The notes beneath the pieces were generated by a model. The model saw nothing but the letters and a program-made list of their open reading frames with translations. It was not told the origin of the DNA and made no database searches. The translations under genes were made by a program, and so were the position numbers. A DNA stretch of 64,000 bases from Paracoccus yibinensis (GTDB taxonomy: Bacteria; Pseudomonadota; Alphaproteobacteria; Rhodobacterales; Rhodobacteraceae), in assembly GCF_030846195.1 (NCBI RefSeq), contig NZ_JAVCWH010000001.1:434001-498000 (forward strand). Direction: 5' to 3'. Shown piece by piece: positions 1 through 64,000 of this stretch; positions within the stretch are counted from its first letter, which is position 1; each line of letters starts with the position of its first letter.

Positions 1-1
1 C

Positions 2-994
2 GCCCTGGTGATTTCGCTGATGGTGCCCTGCGACGAACAATCCTGGCGCGACATCCTGGCGCGGATCGAGGATACCGGGGCAGACGGCGTCGAACTGAAC
101 TTCGGCTGCCCCCACGGCATGTCCGAACGCGGCATGGGCAGCGCCGTGGGCCAGGTGCCCGAATACATCGAGATGGTGACGCGGTGGGTCAAGCAATACT
201 CGCGCATGCCGTGCATCGTGAAGCTGACGCCCAACATCACCGATGTCCGCAAACCGGCCGAGGCCGCGATGCGCGGCGGCGCGGATGCGGTCAGCCTGAT
301 CAACACGATCAACAGTATCACCAGCGTCGATCTGGACCTGTTCGCCCCCGAACCCACCATCGACGGCAAGGGCGCGCATGGCGGTTACTGCGGCCCTGCC
401 GTCAAGCCGATCGCGCTGAACATGGTGGCCGAGATCGCGCGCAATCCCGCCACCTACGGCCTGCCCATCAGCGGCATCGGCGGCGTGACCACCTGGCGCG
501 ACGCGGCCGAGTTCATGGCCCTTGGCGCAGGCACGGTGCAGGTCTGCACGGCCGCGATGACCTATGGCTTCAAGGTGGTGCAGGAGATGATCTCGGGCCT
601 GCGCGACTATCTGGACAGCCACGACATGGCGATGTCCGATCTGATCGGGCGGGCGGTGCCGAACGTCACCGACTGGAACCAGCTGAACCTGAACTATGTG
701 ACCAAGGCCCGGATCGACCAGGACCTGTGCATCAAATGCGGCCGCTGCTATGCCGCCTGCGAGGACACGTCCCACCAGGCCATCGCCATGAAACCCGGCC
801 GCGTCTTCGAGGTGATCGAGGAGGAATGCGTCGCCTGCAACCTGTGCCTGGACGTCTGCCCGGTGGAAAACTGCATCGACATGCGCGAACTGGCCGTGGG
901 CGAGATGGACCTGCGCACGGGCATCCGCCGCGGCACCTATGCTAACTGGACGACGCATCCGAACAACCCGATGGCGGTCAAGGCGGCCGAGTAG
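2..994 (+). CDS. preA: NAD-dependent dihydropyrimidine dehydrogenase subunit PreA (5' end outside window)
   Basis: This is the C-terminal three quarters of PreA, the subunit that with PreT reduces uracil and thymine to dihydropyrimidines using NADH in the cytoplasm. The frame is open from base 2, so the true start lies upstream and roughly 100 residues are missing. The visible part has the flavin-barrel signatures of the dihydroorotate dehydrogenase fold (ELNFGCPHGMSERGMG, then IVKLTPN and GIGGVTTW). It ends with a ferredoxin-type domain whose two cysteine clusters, CIKCGRCYAAC and CVACNLCLDVCP, lie at about bases 728-760 and 827-860 and should bind two 4Fe-4S centres. The stop is followed within 10 bases by the 3' end of a tRNA gene on the other strand. 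The family assignment is secure; the partner PreT is not in view. Confidence 0.93.
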   Translation, partial: ALVISLMVPCDEQSWRDILARIEDTGADGVELNFGCPHGMSERGMGSAVGQVPEYIEMVTRWVKQYSRMPCIVKLTPNITDVRKPAEAAMRGGADAVSLINTINSITSVDLDLFAPEPTIDGKGAHGGYCGPAVKPIALNMVAEIARNPATYGLPISGIGGVTTWRDAAEFMALGAGTVQVCTAAMTYGFKVVQEMISGLRDYLDSHDMAMSDLIGRAVPNVTDWNQLNLNYVTKARIDQDLCIKCGRCYAACEDTSHQAIAMKPGRVFEVIEEECVACNLCLDVCPVENCIDMRELAVGEMDLRTGIRRGTYANWTTHPNNPMAVKAAE

Positions 995-1000
995 GAAAGA

Positions 1001-1077
1001 TGGTCGGGGCGAGAAGATTCGAACTTCCGGCCTACGGTACCCAAAACCGTCGCGCTACCAGGCTGCGCTACGCCCCG
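1001..1077 (-). tRNA. tRNA-Pro (anticodon UGG)
   Basis: Read on the minus strand, the segment folds as a 77-base cloverleaf. A 7-bp acceptor stem (CGGGGCG with CGCCCCG) is followed by a D arm with AGCCTGGTAGCGC, an anticodon loop TTTGGGT giving anticodon UGG (proline), and a T arm with TTCGAAT. The discriminator base is A and CCA is encoded at 1001-1003. It lies between convergently placed preA and the minus-strand DUF192 gene. Confidence 0.95.
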
Positions 1078-1117
1078 ATGCGTTCCGTTTAGCGGATCGC
1101 GTCGGCGGGGGAAAGCC

Positions 1118-1618
1118 CTAGCCGCAGGGAAGCGCGGCCAAATCCTGGTGCAGACGGGGATGGGCCATGGGCTGTCCCACCGCCAGGCCCAGACGCTCGG
1201 CCTCGCCGCCGCCGATTTCCAGAATCATCTGGCGATAAGGTTGGGGGTCTCCGGGGGCGGCGCCGGGAATGGGCGTTTCGTCCAGGGGAACGGCACGGGG
1301 GTGGATATGCCGGATCACGCCCGTCTGGTCCAGAAAGACCAGATCCAGGGGGATATAGGTGTTTCGCATCCAGAAGCTGACTGCACGGGGTGTGTCATAG
1401 ACGAACAACATGCCGCTGCCCTGTTCCAGGGACTTTCGGAACATCAGGCCCTGGGCGCGTTCGGCTTCGTCATCGGCCAGTTCGACCTGGATTTCGACCG
1501 GTCCATCGGATGTCTGGAAGACCACCCGGTCGGGCGCGCAGGCAACATCGGCAGCAGAAGGGCCGGACCATCCCAGAGACAGAAGCAAGGCCGCAAGAGC
1601 GGCCTTATTCAGCGACAT
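1118..1618 (-). CDS. DUF192 family secreted protein
   Basis: A 166-residue protein of the DUF192 family (small periplasmic or extracytoplasmic beta-barrel proteins of unknown role). The chosen start at 1618 gives a clear signal peptide: MSLNK, a hydrophobic stretch [11 protein letters not shown], then a small-residue cleavage region SAADVACAP. Longer upstream frames would bury it. The family core is visible as [19 protein letters not shown] followed by [16 protein letters not shown], the most conserved DUF192 motif. The start overlaps the end of the cold-shock gene upstream by 14 bases, so the two are probably translated from one mRNA. Molecular function is not known for the family. Confidence 0.88.
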
Positions 1619-2204
1619 GCGCCATGAAATCCTTGACGTCCTGCACCTGATCGCCAAGGCTCGCGGCACTCAGCGAACTGGCGCCTTTTTCGGTGCCCCG
1701 ATCCCAGCTTGTCACCTGGGCCGCCATCAGGCCGCGCGGACCTTCGACAACGCGGATGCCGATGGCCTCGCCAATGGCAAGGTCGGCAAAGCCGGAATGG
1801 CGCAGCACCTCGACATGCAGGAAGACATCGTCGGGGTGACCGAAGATATTGGCAAAACCGAAGCCCTTGGCCTTGTCGAACCACTTGACGCGGGCGGGAC
1901 GCAGGGGCAGCGCCTCAAGATGCTCGATCACGCCATTGTCCAGATCGGCAATCGGCGCGCCCTCCGACAACGGAGGCTCGATCGAGACAACCTCGGTCGC
2001 CTGCAGGCCGCGCTGCGTCGGCTGCATCCAGACCGTCACGCGGGACTGGTCGGCGACCGAACTGCGTCCGAAATTCCTGAGAACGTTGGCGTGCAGCAGA
2101 ATGTCCGCACCGCCTTCCTCGTTCAGGATGAAGCCATAGCCCTTGGTCGGGTCAAACCACTTGACCAGCCCAGAAACCAGCTTCAGTCCTTTCTCATCCG
2201 TCAT
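1605..2204 (-). CDS. Cold-shock protein with two CSD domains
   Basis: A 199-residue nucleic-acid-binding protein containing two cold-shock domains, about three times the length of single-domain CspA. Domain one has [15 protein letters not shown] near residue 10 and domain two has [15 protein letters not shown] near residue 105. Both keep the aromatic RNP1-like surface used to bind single-stranded RNA or DNA. The RNP2-like segments DILLHANVL and DVFLHVEVL are also present. The start at 2204 is preferred because a purine-rich site (GGTGGGAAG) lies just before it and the longer frame adds 17 unconserved residues. Two-CSD proteins are common in alphaproteobacteria, where they act as RNA chaperones. 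It forms a two-gene unit with the DUF192 gene. Confidence 0.9.
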
Positions 2205-2370
2205 CTTCCCACCACATGCGCTCAGCGCGTCTTGTCCTGCCCCGAATTCAACCAATCCAACCGTTCAATTCCTGTGCCTGTAAAGCGGCGGTCGCTTAAG
2301 GAAGACAAAGGCGCCTTGCTGATCAGCGCCCATCACCCATGGTCAGCCACCAAGACCCTTTCGTCAAGCC

Positions 2371-2985
2371 CTAGGGTGAAAGCCGCTCTACAATCCATAC
2401 ACCGGCCGCTTCTTTGACCCAGCGGAAGCGGTCATGCAACCGGAAAGCGCCATCAGCCCAGAACTCGATCTGCGTGGGCGCAATCCTGAACCCGCCCCAG
2501 AACGGTGGCCTCGGGGGATTGGTGCCATGGCGCAGGCCTTGGCGGGCAGCCTCGGCCAGCAGGGCGGCGCGGCTTTCCAGCGGCCGCGACTGCTGCGAGG
2601 CCCAGGCTCCGATCCGGCTTTGCAGGGCCCGGCTGTTGTAATAAGCGTCGGCCTGCGGCCCCTCGACACGGGTGACATGACCGCGCACGCGGATTTGGCG
2701 GCGCAGGGTTTTCCAGTGCATCACGAAGGCCGCCTTGCCGGTGGCTGTGATCTGCCGGCCCTTCGCGCTGTCGTAGTTGGTGTAGAAGACGAAGCCCCCG
2801 TCGGTCCCCTGCCCCTCGATTTCCTTCAGAAGAACCATGCGCGCGTCGGGCAGGCCGTTCTCGTCCACCGTGGCAAGCGCGATGGCATTGGGATCGTTGG
2901 GTTCGGTCTTTTCGGCCTCGGCCAGCCAGCGGCGGGCGATGTCGAAAGGGTCGTCGCCCGCAAACAGTCCGTCTCGATCAGCCAT
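2371..2985 (-). CDS. pdxH: Pyridoxamine 5'-phosphate oxidase
   Basis: A 204-residue FMN enzyme that oxidises pyridoxine or pyridoxamine 5'-phosphate to pyridoxal 5'-phosphate, the last step of vitamin B6 synthesis and salvage. Recognisable features in order are [19 protein letters not shown] (FMN and substrate face), [44 protein letters not shown], and the C-terminal [17 protein letters not shown] and LHDRFRW. Length and order match PdxH throughout. The start at 2985 is chosen over a frame 10 residues longer because [17 protein letters not shown] matches typical family N termini. It is divergent from fabI, with about 80 bases between them. Confidence 0.95.
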
Positions 2986-3067
2986 GGTGCATGTCCTTGC
3001 GCTTGATGCTTGCAACCCTTTGGCCTAAGCACCTTTCACAAAGGGTTGAAAGCGCGGAAGGCAGCAC

Positions 3068-3895
3068 ATGTCAAGCGAGCAGAAGCAGGGCCTGATGGCC
3101 GGAAAACGCGGCCTCATCATGGGATTGGCGAACGACAAGTCGATTGCCTGGGGCATTGCCCGCGCCGTCGCGGCCGAGGGGGCCGAGCTTGCGTTTTCCT
3201 ACCAGGGCGAGGCGCTGAAAAAGCGCGTCGATCCGCTGGCTGCGCAGCTTGGCTCGTCGCTGGTCCTGCCCTGCGACGTCAGCGACGAGACATCCATCGA
3301 GAAACTGTTTCAATCGCTTGAACAGGAATGGGGCAGCCTGGACTTCGTGGTCCACGCCATCGGCTTTTCCGACAAGGACCAGTTGCGCGGCCGCTATGCC
3401 GACACGACGCGGGACAACTTCCTGATGACGATGGACATTTCGGTCTATTCGTTCACGGCAGTTGCGCGGCACGCCTCGGCGATGATGCCGAAGGGCGGCA
3501 GCCTGCTGACGCTGACCTATTACGGCGCCGAACGGGTGATGCCGCATTACAACGTGATGGGCGTGGCCAAGGCCGCCCTGGAAGCCAGCGTGCGGTATCT
3601 GGCAGAAGATCTGGGCAAGGACGGGATCCGCGTCAATGCGATCAGCGCCGGCCCGATCAAGACGCTTGCGGCCAGCGGCATCGGCGACTTCCGCTATATC
3701 ATGAAGTGGAACGAGCTGAACTCGCCCCTGCGCCGCAATGTCACGACCGAGGATGTGGGCAACTCGGCCGTCTATCTGTTGTCGCATCTGGGCGCGGGCG
3801 TGACGGGCGAGACGCATCACGTCGACGCGGGCTATCATGTCGTCGGCATGAAGGCCGTGGACGCGCCCGATATCGCGACCGTCAAGAAGGACTGA
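3068..3895 (+). CDS. fabI: Enoyl-[acyl-carrier-protein] reductase (NADH) FabI
   Basis: A 275-residue short-chain dehydrogenase-fold enzyme catalysing the final reduction in each round of type II fatty-acid elongation, from enoyl-ACP to acyl-ACP. The N-terminal nucleotide loop reads [17 protein letters not shown], the FabI-specific variant of the SDR glycine motif. [14 protein letters not shown] and the catalytic tyrosine/lysine pair in HYNVMGVAK (about Tyr161 and Lys168, the wider Y-x6-K spacing of FabI) follow, then the [16 protein letters not shown] substrate loop. It is the usual target of triclosan-type inhibitors in bacteria that rely on it. A LysE-type exporter begins 9 bases downstream, suggesting co-transcription. 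Confidence 0.95.
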
Positions 3896-3904
3896 TCGGT
3901 CCTG

Positions 3905-4516
3905 ATGTCCATCACCGCAGATCAGCTTGCCCTGTTCATAGGCACGCTGTCCCTGGCGATCCTGTCGCCAGGTCCCGGCGTCATCGCCGTCAGCCAAAGT
4001 GCCTTCGCCCTGGGACGCAGGCGCGCCCTGCCCTATGGCTGGGGCCTTGCGGTGGGCGCGTCGGTCTGGTGCATCTTTGCGCTGCTGGGCTTGACGGTGA
4101 TCTTTCGCGCGCTGCCCTGGACCTATGTGGCGCTGAAGATCCTGGGCGGAGCCTATCTGGTCTGGATCGCCTTAAAGATGTGGCGCCACGCGCCCGACCC
4201 CTTGCCCGACCCGGCGGAAACCAGCCGGGGGATGGGCTTTTTCGGCGGGATGATGCTGAACCTGTCGAACCCCAAGCCTGCGCTGTTCTATTCCGCCGTG
4301 CTGCTGTCGATCTTTCCCGTGCTGCTGTCGGCGGGGGACAAGCTGGCGATCTATGCCACGGCGGTATCCGTCGAACTGGCATTTTATACCGCGCTTGCGT
4401 CGCTGATGGCTTTGCCTTGGCTGCGGCGCAGGTATTATGCCGCGAAATTCTGGATCGACCGCGCGGCTGGTCTGGCCATCGGGCTTCTGGGCCTGTCGCT
4501 GATCCTGCGCCACTGA
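3905..4516 (+). CDS. LysE/RhtB family amino-acid exporter
   Basis: A 203-residue inner-membrane protein of the LysE/RhtB family, whose members export amino acids or related metabolites. The family N-terminal signature is clear: [19 protein letters not shown], with the conserved SPGP motif in the first membrane helix. This is followed by about five further hydrophobic segments (for example [57 protein letters not shown], and the C-terminal [15 protein letters not shown]). The conserved NPKP motif after helix 3 is present. The substrate cannot be told from sequence. It lies in a tight row with fabI before it and the phosphoribosyltransferase gene 14 bases after it. Confidence 0.88.
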
Positions 4517-4530
4517 AAGAGGGACTGTTC

Positions 4531-5031
4531 ATGATCGACCGCCTGCCCCACGAAAAGGGTTTCCATGTTAGCTGGGACCAGTTGCACCGCGACGCCCGCG
4601 CGCTTGCCTGGCGGCTGGACGGGACCGACTGGCGCGCCGTCGTGGCGGTGACGCGCGGCGGGTTGGTGCCTGCCATGATCGTGGCACGCGAACTGGATAT
4701 CCGGGTGATCGACTCGATCTCGATCCGATCCTACAAGGGCGTGGGGTCTGATGCGGGCCAGGGCCAGCTCGAGGTGTTGAATACCCCCGATCCTGCGCTG
4801 ATGGGCGATGGCGACGGTATCCTGGTCATCGACGATCTTGTCGATTCGGGCCGCACTCTGGAACTGATCCGGGAAATGTATCCCAAGGCCCATTTCGGCA
4901 CCGTCTATGCCAAGCCGAAAGGCAAACCGATGGTCCAGACCTATGTGACCGAAGTCAGCCAGGACACCTGGATCTTCTTTCCCTGGGACATGGCGCTGCA
5001 ATACGTCCAGCCCTATCGCGGCGAGGACTGA
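4531..5031 (+). CDS. gpt: Xanthine phosphoribosyltransferase
   Basis: A 166-residue type I phosphoribosyltransferase that converts xanthine or guanine plus PRPP to the nucleotide in purine salvage. The PRPP-binding motif [14 protein letters not shown] lies near residues 95-108, with adjacent acidic residues for magnesium. [20 protein letters not shown] and SIRSYKG near the N terminus match Gpt of E. coli. The C-terminal WIFFPWDM is also a Gpt hallmark, giving better support for gpt than for adenine or hypoxanthine enzymes. The ATG at 4531 sits behind the purine-rich GAAAGAGGGAC. A long overlapping open frame that begins inside fabI is an artefact. Confidence 0.9.
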
Positions 5032-5140
5032 GGCCGGGCGCAGCCGATTTTGGTCCCGGCGGTCGGAACCGGCTGGTCGATTGGGCATTGTCTCCTCAAT
5101 CGCGCATCGCACGAATGCGCGGAATTTTAGGAGGAAAGAC

Positions 5141-5962
5141 ATGCGCAAGTTGATGCTCGGCACGGCCATGATCCTGCCATTGATGATGGGTCCGGCATTT
5201 GCCCAGGATACCGCGACGACGCCTGCCCCTGCCGAACCCGCGACGGATGCGGCCACTGCGCCCATGGGGGCCGAAACCGCCCCCGCGGCCGAGGTTCCTG
5301 CGGGCGAGAACACCGAAGCCGCAGCCGACGCTGCTGCCGAAGCCGACGTCGCGGCCAGCGGCAAGGTCGAACAGCAGCAGGCCGAAAATGAGCTTCGGAT
5401 CGACTGGATCACCGATGCGACGGTGAATTCCCCTGACGGCGAAGCGATCGGCGAGATCAATGACGTGATCGTCGATGCCGAGGCGGGCACGATGAAAGCC
5501 GCCGTGATCGGCGTGGGCGGCTTCCTGGGAATTGGCGAGAAGCAGATCGCGGTTCCGTGGGATCAGCTGGAAATCAACTATGACGCCCAGCAGATCACCA
5601 GCGACCTGACCCAGGAAGAAGCCGAGGCAGCGCCGGAATATGTATTCCGCGAACAGGAAGCGGCGCCCGATGCCGCCGGTGGCACGGGCATGGGCACCGA
5701 CAGCACCATGACCGCCACCCCGGATTCGTCCGCGACCACCGCCCCGGCAGCGACCACGACCGATCCGGCGATGACGGGCACCGATGCCGCCACCACCACG
5801 ACGACCGAGCCGATGGAAGCACCGGCCGACACCGCCGAAACCCCCGCAACTCCGCCTGCGGATGCGGCCATGGAGCCGGAAGACGATGCTGCGGCCGACA
5901 TGGAACCGGCTGACGATGCGGCGGCCGAACCCGCGGAAGGCACCGCCCCGGCGACCAACTGA
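5141..5962 (+). CDS. Secreted PRC-barrel domain protein with Ala/Thr-rich tail
   Basis: A 273-residue exported protein. The start at 5141 follows a strong ribosome site (AGGAGGAAAGAC) and opens a signal peptide, MRKLMLGTAMILPLMMGPAFAQ. After an Ala/Pro/Thr/Glu-rich spacer comes one PRC-barrel domain at about residues 85-150, containing ITDATVNSPDGEAIGEINDV and GVGGFLGIGEKQIAVPWDQL. The last 110 residues are low-complexity Ala, Thr, Pro, Asp and Glu, probably disordered. PRC-barrel proteins of this type are common and poorly characterised in the Rhodobacterales; a periplasmic or envelope stress role is only a guess. A strong hairpin follows the stop. Confidence 0.85.
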   Translation: MRKLMLGTAMILPLMMGPAFAQDTATTPAPAEPATDAATAPMGAETAPAAEVPAGENTEAAADAAAEADVAASGKVEQQQAENELRIDWITDATVNSPDGEAIGEINDVIVDAEAGTMKAAVIGVGGFLGIGEKQIAVPWDQLEINYDAQQITSDLTQEEAEAAPEYVFREQEAAPDAAGGTGMGTDSTMTATPDSSATTAPAATTTDPAMTGTDAATTTTTEPMEAPADTAETPATPPADAAMEPEDDAAADMEPADDAAAEPAEGTAPATN

Positions 5963-5987
5963 TACGTCTGCCGGATCACTACGGGAT

Positions 5988-6014
5988 CGGCCCCCTTTCC
6001 GGGGGCCGTTTCCG
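5988..6014. terminator. Bidirectional rho-independent terminator
   Basis: A GC-rich hairpin with an 8-bp perfect stem (CGGCCCCC with GGGGGCCG, loop TTTCC) is followed by TTTCCGTTT. It lies between the convergent PRC-barrel gene and trpE and could end transcription from both sides. Confidence 0.75.
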
Positions 6015-6016
6015 TT

Positions 6017-7519
6017 TCAATTGCCGCGCACGAAGCGCGCCGCGCCTTCCGCCGCGCGTTGCAAGGCACGGCTCTTGTTCACGGTTTCCAGGAATTCCGA
6101 TTCGGGATCGCTGTCATAGACGACGCCGCCCCCGGCCTGGATATACAGCGCGCCGTCCTTCAGCACGCCCGTGCGCAGCGCGATGCACATGTCCATTTCG
6201 CCATTGGCGGCGAAATAGCCGACGGCGCCGCCATAGATACCGCGCTTTTCCGGTTCCAGTTCGTCGATGATCTCCATCGCGCGGACCTTTGGCGCACCGG
6301 ACACGGTGCCTGCGGGCAGGCCCGCCAGCAGCGCGGACAGCGCATCCTCGCCCTCGCGCAACTCGCCCACGACATTGCTGACGATGTGCATGACATGGCT
6401 GTATCGTTCGATGACGAACTGTTCCGTCGGGCGAACGGTGCCCGGCTTTGCCACCCGGCCCACGTCGTTGCGGCCCAGGTCCAGCAGCATCAGGTGTTCG
6501 GCCAGTTCCTTCTGATCGCCCAGCAGGTCCGCTTCCAGGGCGCGATCCTCGGCCTCGTCCGCGCCGCGGGGGCGGGTGCCGGCGATCGGGCGGATCGTCA
6601 CCTCTCCGTCGCGCAGGCGCACCAGGATTTCGGGTGACGCCCCGACGATCTGGAAGCCGCCCATGTTGAGAAAGAACATGAAGGGCGACGGGTTGGTGCG
6701 GCGCAGGCTGCGATACAGCGCGAAGGGCGGCAGCGGGAAATCCATGCGCCAGCGTTGCGACGGCACGACCTGGAAGATGTCGCCCGCGCGGATATAGTCC
6801 CTGGCCCTTTCCACCGCCGCCAGATAGTCGGCCTTGGAAAAGTTAGACACCGGTTCCCCGATCCGGGCGTCATGGCCCAGGGCGCGAGGCTCCGAGGGCT
6901 GGCGGTCCAGCGATCGCAGGGCGTCCATCACCCGTTCCGCGGCCTGGGCATAGGCGGCGCGGGCATTTTCGCCGCCATTGCGCCAGACCGGGGCGCACAG
7001 CGTCACCTCTCCCTTCACGCCGTCCAGGACCGCCACCACCGACGGGCGCATCAGCATGGCGTCGGGCAAATCCAGCGGATCGGGATTCACATGCGGCAGG
7101 TGTTCGACCAGCCGGATCATGTCATAACCCAGATACCCGAACAGCCCCGCCGCGACGGGGGGCACGCCGTCGGGCATCGTCTCGATCCGGCTTTCCGCAA
7201 TCAGCGCCCGCAGGCTGTCAAGCGCGGGGCAGTCGTCGGGCTGAAAGTCGTCGGAGAACCGGGCCTGCCGGTTGACCCGCGCATGGCCGTTCCGGCACTC
7301 CCAGATCAGGTCGGGCTTCATGCCGATGATCGAATAGCGGCCTCGGATTTCCCCGCCCGTGACCGATTCCAGCATGAAGGACATGGGTGCGGCTTCAGCC
7401 AGCTTCAGCATCAGGCTGACGGGCGTATCCAGGTCGGCAGCCAGGCGGATGGTGACAAGCTGGTTCTGCCCGGCCCTCCACGCCGCCTCGAAGGCGGCGA
7501 AATCGGGTGTCAGTTCCAT
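6017..7519 (-). CDS. trpE: Anthranilate synthase component I
   Basis: A 500-residue chorismate-using subunit that, with ammonia supplied by TrpG, makes anthranilate for tryptophan. The conserved C-terminal chorismate-binding part is complete: DIFQVVPSQRW, NPSPFMFFLN, ASPEILVR, RPIAGTRPRG, DLGRNDVGRV, PAGTVSGAPKVRAMEIIDEL and GIYGGAVGYF. The N-terminal region carries LMLKLAEA, typical of the feedback-sensitive tryptophan site. The ATG at 7519 overlaps the stop of the upstream foldase gene as TGATG, so I prefer it to the GTG one codon earlier. The pair appear translationally coupled. trpG and trpD lie about 4 kb away on the other strand, as in other Rhodobacteraceae. Confidence 0.95.
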   Translation of the reverse strand: MELTPDFAAFEAAWRAGQNQLVTIRLAADLDTPVSLMLKLAEAAPMSFMLESVTGGEIRGRYSIIGMKPDLIWECRNGHARVNRQARFSDDFQPDDCPALDSLRALIAESRIETMPDGVPPVAAGLFGYLGYDMIRLVEHLPHVNPDPLDLPDAMLMRPSVVAVLDGVKGEVTLCAPVWRNGGENARAAYAQAAERVMDALRSLDRQPSEPRALGHDARIGEPVSNFSKADYLAAVERARDYIRAGDIFQVVPSQRWRMDFPLPPFALYRSLRRTNPSPFMFFLNMGGFQIVGASPEILVRLRDGEVTIRPIAGTRPRGADEAEDRALEADLLGDQKELAEHLMLLDLGRNDVGRVAKPGTVRPTEQFVIERYSHVMHIVSNVVGELREGEDALSALLAGLPAGTVSGAPKVRAMEIIDELEPEKRGIYGGAVGYFAANGEMDMCIALRTGVLKDGALYIQAGGGVVYDSDPESEFLETVNKSRALQRAAEGAARFVRGN

Positions 7520-9372
7520 CACTGGACCTGCGCGTTGATGGCGTTGATGGCCTGCTGATCCAGCGTGATCCCAGCCTCGCGCTGCACGGCGCGGGCGTAA
7601 TAATCGAAGATGTCCGATTGCAGCGACTGGCCCAGGCGGTCGCCGACTGCGCCGGTGATGCGCTGCGCATCCTCGGTGGTCAGGTCGGCCTCGTCGATGG
7701 CGTCAAGACGAAGCAGGATCACGCGGCCTTCCGCATCCACGATCTCAATATCGCCGACTTCCGGGATCGCGAAGGCGCGGGACACGGCCTCGGCGGGAAC
7801 GCCCTCGATCCAGCCGTCGCGGGTGATGTCCTGGACCTCGTTCCATTGGGGGGCGGGCTGGCCTTCGGGCGCCTGGGGGGACAGGCGCTGTTCCTCGGCC
7901 AGGGCAAGAAGCTGACGCTGCGTCTCGGCACGCCGCCAGTCCGCCTCGACCTCGGCCCGCACTTCGTCGAAGGGGCGCAGGGTGGGCGGCACCACCTCAT
8001 CCAGGCGCAGGGCGAAGACGCCGCCATCGTCCAGGCTGGCCAATTCCGGGAAATCCGCTTCCGAAATCTCTGCCACACGATCACGGAACGCCTGATAGCC
8101 CGCTATGCTGCCCTCTTCGGGCGTGGTCCCGGCGGACCAGTCGATCGTGCCCAGTTCCAGTTCGGTTTCCTCGGCCACCTGTTCCAGGGTGGCTCCGCCT
8201 GCCAGCAGATCCTCGTATTCCGAGGTGCGATCCTCGATGATGCGGGCAGCGCGATCAATGGCGGCCTCGGCCCGCAGATCTTGCTGCGCTTCCTCGAACG
8301 GAATGTTCACCGGCTCGAGGATCGCATGGACCGAAAACAGCGCGGGGCCAAGGTCGGTCTGGATCGGGCCGACGACGCCGGGCTGTGCGGCGGCGAAGAC
8401 CGCCTCTCCGGCGGCGCCCAGATCGGCCTGCGACACCTCGCCCAGTTCGGCGTCCTCGGGCTGCAGGCCGCGTTGCAGGACAAAGGCCTCGAAGGGCGCC
8501 GTGCCCGCATCGATCTGCGCCTTGGCGGCCTCCGCTTCCTCGACCGAGGGGAAGACCAGGCGGCTGACCAGCCTGCGTTCGGGCCGCTGGTATTCGTCGA
8601 TATTGGCTTCATAGGCCGCACGCAGCGCATCCTGGTCCAGCTCGACGGTGGGGGCCAGCATCTCGGGCGTCAGCCAGACATAGGTGATCTTGCGCAATTC
8701 CGGCGCGGTAAAGCGGTCCGCATTGGCGCTGTGCCAGGCCTTCAGCGTCGCCTCGTCGGGTTCAGCCACCGGGGCGGGCAACATATCGGCGGTCAGTTCG
8801 CGCCAAGCGACGTCGCGACGTTCGAGAATCCACTTCGCCGTCGTCTCGACCGCAGGTTCGGGGGCGGCGACGCCGCCCGCCACGGCCTGCTGAATCAGCA
8901 GGCGCGCTTCGTCATTACGGATTTCGCGCTCGAATTCAGCCTCGGACAGGTTCTCGCGGCGCAGCACCTCGGCATAGGCAGCGCGGTCGAAGCTGCCGGT
9001 CGGGCCGCGGAAGGCAGGAGCTTCCAGAATGGTCTGGCGGACCTTCTCGTCGCCCACGGCCACGCCGATCCGGCGGGCCTGTTCCTCCAGCGCGGCGGCG
9101 GTGATCAACTGGGACTGGACCGCCTGCGGCAGGCCCATCGCCTGTGCCTGCGCCATGCTGATCGCCTGGCCGGTCTGCTGCTGATAGGCGTTCATCTGGT
9201 TGCGCAACGCGCGGGCATAATCGTCGGCGGTGATGGTCGTGTCGCCGACCGATCCGATGGTCGTCGATCCGCCCGAGAAGCTGGTCACGCCAAAACCGCC
9301 AAGGCCCAGGACCATCAGGCCCATCAGCACCCAGACGATCGTCGATTTCCCATGTGTCCGCAGGTTCTTCAT
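7519..9372 (-). CDS. SurA/PpiD-type peptidyl-prolyl isomerase (membrane-anchored periplasmic chaperone)
   Basis: A 617-residue periplasmic folding factor. A single N-terminal membrane segment (TIVWVLMGLMVLGLGGFGV, about residues 10-28) anchors it. An SurA_N-like chaperone region follows (DDYARALRNQMNAYQQQTGQ, then LPQAVQSQLITAAALEEQA). A parvulin-like region lies near residues 260-370 and is rather diverged, like the inactive PPIase domain of PpiD. The architecture is that of PpiD (N-terminal anchor, SurA_N, one PPIase-like domain, long C-terminal helix-rich part). The stop overlaps the trpE start, an arrangement conserved in Rhodobacterales. Whether isomerase activity remains cannot be judged from sequence. 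Confidence 0.88.
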   Translation of the reverse strand: MKNLRTHGKSTIVWVLMGLMVLGLGGFGVTSFSGGSTTIGSVGDTTITADDYARALRNQMNAYQQQTGQAISMAQAQAMGLPQAVQSQLITAAALEEQARRIGVAVGDEKVRQTILEAPAFRGPTGSFDRAAYAEVLRRENLSEAEFEREIRNDEARLLIQQAVAGGVAAPEPAVETTAKWILERRDVAWRELTADMLPAPVAEPDEATLKAWHSANADRFTAPELRKITYVWLTPEMLAPTVELDQDALRAAYEANIDEYQRPERRLVSRLVFPSVEEAEAAKAQIDAGTAPFEAFVLQRGLQPEDAELGEVSQADLGAAGEAVFAAAQPGVVGPIQTDLGPALFSVHAILEPVNIPFEEAQQDLRAEAAIDRAARIIEDRTSEYEDLLAGGATLEQVAEETELELGTIDWSAGTTPEEGSIAGYQAFRDRVAEISEADFPELASLDDGGVFALRLDEVVPPTLRPFDEVRAEVEADWRRAETQRQLLALAEEQRLSPQAPEGQPAPQWNEVQDITRDGWIEGVPAEAVSRAFAIPEVGDIEIVDAEGRVILLRLDAIDEADLTTEDAQRITGAVGDRLGQSLQSDIFDYYARAVQREAGITLDQQAINAINAQVQ

Positions 9373-9439
9373 GCCCGACGCTTTCCCCTTGTCGTGTCGG
9401 ACTTGTCTTTAGGGCGCGCGCGGCCCTGCCACAAGCCTG

Positions 9440-10624
9440 TCAGCCCTTCAGGCCACGCAGTCTCTCGGCCAGTTGAGCGATGCGTGTGGCGTCGATATTG
9501 GCAAAGGCGATGCGCAGGTGCCGCGCGCCCTCCGGGTCGTCGGGCGGCATGAACATGGTGCCGGGCAGCGCCAGGACGCCGATATCGCGAACCATCCGCG
9601 GCGCAAGCACGGCCGAGGATTCGGCCAGCGGATGCTGCACCCAGGCGAAATAGGCGCCCGCGCTTTTCACCCGCCAACCGGGCAGCGACGACAGCGCCGC
9701 CACCGTCGCATCGCGACGCGACAGGACCCCGGCCCGTTCGGCTGCCAGCCAGTCACCCAGGTTCTCCATCCCCCACAAGGCGCCGATCTGGCCCAGTTGC
9801 GACGTGGATATGGCGACGGTGTCCAGGAACTTCTCGACCTGGGCCATGCGCTTTTCGGACCCGATCAAGGCCCCTACCCGATGCCCGGTCAGCCGATAGG
9901 CCTTGGAAAAGCTGTAAAGCTGGATCACCGTCCGGTCCCATTCGGGACGTGCCAGAAGGTCGTGCGGCGCCCCGCCGCGGCTGTCAAAGTCGCGATATGT
10001 CTCGTCCAGGATCAGGGCGACGCCATGCCGCTGCGCCAGGTCGAAGAAGCGTCCCACCAGATCGGCTGGATATTCCGCACCCGAGGGATTGTTGGGCGTC
10101 ACCAGCACGATGGCCCGGCAACGAGGTCCGATCAGCAGGGCGGCATGGTCGGGATCGGGCAAAAGGTCATCGCCGCAGGGCAAGGGCACCGCGCGGATCC
10201 CCTGCATGTCCAGCCACATCTTGTGATTGAAATACCAGGGCGTCGGCAGGATGACTTCGTCCCCCGCCTGCGCCAGCGTGGTGATCGCGGCACAAAAGGC
10301 CTGGTTGCAGCCCTGCGTGATCGCCACCTGTCCCTGTTCGACCATCCCGCAATAGCTGCGCGAAAATACCCCCGCCACTGCCGCGCGCAGGTCCGGGTTG
10401 CCCAGCACCGGACCATAAAGATGCGCCTCTGGCCGGTTCAACGCCGCATCCGCCATCGCCTGCCGCAGCGCCAGCGGCGGGGGATCCACGGGGGCGGCCT
10501 GACTGACATTGATTAGCGGGCGCTCGGGCGGAAAGGCCACGCCCGCCAGCCAGCGCCGCGCCTCCATCACGGGGGGCGCAAAGGCGCCGGCCAGGGCCGG
10601 GTTCAGGGGGGCGGCCTCAGTCAC
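9440..10624 (-). CDS. Class I/II pyridoxal-phosphate aminotransferase
   Basis: A 394-residue fold-type I aminotransferase. The PLP-lysine motif is YSFSKAYRLTGHRVGAL, with the catalytic Lys near residue 235. VTPNNPSGAEYP holds the conserved substrate-binding Asn, and DETYRDF supplies the Asp contacting the PLP ring nitrogen. The C-terminal arginine segment LRIAFANID is present. Family members act on aromatic, branched or aspartate-type amino acids, and substrate cannot be assigned. It starts with GTG at 10624, overlapping the end of the Pro-rich gene upstream by 8 bases, so the two are probably co-transcribed. A 67-base gap separates it from the downstream foldase gene. Confidence 0.85.
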   Translation of the reverse strand: MTEAAPLNPALAGAFAPPVMEARRWLAGVAFPPERPLINVSQAAPVDPPPLALRQAMADAALNRPEAHLYGPVLGNPDLRAAVAGVFSRSYCGMVEQGQVAITQGCNQAFCAAITTLAQAGDEVILPTPWYFNHKMWLDMQGIRAVPLPCGDDLLPDPDHAALLIGPRCRAIVLVTPNNPSGAEYPADLVGRFFDLAQRHGVALILDETYRDFDSRGGAPHDLLARPEWDRTVIQLYSFSKAYRLTGHRVGALIGSEKRMAQVEKFLDTVAISTSQLGQIGALWGMENLGDWLAAERAGVLSRRDATVAALSSLPGWRVKSAGAYFAWVQHPLAESSAVLAPRMVRDIGVLALPGTMFMPPDDPEGARHLRIAFANIDATRIAQLAERLRGLKG

Positions 10625-11288
10625 GAGACAGGCCCTGCAAGTCGGTCAGGTCGGGGGGAAGAGACAGGTCCAGGGTGGGCGCGGGCAGGTCCGGTGCCGC
10701 AGCGCCGGGCAGGTCAAGCGGCATCGCAGGCGCCGCGTCGGGGGCATCTGCCATGGCCCGACCCGGCACGGCAGGCAGGCTGGGCTGGGCCAACAGGGCG
10801 GGACGCTCCAGTTGCGGCGCGTTCTCGCCCGCATCGGGCGCGGCCTGCACCGGGCCGTCCTGCTCGCCCGTCGGCTGGGGGCGCGGCTCGGCCTCCGTGA
10901 CGGCCGGGGGCGCCGGTTCCGAAGGCGGCGCGATGACCGCCGGCGTCTCGGACAGGGCGGGGCGTTCGCTGACAAGCGGCGCAGGCAGGCGCGGCGCGGC
11001 ATCCCCGCCGCGGCCGAACTCGGACCCGACCGGCAGATCGACCTCGCCAGCCTGCGGGGCATCGTCCGGCTGCGGTTCGGAACGCCGGGGTTCAGGGGGC
11101 TGCGGCTCGGCAGGCTGGGGTTCGATGGGTTGCGGTTCTACCTGCTGCGGTTCGGCCGACTGCAGTTCGGCTGGCTGAGGCGTGGCTGGCTCCGGTTGCG
11201 GCACGGGCGCGGCCAGCGACAGCACGGCCAGGGCGGCGATGCCCACCACGCCGCCATGCAGAAGACCTGTCCAGAAACCGCGTGCCAT
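10617..11288 (-). CDS. Membrane-anchored Pro/Glu/Ala-rich protein of unknown function
   Basis: A 223-residue protein I cannot assign. The start at 11288 gives one N-terminal membrane segment (FWTGLLHGGVVGIAALAVLSL) with the N terminus inside. Almost all the rest is low-complexity Pro, Glu, Gln and Ala (many QP/EPQ repeats), probably an extended periplasmic linker. The last 25 residues (LPAPTLDLSLPPDLTDLQGL) are not repetitive. The N-terminal anchor plus Pro/Glu spacer resembles the front part of divergent polysaccharide deacetylases of Rhodobacteraceae, but no catalytic domain follows, because the aminotransferase gene begins 8 bases before the stop. It may be a truncated remnant or an independent linker protein. 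Confidence 0.55.
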   Translation of the reverse strand: MARGFWTGLLHGGVVGIAALAVLSLAAPVPQPEPATPQPAELQSAEPQQVEPQPIEPQPAEPQPPEPRRSEPQPDDAPQAGEVDLPVGSEFGRGGDAAPRLPAPLVSERPALSETPAVIAPPSEPAPPAVTEAEPRPQPTGEQDGPVQAAPDAGENAPQLERPALLAQPSLPAVPGRAMADAPDAAPAMPLDLPGAAAPDLPAPTLDLSLPPDLTDLQGLSRD

Positions 11289-11392
11289 CTGTCCCTTCTT
11301 GCCCCTGCCGGTCTTGACCCCCCGGCGCGCTTTGGCCCATCTATAGCGGACCCGTTCAGGCGGGGAAACCGCCACCATATCAGGGCGCCATC

Positions 11393-11983
11393 ATGATCCT
11401 TCTGATCGACAATTACGACAGCTTCACCTGGAACCTCGTGCATTATCTGGCCGAGGCCGGGGCCGAGGTGGTCGTGCGCCGCAACGATGCCCTGACGGTC
11501 GAGGAGGCGCTGGCGTTGGCGCCTGACGGAATCGTTATCTCGCCCGGTCCCTGCGATCCGGCGCAGGCAGGCATCTGCCTGGACCTGATCCGCGCCGCGG
11601 CCGAAAAGGCCATCCCCCTGTTCGGCGTCTGCCTGGGCCACCAGGCGATCGGAGAGGCCTTCGGCGGCACTGTGGTACGCGCCAACCGCATCATGCACGG
11701 CAAGACCGACGCGATCAGCCATGACGGCACGGGGGTCTTTGCGGACCTGCCCTCTCCCCTGACGGCGACGCGGTATCATTCGTTGACCGTGCGGCCCGAC
11801 GATCTGCCCAACTGCCTGCGCGTCACCGCGACATCCGACGACGGCACCATCATGGGCCTGATCCACGAGGCGCTTCCGGTCGAGGGCGTGCAGTTCCACC
11901 CTGAATCCATCGCATCCGAATATGGACACGAGATGATCCGCACCTTCCTGGCCCGGTGCGCGCCGCGAAAGGCCGCTGCATGA
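11393..11983 (+). CDS. trpG: Anthranilate synthase component II (glutamine amidotransferase)
   Basis: A 196-residue class I glutamine amidotransferase that releases ammonia for TrpE. The family N terminus [18 protein letters not shown], the oxyanion segment [12 protein letters not shown], the catalytic cysteine in [12 protein letters not shown] (about Cys79), and the His/Glu pair in [16 protein letters not shown] are all present. Such proteins can also serve para-aminobenzoate synthase (PabA). Linkage to trpD by a 4-base ATGA overlap favours TrpG, possibly amphibolic. Confidence 0.93.
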
Positions 11984-13002
11984 CCACGGACATCCGCCCG
12001 CTGATCGGCATCGCAGCCACCCGCCCCTTGACGGGCACCGAAGCCGAGGCCGCCTTTTCCGCCCTGTTCGACGGCGCGGCCACGCCTGCCCAGATCGGCG
12101 GGCTGCTGATGGCGCTGCGTGTGCGGGGCGAGACCGTCGATGAAATCGCCGCCGCCGCCCGCGTCATGCGCCAGCGGATGAACCGCATCGAGGCCCCCGC
12201 GGGCGCGATCGACATCGTGGGCACCGGCGGGGACGGCAAGGGCACGCTCAACATCTCGACCGCGACGGCCTTCGTGGTGGCGGGCGCGGGCGTGCCGGTC
12301 GCCAAGCACGGTAACCGGAATCTGTCGTCGAAATCGGGTGCAGCCGATGCGCTGACCGCGATGGGCATTAACGTGATGGGCGGCCCAGCGGTCGCGCAGC
12401 AGGCGGTGCGGGACGCCGGCATCTGCTTCATGATGGCCACGATGCACCACCCGGCGATGCGCCATGTCGGCCCGCCACGCGCGGAACTGGGCACAAGAAC
12501 CGTCTTCAACCTGCTGGGACCGTTGACGAATCCGGCATCGGTCCGGCGCCAGCTGACCGGTGCGTTCAGCGCCGACTGGATCCGCCCCATGGCCGAGGTC
12601 CTGCGCGACCTGGGCAGCGAGGCGGCCTGGCTGGTCCACGGCTCGGACGGCACGGACGAGATCAGCATTGCGGGCGAAACCCATGTCGCCGCCCTGAAGG
12701 ATGGCGAGATCAACGAATTTGTCGTCACCCCCGAGGATGCGGGCCTGCCCCGGCACCCGTTCGAGTCGATCATCGGCGGCGAACCCAATGAAAACGCCGC
12801 CGCCTTCCGCGCCTTGCTGGGCGGAGAGCCCGGCGCCTATCGCGACGCGGTGCTGCTGAACGCCGCCGCGGCGCTGTTGATCGCCGGCAAGGCGGGCGAC
12901 CTGCGCGACGGGGCCGCTCTGGCCGCCGACTCCATCGACAGCGGCGCGGCCTTGGACCGCCTGACCCGCCTGGCCCAGGTCACCGGGGCGCCCGAGGCAT
13001 GA
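11980..13002 (+). CDS. trpD: Anthranilate phosphoribosyltransferase
   Basis: A 340-residue enzyme joining anthranilate to PRPP, the second tryptophan-specific step. Hallmarks are [20 protein letters not shown] (PRPP loop), [38 protein letters not shown] and [13 protein letters not shown]. The start at 11980 overlaps the trpG stop as ATGA; a start 8 codons earlier is unlikely. The gene runs straight into ung with another ATGA overlap. trpC, which often follows trpD in relatives, is not present here. Confidence 0.95.
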
Positions 13003-13637
13003 AGCCGCCCAAGGCCTGGGACCACCTGCCCTTCTTCCAGCAGGACTGGCCCGCGATCCGCGACCGGCTGGAGGGCCTGGACGACTGGCTGCCCGGCCCC
13101 GCCCTGGTCTTTGCGGCTTTGGAGGCCATCCCGCCCCAAAAGGTGCGCGTCGTCATCCTGGGCCAGGATCCCTATCCCACACCCGGCCATGCGAACGGGC
13201 TGGCCTTCTCGGTCGCGCCCGAGGTGGCCCTGCCCCGGTCGCTGAAGAACATCTTCACGGAACTGCGCGACGACATCGGCGCGGCCCCCGCCACGGGCGA
13301 CCTGTCCGGCTGGGCACACCAGGGGGTGCTGCTCCTGAACACGTCTTTGTCGGTGCCGCCGGGCGATGCGGGGCGGCACGCATCCTGGGGTTGGGACCGG
13401 CTGGCCCGCGACGCGGTGGCCGAGGCGCAGAAGCACGGGCCGCTGGCCTTCCTGCTCTGGGGGGCACATGCGCAGAAGGCCATGGCGGGCCTGCCGCGCC
13501 CCAAGGATCTGGTGATCGCGACGGCGCACCCTTCGCCCCTGTCGGCGAAGCGGGGGTTCTTCGGCAGCAAGCCGTTCTCGCGGATCAATGCGTGGCTTGA
13601 GGCGCAGGGGCGCGAGCCGGTGGATTGGGCGGCGTGA
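12999..13637 (+). CDS. ung: Uracil-DNA glycosylase (family 1-like)
   Basis: A 212-residue base-excision repair enzyme that removes uracil from DNA. The water-activating motif reads [21 protein letters not shown], with the catalytic Asp in GQDPY. The family 1 motif normally continues with His and here has Pro. The uracil-binding LLLNTSLSV, the [14 protein letters not shown] leucine-intercalation loop and the closing FSRINAWL support the call. It is fused to the trp unit by a 4-base overlap with trpD, an unusual neighbour for a repair gene. A cluster of palindromes follows its stop. Confidence 0.88.
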
Positions 13638-13649
13638 TGGTGGAACCAC

Positions 13650-13805
13650 GGTGGGGTGAAACCCCACCCTACAAGGTGGCGCCGGTGTGAACCAAGGGGA
13701 TGCGGCGTAGGGTGGGGTTTTACCCCACCATGTCCCGACCATAGGGTGCGTGTTCACACGCGCCATGGTCGATCGCAATGCGGTGCGTGCAAGTACGCAC
13801 CCTAC
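13650..13805. repeat. Cluster of four REP-like palindromes in two inverted pairs
   Basis: Between ung and hflX lie four small hairpins. The first two (13650-13672 and 13707-13729) are near-identical 23-base units in opposite orientation. Each has a perfect 8-bp stem GGTGGGGT/ACCCCACC with a 3-base loop and the flank GTAGG or its complement. The second two (13742-13761 and 13782-13805) form another opposed pair built on TAGGGTGCGT, with stems GCGTG/CACGC and GGTGCGT/ACGCACC. The last unit includes the hflX stop codon. The spacing and orientation are those of intergenic REP/BIME-type elements, and the hairpins may also end transcription from both sides. Confidence 0.8.
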
Positions 13806-15112
13806 AGGGCCTCGAAGCCCGCCTTCTGGCGTTCGGTCCACAGCAGATGCAGCGTCAGCCCGCTTTCGCCGCTTTCCTCGCGCTGCACCACGCCCGCCTC
13901 GTGCAGCCATGCCCTGCGGCGGCCGTCCGAGAAGGGCAGCGTCACCACTCCTTCCGCCTTCGGCTCGTCCAGGACATCCGACAGATGCGCGTCGACCGCG
14001 GCGATCAGGTCGTCCAGTCCCTCGCCTGAAAGGGCGCTGACGGCCTGAATGCCCTGGGTCCTGGCATCGGTGCGACGCAGGGCATCGCGTGTGTCGGCCG
14101 ACAGGGCGTCGATCTTGTTCCAGACCTCGATTAGGGCGACATCCTCATCGACGCCCAGCGACTCCAGGATCTCGGCCACGTCCGCGGCCTGTTCCTCGGT
14201 CTCGGGGTGGCTGATGTCGCGGACGTGCAGGATCAGATCGGCCTCCAGCACCTCCTCCAGCGTGGCGCGGAAGGCGGCGACCAGTTCGGTGGGCAGGTCG
14301 CTGATGAAGCCCACGGTGTCCGACAGGATGATCTTGCGCCCCTGCCCGCCATTCGCGCCGGGCAGGCGGACGCCGCGCATGGTCGGGTCCAACGTGGCGA
14401 ACAGCATGTCCTTGGCCAAGACATCGGCCCCGGTCAGGCGGTTGAACAGCGTGGATTTCCCGGCGTTGGTATAGCCCACAAGCGCCACGATGGGATAAGG
14501 CACCTTCGCCCGCGCGGCGCGGTGCAGGGTGCGGGTCTTGACCACACGTTCAAGCTGGCGGCGCAGGCGCGTCATCTGTTCGTCGATGGCGCGGCGGTCA
14601 GCCTCGATCTGGGTTTCCCCTGGCCCGCCCACGAAGCCCAAGCCGCCGCGCTGGCGTTCCAGGTGGGTCCAGGCGCGGACCAGCCGCGTGCGCTGATAGG
14701 ACAGCGCGGCCAGTTCCACCTGCAACACGCCCTCGCGGGTCCGTGCCCGGTCGGCGAAGATTTCCAGGATCAGCCCGGTCCGGTCCAGAAGCTTGACGCC
14801 CCAGTCCTTTTCCAGGTTGCGCTGCTGCACGGGGCTGACCGGGCCGTCCACCAGCACCAGATCGACCTCGGCCGCCTTCAGGCGTTCTCCGATTTCGGCC
14901 AGCTTGCCCTTGCCGAACAGCCGGCCGGGATCCGGCTTGCGGAGGCGCGCGACCTCGTCGCCCACGATCTCGATGCCCGGCAGGGCATGGGCAAGCGCCA
15001 CGGCCTCGGCCAGGGCGTGTTCGGGTTCTCGTCGCTGTGTCCGACTGGCCAGATCGGGGTGGATCACATAGGCACGGGTCGGTTTTGCCTCGGTCGAGGT
15101 AGGTTCGGCCAA
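13802..15112 (-). CDS. hflX: GTPase HflX
   Basis: A 436-residue ribosome-associated GTPase that splits or rescues stalled ribosomes. The HflX N-terminal domain (about residues 25-190) includes LVLVDGPVSPVQQRNLEKDW, a helical linker with GGLGFVGGPGETQIEADRR, then the G domain: G1 GYTNAGKSTLFNRLTG, G3 DTVGFI, and G4 NKID. The start appears to be TTG at 15112, directly abutting the hfq stop, with GAGGAC as ribosome site. hfq-hflX is a long-known conserved pair. The stop lies inside a palindromic repeat unit. Confidence 0.93.
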   Translation of the reverse strand: MAEPTSTEAKPTRAYVIHPDLASRTQRREPEHALAEAVALAHALPGIEIVGDEVARLRKPDPGRLFGKGKLAEIGERLKAAEVDLVLVDGPVSPVQQRNLEKDWGVKLLDRTGLILEIFADRARTREGVLQVELAALSYQRTRLVRAWTHLERQRGGLGFVGGPGETQIEADRRAIDEQMTRLRRQLERVVKTRTLHRAARAKVPYPIVALVGYTNAGKSTLFNRLTGADVLAKDMLFATLDPTMRGVRLPGANGGQGRKIILSDTVGFISDLPTELVAAFRATLEEVLEADLILHVRDISHPETEEQAADVAEILESLGVDEDVALIEVWNKIDALSADTRDALRRTDARTQGIQAVSALSGEGLDDLIAAVDAHLSDVLDEPKAEGVVTLPFSDGRRRAWLHEAGVVQREESGESGLTLHLLWTERQKAGFEAL

Positions 15113-15346
15113 TCAGTCCTCGCCTTCGTAAAGCGAAATGGGCTGGCCCGGCATGATGGTGCTGATCGCGTGCTTATAGACCAGTTGCGACTGGCCGTCG
15201 CGGCGCAGAAGCACGCAGAAATTGTCGAACCAGGTGATGACGCCTTGCAGCTTGACGCCGTTGATCAGGAAAATCGTGACAGGCACCTTTGCCTTGCGGA
15301 CATGGTTGAGGAACGCGTCCTGCAAGTTCTGCTTGTCGCCAGCCAT
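15113..15346 (-). CDS. hfq: RNA chaperone Hfq
   Basis: A 77-residue Sm-like protein that forms a hexameric ring and pairs small RNAs with mRNAs. The Sm1 motif is [20 protein letters not shown] with [20 protein letters not shown], and Sm2 is [12 protein letters not shown], the classic Hfq YKHA signature. The start at 15346 matches the family N terminus ([13 protein letters not shown]). Frames extending further upstream encode unrelated residues. hflX follows directly. Confidence 0.97.
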
Positions 15347-15437
15347 TGTTTTTTGTTCCGTTTTTGAACTGTCCCGGTCGGAACTTACATCTATGCGGTT
15401 GCCGCAGCCCTTGCAAGCGCCCCGGATTTCCGCCCCT

Positions 15438-17066
15438 TCAGCGCCGCCAGAACTGCGGCGAAAACAGCGCAAGGACGGCCAGCGTTTCCATGCGCCCCAG
15501 GATCATGGCCCCCGCCAGCACCGCCTTGGTAAAGACCGGCAGCCCCGACCAGCCTTCCCAGGGCGCGGATGCGATGCCCGCCGTCCCTTCGAAGGCCGGT
15601 GACAGGGGGATCGCGGCGGCCAAGGGCCCGGTATTGGTCAGCGCGGCGATGGACAGGATCGTCGCCGTCTCGATCTCGATCCGCTGGATCGAGACGAGCG
15701 CCACCACCAGTGCGATCGAGGTCGCGAACAGCATGAAGAAGATGAAGGCCAGATATGCCCCCTCGCGCCGCAGCCTGCGGGCGATCTGTCCGCCCCCCGC
15801 GACCGAGTTCGGGTGAACGATCCGTTCCATTTCCCGCTGGCCGTGCCGGGCAAGGGCATAGACGCGCAACAGCTTGACGCCTCCTGCCGTGGTGGCGACC
15901 CCGCCCCCCATCATCGCCAGTCCCGCCAGGATCAGGCCGGGCGAGGTCAGGCCCGACCAGGCGCGCGCGCCCTGCCAGTCGATCGAATTCCAGCCTGTCG
16001 TGGTCAGATAGCTGAGGCCGTTGAACAGTCCGCCCCAAAAGGCCGCAAGCCCGTTGCGCAGGTCATAAAGCATTTCCGGCGGCCCATCGGCCGCGCTTGC
16101 GCTTTCAATGGCGCCCAGGAAATGACGCGCGAACAGCGACAGCGCCACAAGGGCGACGAAACCGCCCGCCATCTTCAGTTCGGGATCGTCGACCAGCCGG
16201 TCGCTGGCGCGCAATTCCCCGCCCCCCGGCCAGAAGCGGCGCGACAAGGCGGGGATCAGGAACAGAAAGACCGCCATCTCTCCCGCCAGGCCCGAACTGG
16301 CGCCGGGCGGCCCAAGGACCGGAGAGATGCCGCTGGTGGACAAGGTGCCCATCGCCCGGCACAGCGCGACCAGCCCCGGATCGCCCAGCATCAGCAGGAT
16401 CAGCCACAGTGCGACCGTCAGCCCGGCATAGACCGGAAAGACCTCCATGGCCGACCGCATCAGCCGGTAATGAGGATGGGCCAGCACCGTCTGGAAGCCC
16501 GGCGTGGACAGATGCGGGTTCCGGTCCAGCGGATCGGCCGACCGTGGCAGGCGTTCATATTGCTCGCGCCGGCCATAGGGCTGGGCCATGATCTCGAACC
16601 CGCCGATACGCAGGGGGGCCAGGATGGCGGTAGCGGCCGCCAGGATGAAGAACCCCCCCATCCAGCCCGCCATCGCCCGCCACAGGTGCAAGGGCGCAGG
16701 CAAAAGGTCCGCAGAATACAGCGAGGCGCCGGTGGTCGTCAGCGCCGAGGTCATTTCCCACCAGGCGTTGAACAGCCCGGTATCCGGCATGCTTTGGGCG
16801 AAGGGCAGCGCCATGACCAGCGGCATCCCGGCATAGACCGTCAGCATCGTCAGCAGGGCATCGCGCGGCCGGGCCTGCGGGGGATTGGCGGCCGTCGCCA
16901 GTCCGATCAGCCCCGCCCCCACCAGGACCAGCAGCCCGGAATACAGAAATGTCCGCGCCATTTCGTCGTTATCGCTGACCGAGGCATAGACCGCAGGCAG
17001 CAGCATCGACAGCCCCGTCAGGGCAGCGATCAGGACGAACAGCGGCAGGCGCAGCAGGGCGGGCAT
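15438..17066 (-). CDS. trkH: TrkH-family potassium uptake channel subunit
   Basis: A 542-residue inner-membrane potassium transporter with about ten or more hydrophobic segments and the repeated M-P-M architecture of Trk/Ktr. Selectivity-filter-like loops with central glycines are seen at [30 protein letters not shown] and TNTGPLAAA. TrkH works with TrkA, the cytoplasmic nucleotide-binding gate, encoded just upstream (6-base gap). The C terminus includes [15 protein letters not shown], a typical family loop. The gene ends about 90 bases before hfq. Confidence 0.92.
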
Positions 17067-17072
17067 GGCGCG

Positions 17073-18449
17073 TCAGAAGAAGTCGATCGAGACCTGCAAC
17101 AGGCGCTCGACCTCGGGGATGTCCTTGGACAGCGCGAATATCAGAACGATGTCGCCCTCCTCGATCCGCGTGTCGGGCGCAGGCTTTATCACCTTGTCGC
17201 CCTTCTGCACCGCGCCGATCAGCACGCCTTCGGGAAACTCGATATCGCGGATCGCCCGGCCGGACAGGGGGGATGTGGACAGGGCCTGCGCCTCGATCAC
17301 CTCGGCCTCGGCATCGCCGATGGAATAGATGTCGCGCACGCGCCCATGGCGGATATGGCGCAGGATCGTCGAAACCGTCGTGGATCGCGGGTTGATATAG
17401 GCGTCGATGTCCAGCACCTCGGTCAGGGGCACCATGGTCGGATCGTTGATCAGGGCGATCGCCAGCTTGGCCCCCGCCTGCTTGGCGCGGACCGAGGCCA
17501 GGATATTCGTCTTGTCGTCGTCGGTCACGGCCAGGACGGCATCCGCCGTAGGCACCGCGGCCTCGTCCAGCAGTTCGGCGGACAACCCGTCGCCGTTCAG
17601 GACAATGGTGCGCTCCAGCCGGTCGGCGGCGAATTCCGCGCGGGTGCGGTCGCGTTCGATCAGCTTGGCGCGGATTCGGTCGGGCCGCGCTTCAAGCGCC
17701 TGCGCCACGGCCAGCCCCACATTGCCCGCGCCGATGATGGCGATGCGTTCCTGTTTCACAGGGGGCTTGCCGAAGATTTCCAGGGTCCGGCCTACATCCT
17801 CGCGGTGGGCAAAGACATAGATCTGGTCATGGGCGAACAACTGGTCCCCCGGTTCCGGCGCGAACAGCCGGGTCTGTCGGCGCACCCCCACGACGATGGC
17901 GCGCAGGGTGGAAAACAGCTCGTTCAACTGGCGCAGCGGCGTGTTCAGCGCGGGGCAGTCTTCCTCAAGCAGGATGCCCAGAAGCTGCACCTTGCCGCCC
18001 ATGAAGGTTTCCACGTCAAAGGTGGACGGCGCGGACAGCCGTTGCAGAGCGGCGTTTGCGACCTCTCGTTCGGGGCTGATCACCACGTCGATGGGCAGGT
18101 GGGACGTGCTGTAAAGATCCGAATAGATCGCATCCAGATAGGCGCTGCTGCGCAGACGCGCGATCTTGCGCGGCACCTGGAAGATCGAATGGGCGACCTG
18201 GCACGTGACCATGTTCACCTCATCCGAATGGGTGGCGGCGATGATCAGGTCCGCGTCGCGGGCGCCTGCCCGGTCCAGGATGTCGGGATGGCTGGCAAAG
18301 CCCGTCACGCCCTGCACGTCCAGGGCGTCGGTCGCGCGGCGGATCAGGTCGGCGTTGTTGTCGATGACGGTCACGTCGTTGCGTTCGCCCGACAGGTGCC
18401 GGGCGATCTGCCAGCCGACCTGGCCCGCGCCGCAGATGATGATCTTCAT
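17073..18449 (-). CDS. trkA: Trk system potassium regulatory subunit TrkA
   Basis: A 458-residue cytoplasmic protein with two RCK_N plus RCK_C units that binds NAD(H) and gates TrkH. The first Rossmann motif is KIIICGAGQVGWQIARHL at the N terminus and the second is IAIIGAGNVGLAVAQAL near residue 235. Each half ends with a TrkA_C subdomain (for example SGRAIRDIEFPEGVLIGAVQ). The gene lies between ntrX and trkH on the same strand, as in Rhodobacter and relatives. Confidence 0.95.
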   Translation of the reverse strand: MKIIICGAGQVGWQIARHLSGERNDVTVIDNNADLIRRATDALDVQGVTGFASHPDILDRAGARDADLIIAATHSDEVNMVTCQVAHSIFQVPRKIARLRSSAYLDAIYSDLYSTSHLPIDVVISPEREVANAALQRLSAPSTFDVETFMGGKVQLLGILLEEDCPALNTPLRQLNELFSTLRAIVVGVRRQTRLFAPEPGDQLFAHDQIYVFAHREDVGRTLEIFGKPPVKQERIAIIGAGNVGLAVAQALEARPDRIRAKLIERDRTRAEFAADRLERTIVLNGDGLSAELLDEAAVPTADAVLAVTDDDKTNILASVRAKQAGAKLAIALINDPTMVPLTEVLDIDAYINPRSTTVSTILRHIRHGRVRDIYSIGDAEAEVIEAQALSTSPLSGRAIRDIEFPEGVLIGAVQKGDKVIKPAPDTRIEEGDIVLIFALSKDIPEVERLLQVSIDFF

Positions 18450-18513
18450 GGCCGCCCCTTTGCCGCCTGCGCCATCTTCTGCCTATGCCCAGGCCGCGCG
18501 CGGCGCAACCACC

Positions 18514-19905
18514 CTACTTGCCCATCAGCATTTCGTCCTCGGCACGCATCCCGCCGACGACGCCCAAGGACTTCAGCTTGCGATGCAGGGCGCTGCGTTC
18601 CATTCCCACAAACTGCGCGGTGCGGCTGATGTTGCCCCCGAAGCGGTTGATCTGGGCCACCAGGTATTCGCGTTCGAACATCTCGCGCGCCTCGCGCAGC
18701 GCCATTGCGGTGATCTGCGGGCCAAGCGCCAGGGCATCGCTGTTGTCCGGCGTGGCGCCCTGCGGTTCCAGTTCGGCGGGCTGGATGGGGCCGCTGCTTT
18801 CGGCCAGGATCAGCACCCGCTCGATCACGTTGCGCAATTGGCGGATATTGCCGGGCCAGCGCATCGACTGAAGCGCGGCCACAGTTTCCTCGGGCAATTC
18901 GCGCGGGGTCAGCCCCTGGTGACGCTGGAAGCCGTCGATGAAGTGGCGAGCCAGCACCGCGATGTCGTCGCGCCGTTCCACCAGCGAGGGGACGGCGACC
19001 GGCACGACGTTGAGACGGTCGTAAAGCTCCTGCCTGAACCGCCCCGCCGCGATTTCCGCAGGCAGGTCGCGGTTGGTCGAGGAGATCACCCGCAAATCCA
19101 CCCGCACCCGGTCCGCGCCCCCTGCCCGCACGAACTGCTGCTCGGTCAGGACGCGCAAAATTTTGGGTTGAGTTCCCAAGGGCATGTCGCCCACTTCGTC
19201 GAAATAGATGACGCCGCCATGGGCCTGTTCCAGAAGGCCGGGTTCGATCCCGCGTTCGGGCGTCTCGCGGCCGAACAGCACCTCCTCCATCCGTTCCGGC
19301 TCGATGGTGGCGCAAGGCACGGTGATGAAGGGCGCATTGCTGCGCGGGCTGTGGGCGTGGATATAGCGGGCGGCCATCTCCTTGCCGGTCCCCGGCTCGC
19401 CTGCCAGCATCACGCGGCCGTTGGATTTCGCCACCTTGTCCAGCGCATCGCGCAGCCGCTTGAAGGCGACCGAATTGCCCAGCATCTCGGCCGCGCGATC
19501 ACCGCCCCGGCGCAGGGTGCTGTTTTCCCGGCGCAAGCGGCTGGTCTCCATCGCGCGGTTCACCACCACCATCAACTGGTCAATGTTGAACGGCTTTTCG
19601 ATAAAGTCATAGGCGCCCTGCTTGATCGCCGCCACCGCGATCTCGATATTGCCGTGCCCGGATATGATGATCACGGGCACGTCCGGGTTGTTGCGCTTGA
19701 CCTGTTTCAGGATATCGATCCCGTCCATCCGGCTGTCCTTCAGCCAGATGTCCAGGACCATCAGCGCGGGCTGGCGGTCGTTCAGGGCCGCCAGCGCCTC
19801 GTCCGAGTTCGCGGCAAGGCGCGTCTCGAACCCCTCGTCCTTCAGGATATCCGCGACCAGTTCGCGGATATCGCGTTCGTCGTCAACGATCAGGATATCG
19901 CTCAT
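18514..19905 (-). CDS. ntrX: Nitrogen/redox response regulator NtrX
   Basis: A 463-residue response regulator with a receiver domain (ILIVDDERDIRELVADIL, phospho-acceptor in LMVLDIWLKD), an AAA+ domain (Walker A GEPGTGKEMAARYIH, Walker B VIYFDEVGD) and a C-terminal Fis-type helix-turn-helix (ISRTAQFVGMERSALHRKL). The AAA+ stretch where enhancer-binding proteins carry GAFTGA reads LFGRETPERGIEPG instead, so direct sigma-54 activation is doubtful. It is translationally coupled to ntrY by a 4-base overlap. In relatives NtrYX controls nitrogen metabolism, respiration genes and envelope functions. Confidence 0.93.
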   Translation of the reverse strand: MSDILIVDDERDIRELVADILKDEGFETRLAANSDEALAALNDRQPALMVLDIWLKDSRMDGIDILKQVKRNNPDVPVIIISGHGNIEIAVAAIKQGAYDFIEKPFNIDQLMVVVNRAMETSRLRRENSTLRRGGDRAAEMLGNSVAFKRLRDALDKVAKSNGRVMLAGEPGTGKEMAARYIHAHSPRSNAPFITVPCATIEPERMEEVLFGRETPERGIEPGLLEQAHGGVIYFDEVGDMPLGTQPKILRVLTEQQFVRAGGADRVRVDLRVISSTNRDLPAEIAAGRFRQELYDRLNVVPVAVPSLVERRDDIAVLARHFIDGFQRHQGLTPRELPEETVAALQSMRWPGNIRQLRNVIERVLILAESSGPIQPAELEPQGATPDNSDALALGPQITAMALREAREMFEREYLVAQINRFGGNISRTAQFVGMERSALHRKLKSLGVVGGMRAEDEMLMGK

Positions 19906-22166
19906 ATCGGTGCTGCCTCATCTTCTTTTGTTTTTGTCTTGCGTTGCGCGCCGCGCACGGGATGGCGTTCCCGCGGCAGGCGAATTTCGGCCATGGCGCC
20001 CTGGCCGCCGGGGCCGTCCGACAGGGACAGGCTGCCGCCGTGTTCCTCGACGATCTTTTTGACGATGGGCAGGCCAAGGCCGGTGCCGCTGGCCTTCATG
20101 GTCACATAGGGCTCGAACAAGCGCGACCGGTCGGCCGGCAGGCCGGGGCCGTTGTCGGTGATGCGGACCGTCACCGCGTCGTGGTCGGCCTGCATCGAAA
20201 CAGTGACCTGCGCAGCCCAGCCATCGGGAGGGTTTTCACGTGTTTCCTCAACCGCCTCGCCGGCATTCTTGATCAGGTTCGTGAAGGCCTGCCGCAGCAT
20301 CCCGGCATCGCAGTCCACGATCACCGGCTGGTCGGGAATATGCGTTGCCAAGGCGCCTTGCAGCGCGTCCTGCTGCAACAGCGTCACCTCTCGCAGCAGG
20401 GCGGCCAGATCGATCTCGGCGCGGTCGGGTTCCGGCATCCGGGCAAAGCGGCTGAATTCGTCCACGATCCGGCGCAGGTCGCCGGTCTGGCGGATGATGA
20501 CGTCGGTGTACTGGTCCAGTGACGCCTTGTCCTCGGGCGTGGCCAGCTTGCCGAACTTGCGGCGCAGGCGTTCGGCGGACAGCTGGATCGGCGTCAGGGG
20601 GTTCTTGATCTCGTGTGCCACGCGCCGCGCCACGTCGCCCCAGGCGGCCATGCGCTGCGCGGTCACGAGTTCCGTCACGTCGTCGAAAGCCACGACATAG
20701 CCTTCCAGGTCACCGTCGGTGCCGCGCCGGACGGCCATGCGCACCAGCAGGCTTTCCACCCGGCCCTCGCGCATCAGCCGCACCTCGTCCTGAACGGTTT
20801 CCGCGACCGAAGCCGACAGGCGGTCGAACAGCGGCGCGAACTCGGGCACCGCCTCGGACAGCAGCGCGTCGATGTCGCGTTTCGGATCCAGCCCCAGCAG
20901 CTTGCTGGCGGACCGGTTCACGAAGTCGATCTCGCCCGCCGCATCCAGCCCGATCACGCCCGAGGTGACAGACGACAGCACGTTGTCGAACAACCTGCGC
21001 TGTTCGTCGCTGACGCGATAGCTGTCGATCAGTTCCTCTCGCTGTGTCTTGAGTTGCCGGGTCATGCGGTTGAAGGACTGTCCCAGCGTCTGGATCTCGT
21101 CCCCCGTGTCGGGTTCGGGCACCTGGACGTCCAGGTTGCCGTGGCCCACCTGCTCGCTGGCCTGCGCCAGAAGCCCGATGGGTCGCGACAGGCGGCTGGC
21201 AAACCACAGGCCCAGCAGCACGGCGGCCGCGACCAGCAGCAGCGCAAAGGCAAGATAAACCAGCGAGAATTCAAACAGCACCTGGCTGCGCGTCTGTTCC
21301 AGCTGGCGATAGCTGCCGACCGTCGCGCGCGTGTCGTCCACAAGGCCCAGCAAGGCGCCGTCCACGTCGCGCGTCACATAAAGATAGCGGTCGGCCAGCG
21401 GCGGCAGGGCGACAAGGGCGCGGAACTCGTTGTTCTGCCAATCCTCGATCAGCACGACGCCTTCGGTCTGGGCGCGGTCCAGATCGCTGCTGGTCGGGGC
21501 TTCATACCAGAACAGATAGGACCGTTCGCCCCGCGCGCGGATCTCTCCGTTGCCGTTGATGACATAGGCTTCGCGCAAGCCCCGCTGGATCAGCGCCTGC
21601 CCCTGCCCCAGCAGCAGCCGCAATTCGCCGTCGTCGATCAGCGGATTGGCCCGACCCGCCTGGGTCAGCACGCTGGCCAGGGCGCGGGCATCCTCGGTCA
21701 GGTCGCGGCGATGTTCCTCCTGATAGGCTTCGGCGGCGGCCTGAGAGGTCGTGACGACCTGCTGCACCCGGCCCGAGAACCAGCCTTCCAGCCCGATATT
21801 GACCAGGAAGCCCGCGAACAGCGCGACCAGCACGGTGGGCACAAGGGCCAAGCCCGCGAAGATCAGCACCAGCCGGGCGTGCAGCCGCGATCCGGCGGCG
21901 GTCTTGCGGCGCGCGGTGATCAGGCGCGCCATTCGCAAGACGATGATGCCGATCAGCACGATCAGATAGGCCAGATCCAGCAGCAGGATCAGCCGCAGCA
22001 TCCGGCTTTCGGCGCCCTGGGCCAGCGGGCCAAGCACCGTCATGGTCGCGCCCGCCAGAAGAATGCCCAAGGCCAGGATCGCCACGGCCATTCCCCCGCG
22101 CCAGCGACGCGGCAGCTTGATCCTTGCGAGCCTGTCCCAGCTCAGCCCTGATGCGGCGCCTGCCAT
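19902..22166 (-). CDS. ntrY: Sensor histidine kinase NtrY
   Basis: A membrane histidine kinase of about 754 residues. The N-terminal region has several membrane segments (GMAVAILALGILLAGATMTV, LILLLDLAYLIVLIGIIVL, LVLIFAGLALVPTVLVALFA) and a periplasmic sensor portion, closed by another helix and a HAMP domain. A PAS domain follows (VIGLDAAGEIDFVNRSASKL), then the H box RVAHEIKNPLTPIQLSAERL and the ATPase boxes (LIKNAGEAV, DNGPGLP, GTGLGLPIV). ATG at 22166 behind GTGGGGGCT is preferred to a GTG three codons earlier. It overlaps ntrX, its cognate regulator. Confidence 0.92.
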   Translation of the reverse strand: MAGAASGLSWDRLARIKLPRRWRGGMAVAILALGILLAGATMTVLGPLAQGAESRMLRLILLLDLAYLIVLIGIIVLRMARLITARRKTAAGSRLHARLVLIFAGLALVPTVLVALFAGFLVNIGLEGWFSGRVQQVVTTSQAAAEAYQEEHRRDLTEDARALASVLTQAGRANPLIDDGELRLLLGQGQALIQRGLREAYVINGNGEIRARGERSYLFWYEAPTSSDLDRAQTEGVVLIEDWQNNEFRALVALPPLADRYLYVTRDVDGALLGLVDDTRATVGSYRQLEQTRSQVLFEFSLVYLAFALLLVAAAVLLGLWFASRLSRPIGLLAQASEQVGHGNLDVQVPEPDTGDEIQTLGQSFNRMTRQLKTQREELIDSYRVSDEQRRLFDNVLSSVTSGVIGLDAAGEIDFVNRSASKLLGLDPKRDIDALLSEAVPEFAPLFDRLSASVAETVQDEVRLMREGRVESLLVRMAVRRGTDGDLEGYVVAFDDVTELVTAQRMAAWGDVARRVAHEIKNPLTPIQLSAERLRRKFGKLATPEDKASLDQYTDVIIRQTGDLRRIVDEFSRFARMPEPDRAEIDLAALLREVTLLQQDALQGALATHIPDQPVIVDCDAGMLRQAFTNLIKNAGEAVEETRENPPDGWAAQVTVSMQADHDAVTVRITDNGPGLPADRSRLFEPYVTMKASGTGLGLPIVKKIVEEHGGSLSLSDGPGGQGAMAEIRLPRERHPVRGAQRKTKTKEDEAAPI

Positions 22167-22238
22167 AGCCCCCACTTGCCGTCTTTTGCGGCTTTCTGTT
22201 GCAGCGCCGATACGGCTGGCACTGCCCCTGTGGCGGTT

Positions 22239-23696
22239 TTACATCAGTTTGCGGCGGCGTGTCACCTCGATATTCAGCTCGGTCAGCTTCTTGCGCAGGG
22301 TATTGCGGTTTATTCCCAGAAGGTCGGCGCATCTCAGCTGATTGCCGCCAGTGGCATCCAGAGCCACCTGAAGCAGCGGGCGTTCGATTTCGCGCAGGAT
22401 GCGGTCGTAAAGTCCCGGAGGCGGCAGGCTGTCGCCGTGCAGGTCGAAATAGCGTTGCAGATGCGCCTCGACCGAATCCGACAGGGGACCGTTGCCGCTG
22501 CCAAGATGGAAGCCGCCGGGCAGCCCTGCGTCATTCGCAACCGGCGTGACCGGCATCGGAACGGCGGCAATGGGAACCGCGCGGCCGCCGCCTTGCTGGC
22601 TCAGCGCCTCGCGCATCTCAGGGGCGGTGATGGTGGTGCCGCTGGCGGTCAGGGCCAGGCGGCGCATCATGTTTTCCAGTTCCCGCACGTTGCCGGGAAA
22701 GGCATGGGCGCGCAGAAGGCTGGCCGCATCGTCGCCCAGCGTCCGGTCCGGCAAGCCCTGCGTGGCGGCGCGCGCCAGAAGGTGACCCGCCAGCGGCAGG
22801 ATGTCATCGACGCGCGCGCGCAACGGCGGCACGGTCACGGTCACGCCCGCCAGCCGGTAATACAGATCCGATCGCAGCCGTCCCGAGGCGACATCGGCCT
22901 GGGGATCCGGCCCGGTGGTCGCCACGATGCGGGGAGCCATGGCGCGGTCGGGACCGCTTTCCATGGATTCGATCAGTCCGATCAGCCGGGCCTGGGCCGC
23001 CGGATCGAAGCCTGCCGGGTTCTCGACGACGATCGTGCCGCCGCGCGCCTTGTCGGCGGCGCGGATGATCGCCTCCTCGCCCGCATCGGCCGAGGTCAGG
23101 ATCGCGATGCCGTTGTCGCGGCGGTCGGACAGTTCGTGGAAGGATCGCGCGATGGTGGTCTTGCCTACGCCCGGCTCGCCCGCGATCAGGACCGGCAGGT
23201 CGGCGTTCAGCACGCGGGCCACCATGCGGAACAGCGCCTGCATGGCGGGTGCATGGCCGATCAGCGGCATGGCCGGATCGGCTGCGGGACGCGGCGCGGG
23301 AACCGCGTCGGGCGTGTGGTCGGACCTGCGCGGGCGGCGCGACAGGGCCTGGTTGGCCTTGGTCATCAGGTCCGGCAGATCGAAGGGCTTGGGCAGGTAT
23401 TCGAAGGCCTCGGCCTCGGTCGCGCGGATGGCGGTGACGATGGTGTTCTGGGCGGAAATCACGATGACCGGCAGGTCGGGGCGCGCCTCGCGGATGGCGG
23501 GGATGCGGTCGATGCCGTTGCCGTCGGGCATCATCACGTCGGTGATGACCAGATCGCCGCGGCCTTCCTCGACCCATCTGGACAGCTGCGCCAGGCTGCC
23601 GGTGGCATGGACCCGGCAGCCCGCGCGGGTCAGCGCCTGTGTCAGCACCGTGCGGATGGTGCGGTCGTCGTCAGCGATCAGAACGGTTCCGTCCAT
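22239..23696 (-). CDS. ntrC: Nitrogen regulator NtrC lacking the sigma-54 contact loop
   Basis: A 485-residue response regulator: receiver (VLIADDDRTIRTVLTQAL, phospho-Asp in DLVITDVMMPDG), central AAA+ domain (Walker A GEPGVGKTTIARSF), and a C-terminal Fis HTH (GNQLRCADLLGINRNTLRKK). Between Walker A and Walker B the sequence passes through ILTSADAGEEAIIRAADKA with no GAFTGA loop and is shorter than in enteric NtrC. This is the hallmark of Rhodobacter capsulatus NtrC, known to activate the housekeeping polymerase rather than sigma-54 polymerase. The gene follows ntrB by 11 bases in the dusB-ntrB-ntrC operon and likely controls glutamine synthetase, ammonium transport and similar targets. Confidence 0.93.
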   Translation of the reverse strand: MDGTVLIADDDRTIRTVLTQALTRAGCRVHATGSLAQLSRWVEEGRGDLVITDVMMPDGNGIDRIPAIREARPDLPVIVISAQNTIVTAIRATEAEAFEYLPKPFDLPDLMTKANQALSRRPRRSDHTPDAVPAPRPAADPAMPLIGHAPAMQALFRMVARVLNADLPVLIAGEPGVGKTTIARSFHELSDRRDNGIAILTSADAGEEAIIRAADKARGGTIVVENPAGFDPAAQARLIGLIESMESGPDRAMAPRIVATTGPDPQADVASGRLRSDLYYRLAGVTVTVPPLRARVDDILPLAGHLLARAATQGLPDRTLGDDAASLLRAHAFPGNVRELENMMRRLALTASGTTITAPEMREALSQQGGGRAVPIAAVPMPVTPVANDAGLPGGFHLGSGNGPLSDSVEAHLQRYFDLHGDSLPPPGLYDRILREIERPLLQVALDATGGNQLRCADLLGINRNTLRKKLTELNIEVTRRRKLM

Positions 23697-23707
23697 GGCG
23701 TCGGTCC

Positions 23708-24826
23708 TTATGCCTTGGGCAATGATATGCGGAAAACGGTGCGGCCGGGGCGAGAATCCACGCGGATCAGCGCGCCGTGGTCGGTGATGATCTTGCTGAC
23801 AAGCGCCAGGCCCAGACCGGTGCCGTTCTCGCGGCCCGACACGAAGGGCTCGAAAATCTGGTCGGCGATGGCAGGCGGCAGGCCGGGGCCGTTGTCCTCG
23901 ATCTCGATCTGCAGGGGCAAGGGGCGGCCAGTGGGGTCGGCGTCGTCGGGCGGCAGGCGCAGGGCGTGGTCATAGAAGCTGCGCAGCCGGATCATCGGCT
24001 GGTCGGTGTCCTTCAGGGCCTGGGCCGCGTTCTTGACAAGGTTCAGGCAGACTTGGGTCAGCTGGTCGCCATCGGCCAGGGCGTCGGGCAAGGACGGGTC
24101 GTATTCCGCGACGATGCCGGTCTTCTTGGCAAAGCCCACGGCGGCCGACCGGCGCACCTTTTCCAATATGTCATGGACGTTGATCGCCCGCAGGTTGGGG
24201 GCCGAGGTGTCCCCGAAGCGTTCCACCTGTTCCAGCAGGGACACGATGCGCTTGGATTCGCTGACGATCATTTCGGCCATTTCGCGATCATCGGGGGATG
24301 CGTTCATGCCGATCAGTTGCGCGGCCCCACGGATGCCCGCCAGGGGGTTCTTGATCTCGTGCGCCAACATCTCGGCCATGCCAATGGCGCTGCGGGCGGC
24401 GGTGCGCACCGCGCGGGTCTGGTTATGCAGCCCCGTCTCATCCTGGGGGACCAGCAACAGCGTCACCGCCCCGCCAACATCGCCTGCAGGACTAGCATGG
24501 ACCGCGGCGCGGCGATCCTGGTGGCCCCCCGCGCGGTCGCCGATCTCGAACCGGATGCCGGGATGATACAGCGCCTCGTCCCCTGCGATCACCCGACCGA
24601 TCAACGGCGCAAGCGACGGCTGGATGCGCAGCCGCGTTCCCATCTCGTCCCCCTCCAGCACCCGTCCCAAGGTCGAGTTGCGCGACATGTTGAGCCAGAT
24701 TTCCGCCGCATTGTTCATCGCAGCCACGCGGCCCTTGCTGTCCAGCACAAGGGCGGGCAGCGGCAACGCCTCCCATCCCGGACCGGGCTGCACCTCGTCA
24801 AAGCCGGCGGGACTGCGCCGCGTCAT
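23708..24826 (-). CDS. ntrB: Nitrogen sensor histidine kinase NtrB
   Basis: A 372-residue soluble histidine kinase/phosphatase that controls NtrC under the influence of PII proteins. A PAS-like N-terminal domain (LPALVLDSKGRVAAMNNAAE) is followed by the H box MLAHEIKNPLAGIRGAAQLI and the catalytic boxes LNLVKNAAQAL, DNGPGLP and GTGLGLALV. There is no membrane segment, as expected for NtrB. The start overlaps the dusB stop by 4 bases, indicating coupled translation. Confidence 0.94.
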   Translation of the reverse strand: MTRRSPAGFDEVQPGPGWEALPLPALVLDSKGRVAAMNNAAEIWLNMSRNSTLGRVLEGDEMGTRLRIQPSLAPLIGRVIAGDEALYHPGIRFEIGDRAGGHQDRRAAVHASPAGDVGGAVTLLLVPQDETGLHNQTRAVRTAARSAIGMAEMLAHEIKNPLAGIRGAAQLIGMNASPDDREMAEMIVSESKRIVSLLEQVERFGDTSAPNLRAINVHDILEKVRRSAAVGFAKKTGIVAEYDPSLPDALADGDQLTQVCLNLVKNAAQALKDTDQPMIRLRSFYDHALRLPPDDADPTGRPLPLQIEIEDNGPGLPPAIADQIFEPFVSGRENGTGLGLALVSKIITDHGALIRVDSRPGRTVFRISLPKA

Positions 24827-25821
24827 GCGGCCTCCTGTGCATCGGCAAAAGCCAAGCGGATCAGGGCCAGCGTTTCGGCGGGGCTGTCCGCACGCAGCAT
24901 CCGGTCGCGCAGCGGTGCGCCGTTCGCGTCCGCATACCAGCCGAGGTGCTTGCGGGCGACGCGCAGGCCCAGATCGGTGCCATAGAAGTCCAGGATATCC
25001 TCGTAATGTTCGGCCACTGCATCCGCCAGGGCGGCGCCCTGAGGCACGACGGGCGCGGGGCTTCCCACCAGGTCATGCGCGATCCGGGCCAGCCGCCAGG
25101 GCGCGCCCTGTGCCCCGCGCCCCACCATCACCGCATCCGCACCCGATGCCGCAAGCGCCGCGCGGGCCGATGCCGCATCCACCACATCGCCGTTGGCGAC
25201 CAGCGGCGGGCGCCCTGGCAGGTTCGCCACCGCGCGGATCCGCGTCCAGTCGGCCTGCCCCTTGTAGAACTGCGCGCGCGTCCGGCCATGCACGGTCAGC
25301 ATCCTGACGCCCGCATCCGTGGCACGCCGCGCCAGTTCCGGCGCGTTCAGGCAATCCTCGTCCCAGCCAAGCCGCATCTTCAGCGTGACGGGCACGCTAA
25401 CGGCACCCACCACCGCGTCGATCAGCGTCAGCGCATGATCCAGATCGCGCATCAGCGCGGCACCCGACAACCCGCCCGTCACCTTCTTGGCCGGGCAACC
25501 CATGTTGATGTCGATGATCCGCGCGCCCATTCCTTCGACAATGCGGGCCGTTTCCGCCATCGGCGCGGCCTCGCGCCCCGCGATCTGGACGCTGACGGGC
25601 AGCGCGCCCTCGGTCAGCGCCTTGGCCCGGACGGATGCGCGGGTGGACGGGCGCGGCGTCACCATCTCGGTCGAGGCGACCATCTCGCTGACCATCAGGC
25701 CCGCGCCATGCCGTGCAACGGCGCGGCGAAAGGGCAGATCGGTAATTCCCGCCATGGGCGCAAGAAACACCGGCGGACCAAGCCGCGTGTCGCCAAGAAT
25801 GATCGGATCGCCAAATGCCAT
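24823..25821 (-). CDS. dusB: tRNA-dihydrouridine synthase DusB (NifR3)
   Basis: A 332-residue FMN enzyme reducing uridines in tRNA. FMN-barrel signatures are FLAPMAGITDLPFRR near the N terminus, DINMGCPAKKVTGG with the catalytic cysteine, LTVHGRTRAQFYKG, VANGDVVDAASA, and VMVGRGAQGAPW. The start at 25821 (MAFGDPIILG) is chosen because the longer frame adds 34 unconserved residues and AAGGAACAGGAC lies in front. It heads the dusB-ntrB-ntrC operon, the nifR3-ntrBC arrangement of Rhodobacter. Confidence 0.94.
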   Translation of the reverse strand: MAFGDPIILGDTRLGPPVFLAPMAGITDLPFRRAVARHGAGLMVSEMVASTEMVTPRPSTRASVRAKALTEGALPVSVQIAGREAAPMAETARIVEGMGARIIDINMGCPAKKVTGGLSGAALMRDLDHALTLIDAVVGAVSVPVTLKMRLGWDEDCLNAPELARRATDAGVRMLTVHGRTRAQFYKGQADWTRIRAVANLPGRPPLVANGDVVDAASARAALAASGADAVMVGRGAQGAPWRLARIAHDLVGSPAPVVPQGAALADAVAEHYEDILDFYGTDLGLRVARKHLGWYADANGAPLRDRMLRADSPAETLALIRLAFADAQEAA

Positions 25822-26051
25822 GTCCTGTTCCTTCGCCTTGCGCCGGACCGGCCGCAAGATTGCGCCTTGGGCCCGATATGCCCGATAAACGGTCATCTGT
25901 CTTGTTGCCTTGATCTGCGGCATGGTGCCTGTTTTACAGGCAATGCCGGTCTGGGACAGGATGTCGTCAAGATCCCATCCAACTGTCGCAATCCAGATGG
26001 CCTTCGGCCCGGTCAGATGTTTAGATGAGGGCCGAAATGCAAGGGGGACAC

Positions 26052-27434
26052 ATGTTCCTGTCAGTCTTTGACCTGTTCAAGGTGGGTGTCGGCCCGTCGT
26101 CGTCCCATACCATGGGGCCGATGGTGGCCGGTGCGCGCTTTCTGGACGAATTGCGCCAGCAGCCCTTCAAGGCACACGGATTGCGCGCCAGCCTGCACGG
26201 CAGCCTTGCCTTTACCGGCAAGGGCCATGCGACCGACCGGGCGACGATCCTGGGCCTTGCTGGCTTTGTCCCCGCCACCCTGGATGCCGAGGCGGCCGAA
26301 GCGGCGCTTGCGGCCAATCGTGAGACCAAGCTTCTGTCGCCCGAGGGGCTTGGCGATCTGGTCTTCGATCCCGACCGAGATCTGCGCTTCGACTTCGACC
26401 ACGCCCTGCCTGGCCATGCCAACGGCATGACGCTGTCGGCCACGGACGCGCAGGGCGACGTGATCTTCCACCGCATCTATTATTCCATCGGCGGCGGCTT
26501 CGTGCTGACCGACGAGGAACTGGCAAACAAGGGCAATGAAAAGCGCAGCGACGACGCGCCCGCCGTGCCCTATCCCTTCGCGTCCGCCGCCGAGATGCTG
26601 GCGATGGCCGCGTCCTCGGGCAAGTCAATCGCCCGGATGAAGCATGACAACGAACGCGTGTATCGCAGTGATGCCGAGATCCGCGAGGGGCTGATGCGGA
26701 TCTGGCAGGTGATGCGCGACTGCATGGACCGGGGGCTGACCAGCGACGGGATCCTGCCCGGCGGGCTGTCGGTCAAGCGCCGGGCCAAGGCGATCCACGA
26801 AAAGCTGCTGGCCGAACGCGGCATGAACCTGACGGCGCCCCATGTCATCAACGACTGGATGTCCACCTATGCCATGGCCGTGAACGAGGAGAACGCGGCG
26901 GGCGGCCAAGTCGTGACCGCCCCCACCAACGGCGCGGCGGGCACGGTTCCCGCCGTGATCCGCTATTGGCTGGACCATGTGCCGGGTGCGTCGGAACGCG
27001 ATATTCCCGAATTCCTGCTGACCGCAGCCGCAATCGGCGGGCTGGTCAAGCACAATGCCAGCATCTCGGGCGCCGAGGCAGGCTGCCAGGCCGAGGTCGG
27101 CAGCGCCAGCGCCATGGCGGCGGCGGGCTTGGCCGCGGTTCTGGGCGGCACGCCGGAACAGGTGGAAAACGCGGCGGAAATCGCCCTGGAACATCACCTG
27201 GGCATGACCTGCGACCCGGTGCGCGGCTTGGTTCAGGTGCCCTGCATCGAGCGCAACGGCCTTGGCGCGATCAAGGCGGTCAGCGCGGCCAGCCTGGCGC
27301 TGCGCGGCGACGGCACCCATTTCGTGCCGCTGGACGCCGCAATCGAGACGATGCGCCAGACGGGGCGCGACATGTCGGACAAGTACAAGGAAACCTCGCT
27401 TGGGGGACTGGCGGTCAACGTCCCGAATTGTTGA
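26052..27434 (+). CDS. sdaA: L-serine ammonia-lyase (iron-sulfur, single chain)
   Basis: A 460-residue enzyme deaminating L-serine to pyruvate and ammonia. The N-terminal part carries [20 protein letters not shown], the family's phosphate/substrate loop. The C-terminal catalytic part has [20 protein letters not shown] and the cysteines expected to bind the catalytic 4Fe-4S cluster ([19 protein letters not shown], then [18 protein letters not shown]). Alpha and beta segments are fused, as in the usual proteobacterial form. The start at 26052 follows AAGGGGG and gives the conserved MFLSVFDL terminus. It is divergent from dusB with a 230-base gap. Confidence 0.95.
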
Positions 27435-27538
27435 TCGGCCGGGGCGGCGGGCTGTTGCCACCAGTTACGGGCGTGCTTGTGCCTGAGTGCGGTGATTGTT
27501 AACGCTGGCGCGACAGTGATCCCAAAGAAGGCCGACCG

Positions 27539-28459
27539 ATGACCCCGCGTCTTGCACTCATCGCCCTGATGACCCTGCCTCTTGCTGCCTGCGACGGCGC
27601 GAACCTTCCCGGCCTCGGCCGTTCCGAGCCGCAGGTCCGGGGCCACCAGGGGCCGCCCGGCGTCTCGCCGCTGGAACAGCCCATCGAGACCGGGGGCGAG
27701 GCGCGGCCGGTGTCCACCGCCGAGGCCGCGACCTATAACACCGCCGCCTTCAGCGCGCGCGGGAACGAGCCGTTCTGGGCCGTCGATGCGGCGGGCAGCA
27801 CTGCGGTCTACAAGACGCCCGACAATCAGAACGGCCGCCCGATCCGGGTGAACCGCCTGAACTTCGCGCAGGGCGTGGAATATGTGGGCGTCCACGCCGG
27901 ACGTCCCTTCGTGCTGAACATCCGGGCGACCGAATGCCAGGACAGCATGTCGGGCCAGGATTTCCCGTTCACGGCACGGCTGACCGTTTCGGGCAGGACC
28001 GAAACCGGCTGCGCAGGTCCCGCATCGGCCGAGGTCGCCCAGGCCGTCGCCGCCACCCGCGCCCCTGCCCCGGCGGCACCGCGTCAAGCCACGCGCCCCG
28101 CCGCGACCCGTCCTGCGGCGGCCCCTGCGGCAGCGGCACCTGCCCCGGCCGAGGAAACGCCCGCCGCCGCGCCTGCCGCGACCCAGGCAGAACCGGAAAC
28201 GCCGACGCCGGCGCCTGCCGCCACCACTCCGGCACCGGCCTCCACGCCGGCCGCGCCTGCGCCTGCGGCGACGACCCCTGCGGCTCCTGCGGCCACCGCT
28301 CCGGCGTCCGAGGGCACGGCGGACCTGCCCCCCGCGCCCGAGGCGGATGCAGCACCGGCCACCCCGGCACCGGCAGCGACCCCTGCGCCGCGCCTGCCCC
28401 CCGCCCCGGCCGCGGCTGCGCCCGCCAGCGAACCGGCTGCCACCCCGCCCGCGGAATGA
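27539..28459 (+). CDS. COG3650-like lipoprotein with Ala/Pro/Thr tail
   Basis: A 306-residue predicted lipoprotein. The N terminus is a lipobox signal peptide (LALIALMTLPLAACDGA, cleavage before Cys19). Residues about 65-160 form one domain beginning FSARGNEPFWAVD and including VEYVGVHAGRPFVLNIRATE and ECQDSMSGQDFPFTARL, which resembles the COG3650/HslJ-associated lipoprotein domain. The last 140 residues are low-complexity Ala, Pro and Thr, probably disordered. Function unknown; an outer-membrane or periplasmic location is inferred. It precedes the yjbH gene by 116 bases. Confidence 0.75.
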   Translation: MTPRLALIALMTLPLAACDGANLPGLGRSEPQVRGHQGPPGVSPLEQPIETGGEARPVSTAEAATYNTAAFSARGNEPFWAVDAAGSTAVYKTPDNQNGRPIRVNRLNFAQGVEYVGVHAGRPFVLNIRATECQDSMSGQDFPFTARLTVSGRTETGCAGPASAEVAQAVAATRAPAPAAPRQATRPAATRPAAAPAAAAPAPAEETPAAAPAATQAEPETPTPAPAATTPAPASTPAAPAPAATTPAAPAATAPASEGTADLPPAPEADAAPATPAPAATPAPRLPPAPAAAAPASEPAATPPAE

Positions 28460-28575
28460 CGGCCTGACCGCCCTGCGGCATCCATGACGCATCTGGCCCT
28501 CCATGATGCGCCGACGGGATGCCAGCCGGGCGGTTTGCCCTTATGATCCGGTCCATGTTGAACGAGGACAAGCCG

Positions 28576-30762
28576 ATGCGCCGATCCCCCCTCCTGAGAC
28601 GCCTGATGGCGACGACCCTGCCGGTGGCCCTGGTGCTGGGGTCCGCCGGCACGACCGCCGTCGCGGAACCGATGTATGCGCGGACCATGTCCACCTATGG
28701 CCTGCCCGGCGGCATCGACACGCCCACGGCCGAGACGATGGCCGACGGCACGTTGGGCGCCACGGTGTCCTGGTCGGATTACGGGCGTCGGTCCAGCATC
28801 CTGTTCCAGGCCCTGCCGGGGCTGACCACGGTCCTGCGCTATTCGCGGGTCGAAGGGATCAACGACGGGCGCGGCGACGACTATATCTCGGACCGGTCGC
28901 TGGACCTGCGCTATCAGGTGCTGGACGAACAGGGCTGGCGCCCCGCCGTTGCGGTGGGCCTGCAGGATTTCCTGGGCACCGGCGTCTATTCGGGCGAATA
29001 CATCGTCGCGACGAAGTCGATCACGCCCGCCATCCGCGTGTCGGCGGGCTTGGGCTGGGGCGTGCTGGCGGGCAAGTCGCGCACGATCGACGTCACCGAC
29101 GAAGGCGGCACGCCCAATGTCGAGGACTGGTTCCGGGGCGGCGCCAAGCCTTTCGCCTCGGTCAACTGGCAGGTCAACGACCGTCTCAGCCTGGTGGCCG
29201 AGTATTCGAACAACGACTATGTCACCAGATACAGCGACGGCCAGGTCGCCCAGCAGGGCAAAGAACCCGGCAACGGCCTGAACCTGGGCGCCTATTACAG
29301 CTTCGGCGACAGCTACCAGGTCGGTCTTTATTCCATCGGCGGCGAAACCTTCGGGGCGCAGTTCTCGGTCGCGCTGAACCCGCGCCAGGCGCCTTATCCG
29401 TCAGGGCTGGAAAAGGCCCCGGCCCCGGTTCGCCCGCGTCCCGCGCCCCAGGCCGATCCCGACGGCTGGTCGGGTGTCTGGTCGCAGGACCCGACCGCGC
29501 AGCCCGCGATCCAGACCGCGCTTGGCGATGCGATGGCCAAGGAAGGACAGATCCTCGAAAGCATGGCGCTGAACGCGAACCGGGCCGAGGTGCGCCTGCG
29601 CAACCAGCGTTACATCAACCAGGCCGAGGCGATCGGCCGCACGGCGCGCCTGATGACCCGCGCCCTGCCCCCCTCGGTCGAGACCTTCGTGATCACCTCG
29701 ACCGCTGATGGGGTGCCGACCTCGTCCGTCACCCTGCGCCGGTCCGACATCGAGCGGCTGGAGAATACCGAAGCCGGGCAGATCGCCGCCGCCGCCACCC
29801 TGTCGGATGCGCCCGCGGCCGCGCCGGGGCTGGTGCGCAGCGAGGGCGTCTATCCGCGCTTTCGCTGGTCCATCAAGCCTTATCTCACCCTGGGCATCTT
29901 CAGCGCCGAGGATGGGCTGACCCACGAGGTCGGGGCCGAGGCGCGCGCCAGCTATGAGATCGCGCCTGGGCTGGTCCTGACGGGTGCCCTGCGCCAGCGG
30001 GCCTTCGGGGATCTTTATCAGCGCGGCCCCGGCACCCCCGGCGGCGGCGGCGGGTATTACAGCCCCGAGGAATATCTGTCCAATCCCGCTCTGGAAACCA
30101 CGCCCGAGGGGGTGCCGCGGGTCCGGTCCGACACGCGCATGTATACCGGCAACCACGATCCGGTGATCCCGGAACTGACGCTGGCCTGGTATGCCAAGCC
30201 TGCGCCCACCGTCTATACCCGCGTCACCGCCGGTCTTCTGGAACGCGCCTATGGCGGCGTCTCGACCGAGGTTCTGTGGAAGCCCGCGAATTCGCCCCTG
30301 GCCTTCGGGGCCGAGGTGAACCGCGTGAAGAAGCGCGATTTCGACCAGTTGTTCGATTTCCGCGATTACGAGGTCACGATGGGCCATGTCTCGGCCTATT
30401 ACGAATTCGCGCAAGGCTTCACGGCGCAGCTGGACGTCGGCAAGTATCTGGCCGGCGACAAGGGCGCGACCCTGACCCTGACGCGCGAATTCGCCAACGG
30501 ATGGCGCATCGGGGCCTATGCCACCAAGACCGACCTGTCGGCCGAGGAATTCGGCGAAGGCAGCTTCGACAAGGGCGTCACCCTGTCGATCCCGCTGGGT
30601 TGGGCGACCGGCCAGCCCACGCGCGAACGCGTCAGCGCCGACCTGCGGTCGCTTTCGCGCGATGGCGGAGCGCAGCTGAATGTCCGCGACCGCCTGTATG
30701 ACCATGTCCGGGACAGTCATTCCGTCAAACTCTATGAAGGCTGGGGGAGGTTCTGGCGATGA
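28576..30762 (+). CDS. yjbH: YjbH-family outer-membrane exopolysaccharide protein
   Basis: A 728-residue exported protein of the YjbH (GfcD-like) family, linked to production or export of extracellular polysaccharide. The start at 28576 opens a signal peptide (MRRSPLLRRLMATTLPVALV) ending around SAGTTAVAEP. The N-terminal family block reads TYGLPGGIDTPTAETMADG and ILFQALPGLTTVLRYSRV. The second half is beta-rich with alternating polar and aromatic residues, ending in KLYEGWGRFWR, consistent with an outer-membrane barrel. It overlaps yjbF by 4 bases. E. coli yjbEFGH also carries yjbE and yjbG, not seen here. Confidence 0.88.
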   Translation: MRRSPLLRRLMATTLPVALVLGSAGTTAVAEPMYARTMSTYGLPGGIDTPTAETMADGTLGATVSWSDYGRRSSILFQALPGLTTVLRYSRVEGINDGRGDDYISDRSLDLRYQVLDEQGWRPAVAVGLQDFLGTGVYSGEYIVATKSITPAIRVSAGLGWGVLAGKSRTIDVTDEGGTPNVEDWFRGGAKPFASVNWQVNDRLSLVAEYSNNDYVTRYSDGQVAQQGKEPGNGLNLGAYYSFGDSYQVGLYSIGGETFGAQFSVALNPRQAPYPSGLEKAPAPVRPRPAPQADPDGWSGVWSQDPTAQPAIQTALGDAMAKEGQILESMALNANRAEVRLRNQRYINQAEAIGRTARLMTRALPPSVETFVITSTADGVPTSSVTLRRSDIERLENTEAGQIAAAATLSDAPAAAPGLVRSEGVYPRFRWSIKPYLTLGIFSAEDGLTHEVGAEARASYEIAPGLVLTGALRQRAFGDLYQRGPGTPGGGGGYYSPEEYLSNPALETTPEGVPRVRSDTRMYTGNHDPVIPELTLAWYAKPAPTVYTRVTAGLLERAYGGVSTEVLWKPANSPLAFGAEVNRVKKRDFDQLFDFRDYEVTMGHVSAYYEFAQGFTAQLDVGKYLAGDKGATLTLTREFANGWRIGAYATKTDLSAEEFGEGSFDKGVTLSIPLGWATGQPTRERVSADLRSLSRDGGAQLNVRDRLYDHVRDSHSVKLYEGWGRFWR

Positions 30763-31406
30763 GGGCTGCGTTGAAGATCACGCTGGCGGCGTCGCTGCTG
30801 GGCACGCTGGCCGCCTGTGGCAATGATCAGGACACAGGTGTCTTCGGCGTCCTGGCGCAGACCGCCGGGCAGGTGGTGGCCGAGCGCCGTGCGCCCGACC
30901 AGCCCGCCACTGCACCGAAATCGCCCGAGGACGCCGCCGCCGAGGCGCTGCGGGTCAATCCCGGTCCGCTGATTCAGGCGGGCTTCGAAAGCCTGGGCCG
31001 CACGCAGGTTATGGCCATGACGGGCCAGAACGGCGCCATGCGCACCTTCATGACCCCGGCCGAGGAGGCGCTGATCCTGCGCGGCGGAATGCTGGTGGGC
31101 ACGCGCGGCCTGGGCAACGACCTGTCGGTCGCCGAACCGGGGACCGAAGGGCTGATCCGCGCGGGTGCTGCCGGGACCGGCACGCGGATCATGCGCTATT
31201 TCGCGGGCGACGGGATCGAGCGGCCGTTGCAGTTCACCTGCACCGTGGGCGCGGGTCCTGCCCCGGGTGTCACGGTGGAAAACTGCGAAGGCCACGGCAC
31301 CAGCTTCCAGAACAGCTACATGGTCCAGGGCGGGCAGATCGCCGTGTCGCGCCAGTGGATCGGACCGGTGCTTGGCTATGTGACGATCCAGACGTTGCGG
31401 CCCTGA
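30759..31406 (+). CDS. yjbF: YjbF-family lipoprotein
   Basis: A 215-residue lipoprotein of the YjbF/GfcB family. The signal peptide ends in a lipobox (LLGTLAACGND, Cys near residue 21). The family core appears as LIQAGFESLGRTQVMAMTGQ, MTPAEEALILRGGMLVGTRG and RQWIGPVLGYVTIQTLRP. It overlaps the yjbH stop as ATGA, so the two are one translational unit and probably act together at the outer membrane. A hairpin follows the stop. Confidence 0.88.
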   Translation: MRAALKITLAASLLGTLAACGNDQDTGVFGVLAQTAGQVVAERRAPDQPATAPKSPEDAAAEALRVNPGPLIQAGFESLGRTQVMAMTGQNGAMRTFMTPAEEALILRGGMLVGTRGLGNDLSVAEPGTEGLIRAGAAGTGTRIMRYFAGDGIERPLQFTCTVGAGPAPGVTVENCEGHGTSFQNSYMVQGGQIAVSRQWIGPVLGYVTIQTLRP

Positions 31407-31412
31407 CAGGAC

Positions 31413-31436
31413 GGCCGGCCCTTCGCGGGCCGGTCC
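31413..31436. terminator. Hairpin terminator between convergent yjbF and mtlK
   Basis: The 31-base gap between the two convergent stops holds a stem of CCGGCCC with GGGCCGG (extendable by a G-T pair and a further G-C pair), loop TTCGC, followed by CTTCAGG. It is a plausible terminator for both units, though without a strong T run. Confidence 0.6.
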
Positions 31437-31437
31437 T

Positions 31438-32910
31438 TCAGGTATCGGACAGGTAAGCCTCGATGGCCCTGCGCACGCCCTGCTTTTGCACCAGGGTCAG
31501 CTTGCGGGCGAAAGCCTCTTGGAAGACCGGGTTGGCGGCCAGGGGTCCGAAGACCGTCTCGTTTGCCAGGAAGGCCAGCGGGTCTTCGCGAGAGGCGATG
31601 GCATATTCCCGCAGCATGTCGCTGTTGTCGTCGTTCGGAGCGATGTCGTTGCCCGCTTCGTCCCTGCGTTCGCAATAGCGACACCAGAAGGCGACCTCTT
31701 GCGCAAGACCGTCTATGGCGCGGTCGTCCTTCAGCGCGTCGGCCAGGGTCGGCAGGATGAATTTCGGCTGCCGGTTCGATCCGTCCAGGCAAAGTCGCGG
31801 GATGGTGTCGCCGATCTCGGGGTTGGAAAAGCGGCTGACGATCAGGTCAAGATAGTCGTCATAGCTGACGCCGGGGATCGGTTGCAGGGTCGGGATGATC
31901 TCGCGCACCTCAAGCGCGCGCAGCCAGGCGGCGATCTGGGGGTCGGCCATGGCGTCATGGACGAAGTGATGTCCCAGCAGCGCGGAAGGATAGGCGATGG
32001 CCGCGTGCCCGCCGTTCAGGATCCGCAGCTTCATCAACTCGTGGCGGCTGACATCTTCCACGAATTCCGCGCCGACCTTTTCCAGCGGCGGGCGGCCTTG
32101 GGGGAAGTGGTCCTCCAGCACCCACTGGCGGAAGGGCTCGCAGACCACGGGGGCGGCATCGGTGATGCCGAAGCGGTCGCGGACCAGGGCGCGCTCGCGG
32201 TCTGAGGTCGCGGGGGTGATGCAATCGACCATGGAGTTCGGGAAGGCCACCTTGCGCCGGACCCAGTCGGCCAGCGCCGGGTCGGACAGCTGCGCCAGTT
32301 CGGTGACCGTGCGCGCGCAGACATGGCCGTTTTCGGGCAGGTTGTCGCAGGACAGGACGGTGAAGGGTTCGGCCCCCGCATCCCGGCGCTGCCGCAGCGC
32401 GGCCAGCATCATGCCGAAGACCGTGCGCGGCGCATCCGGGTTGGCCGCGTCATGGGCAATGTCGGGATGGGTGGCATCGAAGCCGTTGGTCTTGGCATCG
32501 ACGTAATACCCGCCCTCGGTGATCGTCAGCGACACGATGCGGATCGCCGGATCGGCCATGGCCGCGATCACCGCCTGCGGATCGACGGGGACGAAATCGA
32601 CCATCGACCCGATCACCCGCGCGTTCAGCCCGTTCGGGTCCAGTTCCACGACCGTGGTAAGCCAGTCCTGCGCGGCCAGCCTGTCGCGCATGGCGGCATC
32701 GCCGGGTCTGACGCCCGCGCCGACCAGCGCCCAGTCCTGCCCCTCGCCCATGTCGAACAGGCGGTCGAGGTAGAAGGCCATATGCGCCCGGTGAAAGTTG
32801 CCGACGCCGACATGGACAATGCCGGGGCGCAGCGCCGCGCGATCGTATCCGGGGCGGCCTATGGCTTCGGGCAGATCGGACAAGACGGATGCGTTCAATG
32901 AAACGGCCAT
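31438..32910 (-). CDS. mtlK: Mannitol dehydrogenase family protein (mannitol 2-dehydrogenase)
   Basis: A 490-residue long-chain polyol dehydrogenase that would oxidise D-mannitol to fructose with NAD. The N-terminal Rossmann region contains GIVHVGVGNFHRAHMAFYLD, a family hallmark. The catalytic segment holds KLRILNGGHAAIAYPSALLG, with the Lys-Asn-x-x-His triad typical of the family. Family members also include fructuronate and tagaturonate reductases, but position at the end of a sorbitol/mannitol ABC operon favours mannitol dehydrogenase. The ATG at 32910 follows AGAAGAAAGG; an in-frame TTG nine codons earlier is less likely. It lies 30 bases after smoS. Confidence 0.9.
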   Translation of the reverse strand: MAVSLNASVLSDLPEAIGRPGYDRAALRPGIVHVGVGNFHRAHMAFYLDRLFDMGEGQDWALVGAGVRPGDAAMRDRLAAQDWLTTVVELDPNGLNARVIGSMVDFVPVDPQAVIAAMADPAIRIVSLTITEGGYYVDAKTNGFDATHPDIAHDAANPDAPRTVFGMMLAALRQRRDAGAEPFTVLSCDNLPENGHVCARTVTELAQLSDPALADWVRRKVAFPNSMVDCITPATSDRERALVRDRFGITDAAPVVCEPFRQWVLEDHFPQGRPPLEKVGAEFVEDVSRHELMKLRILNGGHAAIAYPSALLGHHFVHDAMADPQIAAWLRALEVREIIPTLQPIPGVSYDDYLDLIVSRFSNPEIGDTIPRLCLDGSNRQPKFILPTLADALKDDRAIDGLAQEVAFWCRYCERRDEAGNDIAPNDDNSDMLREYAIASREDPLAFLANETVFGPLAANPVFQEAFARKLTLVQKQGVRRAIEAYLSDT

Positions 32911-32940
32911 GGCCGAACCTTTCTTCTGGAGGGACAAGCC

Positions 32941-33714
32941 TCAGCTCATCCAGTTGCCGCCATCGACGTTGTAGGTCTGGGCGACGATGTAGTCGGCCTC
33001 GCTTGATGCCAGGAAGATCGCCATGCCGGTCAGATCGGCGGCGGTGCCCATGCGGCCGAAGGGGACGGCCGCGCCGACCTCGCGCTTCTTCTGGCCGGGG
33101 GCCTTGTTTTCATATTTCGCGAAGAAGGCGTCCACGCCGTCCCAATGCTCGCCATCGACCACGCCGGGCGCGATGGCGTTGACGTTGATGCCATGCGCGA
33201 TCAGGTTCAGGCCCGCCGATTGCGTCAGGCTGATGACGGCGGCCTTGCTGGCGCAATAGACGGCCACCAGCGCCTCGCCCCGCCGCCCGGCCTGCGAAGC
33301 CATGTTGATGATCTTGCCACCCTGCCCGCGTTCGATCATGCCGCGCGCGACGGCCTGCATCATGAACAGCGTGCCCGCGACATTCACCGCGAAGATCCGG
33401 TCGTAATCGGCGCGGGTGATTTCCACGATGGGCGCGGCGGTGAACAGGGCCGCGTTGTTGACCAGAATGTCGATGCCGCCGAAGGCCCCCTCGACCGTCG
33501 CCACGCAGGCGTCGATGGAGGCCTGGTCGGTCACGTCCAGCCGCACGGCGATGGCGCCTTCGCCCAGGGCTTCGGCCGCCTGCCGGGCCGCGTCGATGTT
33601 GATGTCGCAGATCGCCACGCTGGCGCCTTCCGCCAGATAGGCGCGGGCGAATTCCAGGCCGATGCCGCGCGCAGCGCCGGTGATCAGCGCGCGCTTGCCT
33701 GCCAGTCGTCGCAT
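32941..33714 (-). CDS. smoS: Sorbitol (L-iditol 2-) dehydrogenase, SDR family
   Basis: A 257-residue short-chain dehydrogenase that oxidises sorbitol to fructose and related polyols. The cofactor loop is ALITGAARGIGLEFARAY with an Asp (CDIN) marking NAD preference. NNAALF and the catalytic YCASKAA follow a Ser in INMASQAGRRGEALVAVYCA. It closely matches, from memory, the Rhodobacter sphaeroides sorbitol dehydrogenase SmoS/PolS (VDGEHWDGVDAFFAKYE is characteristic). The start overlaps the stop of the ATPase gene at 33714. Confidence 0.92.
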   Translation of the reverse strand: MRRLAGKRALITGAARGIGLEFARAYLAEGASVAICDINIDAARQAAEALGEGAIAVRLDVTDQASIDACVATVEGAFGGIDILVNNAALFTAAPIVEITRADYDRIFAVNVAGTLFMMQAVARGMIERGQGGKIINMASQAGRRGEALVAVYCASKAAVISLTQSAGLNLIAHGINVNAIAPGVVDGEHWDGVDAFFAKYENKAPGQKKREVGAAVPFGRMGTAADLTGMAIFLASSEADYIVAQTYNVDGGNWMS

Positions 33715-34715
33715 CAGATGCGGTCTCCGTTCTTGTCGAAACGATGGATTTTCCCCTCGTCCGGTGTCAGCCAGACGGTGTCGCCGTGGTGAAGATCGAC
33801 TTCGCCGGTGGAGCGCACGGTGATGGTTTCAGCCAAGCCCGTGTCCTCGACATAGAAGAAGCTGTCCGAGCCGAGGTGTTCGCTGACGCCGACGCGACCC
33901 TTCCACTTGCCTTCGGTCGCCGAGATGCGGAGATGTTCGGGCCGCACGCCGATGGTCTGCGCGCTGTATTCCGCTGCTGCCGCGCCGGAAAACAGGTTCA
34001 TCCTGGGACTGCCGATGAAACCCGCCACGAAGACATTTCGCGGCGTGTGATAAAGTTCCAGCGGCGATCCCACCTGCTCGATCCGGCCTGCCTGCAAGAC
34101 CACGATCTTGTCGGCCATGGTCATCGCCTCGACCTGGTCGTGGGTGACATAGATCATCGTGGTCTTCAGCCGGTTGTGCAGCTCGCTGATTTCCAGCCGC
34201 ATCCCGACGCGCAGCGCGGCGTCCAGGTTCGACAGCGGCTCGTCGAACAGGAAGGCCGCCGGTTCGCGGACAATGGCGCGGCCGATGGCGACACGCTGAC
34301 GCTGCCCGCCCGAAAGCTGGCCGGGGCGCCGGTCGAGGTAATTCGTCAGGTTCAGCGCCTTGGCGGCGGCCTCGATCCGGCGTTCCTGTTCGGCCTTGGG
34401 CACGCCAGCCATCTTCATCGGAAAGGCGATGTTCTTCCTGACCGACATGTGCGGATAAAGCGCATAGGACTGGAACACCATTGCCAGCCCGCGCTTGGCC
34501 GGGGATGCTTCTGTCGCGTCCTTGCCGTCGATCAGGATGCGCCCGCCGCTCAGGTCCTCCAGCCCCGCGATCAGGCGCAGCAGCGTCGACTTGCCACAGC
34601 CCGAGGGACCCACGAAGACCACGAATTCACCGTCGTCGATGGTCAGGTCCAGGGGCGGGATGACCTCGACCTCGCCGAACCGCTTGGCCACGCCTTGCAG
34701 GGTTATCTGTCCCAT
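33714..34715 (-). CDS. smoK: Polyol ABC transporter ATP-binding protein
   Basis: A 333-residue ATPase of the MalK/UgpC type energising the SmoEFG importer. Walker [17 protein letters not shown], signature [15 protein letters not shown], Walker [14 protein letters not shown] and the switch His in [14 protein letters not shown] are all intact. A C-terminal TOBE/OB-fold region (residues about 240-333) includes [11 protein letters not shown]. It lies between smoG (10-base gap) and smoS (1-base overlap). Confidence 0.93.
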
Positions 34716-34725
34716 GTCGTTCCCC

Positions 34726-35550
34726 TTATTTCACGGCGCCGAAGGTCAGGCCCCGGACCAGTTGTTTCTGGCTGAACCAGCCCAGCACAAGGATCGGCGC
34801 GATGGCCATGACGGATGCCGCCGACAGTTTCGCCCAGAACAGCCCCTGCGGGCTGGAAAAGCTGGCGATGAAGGCCGACAGCGGCGCGGCGTTGGTGGTG
34901 GTCAGCTGGATCGTCCAGAAGGCCTCGTTCCAGGCCAGGATGATGTTCAGAAGCAGCGTCGAGGCGATCCCCGGAATCGCCATGGGTGTCAGCACATACA
35001 AGATCTCGTCGCGCAGGGTCGCGCCGTCCATCCGCGCTGCCTCCAGGATCTCTCCGGGGATTTCGCGGAAATAGGTATAGAGCATCCAGACCACGATCGG
35101 CAGGTTGATCAGCATCAGCAGGATCGTCAGCCCGATCCGCGTGTCCATCAGGCCGGTCCACAGGAAGATCAGATAGATCGGCACCAGCACCGCGACGGCA
35201 GGCATCATCTTGGTGGACAGCATCCACATCAGGATGTCCTTGGTCCGTTTCGTGGGCGAGAACGCCATAGCCCAAGCCGCCGGAATCGCCACGATCAGCG
35301 CCAGAAGCGTCGATCCGACGGCCAGGATCACCGAATTGGTGAAGGGCCGGAAATAGTTGTTCTGGCTTTGCACCGTCTGGAAGCTTTCCAGCGTGAAGGA
35401 CGGGATCAGGTCGAAGCCCGCGATGGCTTCCTGTTCCGTCTTCAGGCTGGTGATGATCGTGTAAAGGATCGGAAAGAAGATCAGCAGGGCCACGAACCAT
35501 GCGGCGACGGTCCAGCCGATCCGGGCGTTGCGGGATGTTGCGCGTGCCAT
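34726..35550 (-). CDS. smoG: Polyol ABC transporter permease (SmoG type)
   Basis: A 274-residue inner-membrane permease of the MalG class with about six membrane segments ([20 protein letters not shown] first). The EAA loop that docks to the ATPase is [20 protein letters not shown]. It pairs with the SmoF-type permease encoded 10 bases upstream and lies between it and smoK, the usual order of the sorbitol/mannitol importer. Confidence 0.91.
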
Positions 35551-35560
35551 GTTTGCCCCC

Positions 35561-36430
35561 TCAGTCCAGGTTCTTGCCGACGGCGCGCATCAGGAAGATC
35601 GCGATGATGTTGGCCAGGACGACGGCGATGATGCCGCCCGCCGCAGCGCCGCCGATGTCGAAGTTGAGCCGGGCCGCGCGATAGATCAGAAAAGTCAGGT
35701 TGGTGGACGCAAAGCCCGGACCCCCATTCGTCGTCACCAGGATTTCCGCATAGACGCCCAGCAGGAAGATCGTCTGGATCAGGATCACCACCGTGATTGC
35801 GCGCGCCATGTGCGGCAGGACCAGATACAGGAACCGCGCATGGGCGGGCGCGCCGTCCATCTCGGCCGCTTCCATCTGTTCGGTGTCCAGCGATTGCAGC
35901 GAGGTCAGCAGGATCAGCGTCGCGAAGGGCAGCCATTGCCAGGCCACGATCAGGATGATCGAGGTCAGCGGATATTGCGCGAACCAGTCCACCGGCGATG
36001 CGCCGAAGAACCGTGCGACATCGGCGAACACCCCATAGCTTGGATGCATGATCATGTTCTTCCAGATCAGCGCCGCCACCGGGGGCATCACGAAGAAGGG
36101 GCTGATCACCAGGATCCGCACGACCCCCTGCCCCCAGATCGGCTTGTCGATCAGCATGGCGATGCCGATGCCGCCAGCCACGGTGATCAGCAGCACGCCC
36201 AGAACCAGGACCAGCGTGTTCCAGATCGCCTCGAAGAAGGCCGGGTCGGTGTAGAAATACTGATAGTTGAACCACCCCGCCCAACTGGTCATGCCGGGGT
36301 TCAGAAGGTTGTAGTTCAGGAACGAGTAATACAGCGTCATGCACAGCGGCACGATCATCCAGACGAACAGCAGGATGATGGCGGGCGCCCGCATCAGCCG
36401 GGCAAGCCCCTGGGTCTGGCGTGTGGCCAT
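35561..36430 (-). CDS. smoF: Polyol ABC transporter permease (SmoF type)
   Basis: A 289-residue MalF-class permease with about six membrane segments (PAIILLFVWMIVPLCMTLYY, LVLGVLLITVAGGIGIAMLI, AITVVILIQTIFLLGVYAEI among them). The EAA loop reads EAAEMDGAPAHARFLYLVLP. The start at 36430 (MATRQTQGLARLM) has GGAG ten bases upstream, and the frame extending 16 codons further is unconserved. The gene lies about 96 bases after smoE; that gap could hold a partial hairpin to lower expression relative to the binding protein. Confidence 0.91.
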   Translation of the reverse strand: MATRQTQGLARLMRAPAIILLFVWMIVPLCMTLYYSFLNYNLLNPGMTSWAGWFNYQYFYTDPAFFEAIWNTLVLVLGVLLITVAGGIGIAMLIDKPIWGQGVVRILVISPFFVMPPVAALIWKNMIMHPSYGVFADVARFFGASPVDWFAQYPLTSIILIVAWQWLPFATLILLTSLQSLDTEQMEAAEMDGAPAHARFLYLVLPHMARAITVVILIQTIFLLGVYAEILVTTNGGPGFASTNLTFLIYRAARLNFDIGGAAAGGIIAVVLANIIAIFLMRAVGKNLD

Positions 36431-36526
36431 GGCGAAACTCCGTTGTCGGCAAGGCGCGGGGCAGGCCCGGATTGGCACCGCCCAGAGGAGGGCTGGGCGG
36501 TGCCGGACTGGAAACCGAGAGACTCG

Positions 36527-37849
36527 TTACTTGATGTAACCCGCCCGCGTCATCTCGCGGGTGGTGTTCGACTGGGCCGCCGCAAGCGCATCCTCGGCCG
36601 ACATCTGCCCCGCAAGGGCCGCCGAGAACTGCTGGCCCACCGCCGTGCCGATGCCCTGGAATTCCGGGATCGCGACGAACTGCCCGCCGGTATAGGGAAC
36701 GTCCTGCACCGAAGCCTTCTGCGTATTGGCCGCGTTGATGGAATCGATCGTCATGGCCGCGAAGGGCGCCTCGGCCTGATACTCGGGGTTCTCGTAAAGC
36801 GAGGTCCGGGTTCCCGGCGGCACCGCGCGCCAGCCCTCGCGTTCGGCGACCAGTTCCGAATATTCCTTGGACGTTGCCCAGGCGATGAAGGTCTGGGCAG
36901 CCTCCTGCGCGTCCGAGGATGTCGGGATCGCCAGGCTCCAGGCCCAAAGCCAGTTGCCGCGGTTATCCACGCCCTCGCGGTTGGGGAACTGCGCAAATCC
37001 CACGCTGTCGGCCACGGTCGAGGTCTTGGGGTCTGTCACGAAGCTGGCGGCGACGGTGGCGTCGATCCAGATGGCGCACTTGCCCTGCTGGAACAGCGAC
37101 AGGTTTTCGTTGAAGCCGTTCGACGAGGCGCCGGGCGGGCCGTATTCGTTCATCATGGACAGATAGTCGGTCAGCGTGGCCTTCCACTCCTCGCTGTCGA
37201 ACTGCGGCTTCCAGTCGGTATCGAACCAGCGCGCGCCATAGCTGTTGGCCATGGCGGTGATGAAGCCCATGTTCTCGCCCCAACCTGGCTTGCCGCGCAG
37301 GCAGATGCCGTATTGTTCCTTGGACTTGTCGGTCATCTTCGCCGCCGCGTCGCGGATGTCGGCCCAGGTCGGGGCATCGGGGATGGTCACGCCCGCAGCC
37401 TCGGCCAGGTCGGTGCGATACATCACCATCGCCGATTCGGCATAGAACGGCGCCGCATACAGCTTGCCATCGACCGACAATGCGTCCCGGACCGCCGGGA
37501 TCAGGTCGTCCACATCATAGGCCTCGCCCAGTTCCAGCGGCACCAGCCAGCCCTGCTTGGCCCAGATCGGAACCTCGTAGGTGCCGATGGTCAGCACGTC
37601 ATACTGGCCGCCCTGCGTGGCGATGTCGGTGGTCACGCGCTCGCGCAGGATGTTTTCCTCAAGCGTCACCCATTCCACCTGGATGCCCGGATTGGCAGCG
37701 GTGAATTCATCGGTCAGACCCTGCATGCGGATCATGTCGCCATTGTTCACGGTGGCGATCGTCAGCGTCACATTGTCCTGCGCAGCGGCGATCCCGGCGG
37801 TGGCGCACAGCGCCGTCGCACCCAACAGGGCGCGCAAAGTCGTGGTCAT
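36527..37849 (-). CDS. smoE: Polyol ABC transporter periplasmic binding protein
   Basis: A 440-residue extracellular solute-binding protein that delivers sorbitol or mannitol to the importer. The start at 37849 follows GGGAGG and opens a signal peptide (TTLRALLGATALCATAGIAAAQ). The mature protein contains PIWAKQGWLVPLEL, YAAPFYAESAMVMYRTDLA, and the family segment FQQGKCAIWIDATVAASFV. It is the first gene of the transport part of the operon, with candidate regulator sites directly upstream. Confidence 0.92.
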   Translation of the reverse strand: MTTTLRALLGATALCATAGIAAAQDNVTLTIATVNNGDMIRMQGLTDEFTAANPGIQVEWVTLEENILRERVTTDIATQGGQYDVLTIGTYEVPIWAKQGWLVPLELGEAYDVDDLIPAVRDALSVDGKLYAAPFYAESAMVMYRTDLAEAAGVTIPDAPTWADIRDAAAKMTDKSKEQYGICLRGKPGWGENMGFITAMANSYGARWFDTDWKPQFDSEEWKATLTDYLSMMNEYGPPGASSNGFNENLSLFQQGKCAIWIDATVAASFVTDPKTSTVADSVGFAQFPNREGVDNRGNWLWAWSLAIPTSSDAQEAAQTFIAWATSKEYSELVAEREGWRAVPPGTRTSLYENPEYQAEAPFAAMTIDSINAANTQKASVQDVPYTGGQFVAIPEFQGIGTAVGQQFSAALAGQMSAEDALAAAQSNTTREMTRAGYIK

Positions 37850-37874
37850 GCTATCCTCCCCTTGTCGTTTGGGC

Positions 37875-37969
37875 ATTTGCCACTTCGACGGGCAAATACT
37901 CACAAAGCCTTGGCCGTCTGTCAATCAGCAAAGTTTGCCATGCCCGACCAATCCGCCAAAGCGGCAAAT
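37875..37969. promoter_or_regulatory. Candidate operator region for the polyol operon
   Basis: Upstream of smoE lies a clean inverted repeat, ATTTGCC (37875-37881), nine bases, GGCAAAT (37891-37897). A second pair of the same half-sites follows: TTTGCC at 37934-37939 and GGCAAAT at 37963-37969, 23 bases apart. Repetition of one half-site in a 146-base gap right behind a SorC-type regulator gene suggests its operator. No obvious -10/-35 pair can be asserted. Confidence 0.55.
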
Positions 37970-37995
37970 TCCCTGCAATCAAGGGGGGATGAGGC

Positions 37996-38955
37996 TCAGC
38001 CGGCCAGCAGACGCTCGGCCGTGGCTTCCGAGGTGATCAGCCCGTTCACCAGATGTCCTACCAGCGCGGCCCGGATTGCAGGCAGCTTGGCTTCGCCGGT
38101 TGCAACGGCAATCATCGGCCGTTCACCTGCACGCGGCAAGGGGGCCGAGGCCACGCGTTCGTTGAAGGCGCAGTCGATGATCCGGCCTTCCCGATCGTAA
38201 ACCCAGCTCGTGATTTCACCCACCGCGCCAAGGGCGGCCAGTTCGTCCATCTCGGCCGCGCTGGCGAAGCCGTCCAGGAACATGGGCGCGCTGCGGTCCA
38301 TCTGGCCGATGCCCACCAGCGACAGGTCCGCCCGTTCGCACAGGCGGATGGTGTTCTGCACGGCTTCCTGGTTTCGCATCGCAGACAGTTCGGCAGGGTG
38401 CCGGGCCAGCACCGGCAGGGGATAGGGGTAATGCGGCGCCCCGATCCGTTCGGCCAGGCTGATCGTCGCGTTATAGGGCGAGGCCGAGCCGTCCTGCATC
38501 ATGTTGCCCAGTCGGGACACGATCACATGCTGCGGACAGGACATGCGCGGCAATTGTTCCACCGTGGCCTTCAGCGCCCGGCCCGTCCCCAGGCTGACGA
38601 TGCGCCGTTCGGGTGATTTCAGCGTGCGTTCCAGTTCCGCCGCCGCCGCAATGGCGATGCCGGTCAGCAGGTCGGGCGCATCGGGGTCCGACGGCACGAC
38701 CTCGCAGGATGCCAAGCCGAAACGGTCCGACAAGGCGCCGGCCAGATCCATGCAGCGCGCGATGGGATGATCGACGCGAACCTTGATCAGCTTCTCGCTG
38801 ACCGCCATGGCGACCAGCCGCTGCGCCGACTGGCGGCTGACGCCCAGCTTGCGGGCGATTTCGTCCTGGGTATTGCCCGCGACGTAATACAGCCATCCCG
38901 CCCGTGCGGCATCATCCAGGCGGACTGCATCGGGGCTGAATCGTCCTGCGTTCAC
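37996..38955 (-). CDS. SorC-family transcriptional regulator of polyol operon
   Basis: A 319-residue regulator of the SorC/DeoR sugar-binding type. The N-terminal HTH is visible as AGNTQDEIARKLGVSRQSAQRLVAMA. The long C-terminal effector domain carries IVSLGTGRALKATVEQLPRM, LVGIGQMD and GEITSWVYDREGRII, matching the phosphosugar-binding fold of SorC proteins. Position corresponds to SmoC of the Rhodobacter sphaeroides polyol operon. It overlaps the HAD gene upstream by 4 bases and is 146 bases ahead of smoE. Confidence 0.88.
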   Translation of the reverse strand: MNAGRFSPDAVRLDDAARAGWLYYVAGNTQDEIARKLGVSRQSAQRLVAMAVSEKLIKVRVDHPIARCMDLAGALSDRFGLASCEVVPSDPDAPDLLTGIAIAAAAELERTLKSPERRIVSLGTGRALKATVEQLPRMSCPQHVIVSRLGNMMQDGSASPYNATISLAERIGAPHYPYPLPVLARHPAELSAMRNQEAVQNTIRLCERADLSLVGIGQMDRSAPMFLDGFASAAEMDELAALGAVGEITSWVYDREGRIIDCAFNERVASAPLPRAGERPMIAVATGEAKLPAIRAALVGHLVNGLITSEATAERLLAG

Positions 38956-39626
38956 GGGATGGCGGTTCCTTCCTGAAGATCCATCAACAGATGCGGAAAA
39001 TCGTCCCAGTTGTCAAAGGATCGCACCCGGTCCGGCAGGGCCAGGGGATCATGGCCCCGCAGATGAACGCCGCCCGCGTAATGCAGCACGCGCATCCCCG
39101 CCGCCAGCCCGGCCGCGATGCCGGGGCCGCTGTCCTCGATCACCAGGGTGGCGGCGGGCGGGCAGCCCATGCGCTCGGCCGCCAGCAGGAACAGGTCGGG
39201 CGCGGGCTTGCCGTGGCGAACCTGGCTTGCCGTGAAGACCCGCCCAGCGAAACGGCCGGTCAGCCCCAGGACATGCAGCGTATGCGCGACCCGCTGCGGG
39301 CTTGACGACGTGGCGATGCAGAAAGGGATCCGCAGCGCGTCCAGCATCGCCATGAAGCCGGGGGTCGGCCCCAGTTCGGTGGTAAAGCGGTCCAGCAGGC
39401 GCGCGCGGTAATCGGCTTCGAAGCTGTCCGGCAGGGGTTTGCCAAAGTGCTGGCGGATGGTCTGGGCGACGGTCGGGAAACTGCGGCCCACGAAATCGCG
39501 CCGCACATCGGTATGGGTGACGGAAATGTCCAGGGCGGCCAGCAGGTCGATCAGGACGGCAGCCGACAGACCCTCGCTGTCGGCGATCACGCCGTCGCAA
39601 TCGAAGATGATCAGCTTGATCGTCAA
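38952..39626 (-). CDS. HAD-superfamily hydrolase (sugar-phosphatase-like)
   Basis: A HAD phosphatase of about 224 residues. The nucleophile motif is LIIFDCDGVIADSEG at the N terminus. Motif II is FCIATSSSPQ, the lysine is in VRHGKPAPDLFLLAAERM and motif III is LVIEDSGPGIAAGLAAGM. A C1-type cap lies between residues 15 and 85. The best start is TTG at 39626, because AAGGGGGG sits seven bases before it and the motif falls at residue 7 as in the family; longer frames add 30 unconserved residues. Coupling to the SorC regulator suggests a role in phosphosugar turnover in polyol use, substrate unknown. Confidence 0.82.
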   Translation of the reverse strand: MTIKLIIFDCDGVIADSEGLSAAVLIDLLAALDISVTHTDVRRDFVGRSFPTVAQTIRQHFGKPLPDSFEADYRARLLDRFTTELGPTPGFMAMLDALRIPFCIATSSSPQRVAHTLHVLGLTGRFAGRVFTASQVRHGKPAPDLFLLAAERMGCPPAATLVIEDSGPGIAAGLAAGMRVLHYAGGVHLRGHDPLALPDRVRSFDNWDDFPHLLMDLQEGTAIP

Positions 39627-39638
39627 TGGCCGCCCCCC

Positions 39639-39658
39639 TTGCCATACCCATGCGGCAA
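39639..39658. promoter_or_regulatory. Possible second SorC-type operator
   Basis: The arms TTGCC (39639-39643) and GGCAA (39654-39658) with a 10-base spacer repeat the half-site found upstream of smoE, here just ahead of the HAD-SorC gene pair. The spacer differs by one base from the smoE site, so the match is suggestive only. Confidence 0.35.
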
Positions 39659-39743
39659 ACCGGTGAGAATGCGCAAGTGCAACCCGGCGGCAATTGTGCC
39701 ACGACTGCCCTGTCAATGCCCTGTCCTACCCCCACGAGGATCC

Positions 39744-40958
39744 ATGCGCGCCGTCCTGATCACCCCGCCGCTTCACAGCCACCTGCGCGCCTTCGAAGCC
39801 CTGGCCCGCGAACTGGTCCGCCGCGGCCACGAGGCGATCTTCCTGACGGAACCCGGCATCGCGCTGGAAGACGGTGCGGCGCAGGTCACATTGCCCGGTC
39901 CCCCTGCCCGCCCCCAGCCCCGCCGCCTGCTGACCGAGATCGTGGCGGGCGCGCGCCGCACCGACCGGCTGTGCCGCGATGGCCTGGGCGTGCTGCGCGA
40001 CCTGTCGCCCGACCTGATTCTGGGCGATCAGATGGAACCCGCGTCCGGCCTGCTGGCCCGTGCGCTGGGGCTGCCTTTGGTGTCAGTCGCCTGTGCCGTG
40101 CCGGTGGATGCCGAACCGGGCATTCCCCTGCCCTTCCTGGGCTGGCCGCATGATCCCACGGCAGACGGCCTGCGGCGCAACGCGGGGGGCGAACGGGTGG
40201 CCGATCTTCTGATGACCCCGCAATCGCGCGTCATCCGGCATTGGGCGCGATCCTGGTCGCTGGGCGATCTGCGCCGCCTGCAGGATTGCCTGTCCCCGGA
40301 TCTGGCGCTGTCGCAGATGGCGCCGGGCTTCGATTATCCCCGTCCGGTGAACGGAGGTCATATCGTCCCGGCCGGTCCCTTTCGCCAGGGCCAGGTGGCG
40401 CAGGACTTTCCGGCCGACATCGCCCCCGATCCGGGGCGGCCGTTCGCCTATGCATCGCTGGGAACCTTGCAGGGCCACCGCGCAGGGCTTCTGGCACGGA
40501 TCGCGCAGGCTTGCCGCCGGGCAGGCGCGCAGGTGCTTGTATCCCATGCGGGATCGCTGACCGACCGCCAGGCGCGCGCGATCCCGGCGGACTGGGTGCG
40601 CAGCTTTGTGCCGCAGCAGGCGGTTCTGGCGCGCGCCGACCTGTGCGTGACCCATGCAGGGCTGAACACCGCGCTGGAATGCCTGGCCGCCGGGGTTCCG
40701 ATGCTGGCCCTGCCCCTGACCCATGACCAGCCGGGCGTGGCCGCGCGGATCGCCCATTGCGGCGCGGGCCTGCGGCTGCAACCCTGGCAACGCAGCACGG
40801 CGCGGATCGCCGCTGCTGTGAGGACCCTGCTGGACAATCCCCGCTATCGCCTGGCGGCACGGCAATTCGCGGCCGAGGCGGGGACGTGGAAAGGCGCGGC
40901 GGGCGCCATCGACCGGGTCGAGGCGTTGATCACAGCCCCAAGGCCCGCCACAGCATGA
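39744..40958 (+). CDS. crtX: Zeaxanthin glucosyltransferase-like CrtX
   Basis: A 404-residue GT1-family (UDP-glycosyltransferase) protein expected to glucosylate hydroxylated carotenoids such as zeaxanthin. The N terminus MRAVLITPPLHSHLRAFEAL matches CrtX (PP.hSH.RA.EAL). The C-terminal UDP-sugar site reads VRSFVPQQAVLARADLCVTH then AGLNTALECLAAGVPMLALP. The start at 39744 follows ACGAGGATCC. It is divergent from the polyol operon and its 3' end overlaps the convergent DUF2585 gene by 29 bases. Its presence implies that hydroxylated carotenoids are made even though no hydroxylase gene is in the window. Confidence 0.88.
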   Translation: MRAVLITPPLHSHLRAFEALARELVRRGHEAIFLTEPGIALEDGAAQVTLPGPPARPQPRRLLTEIVAGARRTDRLCRDGLGVLRDLSPDLILGDQMEPASGLLARALGLPLVSVACAVPVDAEPGIPLPFLGWPHDPTADGLRRNAGGERVADLLMTPQSRVIRHWARSWSLGDLRRLQDCLSPDLALSQMAPGFDYPRPVNGGHIVPAGPFRQGQVAQDFPADIAPDPGRPFAYASLGTLQGHRAGLLARIAQACRRAGAQVLVSHAGSLTDRQARAIPADWVRSFVPQQAVLARADLCVTHAGLNTALECLAAGVPMLALPLTHDQPGVAARIAHCGAGLRLQPWQRSTARIAAAVRTLLDNPRYRLAARQFAAEAGTWKGAAGAIDRVEALITAPRPATA

Positions 40959-41541
40959 TCAGGAACCCGTCGCCCACCCACAGCGACAGCAGCAGTTCCG
41001 ATCCGACAGCCAAGGCGGCCACCAGCCATCCGGTCAGCGGCAGCGCAAGCGCGGCCCCCAGCACGGTCGCGGTAGTATCGCTGAAGGAATTGACGATGCT
41101 GTCCCCGTCATAGGCCAGCGGATCGTCGTCGGAATAGCCGAACAGTTCGATCGCGACGGGAAGGTTCTCGATCACCTCCCAGACGGTGCTGCTGACGATC
41201 ACGGCCGCGACGATCTTCCACAGCGGCCAGTCGGGCCGTTTCCACCAGACCAGCTTGGCCAGGACAGCCCCAAAGACAAGGTGCAGCACGCTGTAGGGGT
41301 CCAGCACCGTCTGCGAATTCAACCCGGCCTGATCCGGCATCGCCCAAAGCTGGCTGCAATCGCAGTTGATCGGGCGACCCAGGATCGCCAGCATCGTCAG
41401 CTTTCCCAGAAGCGCCAGCGCGATCAGTGCGACAGCTTGCCGCCCCCAGCCCCGGCTTTGCGGCAATTCGCTTGCATCCAGCGTCAGGCTGGCGGATCGT
41501 TCAGGGGACAGCGGCGGGGCGGAACGGTTTTCTTCGGTCAT
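40930..41541 (-). CDS. DUF2585 (UPF0314) membrane protein
   Basis: A 203-residue inner-membrane protein with about four to five hydrophobic segments (QAVALIALALLGKLTMLAIL; LHLVFGAVLAKLVWW; IVAAVIVSSTVWEVIEN; a long C-terminal hydrophobic stretch). The family features I recognise are LDPYSVLHLVFG, WEVIENLPVAIE and YDGDSIVNSFSD, the last two holding conserved Glu and Asp residues. Function is unknown. It sits between crtX and crtY, where some carotenoid clusters carry crtZ or crtW, but it lacks the histidine clusters of those enzymes. It is divergent from crtY (56-base gap). Confidence 0.75.
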   Translation of the reverse strand: MTEENRSAPPLSPERSASLTLDASELPQSRGWGRQAVALIALALLGKLTMLAILGRPINCDCSQLWAMPDQAGLNSQTVLDPYSVLHLVFGAVLAKLVWWKRPDWPLWKIVAAVIVSSTVWEVIENLPVAIELFGYSDDDPLAYDGDSIVNSFSDTTATVLGAALALPLTGWLVAALAVGSELLLSLWVGDGFLIMLWRALGL

Positions 41542-41597
41542 CCTTGCCACAGTAAGGACGCCAGCGGCAGTGACAAGGGGCACAAGATCAACGGGAT

Positions 41598-42752
41598 ATG
41601 ACAGCGAACTCCACAGACATCGTGCTCGTCGGAGCGGGGCTGTCGGCTTCGCTTGCGGCGCTGCGTCTGGCAGGCGCGGCGCGGGTGCTGCTGGTCGATC
41701 AGCGACCCGATCCCCTGGCTGGCCATACATGGTCCTTTCACGCGGATGACGTGGATGCAGCCCAGCGCGCCTGGCTGGCCCCGGCGATCCGGCGGGCCTG
41801 GGACGGACAGGACGTGCGCTTTCCCGGCTATGACCGGCAGTTGCGGGCGGGCTATGCCTCGGTGGATGCCGAAAGCCTGGGCGCTGCTCTGGCCGATCTG
41901 CCCGGGGTGTCTCGGCTGACGGCCCGTGTGACCGCCATCGACGCAACGGGTGTCCTGCTGGCGGACGGGACGCGGATCGACGCGCTTGCCATCGACGCGC
42001 GCGGCTTTGCCCCCCATCCCGCCATCCAGGTGCGGTTCCAGAAGTTCCTGGGCCAGGAACTGCGCCTGACCGCCCCTCATGGCCTGACGCGTCCTGTCAT
42101 CATGGACGCCACCGTGCCCCAGCAGGACGGATACCGGTTCTTCTATCTTCTGCCCTTCGACGACACCCGCATGCTGATCGAGGCGACCTATTATTCCGAC
42201 GGCGCCGCCCTGTCGGCCGCGGACCAGCGCACGGGCATTGCGGACTATGCGGCAAGCCACGGCTGGCGGGTGGACCATATCGAGCGAGAGGAAAGCGGCG
42301 TCCTTCCCATCGCCCTGCGTTTCGACGCCAATGCCTTCTGGCGCACCCGGCCTCGGGACATTCCGGTCATCGGATTGCGCGCCATGCGGTTTCATCCGCT
42401 GACGGGGTACAGCCTGCCCCTTGCGGTGCGCAGCGCAGACCTGATCGCGCGGCACTGGCGGCAGGGGCCGCGCGCGCTAGCCCAGGCGCTGCGCCGCAAT
42501 TCCCTGGCCGAGGCAAAGGCGCAGGGCTTTTATCGCCTGCTGTCGCGGATGCTGTTCGAGGCCGCCGCCCCCGACGAACGCCGCCGCGTGATGGAACGGT
42601 TCTATCGCTTGCCGGAACCGCTGATCGAACGGCTTTATGCGGGGCGCAGCACGCTTGCCGACAAGGCCCGCATCCTCACGGGCCGCCCGCCCGTCCCCGT
42701 GGGCCGCGCGCTGCGTTGCCTGTCCGAAACCCTCAAGGTGAATCCCGCATGA
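41598..42752 (+). CDS. crtY: Lycopene beta-cyclase
   Basis: A 384-residue flavoprotein-fold cyclase converting lycopene to beta-carotene. The N-terminal dinucleotide motif is DIVLVGAGLSASLAALRL. KFLGQELRLTAPHGL and IMDATVPQQDGYRFFYLLPF are CrtY hallmarks, followed by ESGVLPIALRFD and GLRAMRFHPLTGYSLPLAV. The stop overlaps the crtI start as ATGA, so crtY-crtI-crtB form one translational chain. Confidence 0.94.
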   Translation: MTANSTDIVLVGAGLSASLAALRLAGAARVLLVDQRPDPLAGHTWSFHADDVDAAQRAWLAPAIRRAWDGQDVRFPGYDRQLRAGYASVDAESLGAALADLPGVSRLTARVTAIDATGVLLADGTRIDALAIDARGFAPHPAIQVRFQKFLGQELRLTAPHGLTRPVIMDATVPQQDGYRFFYLLPFDDTRMLIEATYYSDGAALSAADQRTGIADYAASHGWRVDHIEREESGVLPIALRFDANAFWRTRPRDIPVIGLRAMRFHPLTGYSLPLAVRSADLIARHWRQGPRALAQALRRNSLAEAKAQGFYRLLSRMLFEAAAPDERRRVMERFYRLPEPLIERLYAGRSTLADKARILTGRPPVPVGRALRCLSETLKVNPA

Positions 42753-44224
42753 AACACGAACCCGGCAAGACCGCCGCCGTCATCGGCGCGGGTCTGGGCG
42801 GCCTTGCGCTTGCGATCCGTCTGCAAAGCGCGGGCATCGCCACCACCGTCTTTGAAAAGCGCGACAAGCCCGGCGGGCGGGCCTATGTCTATCACGACCA
42901 AGGCTTCACCTTCGATGCGGGGCCGACGGTCATCACCGATCCCGAATGCCTGAAAAAGCTGTGGCGCCTGTCGGGCCGCGACATTTCCGAACACGTGACC
43001 CTGCTGCCGGTGGAACCCTTCTATCGCCTGTGCTGGGAAGATGGGACGGTCTTCGACTATGCCGACGACCAGCCGTCGATCGAGCGCCAGATCCACGCGA
43101 TCAACCCCCCCGATGTCGAAGGATATCGCCGTTTCCTGGCCTATTCCCGCGATGTCTATCGCGAGGGCTACGAGAAGCTGGGCACCGTGCCCTTCCTGCA
43201 TTTCTCGGACATGATCCGCGCCGCGCCTCAGCTGGCCCGCCTTCAGGCTTGGCGGTCAGTGCATTCGATGGTCGCGCGACACATCAAGGACGAACACCTG
43301 CGCCAAGCCTTCAGCTTTCACACGCTGCTGGTGGGCGGAAACCCGTTCACGACATCATCCATCTATGCCCTGATCCACGCGCTTGAACGCCAGGGCGGCG
43401 TCTGGTTCGCCAAGGGCGGCACCGGCGCCCTTGTCGCGGGCATGGTGCAACTGTTCCAGGAACTGGGCGGCACCATCCACCTGGACAGCCCCGTGGACCG
43501 GATCGAGACCGAGGGCAACCGCGCCACCGCCGTCCACGCGCGCGGGCAGCGCCATCCCTTCGACATGGTCGCCAGCAACGCGGACGTGGTCCACACCTAT
43601 CGCAACCTGCTGGGCGACCCCAAGGGCGAGAAGCTGGCCCGCAAGCGTCATTCGATGTCGCTGTTCGTGATCTATTTCGGGCTGCGCGGCCTGCGGCCGG
43701 AGTTGCGGCACCACATGGTCCTGTTCGGTCCCCGCTATCGCGAGCTGATTGGCGAGATCTTCGGGGGCAGGAAGCTGGCGGACGACTTCTCGCTTTACCT
43801 GCACGCGCCGTCGGTGACGGATCCAGACCTCGCCCCGGAAGGGTGCAGCGCCTATTACGTGCTGGCCCCGGTGCCGCATCTGGGCACGGTGGACATGGAC
43901 TGGGACAAGGCGGCCGAGGCTTATCGCGACCGCATCCTGGACTATCTTGAGGAACGCTATATCCCGAACCTGCGCCGCGACCTTGTGACGGTGCGCCACT
44001 TTACGCCGCAGGACTTCAAGACCGAACTGAATGCGCATCTGGGATCGGCCTTCTCGATCGAGCCCATCCTGACGCAAAGCGCCTGGTTCCGCCCCCACAA
44101 CCGCGATGAGCGGCTGGAGAACATGTATATCGTCGGCGCAGGCACCCATCCCGGCGCGGGCATTCCCGGCGTCGTCGGATCGGCCGAGGCCACGGCATCG
44201 CTGATGATCGGGGAACGGGCATGA
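42749..44224 (+). CDS. crtI: Phytoene desaturase
   Basis: A 491-residue FAD-dependent desaturase taking phytoene to lycopene in four steps. The N-terminal FAD motif reads AAVIGAGLGGLALAIRLQSA, followed by EKRDKPGGRAYVY and FTFDAGPTVITDP. The C-terminal signature near residues 455-480 is YIVGAGTHPGAGIPGVVGSA. The start at 42749 overlaps the crtY stop, and the stop overlaps the crtB start by 4 bases. Confidence 0.96.
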   Translation: MKHEPGKTAAVIGAGLGGLALAIRLQSAGIATTVFEKRDKPGGRAYVYHDQGFTFDAGPTVITDPECLKKLWRLSGRDISEHVTLLPVEPFYRLCWEDGTVFDYADDQPSIERQIHAINPPDVEGYRRFLAYSRDVYREGYEKLGTVPFLHFSDMIRAAPQLARLQAWRSVHSMVARHIKDEHLRQAFSFHTLLVGGNPFTTSSIYALIHALERQGGVWFAKGGTGALVAGMVQLFQELGGTIHLDSPVDRIETEGNRATAVHARGQRHPFDMVASNADVVHTYRNLLGDPKGEKLARKRHSMSLFVIYFGLRGLRPELRHHMVLFGPRYRELIGEIFGGRKLADDFSLYLHAPSVTDPDLAPEGCSAYYVLAPVPHLGTVDMDWDKAAEAYRDRILDYLEERYIPNLRRDLVTVRHFTPQDFKTELNAHLGSAFSIEPILTQSAWFRPHNRDERLENMYIVGAGTHPGAGIPGVVGSAEATASLMIGERA

Positions 44225-45138
44225 GCGACGCGACCCTGGACCAGGCGCGGCAGTCCATCGCGGTCGGGTCGAAAAGCTTCGCCATGGCCTCGAAATTCCT
44301 GCCCGCCGGGATGCACGAGGATTGCGTGATGCTTTACGCGTGGTGCCGCCACGCCGACGACGTGATCGACGGGCAAGAGGCGGGCTTCGCGGCCACGGCC
44401 CAGGGCGATCCTGCGGCCCGGCTTGCGGAACTGCGCGACCTGACGCATCGGGCGCTGCGGGGCGACGCAGCCACGCCGGTCTATGCCGGGCTGGCCCGCG
44501 TCGTGGAGGCCCGCGACATCCCGCACCGTCATGTCGATGAACTGCTGGACGGCTTCGCGATGGACGTGGACGGACAGGTCTATCACACGATGGGCGACCT
44601 GCTGGAATACTGCTATCGCGTGGCGGGGGTCGTCGGCGTGATGATGGCCCGGATCATGGGCGTCCGGGACGAAGCGGTTCTGGACCGCGCCAGCGACCTG
44701 GGCCTTGCCTTCCAGCTGACCAACATCGCGCGGGACGTGATCGATGACGCGCGGATCGGGCGAACCTATCTGCCGCGCGATCTGCTGCGGGCCGAGGGGA
44801 TCGAGGCTGTGGACCCCGACGACCCGGCCCAACGCCCCGCCCTGCACCGCGTCGCGCTGCGCCTGCTGGACGATGCCGAAGTCTACTATCGCAGCGCGGA
44901 TGTGGGCATCGCGGCCCTGCCCCGCCGCCCGGCCCTGGCCATCGCCGCCGCTCGCAACATCTATCGCCAGATCGGCGTCAAGCTGCGGGCACAGGGGCCG
45001 GATGCCTGGAACGGCCGCCTGTCCACGACGAAAGCTGAAAAGCTGCGGCTGGCGGCCAGGGCGGTCGGATCGACCGTTCTGGCCCCGCGCCGCCGCGCGG
45101 CCCGGGTCGGCCGCGACGGACTTTACATCAGGCCCTAG
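44221..45138 (+). CDS. crtB: Phytoene synthase
   Basis: A 305-residue enzyme condensing two GGPP to phytoene. Both Asp-rich substrate motifs are present: WCRHADDVIDGQ near residue 50 and LTNIARDVIDDARIGRTYLP near residue 170. GFAMDVDGQVYHTMGDLLEY and YCYRVAGVVGVMMARIMG also match. It is last in crtYIB and is convergent with crtE, 25 bases away. Confidence 0.96.
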   Translation: MSDATLDQARQSIAVGSKSFAMASKFLPAGMHEDCVMLYAWCRHADDVIDGQEAGFAATAQGDPAARLAELRDLTHRALRGDAATPVYAGLARVVEARDIPHRHVDELLDGFAMDVDGQVYHTMGDLLEYCYRVAGVVGVMMARIMGVRDEAVLDRASDLGLAFQLTNIARDVIDDARIGRTYLPRDLLRAEGIEAVDPDDPAQRPALHRVALRLLDDAEVYYRSADVGIAALPRRPALAIAAARNIYRQIGVKLRAQGPDAWNGRLSTTKAEKLRLAARAVGSTVLAPRRRAARVGRDGLYIRP

Positions 45139-45163
45139 GCCGGCAACCAATCCCCGCCCGGCC

Positions 45164-46123
45164 TTACCGGGCCGCACCTGCCTGCTGCTGCGCGGCGGGC
45201 ACGCGGTCCAGCATCGGGGTGAAGATGGCGTCGATCATGCAGCGGAACGGCTCGGGCGACAGGCCTGCCCCCACAAGCGCGGCATCCGCCGACGCCAGAA
45301 GGGCGCGGCAGCGGAGAAGTGCCTCCTCGGCCCCGAAGACGGCGAGATAGGTTTCCTTGCCCGCGTCCTTGCCGACGTCCTTCCCGATCGCGGTGCTGTC
45401 GGACAGCATGTCGATGAGGTCGTCGGCGATCTGGAAGGCCTGCCCCAGATCCTCGCCGAAGCGGCGCAGCAGGCTTCGTTCGCCGTCCGCGCGGCCGCCC
45501 AGGATCGCCCCTGCCTCGACCGCGGCGCACAGAAGGGCGCCGGTTTTCAGCGCATTGATGCGGGTGATGCGGTCCAGGGCATCGCCCGTCTGGTCCGCGT
45601 CGGAAAATCCGTTCAGATCCAGTTCCTGACCGGCGACCAGCCCCTGCCAGCCCATCACCCCCGACAGGATCGCCACCAGGGCGCCGCGCTGGACGGCGTC
45701 CATGCCTGGAAGGCTGTTGGCGATGGACACGGCGTGGTTCAGCAGGCCGATGGCGGTCAGGATCGCCGTCGCCTCGCCGAAGCGGGCATGGGTCGTGGGG
45801 CGTCCGCGCCGCAGCATGGCGTTGTCCATCGACGGCAGGTCGTCGATGATCAGCGAGGCGGTATGCACCATCTCCAGCGCCACGGCCATGTCCAGCACGG
45901 CGCCCCGGTCGGCCGCATCCCCCGCGACCAGGTGCAACAGATAGGGCCGCAGCCGCTTGCCGCTGGACATGGCGTCGCGCGCGGCCTCGACCAGGCGGGC
46001 GGGCGCTGGCGCAAGCTGGGACAGGTGATGCGTGATGCGCTGGTCCAGCTGGCGCACGAAACCCGCCTGGGCATCAGGATGGCGGGGTGCCGTGTTCGGC
46101 TTGTCTATTGCCTGCTGGTGCAT
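45164..46123 (-). CDS. crtE: Geranylgeranyl diphosphate synthase
   Basis: A 319-residue trans-prenyltransferase supplying GGPP to CrtB. The first Asp-rich motif is IIDDLPSMDNAMLRRGRPTT near residue 94 and the second is QIADDLIDML near residue 235. The residue five positions before the first motif is Ala (HTASLIIDD), small as in other CrtE proteins, whereas the FPP synthase IspA has Tyr there. This supports a C20 product. The start at 46123 gives a somewhat long N terminus compared with the family; a later start is possible. It is divergent from idi with 66 bases between. Confidence 0.88.
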   Translation of the reverse strand: MHQQAIDKPNTAPRHPDAQAGFVRQLDQRITHHLSQLAPAPARLVEAARDAMSSGKRLRPYLLHLVAGDAADRGAVLDMAVALEMVHTASLIIDDLPSMDNAMLRRGRPTTHARFGEATAILTAIGLLNHAVSIANSLPGMDAVQRGALVAILSGVMGWQGLVAGQELDLNGFSDADQTGDALDRITRINALKTGALLCAAVEAGAILGGRADGERSLLRRFGEDLGQAFQIADDLIDMLSDSTAIGKDVGKDAGKETYLAVFGAEEALLRCRALLASADAALVGAGLSPEPFRCMIDAIFTPMLDRVPAAQQQAGAAR

Positions 46124-46189
46124 GAGACTGTCCTTCAAAACGGGCGTTGTGCAGACAGGGACAACGCGAAACGACAAGGGCTGATAGGC

Positions 46190-47248
46190 ATGACCCACCC
46201 CGACCCGTCGCTTGGGAAAGACAATGATTCCGGTCTCACGCTCACCTCTCGGAAAGAACAGCATCTGGACGTCGTGCTTGCCGGACTGGCAAGCCCGACA
46301 ATAACGACCGGCTTGGAGGCGGTCCTGTTCGAACACGTCGCACTGCCCGAAGTTTCATGGCACGATGTCGATTTGTCCACCGAATTTCTGGGCCACCGCA
46401 TTGACGCCCCCGTGATGATCGGGTCGATGACGGGCGGGCCAAGCCGCGCGGGCGCGATCAATCGCGTCCTGGCGCAGGTCTGCCAGCGGTTGCGCCTGCC
46501 CCTGGCTGTCGGATCGCAGCGCGTGATGATCGAGGGCGGAAGCACGGCGGGGCTGGACGGCAGCCTGCGCAAGCTTGCCCCCGACGTTCCGATCCTGGCC
46601 AATTTCGGCGCGGCGCAGCTGAACCGGGGCTTCGGCCGCGATCAGGCCCTGCAGGCTGTCGAGGCGATTGGCGCAAATGCGCTGATCCTGCATCTGAACC
46701 CCTTGCAGGAAGCCGTGCAACCCGAAGGCGACCGCGACTGGCGCGGCCTTGCCGCCAAGATCGGCGCCCTGGCCCGCGACCTGCCCGTGCCGGTCGTCGT
46801 GAAAGAGGTTGGCACGGGACTGTCCGTGCCCGTCATTGCCCGCCTGGCCGACGAGGGGATCACCCATTTCGACGTCGCGGGCGCGGGCGGCACGGACTGG
46901 GCACGGGTCGAGGCCGCGCGTGCGCCCGATCCGGTCTCGGCCCAGGTGGCCGCCTGCTTTGCGGGTTGGGGCATCCCCACGTCCCAGGCGATCCGCGCCG
47001 CCCGCGAGGCAACACCGGATGCAACCATCATCGGATCGGGGGGTATCATCACGGGTCTGGACGCCGCGCGGGCCATCCGGCTGGGTGCGGATGTGGTGTC
47101 GCTGGCGGGGGCTGTCCTCGCCTCGGCAATCGAGGGGCCAGGGGCGCTGGAACAGCAACTGGATATCGTGCTGAAGCAGTTGCGCACCGCCTGTTTCTGC
47201 ACCGGCAGCGCGAATCTTGCGGAACTGCGCCGGGCGCGGCTGCGCTGA
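46190..47248 (+). CDS. idi: Type 2 isopentenyl-diphosphate delta-isomerase (FMN)
   Basis: A 352-residue FMN- and NADPH-dependent isomerase interconverting IPP and DMAPP. SRKEQHLDVVL near the N terminus, MIGSMTGG, LAVGSQRVMI, ILANFGAAQL, VVKEVGTGLS, DVAGAGGTDW and GSGGIITGLDAARAI are the conserved flavin and substrate blocks of the type 2 family. Type 2 idi is typical of organisms using mevalonate and of Paracoccus carotenoid clusters. A hairpin terminator follows. Confidence 0.94.
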   Translation: MTHPDPSLGKDNDSGLTLTSRKEQHLDVVLAGLASPTITTGLEAVLFEHVALPEVSWHDVDLSTEFLGHRIDAPVMIGSMTGGPSRAGAINRVLAQVCQRLRLPLAVGSQRVMIEGGSTAGLDGSLRKLAPDVPILANFGAAQLNRGFGRDQALQAVEAIGANALILHLNPLQEAVQPEGDRDWRGLAAKIGALARDLPVPVVVKEVGTGLSVPVIARLADEGITHFDVAGAGGTDWARVEAARAPDPVSAQVAACFAGWGIPTSQAIRAAREATPDATIIGSGGIITGLDAARAIRLGADVVSLAGAVLASAIEGPGALEQQLDIVLKQLRTACFCTGSANLAELRRARLR

Positions 47249-47255
47249 GGAAGGA

Positions 47256-47276
47256 ACGGCGCCCCGAAGGCGCCGT
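47256..47276. terminator. Hairpin terminator after idi
   Basis: A perfect 8-bp stem ACGGCGCC/GGCGCCGT with loop CCGAA is followed by CCTGTCTT. It lies between convergent idi and the DUF2382 gene and could serve both. Confidence 0.7.
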
Positions 47277-47291
47277 CCTGTCTTGCAGAGT

Positions 47292-48206
47292 TCAGATGTT
47301 CCGGTCAGTGTCGCGGCGAATGGTGCCGGTCGCGTCGCGGTCGTCCTCGATCTCGACCTCGGTATGGCGCACTGTGTCCGAGATCGTCTCGCGATGGGTG
47401 TCGCTGGTCTTGCGCAAACCGATCTCCTCGACCACGCGGGCCTCTTTCTGCACCACCGCTTCCTCGCGGTACTCCTCGGCCTCGAGCACGCGGTCCTGGA
47501 AGGTCGCATCCTCTCCGGTCAAGGCACGGTCAACCGGGCGGCGTTCGATTTCCACACGCTCCTCGCGCAGATCGACGCTTTCGGTGACAGGCTCCTCGAC
47601 CGTATAGGCGCGGACGCGGACACGGCCATGGCTGGTGTCGCGCTTGCCGATGCGGATGCGTTCCTCGACCACGGGGATCGTTTCGTCTGACCGCAGACCC
47701 ATCTGCTCGCCATGCGCGCCATATTCCGTGCGCGCGTCCAGATCGCCGGACAGCGAACCGCCCGCCGTGGCCGCGCCAGCGGATGCCGTTGCATAGCTGC
47801 TGGATTCGTATCCGCCCCAGCCCTCGGCCCGCCAGCTGTCGGTGCGTTCGTCCAGATTGATGCTGCCTTCATCATCCAGGATGTCCAGGGCCGTGTCGTA
47901 TTCCGACGACCCAAGGCCGGTCACCGTGACCAGATAGCCCCCGCGCGACAGCCCTTCGGCATAGGCATAGCGGTCTTCGTCGGGAAAGAAGAAATCGCTG
48001 AGGGAATCCCAAAAGCCCTTTTCGTCACCAGTCCTTGTGCCGGTCGCCGCAGTGACGTCCGATCCGCCGGACACCATTCTGATCCGTGCGGTCGGAATAC
48101 CCGCCTGGACCAGGCGGTCCACTGCGCGCTGCGCGTCGTTCTGGTTGTCGAACATGGCGGAAACCGAAGTGCCGCCCATGCTGCCGGTTTGATTGTCATA
48201 GGTCAT
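47292..48206 (-). CDS. DUF2382 (YsnF/AvaK) stress-type protein with N-terminal YflT-like domain
   Basis: A 304-residue soluble protein. The N-terminal 100 residues (SAMFDNQNDAQRAVDRLVQA, YLVTVTG) resemble the general-stress 17M/YflT fold. The second half holds a DUF2382 domain with the IPVVEERIRIGKRD opening, RVRVRAYTVEEPVTESVDLR, and the strongly charged end EARVVEEIGLRKTSDTH. Such proteins are induced by desiccation, heat or salt in several bacteria, but no biochemical role is known. The start at 48206 overlaps the end of the neighbouring DUF2382 gene by 11 bases. Confidence 0.85.
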   Translation of the reverse strand: MTYDNQTGSMGGTSVSAMFDNQNDAQRAVDRLVQAGIPTARIRMVSGGSDVTAATGTRTGDEKGFWDSLSDFFFPDEDRYAYAEGLSRGGYLVTVTGLGSSEYDTALDILDDEGSINLDERTDSWRAEGWGGYESSSYATASAGAATAGGSLSGDLDARTEYGAHGEQMGLRSDETIPVVEERIRIGKRDTSHGRVRVRAYTVEEPVTESVDLREERVEIERRPVDRALTGEDATFQDRVLEAEEYREEAVVQKEARVVEEIGLRKTSDTHRETISDTVRHTEVEIEDDRDATGTIRRDTDRNI

Positions 48207-48630
48207 CGTGATCTTCCTTGTTGTTGGATGGGGTCGGATCAAAGCCCTGCCCGTTTTCGGACATGCGTTCGACCCGAACGACCTGACGCTGCGTTTCCGC
48301 CGCAATCTCGACGGTTTCCTGGCGGTATATTCGCCGAACATGGACCTCCTCCCGAAGATACAGTTCGCGCGTCACGACCAGCCGTTCCTCGACAACGGGA
48401 ATGATCGTCAGATCGTCCTGGGTCGTCACCTCTGGCACGGCGTCGATCCTGCGGTTGACGGGCACCCGAACCACCTCGACTTCTGTGCTGGACAGATCTG
48501 CCGGCAGGAGATGGTCGACGGTTTCGGTCTGCGTCGAGACGCGCACCCGTCCAGTGACCATGGCCTGCTTTGACAGCGATACCGTTTCCTCGATAACGGG
48601 AATGATATCGGCATTGGGTTCGTCAGGCAT
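48196..48630 (-). CDS. DUF2382 domain protein
   Basis: A 144-residue protein that is almost only a DUF2382 domain: IIPVIEETVSLSKQAMVTGR, then IIPVVEERLVVTRELYLREE and RRIYRQETVEIAAETQ. It is a diverged copy of the domain in the downstream gene and is coupled to it by an 11-base overlap. The start at 48630 follows GGAGGGCGA. A paired stress function is inferred from the shared domain only. Confidence 0.85.
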   Translation of the reverse strand: MPDEPNADIIPVIEETVSLSKQAMVTGRVRVSTQTETVDHLLPADLSSTEVEVVRVPVNRRIDAVPEVTTQDDLTIIPVVEERLVVTRELYLREEVHVRRIYRQETVEIAAETQRQVVRVERMSENGQGFDPTPSNNKEDHDDL

Positions 48631-49076
48631 TCGCCCTCCGCGGTTCATCGGTCCTTGCGACCAGCCATGGAACAACAGACGCTGCTGCGATGCGTTCGTT
48701 CACATAAAAGAGAGCGGCTGAAAGCTGCCGGATTCGGGCAAGTCAGCACCCCTGGGTCAGCACATGCCCTGAGATGCTCTCCGAGAAGTTCGACGGCTGA
48801 TGCCCTCACAGGAAGGAGGCAGGACAACCCCCCTCAACGGACCATCATTTAATCAATTGAAATCAATTATTTTCAGGTCGACAAAATCAAGATTTATTAT
48901 CGCAATCCTTGGACCAGAGGATTTGGAAGTGAATGCATCATATAAATCCCGCAAACAAATACTTTACCAACAGGCGAGTCTGAGTTAATAATTAAAACCA
49001 TATCCTTGATTTAGTAAATGTTGTCTCTCGTCAGGACCGCGTTCCGCGGCACCTGACCGTTCATGGGTGCCCAGGG
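48631..49076. other. Gene-free, partly AT-rich region upstream of the large paralog operon
   Basis: No convincing gene lies here. Bases 48845-49020 are, by eye, about two thirds A+T, in sharp contrast to the GC-rich surroundings. They include a direct repeat of ATCAATT (ATCAATT-GAA-ATCAATT) near 48853-48869 and TA-rich tracts such as TATAAAT and TTAATAATTAAAA. The region must hold promoters for the minus-strand DUF2382 pair and the plus-strand operon, but I cannot place a specific -35/-10 pair. An AT-rich leader can also mark the edge of acquired DNA. Confidence 0.5.
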
Positions 49077-51314
49077 ATGCTATCGCTGACTGATGGATTC
49101 TCGATCGAGGGGGTCGATTTCTTTCGCGACGACGAAGCGAAGGAGGTCTTCTATTACCTTCCCAAGTCCGTTGAACTTGCCCGCCACCCGGACGGGTCGC
49201 CCCAGTTCCAGTTCGTTCTGTATCAGGCCGGGCTGCCGATCGAGGGCAAGCAGCAGGGCGGCGGCTTCATCGTGATGACCACGATGCTGACAGCCCCCGC
49301 CGACGTGATCGGTCCCAGGGCCATGGACAGGGCGCAGCAGATCCTGCGGTCCGAGGCGCCTTCGCCCGGCGCGCCCATCCCCACGCCCAAGATACGGCCG
49401 GTCAATTTCACCAGCGGCACGGCCGCCCTGCGGATCGCGCGCGGCACGGGCGGGATGCTGATCAACAATATCGACCTGGGCAAGCCATCGCTGTTTGGCA
49501 GCAATACCGTGTCCATCGTGGCCGACATGCCCTTCGAGGGTGCCCAGATCTTTGCCGACGTGCTGCGCCAGGGCGGCGACATCGCGGCGGTGGAATACAA
49601 CCTGGAATTCGAGGTGCGCCTGCCCGCCGTCGTGATCGAGGCGCATATCAGTTCGTCCCGCGTGCGCAATGTCGTGGCGACCTATACCACCCAGCAGGTC
49701 GTGGACGAGGATTTCTGGGGCGGCGACACCACCACGGAAACCCGCAAACGCACCGGCTATTCCGAATTCCTGCGCGAGAATTCCCTGGTGGAACTGGAAA
49801 TCCGCGCCGGATCGGCCGAGGTCGAACTGGACGACGACATGATATCGGACCTGCGCGACTTCGCCCTGGGCGCGATGGACAAGTTCATCAACGAACAATG
49901 GCTGAACGTGGGCGGCATCCTGACGACGGAACAGCTGCAAAGCGAATGGCTGGAATTCATCAACGAGGATTTCGAAAAGAACTTCGATCTGGTCCTGACC
50001 CAGTCCGACGTCATCCTGCGGCAATACAACCCAAGCGCGACGATCAACCCGACCTTCATCACCGCCGATGTCAACGACTACCTGATCATCGTCGATACCA
50101 TCGCCCATCCCTTCTTCCAGCGGCTGGAGGTCGATGTCTCGACCAGCTTCGATTTCGAACGGTTCGAGGATTACGTCCATTCGATCGTCGTGGACCTGAT
50201 CTATGACAGCCCCGACAACACCGGGCGACGCATCCAGAAATCCGAAAGCTTCATCTTCACCAAGGACGACAACCAGCGGAAGAAATTCATCACCGCCAAG
50301 GGCCGCAGCAACGAATACCAGGTCATCGCCGAGGTGCATTACCGCGACGGCCCTGTCCTGAAGCAACGGCTGCTGAACGCGACGTCGATCGCGCCGGCAC
50401 AGGTCATCGCCGTGGCCAACCCGGGCGAGATCAACGTGACCTTTACCGCCCCCGCCATCGGCTTTGACGGCGATCTGCAATCCATCGACATCGAACTGGC
50501 CTATGAGGATCGCCGCAACAACGTCCTGCCGTTCACGGAACAGCACAGCCTGACCAAGGACAGCCCGCAGGTCCAGATCAAGAAGCCCGTCTATTCGCCC
50601 GAGGTCAGGCCCTTCCGCTATCGCGTCACCCATGTCTTTCCGACGCAGAAGATCTCGACCCCCTGGCTGGAAGCGCCCGCAGGCACGACGAACATCAAGG
50701 TATCCACCCCGTTCGAGGATGAACTGCGACTGGACGTGGTGCCTTCGGCAGACTGGAACGAACTCAGCGGCATCCTGGTGTCGCTGACCTATGACGACCC
50801 CGAAAACGACGTTCGCAGCCAGCAGTCGCTGTTCTTCGCCCCCGACGAGGTGGGCAAGATCAAGACCTTCATCGCGCCCCTGAAGGATCCGGCGAAGCGG
50901 ACCGTATCGGTGGCGGAAACGCATCTGTTCAAGTCCGGCGCGGCGCGCACCCTGCCCGCCCGCTCCATCGACGCAACCGGCGTCCCGGCGGTCGTGGGCA
51001 ACGCGCCGGGCGGCGTTTACCGGCTGACCGTTTCGGGCGAGGATCTGGCCTTCGGGACCGAGGTGCGGCGGGCCATGGTGACGCTGCGCTATGACGATCC
51101 CGCCAACGGGGTGTCGGACACGCATGGGGTGATCCTGCGCGACGCGGACGACACCTCGGTCTGGACGGTTGCCTTGGCGGATCCGGCCCGGCTGGATTAC
51201 ACCTATCGCGTCGATTACGTCCTGGCCTCGGGTGAACGGATCGACGGACAGGACCAGACCGACACATTCACCAACCCGGAAGGCTGGCTGATCCTGGACC
51301 CGCCGGCACGGTGA
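49077..51314 (+). CDS. Unrecognised paralog A of large repeat-protein cluster (745 aa)
   Basis: First gene of the cluster, a 745-residue protein I do not recognise. It has no signal peptide or membrane segment. The N-terminal part (1-270) shows features shared with its neighbours: FYYLPKS, GGGFIVM near residue 61, then FEGAQIFADVL near 152 and VEYNLEFEVRLPAVVIEA. A middle segment contains AHPFFQRLEVDV. Four repeats of about 98 residues follow, marked by YDSPDN (376), YEDRRNN (476), YDDPEN (572) and YDDPANG (672), each with a later DP plus an aromatic strand (ADPARLDYTYRVDYV). The start has only a weak ribosome site (AGGG next to ATG) but MLSL matches the paralogs' N termini. Cytoplasmic location is inferred; function unknown. 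Confidence 0.8.
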   Translation: MLSLTDGFSIEGVDFFRDDEAKEVFYYLPKSVELARHPDGSPQFQFVLYQAGLPIEGKQQGGGFIVMTTMLTAPADVIGPRAMDRAQQILRSEAPSPGAPIPTPKIRPVNFTSGTAALRIARGTGGMLINNIDLGKPSLFGSNTVSIVADMPFEGAQIFADVLRQGGDIAAVEYNLEFEVRLPAVVIEAHISSSRVRNVVATYTTQQVVDEDFWGGDTTTETRKRTGYSEFLRENSLVELEIRAGSAEVELDDDMISDLRDFALGAMDKFINEQWLNVGGILTTEQLQSEWLEFINEDFEKNFDLVLTQSDVILRQYNPSATINPTFITADVNDYLIIVDTIAHPFFQRLEVDVSTSFDFERFEDYVHSIVVDLIYDSPDNTGRRIQKSESFIFTKDDNQRKKFITAKGRSNEYQVIAEVHYRDGPVLKQRLLNATSIAPAQVIAVANPGEINVTFTAPAIGFDGDLQSIDIELAYEDRRNNVLPFTEQHSLTKDSPQVQIKKPVYSPEVRPFRYRVTHVFPTQKISTPWLEAPAGTTNIKVSTPFEDELRLDVVPSADWNELSGILVSLTYDDPENDVRSQQSLFFAPDEVGKIKTFIAPLKDPAKRTVSVAETHLFKSGAARTLPARSIDATGVPAVVGNAPGGVYRLTVSGEDLAFGTEVRRAMVTLRYDDPANGVSDTHGVILRDADDTSVWTVALADPARLDYTYRVDYVLASGERIDGQDQTDTFTNPEGWLILDPPAR

Positions 51315-51330
51315 TGCAGGGGATCGCGCG

Positions 51331-53625
51331 ATGCTGTCCTTTGCCCCGCCCATCCGGCTGATCGAGGGCCACCCCGTCTTTGCCGACCACGGGGACCCGG
51401 GCCTTTTCCACGTCCTGCCGGCGGCGCCCCTGCTGGCCGATGCACCTGACGGCGGCCCGGCCTTCGGCCTGATGCGGTATCTGGGCGACGGGGCGGGCGG
51501 CGCGGCCCTGGCGGGCGGGTTCCTGTCGCTGACCACGGAACTGCCGGTGCCCCAGGCCGCGCAGGACCGGATCGCGCAGCGCCTGTCCGACGAACTGGGC
51601 CGGGCCGTTCGCCTGTCCCTGCCGCTGTTCGACGACGGTCAGGTGGAACTGACCCTGCTGGGCCAGACCCAGGGCGGGGCCGCCACGCCCGGCACCCCGT
51701 TCGAGGTGACGGTCCTGGGCAGCACCCGTCCGTCCATGGCGGGCGTGAACACCGCCAGCTTCCAGGTCGCCCTGAACGCCACGGCCGCCGCCTTCATCGA
51801 GGCGGGAGTGGGCGATCCGACCCTGCCCGCGCTTGTGGTCTATCGCATGGCGCTGTCGGGGCTGCACCCGGCCTATCGCGTCAAGGTTTCGGGCGACCTG
51901 TCGCGGCTGGAACAGGAACTGGACGCGCGGTTTCGCGCAAATGTGTGGTATGTCCGGGCCGATATCGCGGCCCAGACCCGAGATGCGCTTTCGACCGCAG
52001 GCGTGCGCGTCGATACCGTCATCATGGACGGCCAGGCCACCGACGACGCGGCGGCGGCCGAACGCGCCGTGCTGGACTGGATCACCGAGACCTATTTCGA
52101 TCCCGCCTATGGCACGACGCCCCCGCCCGCGCCCACCCTGGTCGATTCCCTTGCCGGGACGGTGACGGATCTGTTCGACACGCTGATGCCCGGCGCGTCC
52201 TTCAAGCTGAAGACGCGGCGCGAGAACGATGTCCGCCAGATCGACGCGGTGCTGAACCGCACCACCGTCCGCCGCCGCGACCTGGTGTTCCAGGCAACGC
52301 TTGGCCATGAACTGCATGCCCTGCGCGTGGATCAGGACGGCAACGAACGCCCCGGCTGGCCCGCCCTGCGCGACCGTCTGATCGGCGGGGTCAACATCGC
52401 ATCCATCCCCCGCCGGGAAGTGAGCGTCGGGGTCATGGACCGCTTCGCCAGCGACGGCCTGTTCGCAGTCGAGGTGGATCTGGCCCTGCCCGATCCCGAT
52501 GGCGGGGGCGATCTGCACCCGGAAACCTTCATCTTCCACGATGCGGCCGACCGACAGCTTTATGCGGTCAACCTGCTGGATGCGGCGTCCGGATTGCTGA
52601 CAGATCCCTATCGCTATCGGCTGCGCTGCCATTACGACCCCGCATCGGATTTCGGGCAACGCCCGTCCGAAACCGGCCCCTGGATCGAAGGCCGCGCGGG
52701 GGAATTGATCGTGGATCCGCGCGTCGATGGTCCCTACCGCCTGCGCCAGCCCGTCATCGGCGTGGCACCCGGCTTTCCCTTTGCGCAATTCCCGCAGGTC
52801 ACTGTCGATCTGCGCCGCATGGAGGGGACCGAGGAAACGCAGCGCGCCATGCTGGCCCTGACCGCCGACCGACCGGAAGCCGAATGGACATTCCGCGGCC
52901 ATGGCGCGGACCCGCAGGATTTCGAATACCGCCTGCAATTCGAACGCCCCATGGCCCAGGGCGGGCCGGTGGCCCTGGACTGGCGCCGGGAACCGGGCCT
53001 GCGCGTGACCCTGCCCGACCCCTTGCCGCACCGCCGCCGCGCGACCTTCTTTGCGACCCTGCCCTGGTCCGAGGTGACGATCGCCTTTCTGGAAATCCGC
53101 TATGACGACCCGGCCAACGGGTTGCGCATCGACGAACGCATCAACCTGTCCCCGGACCAGCCGCTGATCGAACGGGATTATGCCATCGCGGACCCGCAGG
53201 TCGCGGCCCTGACCTATCGCCTGACCGCGCTGATGACCGGGCGCGGCGTCGTGCAGGGCGACTGGCGCGAGACGACCGACACCACCATCGCCATTGGCCG
53301 CGAACTGGTCGAGATGCGCGCGGTCCGGTTCCGCGCCCTTGGCCTGCCCCTGTCCCTGCACCGGCTTGCCGAATTGCGGATCGAGGCGCAGGCGCTTGGG
53401 TCCGACGGCACCCTGCATCATCAGCACCGCATCGCCGTCGCGGGGGATCAGACGGGCACCGATCTTGGCACCTGGACCTTTCCGCGCTTCGCCCCCGAGG
53501 TGGCGCGTCTGCGCATCAAGGCCGACTGGCGCGATACCAACGGCTTTCCGAATGGCAGCCCCTGGACCGACTGGCCCCGCGACCTGGTCCTGATCCGCGT
53601 GCCGCAGATGACATTCCAGGCCTAG
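51331..53625 (+). CDS. Unrecognised paralog B of large repeat-protein cluster (764 aa)
   Basis: Second paralog, 764 residues, 16 bases after A. The opening MLSFAPPIRLIEGHPVFADH, FHVLPAAP and GGFLSLTTEL near residue 61 align by eye with the other members. ASFQVALNATAAAFIEAGVG and LVVYRMALSGLHPAYRVKVS match the second N-terminal block. Four repeats of about 100 residues begin near 388, 491, 591 and 690; the third has the clear LEIRYDDPANG and YAIADPQVAALTYRL motifs, while the others are more diverged. No signal peptide, membrane segment or known catalytic motif is seen. It is translated from a start preceded by AGGGGA. Function unknown. Confidence 0.8.
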   Translation: MLSFAPPIRLIEGHPVFADHGDPGLFHVLPAAPLLADAPDGGPAFGLMRYLGDGAGGAALAGGFLSLTTELPVPQAAQDRIAQRLSDELGRAVRLSLPLFDDGQVELTLLGQTQGGAATPGTPFEVTVLGSTRPSMAGVNTASFQVALNATAAAFIEAGVGDPTLPALVVYRMALSGLHPAYRVKVSGDLSRLEQELDARFRANVWYVRADIAAQTRDALSTAGVRVDTVIMDGQATDDAAAAERAVLDWITETYFDPAYGTTPPPAPTLVDSLAGTVTDLFDTLMPGASFKLKTRRENDVRQIDAVLNRTTVRRRDLVFQATLGHELHALRVDQDGNERPGWPALRDRLIGGVNIASIPRREVSVGVMDRFASDGLFAVEVDLALPDPDGGGDLHPETFIFHDAADRQLYAVNLLDAASGLLTDPYRYRLRCHYDPASDFGQRPSETGPWIEGRAGELIVDPRVDGPYRLRQPVIGVAPGFPFAQFPQVTVDLRRMEGTEETQRAMLALTADRPEAEWTFRGHGADPQDFEYRLQFERPMAQGGPVALDWRREPGLRVTLPDPLPHRRRATFFATLPWSEVTIAFLEIRYDDPANGLRIDERINLSPDQPLIERDYAIADPQVAALTYRLTALMTGRGVVQGDWRETTDTTIAIGRELVEMRAVRFRALGLPLSLHRLAELRIEAQALGSDGTLHHQHRIAVAGDQTGTDLGTWTFPRFAPEVARLRIKADWRDTNGFPNGSPWTDWPRDLVLIRVPQMTFQA

Positions 53626-53634
53626 GGGGAACCG

Positions 53635-56007
53635 ATGCTCAGCTTTGAAACCCCGCATATCGAGGCAGACGGGGTGATCCTGTTTCCCGACCACGAGGAT
53701 CCGCTGCTGTGGTATTACAGCGCCGGGATGCCGCAGATGGCCCTTGGCCCCCAGGGACGTCCCATGTTCGACCTGTGGGTCTATACCGAGGCATTGGTCC
53801 ACGATTTCCTGACCGGCACCCGCATCCCGGACGAGATGGGCGGTGGCTTCCTGACCCTTGGCGTGAACTGCCGCCGCACCGACCGGGAACTGCGCGAGGC
53901 GCGCAAGGCCATCGCGCGCGCCACCGACGCCGACGAGGACGCCATCAAGCTGTCCCCCATTCCTTATACACAGGGCAAAGCCAGCGTCATCGCGCTGGAC
54001 AACACGACGCTGGGCACCGTGACGCCCGATCCGGCCGGGGCCGATCCCAATGCCGGGCGCCCGCGCTTTGTCACCGCGATCCTGGGCGCCGGGGTGCCTG
54101 CCCTGCTCGGGGATCTGCAATCCATCTTCTCGCTGTCCCTGTCCGACGACGGGGCGGCCTTCATGGCAGGCATGTTCGACGCGACCTCGACCCCCGTGGG
54201 CGTGGTCTATGAACTGGAATTCGAAGGCCTGTCGCCCGCCGTCAACGTCACCGTCAGGGCCGACATGGACAAGCTGCGCCGCCATTTCGGCGGCGGGCTG
54301 CAAGGCCAGGTGCAGTGGTTCAAGGCCGACATCCAGGCCGCCGTGGACCATCTGGTGCAGACGAATGCGGTGGAAATCGACAGCTCCACCTTCATCGACA
54401 GCGACGCCGCGCGAGAGGCCGAGCAAAGGGCCATTGCCCTGTTCAAGGAAGACCTGATCCAGCAGATGTTCCGCCCCTCGCTGCCCCAGCCGCCCAAACC
54501 CGCGCCGGGCCAGGGCCTGGGAGAGGCCATCGCCGCCCTGGCGCGCACCGGCAGCGGGGCCGCATCCGGGGGGGCCGCAGGCGCGGCCACGGCGGCGACC
54601 GGCGGATCATTGGGCCTGACGCTGAAATTCGAACAGGAGACCGCGCATCTGTCAGGCACCTTCAGTTACAACTCGCGGATGCCGGTCAGCCGCACCGACG
54701 CGCCGCAGGCATTCCTGCAAACCCTGATCGACCCTGACGATCACGCGGAACACACCACCCTCATCAACCTGGGCACCGCCTCCGCCTTCTTCGACCGGGT
54801 CGAGGCCATCGTGTCCCTGCCCGAGGAGGAAACCTTCGCCGAAATGAACCTGCGCCAGGCGGTCGTCAGCATGGCCTATGGCGAAGGCGACCCGTCGCGT
54901 CCGCCGGATGTCAAGCCGCCGCTGGTCTGCCTGCCGGGGGGCGAACGCACCCGCGTGCTGGCTTTCCATCGCAACGGACGGCCCAGCATGGCCGTCACCT
55001 ATGACATCACCTATGAATTCGACGATCCGGTGAATGCCACGGTGGATCGCAGCCGTTATGTCACGCCGCGCACCACCTCCACCACCCGCGCGGTGATGGT
55101 CGATCCGCGCGGCGACTTCGGCTATCGCCGCCTGATCCTGCGCCCGGGCCGCATTCCCGCCAACGTGGCCGAAATCAGCCTGACTGCGGACTTCGCCACC
55201 CCTTCGGGCGCCTTCACCGCCCGCCGGACCTTCGGCCTGCACGGTCCCTTCGACCGCACCATCGCCGAGATCGCCCCCAACGGCGCCGAATGGTCCATCC
55301 GAACCGAGGAGAAAGGCCCCGGCACCTTCCGCCTGACGCCCACCTATGTCTTTGCGGACGACAGCGGCGTCTGGACGGCGCCGCAGCAGATCGCCGAATC
55401 CGCCTTCTTCACCCTGGACGCGCCGTTCCGCGCGCAGCGGCAGTTGATCATCCAGCCGAATGTGCTGTCCCCCTCGGTCGAAGGCATCGACGTCGAGGTC
55501 GAATACGACGACGCAACGGCAGGCTATCGCCGTCGCTTCCGCGACACGCTGGTCCCGCCCTTCCAGGCGCTGACGCTGCAATGGTCGATCCTGGACGAGG
55601 ATCGCCGCACCGTCCGCATCCGATCGACCGTGCGCGAAGGCGGCATCGTCTCGCAGGGGGAATGGATTGACTGGGATGAAACCACCCATGTTGTCGGATC
55701 GGACGCCGCGCGGCCCGATGCCCTGACGGTGCGCCTGATCGGCGGGGATCTGGCATCCACGGGCCTGGACGCCGTGCTGGTCGAGGTGCGCGCACCGGAC
55801 GAAACAGGCGCCCCCCGCACGACCGAACTGTTCTTCGGTCCGGGCGATCCCATCACCGCCACGGTCGATCTGATCCGCCGTCCCGGCCAACCCCTGACCT
55901 ATGATTTCCGCACCCAGACCTTCCGCAGCACGGGCGAGGCCGCCATCAGCCCCTGGCAGACCCGCACCGACGCCCTGCAACTGATCATCTCGATCCGAAC
56001 CCTTTGA
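53635..56007 (+). CDS. Unrecognised paralog C of large repeat-protein cluster (790 aa)
   Basis: Third paralog, 790 residues, nine bases after B with a good ribosome site (AGGGGGA). The N terminus MLSFETPHIEADGVILFPDH and GGGFLTLGV near residue 68 match the family. IFSLSLSDDGAAFMAGMFDA and VVYELEFEGLSPAVNVTVRA form the second block, nearly the same as in D. A Gly/Ala-rich linker (GSGAASGGAAGAATAATGG) at about 304-322 separates it from a beta-rich middle segment. Four repeats follow near 414, 518, 623 and 719, including DVEVEYDDATAG. The linker suggests that the N-terminal and repeat parts are separate domains. Function unknown. Confidence 0.8.
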   Translation: MLSFETPHIEADGVILFPDHEDPLLWYYSAGMPQMALGPQGRPMFDLWVYTEALVHDFLTGTRIPDEMGGGFLTLGVNCRRTDRELREARKAIARATDADEDAIKLSPIPYTQGKASVIALDNTTLGTVTPDPAGADPNAGRPRFVTAILGAGVPALLGDLQSIFSLSLSDDGAAFMAGMFDATSTPVGVVYELEFEGLSPAVNVTVRADMDKLRRHFGGGLQGQVQWFKADIQAAVDHLVQTNAVEIDSSTFIDSDAAREAEQRAIALFKEDLIQQMFRPSLPQPPKPAPGQGLGEAIAALARTGSGAASGGAAGAATAATGGSLGLTLKFEQETAHLSGTFSYNSRMPVSRTDAPQAFLQTLIDPDDHAEHTTLINLGTASAFFDRVEAIVSLPEEETFAEMNLRQAVVSMAYGEGDPSRPPDVKPPLVCLPGGERTRVLAFHRNGRPSMAVTYDITYEFDDPVNATVDRSRYVTPRTTSTTRAVMVDPRGDFGYRRLILRPGRIPANVAEISLTADFATPSGAFTARRTFGLHGPFDRTIAEIAPNGAEWSIRTEEKGPGTFRLTPTYVFADDSGVWTAPQQIAESAFFTLDAPFRAQRQLIIQPNVLSPSVEGIDVEVEYDDATAGYRRRFRDTLVPPFQALTLQWSILDEDRRTVRIRSTVREGGIVSQGEWIDWDETTHVVGSDAARPDALTVRLIGGDLASTGLDAVLVEVRAPDETGAPRTTELFFGPGDPITATVDLIRRPGQPLTYDFRTQTFRSTGEAAISPWQTRTDALQLIISIRTL

Positions 56008-56019
56008 AGGGGAACGACC

Positions 56020-58473
56020 ATGCTGGACCTGAATACCCGTTTCGAGCTTCTGGGGGTCACGCTCTATCGCGACGCGGACCAGCCCGAAGTGTTTTTCTTC
56101 CTGCCCCAGAACCCGGTGATCGCGCGGGACCGGGCCGGGCTGATGTTCGACCTGATGCTGTATGAAAAGGGCGGCCAGGCCGACGACCTGCAGACCGGCG
56201 GCTTCCTGACGCTGGCGATCTCGACGGGGCTTGGGGCGCTGGAACAGCCGCTGCTGCGGGAACTGCGCCGCCAGTTCGGGGACAATGCGCGGCTGGTGTC
56301 CATTCCCTTTACGGAAGGGTCTGTCCGGCTGGCGGGGCTGGACACGGGCGTGGCGCCCATCAATCCCGACGGCACCGGCGGCCCGGCCAGCGATCCCGGC
56401 CCCACCGGCATCCGGCTGGTGGAAAAGGTCTTCGGCGCCACCACGCCAAACCTGGACGGCGACAACCGCGCGGTCTTTTCGCTGCAACTGTCCCAGGACG
56501 GCGCGGCCTTCTTTGCCGACCTGATGGAACAGGGCCGGTCCGCCCGCCCGCTGATCGCCATCTATGACCTGAAATACACCGGGTTGATGGAGGTCGAGAG
56601 CCTGCGGATCGAGATCGACTATTCCCGCGTCTATGACTTCCTGCGCACCCGCATCGGCTTCAACGCCATCGTCGTGGCAGGCGAGATCGACAACATCGTC
56701 GAAGAACTGCGCGACAACCAGGCGATCAAGATCGACGACACCGTGCGCAGCCTGGAACTCTCCACGCCCGAGGCGATGAAGGAACGTCGGGACCGGATCG
56801 ACGCCCTGGTCAAGGAACTGGCGACCGGCGCCTTCTTCGCACCGTCCCTGAAGCTGGGCGATCCGTCGGTCGAGGAAAGCAGTGTCTTCGCCGCCCCGAC
56901 GGGCGAGGTCGCGACCGGCCTGTTCCGCCAAGGCCTTCCCGCAGCCATCGGGCAAGCCATGGGCCAGGTGGTGACGACCCGCGAGATGGCGACCGCAAAC
57001 GACATCAACACGCCCCCGCCCGAACCGGGCGAAGGCCAGCCTGCCCCTGCCGCCAACACCCAGGTCGCCGCGCAATCCTCGGCCTTGGGCCATCCGACGG
57101 CGACCTTCACCATGCGGCATCTCCAACAGCGCGAATTGCGCAAGGTCACCTATGACCTGTCGCGCACCACCGCGATGCAGCGCAGCACCGGGCCGCAGAA
57201 CCCGCTGCTGTTCATGGGATCGGAACGCGAAATCCGCGCCCGCATCCACAAGATCAGCCTGAACCATCCCTTCTTCGCCCGGCTGCGCATCGACGTGGAC
57301 GCGGGCGGCACCGACTTCGCGGCCGAAGGCATTCGCGCCATGACCGTCAACCTGCGCTATGGCCGCCGCCCGGACGGGCTGCCCAAGGAAACCGCCGACG
57401 TGATCCTGGACAGCGCCGATGACCGCGCCAGCTTCGTCTTTGCCCGCGATCAGGGCGGGGACATGGGCTATGAATACCAGTTGACGCTGCATTACCTGCC
57501 GGGCTTCGGCCTGGGCGACACGCGCCAGACCGTCACCGGACCCTGGACCCGGTCCGAGGCGCGGCAGCTGTCCGTCCACCCCTCGATGCTGGCCCGCCGC
57601 CAGCCGATCACGCTGACGCTGCCCCGCGTGGTGCCACCCGACCTGTCGGAAGTGCGCGCGACGGTCGCCTATGTCGATCCCGAAGGGGTCATCGACGACC
57701 GTCGCAGCTTCGTGCTGACGCCAGGCGGCGCACCCGCCATCGCGAATGTCCGCTTCGCCGACACGAACGACGCGGCGCGCATCACGGCCGAGGCGATCTT
57801 TGCGGATGGCAGCACCAAGCCCCTGGCCGAGGAGATGCGCCCCGACCCCACAGGCGCCAAACCCCTGGATCTGGTCGTCCTGCCCGTTCCGCAGCGGCCC
57901 GCCGCGCAGTTTTCCGTCATGCTGTCCGATCCGCTGGACGAACTCCGCTCGGTTCTGGTCGATTACGAGGTCAGGCAGGCAGGCCAACTGATCGCCAGCG
58001 CCGCCGTCGAAGTCACTGAACCCCTGCGCGCGGTGCCCGTTACCGTGGTGCTGCCCGCCCCGACGCCCCTGCCCGAGGTGCGCCTGCGCGAACGCCGCAT
58101 CTTCGACCGCGGCGGCATCGAAACCCTGAATTTCCAGCCCCTGACCGACGGCCTTGCCATCGTCGGCGTTCCGGCGGCCGACGTGATGGAGGTGACGCTG
58201 CGATACCTTGGCCCGCCGATGGCCGCGCTGGGCGTCCTGGGGATCCTGGTCAGCCTGCGTTACCGGACCCCCGACGACGACCCCGAATTCCGCCAGACCG
58301 CCAGCCTGTTCGTCGAGGCGGCGGAACCCGCCCGCTGGGTGGTGCGGCTGAAGGACCGCGCGGCGCGCAGCTTTTCCTGGCAGGCCACGCTGATGCTTCA
58401 GACCGGCCAGCAGCGCGCCCTGCCCGAAGTCACCACCGAAAACACCCTCGTCCTTTTGCAGATCACCGCCTGA
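56020..58473 (+). CDS. Unrecognised paralog D of large repeat-protein cluster (817 aa)
   Basis: Fourth and longest paralog, 817 residues, 12 bases after C with AAGGGGA ahead. The N-terminal block has MLDLNTRFELLGVTLYRD, VFFFLPQNP and GGFLTLAIS near residue 60. VFSLQLSQDGAAFFADLMEQ and AIYDLKYTGLMEVESLRIEI form the second block. A Pro-rich linker (PPPEPGEGQPAPAANT) lies near 329-346. NHPFFARLRIDVDAG matches AHPFFQRLEVDV of A. Four repeats start near 444 (LRYGRRP), 548 (VAYVDPEG), 646 (VDYEVRQAG) and 745 (LRYRTPDDD). There is no signal peptide or enzyme motif. Function unknown. Confidence 0.8.
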   Translation: MLDLNTRFELLGVTLYRDADQPEVFFFLPQNPVIARDRAGLMFDLMLYEKGGQADDLQTGGFLTLAISTGLGALEQPLLRELRRQFGDNARLVSIPFTEGSVRLAGLDTGVAPINPDGTGGPASDPGPTGIRLVEKVFGATTPNLDGDNRAVFSLQLSQDGAAFFADLMEQGRSARPLIAIYDLKYTGLMEVESLRIEIDYSRVYDFLRTRIGFNAIVVAGEIDNIVEELRDNQAIKIDDTVRSLELSTPEAMKERRDRIDALVKELATGAFFAPSLKLGDPSVEESSVFAAPTGEVATGLFRQGLPAAIGQAMGQVVTTREMATANDINTPPPEPGEGQPAPAANTQVAAQSSALGHPTATFTMRHLQQRELRKVTYDLSRTTAMQRSTGPQNPLLFMGSEREIRARIHKISLNHPFFARLRIDVDAGGTDFAAEGIRAMTVNLRYGRRPDGLPKETADVILDSADDRASFVFARDQGGDMGYEYQLTLHYLPGFGLGDTRQTVTGPWTRSEARQLSVHPSMLARRQPITLTLPRVVPPDLSEVRATVAYVDPEGVIDDRRSFVLTPGGAPAIANVRFADTNDAARITAEAIFADGSTKPLAEEMRPDPTGAKPLDLVVLPVPQRPAAQFSVMLSDPLDELRSVLVDYEVRQAGQLIASAAVEVTEPLRAVPVTVVLPAPTPLPEVRLRERRIFDRGGIETLNFQPLTDGLAIVGVPAADVMEVTLRYLGPPMAALGVLGILVSLRYRTPDDDPEFRQTASLFVEAAEPARWVVRLKDRAARSFSWQATLMLQTGQQRALPEVTTENTLVLLQITA

Positions 58474-58489
58474 GACACGGAGCGCGATC

Positions 58490-60091
58490 ATGAGTTTCGA
58501 AACCGACAAGCTGCGCTACATGTTCACCGCCGAACCTGCGGGCGGCAGCGGCATTTTCGGCAGTGGCGGGGGCGACGGCACCGCGCAGCCCGTCGTGCCC
58601 ATCCATCTGGCCAACGAAGTCGAACCCCTGCTGATGGGTCCGGCCTATTTCGCGAAACTGAAGGCCGCCATCGACGCCCTGCCCGCCAGCGGCAACCCGA
58701 TCCTGTGGCTGGCGGGCTGGTGGTTCACGCCGCTGTTCTCGCTGGATACAATGACCGGCGGGCCGGAAATGACCGCCCTGCTGAAGGCCAAGGCGCGGGC
58801 CGGTGTGGACGTGCGCGTCCTGGGATGGGTCCTGGCGCCCGAGATGATGTCGTCAAGCATCGTCCAGTCCAACGCGGCCGAGGCGTTCCGCACCAGCTAT
58901 GGCACCATGCGCTTCATCAAGGAACTGCGCACCGAGCCCGCGCTTGCGAACAAGGTCGCCTGCAACACGCTGTCCCACCCGGCGGGCGCGGTCCACACCA
59001 AGCTGGCCCTTGTGGGCAACGACGACCAGATGACGGTCTTCACCGGCGGGCTTGATTGCGTCAACGACCGCCACGATCCCGTCTGGCGCGACGTGCAGTT
59101 GCGCCTGACCGGTCCCGCCGCGCAGCCCGCCTTCGACTTCTGGCGCGAGATGTGGAACGAGGTGCAGTCCCGCCCCGTCAAGCCGCTGTCCTTTTCCGTG
59201 ACGCTTGGTGGCAAGGTCCATGCGATCAGCCTGGACAACCGCACCGCCGCCGCGACCGCCATCCCGGCGCGCAGCGTGGGCCGTCCGTCGGCCGGGCGCA
59301 TCCACGCGCAATCGCTGCGCACCGTCCCGCAGTTCAACTTTCCCTCGCTGTTCGGGTTCTCGCCCATCCCGATGAACGACACATGCACCTTCGCGCCGTC
59401 GGGTGTCTTCGACGTGGATCGCGGCTGGCGGGCGGCCATCGGGGGGGCCGAGACCTATTACTATGTCGAGGATCAGATGCTGTCGTCGCAGCCCCTGTGC
59501 GACGCGCTGAATGCGCGGTTGCGGGCGGACGACGATTTCCGCGTGGTGCTGGTCACAGGGCGGTTCGACCCGAACGATCCGCCCAGCGACATCGGATCCT
59601 GGACACGGGCACGGGCGATCAACTTCCACCTGATGCGCGGATTGACGGCGGCGCAGAAGGCGCGCGTGGCGATCTTCAACCATTCCTCCAAGGTGGTGCA
59701 TTGCAAGATCGCCATCGCCGACGACAAATGGGGCTTCGTCGGTTCGCCCAACTTCTCGGTCCGGTCGCAGTTCACCGATTTCGAACACGGCTTTGCCTTC
59801 ATGGACGAAGCCGAGGCCGCCGTCCCCGCCTTCCGCCGCCAGTTGTGGGACAGCATCTTCGGCGCCCCCGAACCCGACATGACGGCGGCGCTGAACCGAT
59901 GGTTCGCGATCCCCGAAGGCGGCACCCAGGGGACGCTGCAACGCATCGCCACCCCCGTCGCCGTCCCGACCCTGGGCACCGTCGAACGCCTGGCTGCTGA
60001 CGCCCTGTTCGAGGTGGACAGCCGCCAAAGCTGGGGGTCCGACCTGATCCTGATGCTGACCGGCAATATCGGCCTGCCGGTGACGTCATGA
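58490..60091 (+). CDS. Phospholipase D superfamily protein
   Basis: A 533-residue protein with two PLD half-sites. The C-terminal motif is canonical: HCKIAIADDKWGFVGSPNFS, with His404, Lys406, Asp411 and Gly-Ser 418-419. The N-terminal motif HTKLALVGNDDQMTVFTGG has His169 and Lys171 but three extra residues before the Asp (178 or 179), then the usual six residues to Gly-Gly. Both halves needed for a single active site are therefore present, one slightly altered. There is no signal peptide. Superfamily members hydrolyse phospholipids, cut nucleic acids or transfer phosphatidyl groups, and sequence alone does not decide. It lies between paralogs D and F and overlaps F by 4 bases, so it is an integral part of the cluster. 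Confidence 0.85.
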   Translation: MSFETDKLRYMFTAEPAGGSGIFGSGGGDGTAQPVVPIHLANEVEPLLMGPAYFAKLKAAIDALPASGNPILWLAGWWFTPLFSLDTMTGGPEMTALLKAKARAGVDVRVLGWVLAPEMMSSSIVQSNAAEAFRTSYGTMRFIKELRTEPALANKVACNTLSHPAGAVHTKLALVGNDDQMTVFTGGLDCVNDRHDPVWRDVQLRLTGPAAQPAFDFWREMWNEVQSRPVKPLSFSVTLGGKVHAISLDNRTAAATAIPARSVGRPSAGRIHAQSLRTVPQFNFPSLFGFSPIPMNDTCTFAPSGVFDVDRGWRAAIGGAETYYYVEDQMLSSQPLCDALNARLRADDDFRVVLVTGRFDPNDPPSDIGSWTRARAINFHLMRGLTAAQKARVAIFNHSSKVVHCKIAIADDKWGFVGSPNFSVRSQFTDFEHGFAFMDEAEAAVPAFRRQLWDSIFGAPEPDMTAALNRWFAIPEGGTQGTLQRIATPVAVPTLGTVERLAADALFEVDSRQSWGSDLILMLTGNIGLPVTS

Positions 60092-60774
60092 TCGCCCTGG
60101 GCACCATGCGGACGATGCGCGGGCAGGCCAACCTGCTGGTCTTTGGCGACGATGCGGATCCCTATGTCCATCATGTCCTGCCGCTGGACCTGATCCCCGA
60201 CGGTCCGCCGTCGCTGACCGTCATGGGGCGGGGACCAAGGGACCGGGCTGAAGGCATCCTGGGCGGCTTCTGGATCCTGCCCCTGCGGGGGGATGCGCCG
60301 CCCGCCGACATGGCGGCGATCACCGCGGGGCTGGCGCAACCCGACGGCCCCGCCCCCCGCCTGCTGATGGCCGAAGCCGATCTGGACCTGCAAGCCACCC
60401 TGAGCGACGACCCCGAGACCGGCGCCACGATCCATGCCGCCTCCTGGCGCGGCGGCACCATCGCCCTGAACGGCGAGGTGCCGGGGGGCGAGCCGGGCGC
60501 GGCGATGGCCCGTGCCTGGGATCGCCGCCTGCCGGACGGGGTGGCGCGGATCACCCTGACACTGCGCGGCATGGCCCCGCCCGAGGCCACGACATCCCTG
60601 GACGAAACCCTGCGCCTGTCGGGCGGCGACGGGCGACTGTCGCTGGAACGCTCCTCCAGCAGCACGACCACCCGCCGCCAGAACGCAGCCACCCTTTCCA
60701 TCAGGCGTGATCAGCCTCTGCGCCTGCCCCCCGGCAGCCGCGACGTGATCTGGGCCGGCTTCGATCGAACCTGA
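60088..60774 (+). CDS. Short paralog F: N-terminal part of the cluster family only (228 aa)
   Basis: A 228-residue protein translated from an ATGA overlap with the PLD gene. Its first 90 residues resemble the N termini of the large paralogs, especially B: VFGDDADPYVHHVLPLD compared with VFADHGDPGLFHVLP, then GGFWILPLRG near residue 58. The later part (GVARITLTLRGMAPPEATTS) looks like one isolated beta strand pair followed by a Ser/Thr/Arg-rich stretch. It lacks the four-repeat array. It may be an adaptor or capping version of the family. Function unknown. Confidence 0.7.
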   Translation: MIALGTMRTMRGQANLLVFGDDADPYVHHVLPLDLIPDGPPSLTVMGRGPRDRAEGILGGFWILPLRGDAPPADMAAITAGLAQPDGPAPRLLMAEADLDLQATLSDDPETGATIHAASWRGGTIALNGEVPGGEPGAAMARAWDRRLPDGVARITLTLRGMAPPEATTSLDETLRLSGGDGRLSLERSSSSTTTRRQNAATLSIRRDQPLRLPPGSRDVIWAGFDRT

Positions 60775-60787
60775 AAGGACAGACGAC

Positions 60788-63058
60788 ATGCTTTCGCTTT
60801 ACGGCAGCTTTACCGTCCCCGGCGTCCCCGACGTGGTCATCTATCGCGACGACGAAAACGCGCGCAAATTCTATATGGTCGCGGCCAAGCCCCGCATCCT
60901 GCGCAGCGATCCGCGCGATCCCGCCAGTCGTCCGATGATCGACCTGATCGCCTATACCCGCGACCATTCCCAGCCGATCCCGGCAACCGAGGATGTCGAG
61001 CGCGGCCACCTGCAGATGACCGTGGGGCTGGAGGTTTCGCAGGCGGACCAGAACCGCATCCGTGCCTTTCTGCGCCAGCGGCTTGCCGACGAACTGGGCC
61101 GGGGCTTCCGCTTCCTGGGCATCATCCTGCGGCCGGGGGAACCGGAACTGGGCTATGCGCCCCAGTTCATCGGCGGCACTGCCGTCGCCACGACCTTCGG
61201 CGGCGACCTGCAGATCGCGGCCCAGGGCACCTGCCCAATCCTGTCCACCGGCATCAACAGCGCCAGCTTTTCCTATGAACTGACGCAAAGCGGGGCGCGC
61301 TTCATCCGGCAGACGATGGAACAGGGCGCGCTGCCGATCCAGGTCCGCTATGAAAAGCTGATGATGATCGCGCGCATCCCCGCCGTGACCATCCGCATCA
61401 ACGGCGACCGCCGCGACTTTCTGACCGAGGCCCGCGAGCACGCCTTCATGCGGCCGTTCCTGACGGTTCAGGGCCTGCTGATCCATCGGCTTGTCTATTA
61501 CGCGCCGCCGACCCTTTCCAGCTTCCGCGACACCCACCAGACCCTGACGATCGAGATCGACGACGGCGATTTTCGTGACGCCGACCCGTCCGAGGATCTG
61601 ACCCAGGAACTGGAAAAGATGGCGCTGACCATCCTGCAGAACAACATCCTGCCCGGATTTTTCGAACCCGCCATTCCGGCGCAGGACGAAACCGAGGACG
61701 AGAAGGGCCGCGGATACTGGTTCCGCGAAACGACCGAGGTCACGGGCAGGGTCGATGTCACCATCAGCCGCCGCGACGTGGTCCAGATCGAACACGGCGC
61801 CAACAACATCCTGGGAACCGAACTGACCCAGGCCGAGGCGGCGGCGGCCATCCGCTATGCCAGCCTGTCCCAGCCCAACATTCCGGTGATGACGCTGACG
61901 GTCGTGCCCAACATCAATTTCGAGGTCGATCCGATCCTTCTGGTCAGCGTCTTCATCGACTATGACGAATTCGACGAGATCAAGAACCAGCGGGTCCGGG
62001 TGCAAAAGCAGATCCGGCTCAGCCGCGATGACGGCCCGCAGCAATTCCGCTTCGACCTGGCGATGGGACCGGACCGGGTGGCCAAGGCCAACTATCGCTA
62101 TCGCACGGTGGTTCATTTCACCGGGTCCATGGTGACGGCCGAACATCCCCCCGCCGGGGGATGGAATGCAGGCACGGGCGAGGTCCTGGTCATCAGTTAT
62201 GCCCAGTTGGGCCAGGTCAAGGTCGATCTGCTGCTGGCGCCCATGCCGCCCGAGGTCGCTTCCGTGGATGTGACGCTGACCTATCCCGATCCCACGGCGC
62301 GCGGCGCGGTCAAGACCGTGACCCTGTCCCCCGCCAGCCCCACGGGCAGTTGGCTGGTCTCGGTTCCCGCCGGGGGGGCGATCCGGCCCTATCGCGTGGA
62401 CCGCCTTTACCGCATGACCGACGGCACCACCCTGACCCTTCCGCCCGAGGAAAACGCCGCCGAGACGCTGACCATTACCAGCCCGTTCGAGGCGCGGGTG
62501 CCGACCACCTTCATTGCACGCGGTAATTTCCAGACCGAAGTGACGGCGATCTTCGTCACGGCCACCTATGCCGACCCGGCCCATGACCTGACCGAACGGG
62601 CCACGTTGGAACTGAACGATAGGATTCGCACCCTTACATGGACCGCACGCCAGGTCGATCGCGACCTGACGCGCTTCGACTATCAGGTCAAGGTTCTGCG
62701 TCACGACGGGTCCGAATCCACGACCGACCACAGCGGCAACCTGGGCGAGACGATCACAGTCGGACCCAGCGGGACCGGCTCGGTCGAGGTGATCGTTGAT
62801 ACAGCACTGGTCGATTGGGCTCGCTTTGCCCGCGTCATGGTGACGCTGGAATACGAGGATCCGGCCCACAACATATCCCTGCGTAAGCCGCTGCTGTTTT
62901 CCGATATGGGACCTATGGTCCAGACCTGGTCCTGGCTGATCGCGGACCCCGCAAGGCGCGGCTTCCGCTATACGGTGCGCCGTGTGGGGCGCAACGCCGC
63001 CGACGACATCATCGAGCCGCCGGTCGATACCGACGATCCCTTTGTCGTGCTGCGGTAA
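60788..63058 (+). CDS. Unrecognised paralog G of large repeat-protein cluster (756 aa)
   Basis: Fifth large paralog, 756 residues, 13 bases after F. It opens MLSLYGSFTVPGVPDVVIYR and carries HLQMTVGLEV where others have GGF. NSASFSYELTQSGARFIRQT and IQVRYEKLMMIARIPAVTIR form the second block. A middle beta-rich part includes RVDVTISRRDVVQIE. Four repeats start near 390 (FIDYDEFDE), 497 (LTYPDPT), 593 (ATYADPAHD) and 687 (LEYEDPAHN), the last with LIADPARRGFRYTV. It lacks a signal peptide. It is the most diverged in the N-terminal part but clearly the same design as A-D. Function unknown. Confidence 0.8.
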   Translation: MLSLYGSFTVPGVPDVVIYRDDENARKFYMVAAKPRILRSDPRDPASRPMIDLIAYTRDHSQPIPATEDVERGHLQMTVGLEVSQADQNRIRAFLRQRLADELGRGFRFLGIILRPGEPELGYAPQFIGGTAVATTFGGDLQIAAQGTCPILSTGINSASFSYELTQSGARFIRQTMEQGALPIQVRYEKLMMIARIPAVTIRINGDRRDFLTEAREHAFMRPFLTVQGLLIHRLVYYAPPTLSSFRDTHQTLTIEIDDGDFRDADPSEDLTQELEKMALTILQNNILPGFFEPAIPAQDETEDEKGRGYWFRETTEVTGRVDVTISRRDVVQIEHGANNILGTELTQAEAAAAIRYASLSQPNIPVMTLTVVPNINFEVDPILLVSVFIDYDEFDEIKNQRVRVQKQIRLSRDDGPQQFRFDLAMGPDRVAKANYRYRTVVHFTGSMVTAEHPPAGGWNAGTGEVLVISYAQLGQVKVDLLLAPMPPEVASVDVTLTYPDPTARGAVKTVTLSPASPTGSWLVSVPAGGAIRPYRVDRLYRMTDGTTLTLPPEENAAETLTITSPFEARVPTTFIARGNFQTEVTAIFVTATYADPAHDLTERATLELNDRIRTLTWTARQVDRDLTRFDYQVKVLRHDGSESTTDHSGNLGETITVGPSGTGSVEVIVDTALVDWARFARVMVTLEYEDPAHNISLRKPLLFSDMGPMVQTWSWLIADPARRGFRYTVRRVGRNAADDIIEPPVDTDDPFVVLR

Positions 63059-63068
63059 GGGGGCGGCC

Positions 63069-64000
63069 ATGGCAAACGCTCTGCTCAGCGTCACGCAGGA
63101 AACGGCCCAGCCGGTCCAGGTCAGCCCCCGCCCGCGCCGCGCGGCCGCCGACATGGGGATGGTCATGCGCGCCGCGCATATGGCGATGATCGCCCCGCCC
63201 GTGTTCCTGGCAGCCAATGAACCCTCGCAGGACGGCCGCGCCTTTCCAACCGTCGATGGACGCCACCTTGCCCGCCCCCTGCTGGCGCTGGGGCAGCGGG
63301 GCGGAACCTTTCCCGGCCCCGACGTGGCCTTCCTGAAGGAAATCGACGGTTCGACCTATCTGCACATCGCCCTGCGCCAGACCCTGCCGCCGGGCACCCC
63401 CGAAGGCACCGAACTTCTGGGTTCCCTGTCCCGCCCGCCCCGCATCCAGTGGGCGGGCGGGGAATTCGTGCTGCCCGACCCCACGCCCGTTGACGACAGC
63501 GACGGCGTGGGCGGGCAGATGCGCATTCTGGCGCCCCTGAGTCCCGATCTGGTGGCGCAACTGGTCCAAGCCATGACCGACCCGGCGGCGGGCTGCGTGC
63601 TGGTCGCCGAATATTCGGCCTTCTACCGGCTGCGCAGCGATGTCCCTGCGGACCCGCCGGACCGGCCCCGACCGCCTTGGCACAGGCCGCGCCCCTGGCC
63701 GCGCCACCCGTTCGACCCGCATGAGTTGCCCATGCACCGGCCGCAGACGCTGGACATTGGCGAATTGCACCGGCTGGACGTGACGATCCCGGCACATGCC
63801 ATGGTCGTGGCCCCTGACGCCGCAGGCCCGCCCTCCCTTCAGACCGCCGCCCTTGTCAGCAACGCCGCGCGCATCTCGCCCGAGCTGCTGGAGCATTGGA
63901 AGGGGCGGCAAGTCATCGACATCCCCGATTTCTGGATCGGCCCCGCGCAGACAGAGGAGCGGGACGTCACAGCCAGCTTCGTCCGGCAGGTGCCATTCTT
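63069..64000 (+). CDS. Unrecognised protein H, cut by window edge
   Basis: An open frame begins at 63069 behind AAGGGGGCGGCC, ten bases after G, and runs past the window end (310 codons visible). The visible part starts MANALLSVTQETAQPVQVSP and has a hydrophobic Met/Ala-rich patch (AAHMAMIAPPVFLAAN) near residue 40. A Pro/Trp/His/Arg-rich stretch (PRPPWHRPRPWPRHPFDPHE) follows around residues 210-230. I see no clear match to the N-terminal block or repeats of A-G. Co-direction and spacing make it part of the same unit. The upstream bias of Arg and Pro suggests a linker or a nucleic-acid or membrane-surface contact, but that is a guess. Confidence 0.7.
   Translation, partial: MANALLSVTQETAQPVQVSPRPRRAAADMGMVMRAAHMAMIAPPVFLAANEPSQDGRAFPTVDGRHLARPLLALGQRGGTFPGPDVAFLKEIDGSTYLHIALRQTLPPGTPEGTELLGSLSRPPRIQWAGGEFVLPDPTPVDDSDGVGGQMRILAPLSPDLVAQLVQAMTDPAAGCVLVAEYSAFYRLRSDVPADPPDRPRPPWHRPRPWPRHPFDPHELPMHRPQTLDIGELHRLDVTIPAHAMVVAPDAAGPPSLQTAALVSNAARISPELLEHWKGRQVIDIPDFWIGPAQTEERDVTASFVRQVPF

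What the first reader, a model, noticed from the sequence alone, without database searches (positions are those of the whole stretch)
49077..64000. Operon of five giant paralogs built around a PLD enzyme: candidate undescribed system
Eight consecutive plus-strand genes with gaps of 9-16 bases or 4-base overlaps form one apparent transcription unit that continues past the window. Five encode paralogs of 745, 764, 790, 817 and 756 residues with the same domain plan, one is a short N-terminal-only relative, and one is a PLD-superfamily enzyme. I know no named system with this composition. Retention of several diverged paralogs side by side suggests subunits of one hetero-oligomer rather than redundant copies, with the PLD protein as the only recognisable enzyme.
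Basis: partly seen in the sequence, partly recalled or inferred. Interest (0 to 1): 0.92.

Follow-up and report, generated by a model that had tools for sequence, protein, structure and literature searches.

The report
Giant-paralog operon with prenylation enzymes
A bacterial operon makes several related giant proteins of an unstudied family together with proteases and with enzymes that resemble those modifying aromatic compounds; relatives are scattered through distant bacterial phyla, which points to an unknown multi-part cellular machine.

Summary
In detail: A-B-C-D-PLD-E-F-G are real, tightly packed genes without a meaningful Pfam, PHROGs or NCBIfam hit except PLD. The operon runs on past the window: prenylcyclase/DMATS-like fusion, Tat-type tyrosinase, trypsin; beside it lies an EAD1-trypsin/EAD1/nSTAND module. 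On a Paracoccus plasmid all 14 genes are colinear. G carries the family's N-domain too. Relatives are rare but reach five phyla, with two or more paralogs side by side at 15 of 18 distant loci. A tree puts A/F and C in cross-phylum subunit types older than the clusters, which favours a hetero-oligomer. PLD is not the centre: in the genus it is full-length only in the three genomes with the intact operon, and it is absent from 18 distant loci. The recurring enzyme is a DMATS-like aromatic prenyltransferase (12 of 18), with varying proteases and oxidases. The N-domain found no good PDB match. My best reading, a sensor- and protease-gated assembly doing aromatic prenylation/oxidation, probably in conflict or defence, is inference beyond gene content.

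The parts
49077..51314 (+). A, large paralog 745 aa, subunit type I
   Evidence: tree; AF2 model (pLDDT 80.3, pTM 0.43): N-domain about 1-276, then tandem Ig/FnIII-like beta-sandwich domains within 349-745
51331..53625 (+). B, large paralog 764 aa, type unresolved in the tree
53635..56007 (+). C, large paralog 790 aa, subunit type II
56020..58473 (+). D, large paralog 817 aa, type unresolved; residues 1-288 are the shared N-domain
   Evidence: N-domain model (pLDDT 82.8, pTM 0.67); no PDB match at E 0.001 or at Z 5
58490..60091 (+). PLD-superfamily protein 533 aa; accessory, seen in Paracoccus clusters only
   Evidence: PF13091 E 1.3e-9; one canonical HxKx4D at 404-411 and a variant HTKLALVGND at 169; distribution
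60088..60774 (+). E, short relative, N-domain only, 228 aa
   Evidence: 22% identity to a Nitrotoga short gene that matches the family profile at 6e-9; 38% identical to SMMA_5_TC, the least conserved of the genes compared
60788..63058 (+). F, large paralog 756 aa, type I subgroup with Sphaerisporangium (long-branch caution)
63069..64000 (+). G, 750 aa, cut by the window edge (ends at 65321 in extended numbering); diverged relative with the N-domain inside
   Evidence: G-family profile matches the N-domain profile at E 5e-7
48830..49076 (.). A+T-rich intergenic stretch before the operon, probable promoter region
   Evidence: sequence; overlapping promoter-like matches at 48963-48992, 3 matches found in the region against 1.7 expected, so weak

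Best explanation
A mobile multi-gene system of an undescribed kind. SHOWN by sequence: a family of large proteins (A, B, C, D, F; diverged members G and, more weakly, E) with a shared N-domain and, in A's model, tandem Ig-like domains; old subunit types; frequent neighbourhood with a DMATS-like aromatic prenyltransferase; varying proteases and oxidases; in Paracoccus, linkage to an EAD1-trypsin/EAD1/nSTAND module. INFERRED: the paralogs assemble into a hetero-oligomer that carries or organises the enzymes; a sensor (nSTAND/EAD1 here, perhaps TIR-WD40 in Anaerolineae) with a protease switches it on; the enzymes then prenylate, cyclise and oxidise an aromatic group, free or on a protein, giving a reactive or membrane-active product; the role is conflict or defence. 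Likelihood: a coherent multi-subunit system about 0.85; aromatic prenylation as its core chemistry about 0.6; a gated defence system about 0.4.
For: Colinear 14-gene run on plasmid pNSM5TCa; the same module beside the operon in G000 and beside a decayed copy in G335, where A to the tyrosinase is deleted but TRY, MEM, EADT, EADN and NTP remain. Purifying selection on the large paralogs. Old subunit types. DMATS-like gene in 12 of 18 distant loci (seven trained that profile, four more are close relatives of those, one, L062, is neither), and next to paralogs in G815 and G363 with a later profile. DMATS identity: profile of 7 hits CymD at E 0.0034, Trp_DMAT in 4 of 7 members, best E 0.0077, TIGR03429 E 0.03 in two members. 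PT N-half: prenylcyclase 6ij1 E 3.5e-6 (SMMA copy), MstE E 2.6e-6 (window copy), D-x-D-S-T motif kept in both. Proteases inside operons: trypsin here, and EAD1-trypsin in the linked module, both with triad-like motifs; caspase in Nitrospira; papain-like family with invariant Q-x5-C, H and N. TIR-WD40 gene divergent from the Anaerolineae cluster. Patchy presence: 4 of 289 in the class (one of them, G160, only at E 7.6e-4), 5 of 101 in the genus, 3 of 398 in the phylum, own genome counted each time.
Against: No direct evidence of a complex, of enzyme activity or of defence. No homolog of the Paracoccus EAD or NTPase genes in the 18 distant loci; signalling genes were noticed only in Paracoccus and Anaerolineae, and flanks beyond 10 kb were read for six genomes only. 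No protease was recognised at 10 of 18 distant loci, whose other genes were not all scanned. The DMATS identity of the Paracoccus PT C-half is weak: the q7 profile finds nothing in the window's own genome; some searches were negative; hmmsearch did not lift it above 837 decoy ORFs, and only hhalign (E 9.3e-4, probability 22.5%) favours it. All DMATS family scores lie below curated cut-offs. DMATS-like orphans exist without paralogs (G167, G252). PADLOC gave nothing for A and D, the only large paralogs given to it. Aminicenantes homologs begin with signal-peptide-like stretches, unlike the window's proteins.
Confidence: 0.4

Rival explanations
1. A specialised-metabolite pathway for a prenylated aromatic or meroterpenoid, in which the giant proteins are scaffold or compartment subunits and the proteases and STAND genes are regulation or chance neighbours.
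For: DMATS-like gene in 12 of 18 loci; prenylcyclase half related to MstE and 6ij1; tyrosinase; a P450 fused to a DyP-like C-terminus upstream in Shinella and Mesorhizobium and a P450 gene at the same place in Pararhizobium.
Against: I noticed no further recurring biosynthetic or transport gene, though not all neighbours were scanned; one to five paralogs plus G per locus is a lot of scaffold; caspase and EAD1 linkage is unexpected for a pathway.
Confidence: 0.3
2. An exported or surface assembly (fibre or layer) of Ig-repeat subunits that the enzymes decorate or cross-link, for example through tyrosine oxidation.
For: Tandem Ig/FnIII-like domains whose VIA rows include pilins and adhesins; Tat-type signal on the tyrosinase in two orthologs; Aminicenantes homologs begin with signal-peptide-like stretches.
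Against: A-G of the window start without a visible signal peptide (sequence); no secretion family among the operon proteins scanned; the fold matches are generic.
Confidence: 0.15
3. A PLD-centred nuclease or phospholipase system.
For: PLD lies inside the operon and its full-length form occurs, among 101 genomes of the genus, in exactly the three with the intact operon; weak similarity to DrmC of DISARM.
Against: No PLD homolog in any of 18 distant loci at E 1e-3; only one canonical HKD motif.
Confidence: 0.04

Closest known systems
NTP-dependent conflict systems with EADs (Kaur et al. 2020, PMC7159879; passages read only)
   Same: EAD1 shared by a trypsin and a neighbouring protein, STAND-type NTPase, variable enzymes beside a constant core
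   Different: No MoxR-vWA, VMAP or GAP1/GTPase core among the 15 proteins scanned; giant Ig-repeat paralogs, prenylcyclase/DMATS-like protein and tyrosinase; the words prenyltransferase, tyrosinase, phospholipase D and PLD have 0 occurrences in that paper
DMATS/ABBA aromatic prenyltransferases (CymD)
   Same: q7 family: profile match over about 170 residues and a P-V-E-F-S region matched by TIGR03429
   Different: Very divergent, below curated cut-offs; embedded in a multi-subunit operon
MstE and other small class II prenylcyclases
   Same: N-half of PT aligns over about 200 residues and has a D-x-D-S-T motif
   Different: Joined to a second domain; the stand-alone q8 family has D-A-D-D-T-A but no PDB hit at E 1
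Complement C3 / alpha-2-macroglobulin
   Same: Most of the top Foldseek rows for A are tandem Ig-like proteins of this family
   Different: TM-scores about 0.05-0.12, so generic; no CGEQ in any of 15 proteins
Arthropod prophenoloxidase cascade (recalled; PMC4700666 seen as listing and start of abstract)
   Same: Trypsin-type proteases next to a tyrosinase
   Different: No homology test done; analogy only

Membership tests
NTP-dependent EAD conflict systems | the same EAD on an effector and on another component | tested here: met
   EAD1 PF19955 in EADT (E 2.4e-11) and EADN (E 1.4e-11)
NTP-dependent EAD conflict systems | MoxR-vWA, VMAP or GAP1/GTPase core gene | tested here: not met
   no such family among the 15 operon and flanking proteins scanned with Pfam; an nSTAND/AAA gene instead; genes elsewhere in the genome not scanned
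NTP-dependent EAD conflict systems | bias to multicellular bacteria | not tested
   the distribution searches do not address habit
DMATS/ABBA prenyltransferases (q7 family) | sequence similarity above chance | tested here: met
   weak but always the same family
DMATS/ABBA prenyltransferases (q7 family) | curated cut-off of Trp_DMAT or TIGR03429 | tested here: not met
   11.4 bits against 25, 13.6 against 163.85; hence only called DMATS-like
DMATS/ABBA prenyltransferases (q7 family) | PT-barrel fold | not tested
DMATS/ABBA prenyltransferases (Paracoccus PT C-half) | sequence similarity to the family | tested here: inconclusive
   negative; hhalign E 9.3e-4 over 249 columns but probability 22.5%; P-x-E-F-S and two K-x-Y motifs (roles recalled)
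class II prenylcyclases (PT N-half) | sequence similarity and D-x-D motif | tested here: met
tyrosinase | common central domain and paired histidine motifs | tested here: met
   PF00264 E 2.8e-38; CQHR..PWH and PHNIIH..LHHCN (copper roles recalled)
PLD superfamily | two HxKx4D motifs | tested here: not met
   one canonical motif at 404 in both orthologs tested; a variant HTK stretch at 169 in the window copy. Domain PF13091 is met, so it is a superfamily relative
complement / alpha-2-macroglobulin | thioester motif CGEQ | tested here: not met
   absent from 15 proteins
complement / alpha-2-macroglobulin | macroglobulin domain fold | tested here: inconclusive
DISARM | DrmC-like PLD together with drmA, drmB and a methyltransferase (recalled) | tested here: not met
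   DrmC score 28.8 against a cut-off of 133; no such partners among the proteins scanned

The most novel reading that the evidence does not exclude
A bacterial counterpart, in working if not in descent, of a complement/phenoloxidase cascade: a STAND/EAD1 sensor fires a trypsin relay that activates a hetero-oligomer of Ig-repeat proteins with a new N-domain fold, loaded with a prenylating and oxidising enzyme set (PT, tyrosinase), to modify and inactivate an invader or the cell itself.
Probability: 0.12. Interest if true: 0.96.

Novelty: categorically new. Interest (0 to 1): 0.82.

Why it matters
It would add a deep, cross-phylum family of giant proteins that the scanned members place outside Pfam, NCBIfam and PHROGs, with an N-domain without a clear match among solved structures, and join three fields that are normally apart: STAND/EAD/TIR conflict signalling, cascade proteases, and aromatic prenylation/oxidation chemistry. 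The intact operon makes the question directly testable.

Tried and rejected
PLD as the centre: rejected. A phage or viral origin: D has no match in the phage collection at E 0.01; one scan of viral contigs, with a two-row profile of distant relatives (not of window proteins), found 94 candidate stretches and no relative. Solved relatives of the paralogs by sequence: none at E 1. G family against PDB: one chance-level neogenin hit, E 0.92. q8 family against PDB: nothing at E 1. PLD against PDB by phmmer: nothing at E 0.001. Complement/A2M membership: very low TM-scores and no CGEQ; one q8-family member has a weak TED_complement hit, E 0.042, which I read as the shared alpha/alpha-toroid fold (recalled). 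N-domain: best VIA Z 3.8 and best Foldseek E 0.049 in PDB; a fold not listed there is not excluded. Literature: no paper on this composition turned up in searches of the open-access library; listings were seen, and only PMC7159879 and PMC8195603 were opened, by passage search. The two Streptomyces PLD hits have other neighbours as annotated, and a profile scan of them and of one Sinorhizobium stretch without annotation found no paralog; the other PLD plasmid hits were not looked at. DMATS-like orphans: in the class sample 6 of 289 genomes match the q7 profile, and the window's genome is not one of them; G167, from the same genus as G039 and G264, and G252 have no paralog in the stretches read; G019 and G151 match over 74 residues only and were not examined. 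E against the Anaerolineae short protein: no similarity, though that protein resembles a Mariprofundaceae short protein (E 3e-5 for one comparison); so the short type outside Paracoccus rests on Nitrotoga. A tree row from Aminicenantes groups only with its own kind.
Full report
CHECK. The eight genes are as described, with spacings of 16, 9, 12, 16, -4, 13 and 10 bases. A, B, C, D and F are paralogs by BLASTP; E matches weakly and only near the start. A, B, C, D, E and F have no Pfam hit at E 1 and no PHROGs or NCBIfam hit better than E 0.06. G was scanned with Pfam in two pieces without a hit; only its window part was given to PHROGs and NCBIfam. Against species G300 the five large paralogs show dN 0.04-0.09 and dS 0.35-0.54, PLD 0.03 and 0.39, G 0.19 and 0.66. 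E and PT are looser against SMMA_5_TC: 0.69 and 1.08, 0.41 and 1.01.

BEYOND THE WINDOW. The window is G000:C11:434001-498000. In extended numbering the operon continues: G to 65321, a 696-aa protein (PT) 65318-67408, a tyrosinase 67405-68919, a trypsin (TRY) 68916-69833, each overlapping the one before by 4 bases. A convergent 783-aa protein (MEM) follows, then EAD1-trypsin (EADT), an EAD1 protein (EADN) and an nSTAND/AAA protein (NTP). On plasmid pNSM5TCa of Paracoccus sp. SMMA_5_TC (same length and positions as G387:C2) the order is EAD1-trypsin, EAD1 protein, ATPase, A, B, C, D, PLD, E, F, G, PT, tyrosinase, trypsin, all on one strand, between other neighbours. G300 has the run from A to TRY and its contig ends there. 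G335 keeps a piece of A, then the end of the tyrosinase, TRY, MEM, EADT, EADN and NTP: a deletion scar that again shows the module to be linked.

DISTRIBUTION. Genomes with a match to the paralog profile at E 0.001: 4 of 289 of the class, one of them (G160) only at E 7.6e-4 over 71 positions; 5 of 101 of the genus, three with all five paralogs, one decayed (G335) and one partial (G363); 3 of 398 of the phylum; the own genome is counted in each. In the phylum of the Sphaerisporangium genome 2 of 296 and in that of the Anaerolineae bin 1 of 201, the centre counted in both. Of 72,556 plasmid records 3 match D. A scan of genome contigs with a two-row profile gave 14 loci: Rhizobium, Shinella, two Mesorhizobium, Anaerolineae, Nitrospira, Mariprofundaceae, Sphingomonadaceae, Rhodobacterales, Nitrotoga, two Sphaerisporangium, Saccharicenans and an Aminicenantes bin. 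Phyla as labelled: Pseudomonadota, Chloroflexota, Nitrospirota, Actinomycetota, Aminicenantota. The scan finds what its two peptide patterns find, so the true spread may be wider.

NEIGHBOURHOOD COUNTS (paralog profile at E 1e-10, ORFs of one region counted once, short types not counted). G039 3, G264 1, Pararhizobium 4, G680 1, L056 4, L057 4, L058 1, L059 4, L060 4, L061 4, L062 3, L063 3, L064 3, L065 3, L066 4, L067 5, L068 4, L069 2: two or more in 15 of 18. L058 and L063 are cut by contig ends. G264's one ORF resembles two types in its two parts (one search lists it with A; labels it with q4- and q6-like rows). DMATS-like gene: 12 of 18 (missing in L058, L063, L066, L067, L068, L069); seven of the 12 trained the profile, four more (L033, L056, L057, L059) are close relatives of those, L062 (E 2.5e-4) is neither. 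A later profile also finds it next to paralogs in G815 and G363. Papain-like gene: 7 of 18, one a fragment (L058). Caspase: L061. Cyclase-like q8: G039, G264, G680, L061, L065, 5 of 18. G-like gene: G039, G264, Pararhizobium, L061, L062, L064, L065, L066, L067, and the Anaerolineae, Shinella and Mesorhizobium Root552 genomes when read further, 12 of 18. PLD, tyrosinase, TRY, EAD and NTPase homologs: none of 18 by tblastn at E 1e-3. Not every flanking gene was scanned with Pfam, so other proteases or signalling genes may have been missed.

SUBUNIT TYPES. A maximum-likelihood tree of 46 rows has supported cross-phylum groups: one with A, F, q4-like and p3/p4-like rows (100/99), one with C, p8-like and q6-like rows (96/100), one of q5-like rows (100/99). 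The deepest fork is weak (54/61); B, D and p5-like rows are unresolved; the join of F with Sphaerisporangium is flagged as long branches meeting. The clusters outside Aminicenantes that have several rows in the tree carry members of more than one group, so the duplications are older than the spread of those clusters; the Aminicenantes rows group only with each other. That is what subunits of one assembly would show; it is not proof of contact.

FAMILY AND FOLD. The G-family profile aligns with the N-domain (E 5e-7, probability 92%, columns 374-535). The model of A has mean pLDDT 80.3 but pTM 0.43, so domains are credible and their packing is not. Residues 349-745 are tandem Ig/FnIII-like domains (best Z 8.0 at rmsd 24.4, single-domain likeness). 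The N-domain of D matched no PDB chain at E 0.001 or Z 5 but one viral model, Medusavirus stheno A0A7S7YF07, E 8.7e-6, probability 1.00, TM 0.34/0.26, rmsd 11.6. A new fold is possible, not shown.

CHEMISTRY. q7 proteins resemble DMATS prenyltransferases, weakly but consistently, and below curated cut-offs. The PT N-half resembles small class II cyclases. The PT C-half is DMATS-like only by a co-linear hhalign match (E 9.3e-4, probability 22.5%) and by motifs; hmmsearch did not lift it above 837 decoy ORFs, searches were negative, and the q7 profile finds nothing in the own genome. Oxidases differ by lineage: a Tat-type tyrosinase here, a P450 with DyP-like C-terminus upstream of the clusters of Shinella and Mesorhizobium, a P450 at the same place in Pararhizobium.

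MECHANISM. I infer a scaffold of Ig-repeat subunits, a sensor and protease switch, and an aromatic prenylation/oxidation output. Signalling genes (EAD1/nSTAND here; TIR-WD40 beside the Anaerolineae cluster), proteases of several families, a plasmid location, patchy presence and decay fit a conflict system; the enzyme set alone would also fit a metabolite pathway. Shown are gene content, linkage, homology and selection; assembly, switching, substrate and role are inference.

NOVELTY. I found no named system with this composition in the family libraries or in the eight literature searches listed under Tried and rejected. The closest frame, EAD conflict systems, lacks its defining core among the proteins scanned, so I do not file it there.

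Noticed in passing
window 42716-47248: Phytoene desaturase/synthase-like, polyprenyl synthase-like and isopentenyl-diphosphate isomerase-like genes (carotenoid set, by eye) lie upstream in the window genome; desaturase- and synthase-like ORFs are also there in G300, but not beside the SMMA_5_TC operon. They could supply prenyl donors or be chance neighbours.
   Followed up: no
window 47292-48675, minus strand: Two genes resembling stress-related DUF2382/YsnF-type proteins (by eye) separate the carotenoid genes from the operon; a similar ORF is beside the copies in G300 and G335.
   Followed up: no
L006:5830-8181 (-): MEM, 783 aa, hydrophobic stretches by eye, no Pfam hit, convergent with TRY; kept in decayed G335.
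   Followed up: partly
L039 (G335): Deletion scar from inside A to the end of the tyrosinase, with a transposase-like ORF (by eye) upstream.
   Followed up: yes
L068 and L069: Aminicenantes homologs, several shorter, with signal-peptide-like starts, one with TPR-like matches inside: a secreted branch of the family.
   Followed up: partly
L053:12147-15740 (-): G680 cluster has a 1197-aa protein without a significant Pfam family next to DMATS- and cyclase-like genes.
   Followed up: no
L083:6873-11126 and L088:6486-10745: 1417- and 1419-aa fusions of a P450 and a DyP-peroxidase-like C-terminus (below the curated cut-off or just at it) upstream of the clusters, an unusual double-haem architecture if real.
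   Followed up: partly
L081:6058-8904: TIR-WD40 protein, 948 aa, divergently placed about 0.2 kb or more from the G-like gene of the Anaerolineae cluster.
   Followed up: partly
L065:20265-22001 (-): In Nitrotoga an A+T-rich ORF with a P-loop-like GLWGIGKT stretch (by eye) lies about 3 kb after the cluster; not scanned.
   Followed up: no
L083:1006-4188 (-): A subtilase with RTX-type repeats lies upstream of the P450 gene in Shinella; relation to the cluster unknown.
   Followed up: no
N-domain model m071d0ec1af78 (D 1-288): Structural match to an uncharacterised Medusavirus stheno protein.
   Followed up: no
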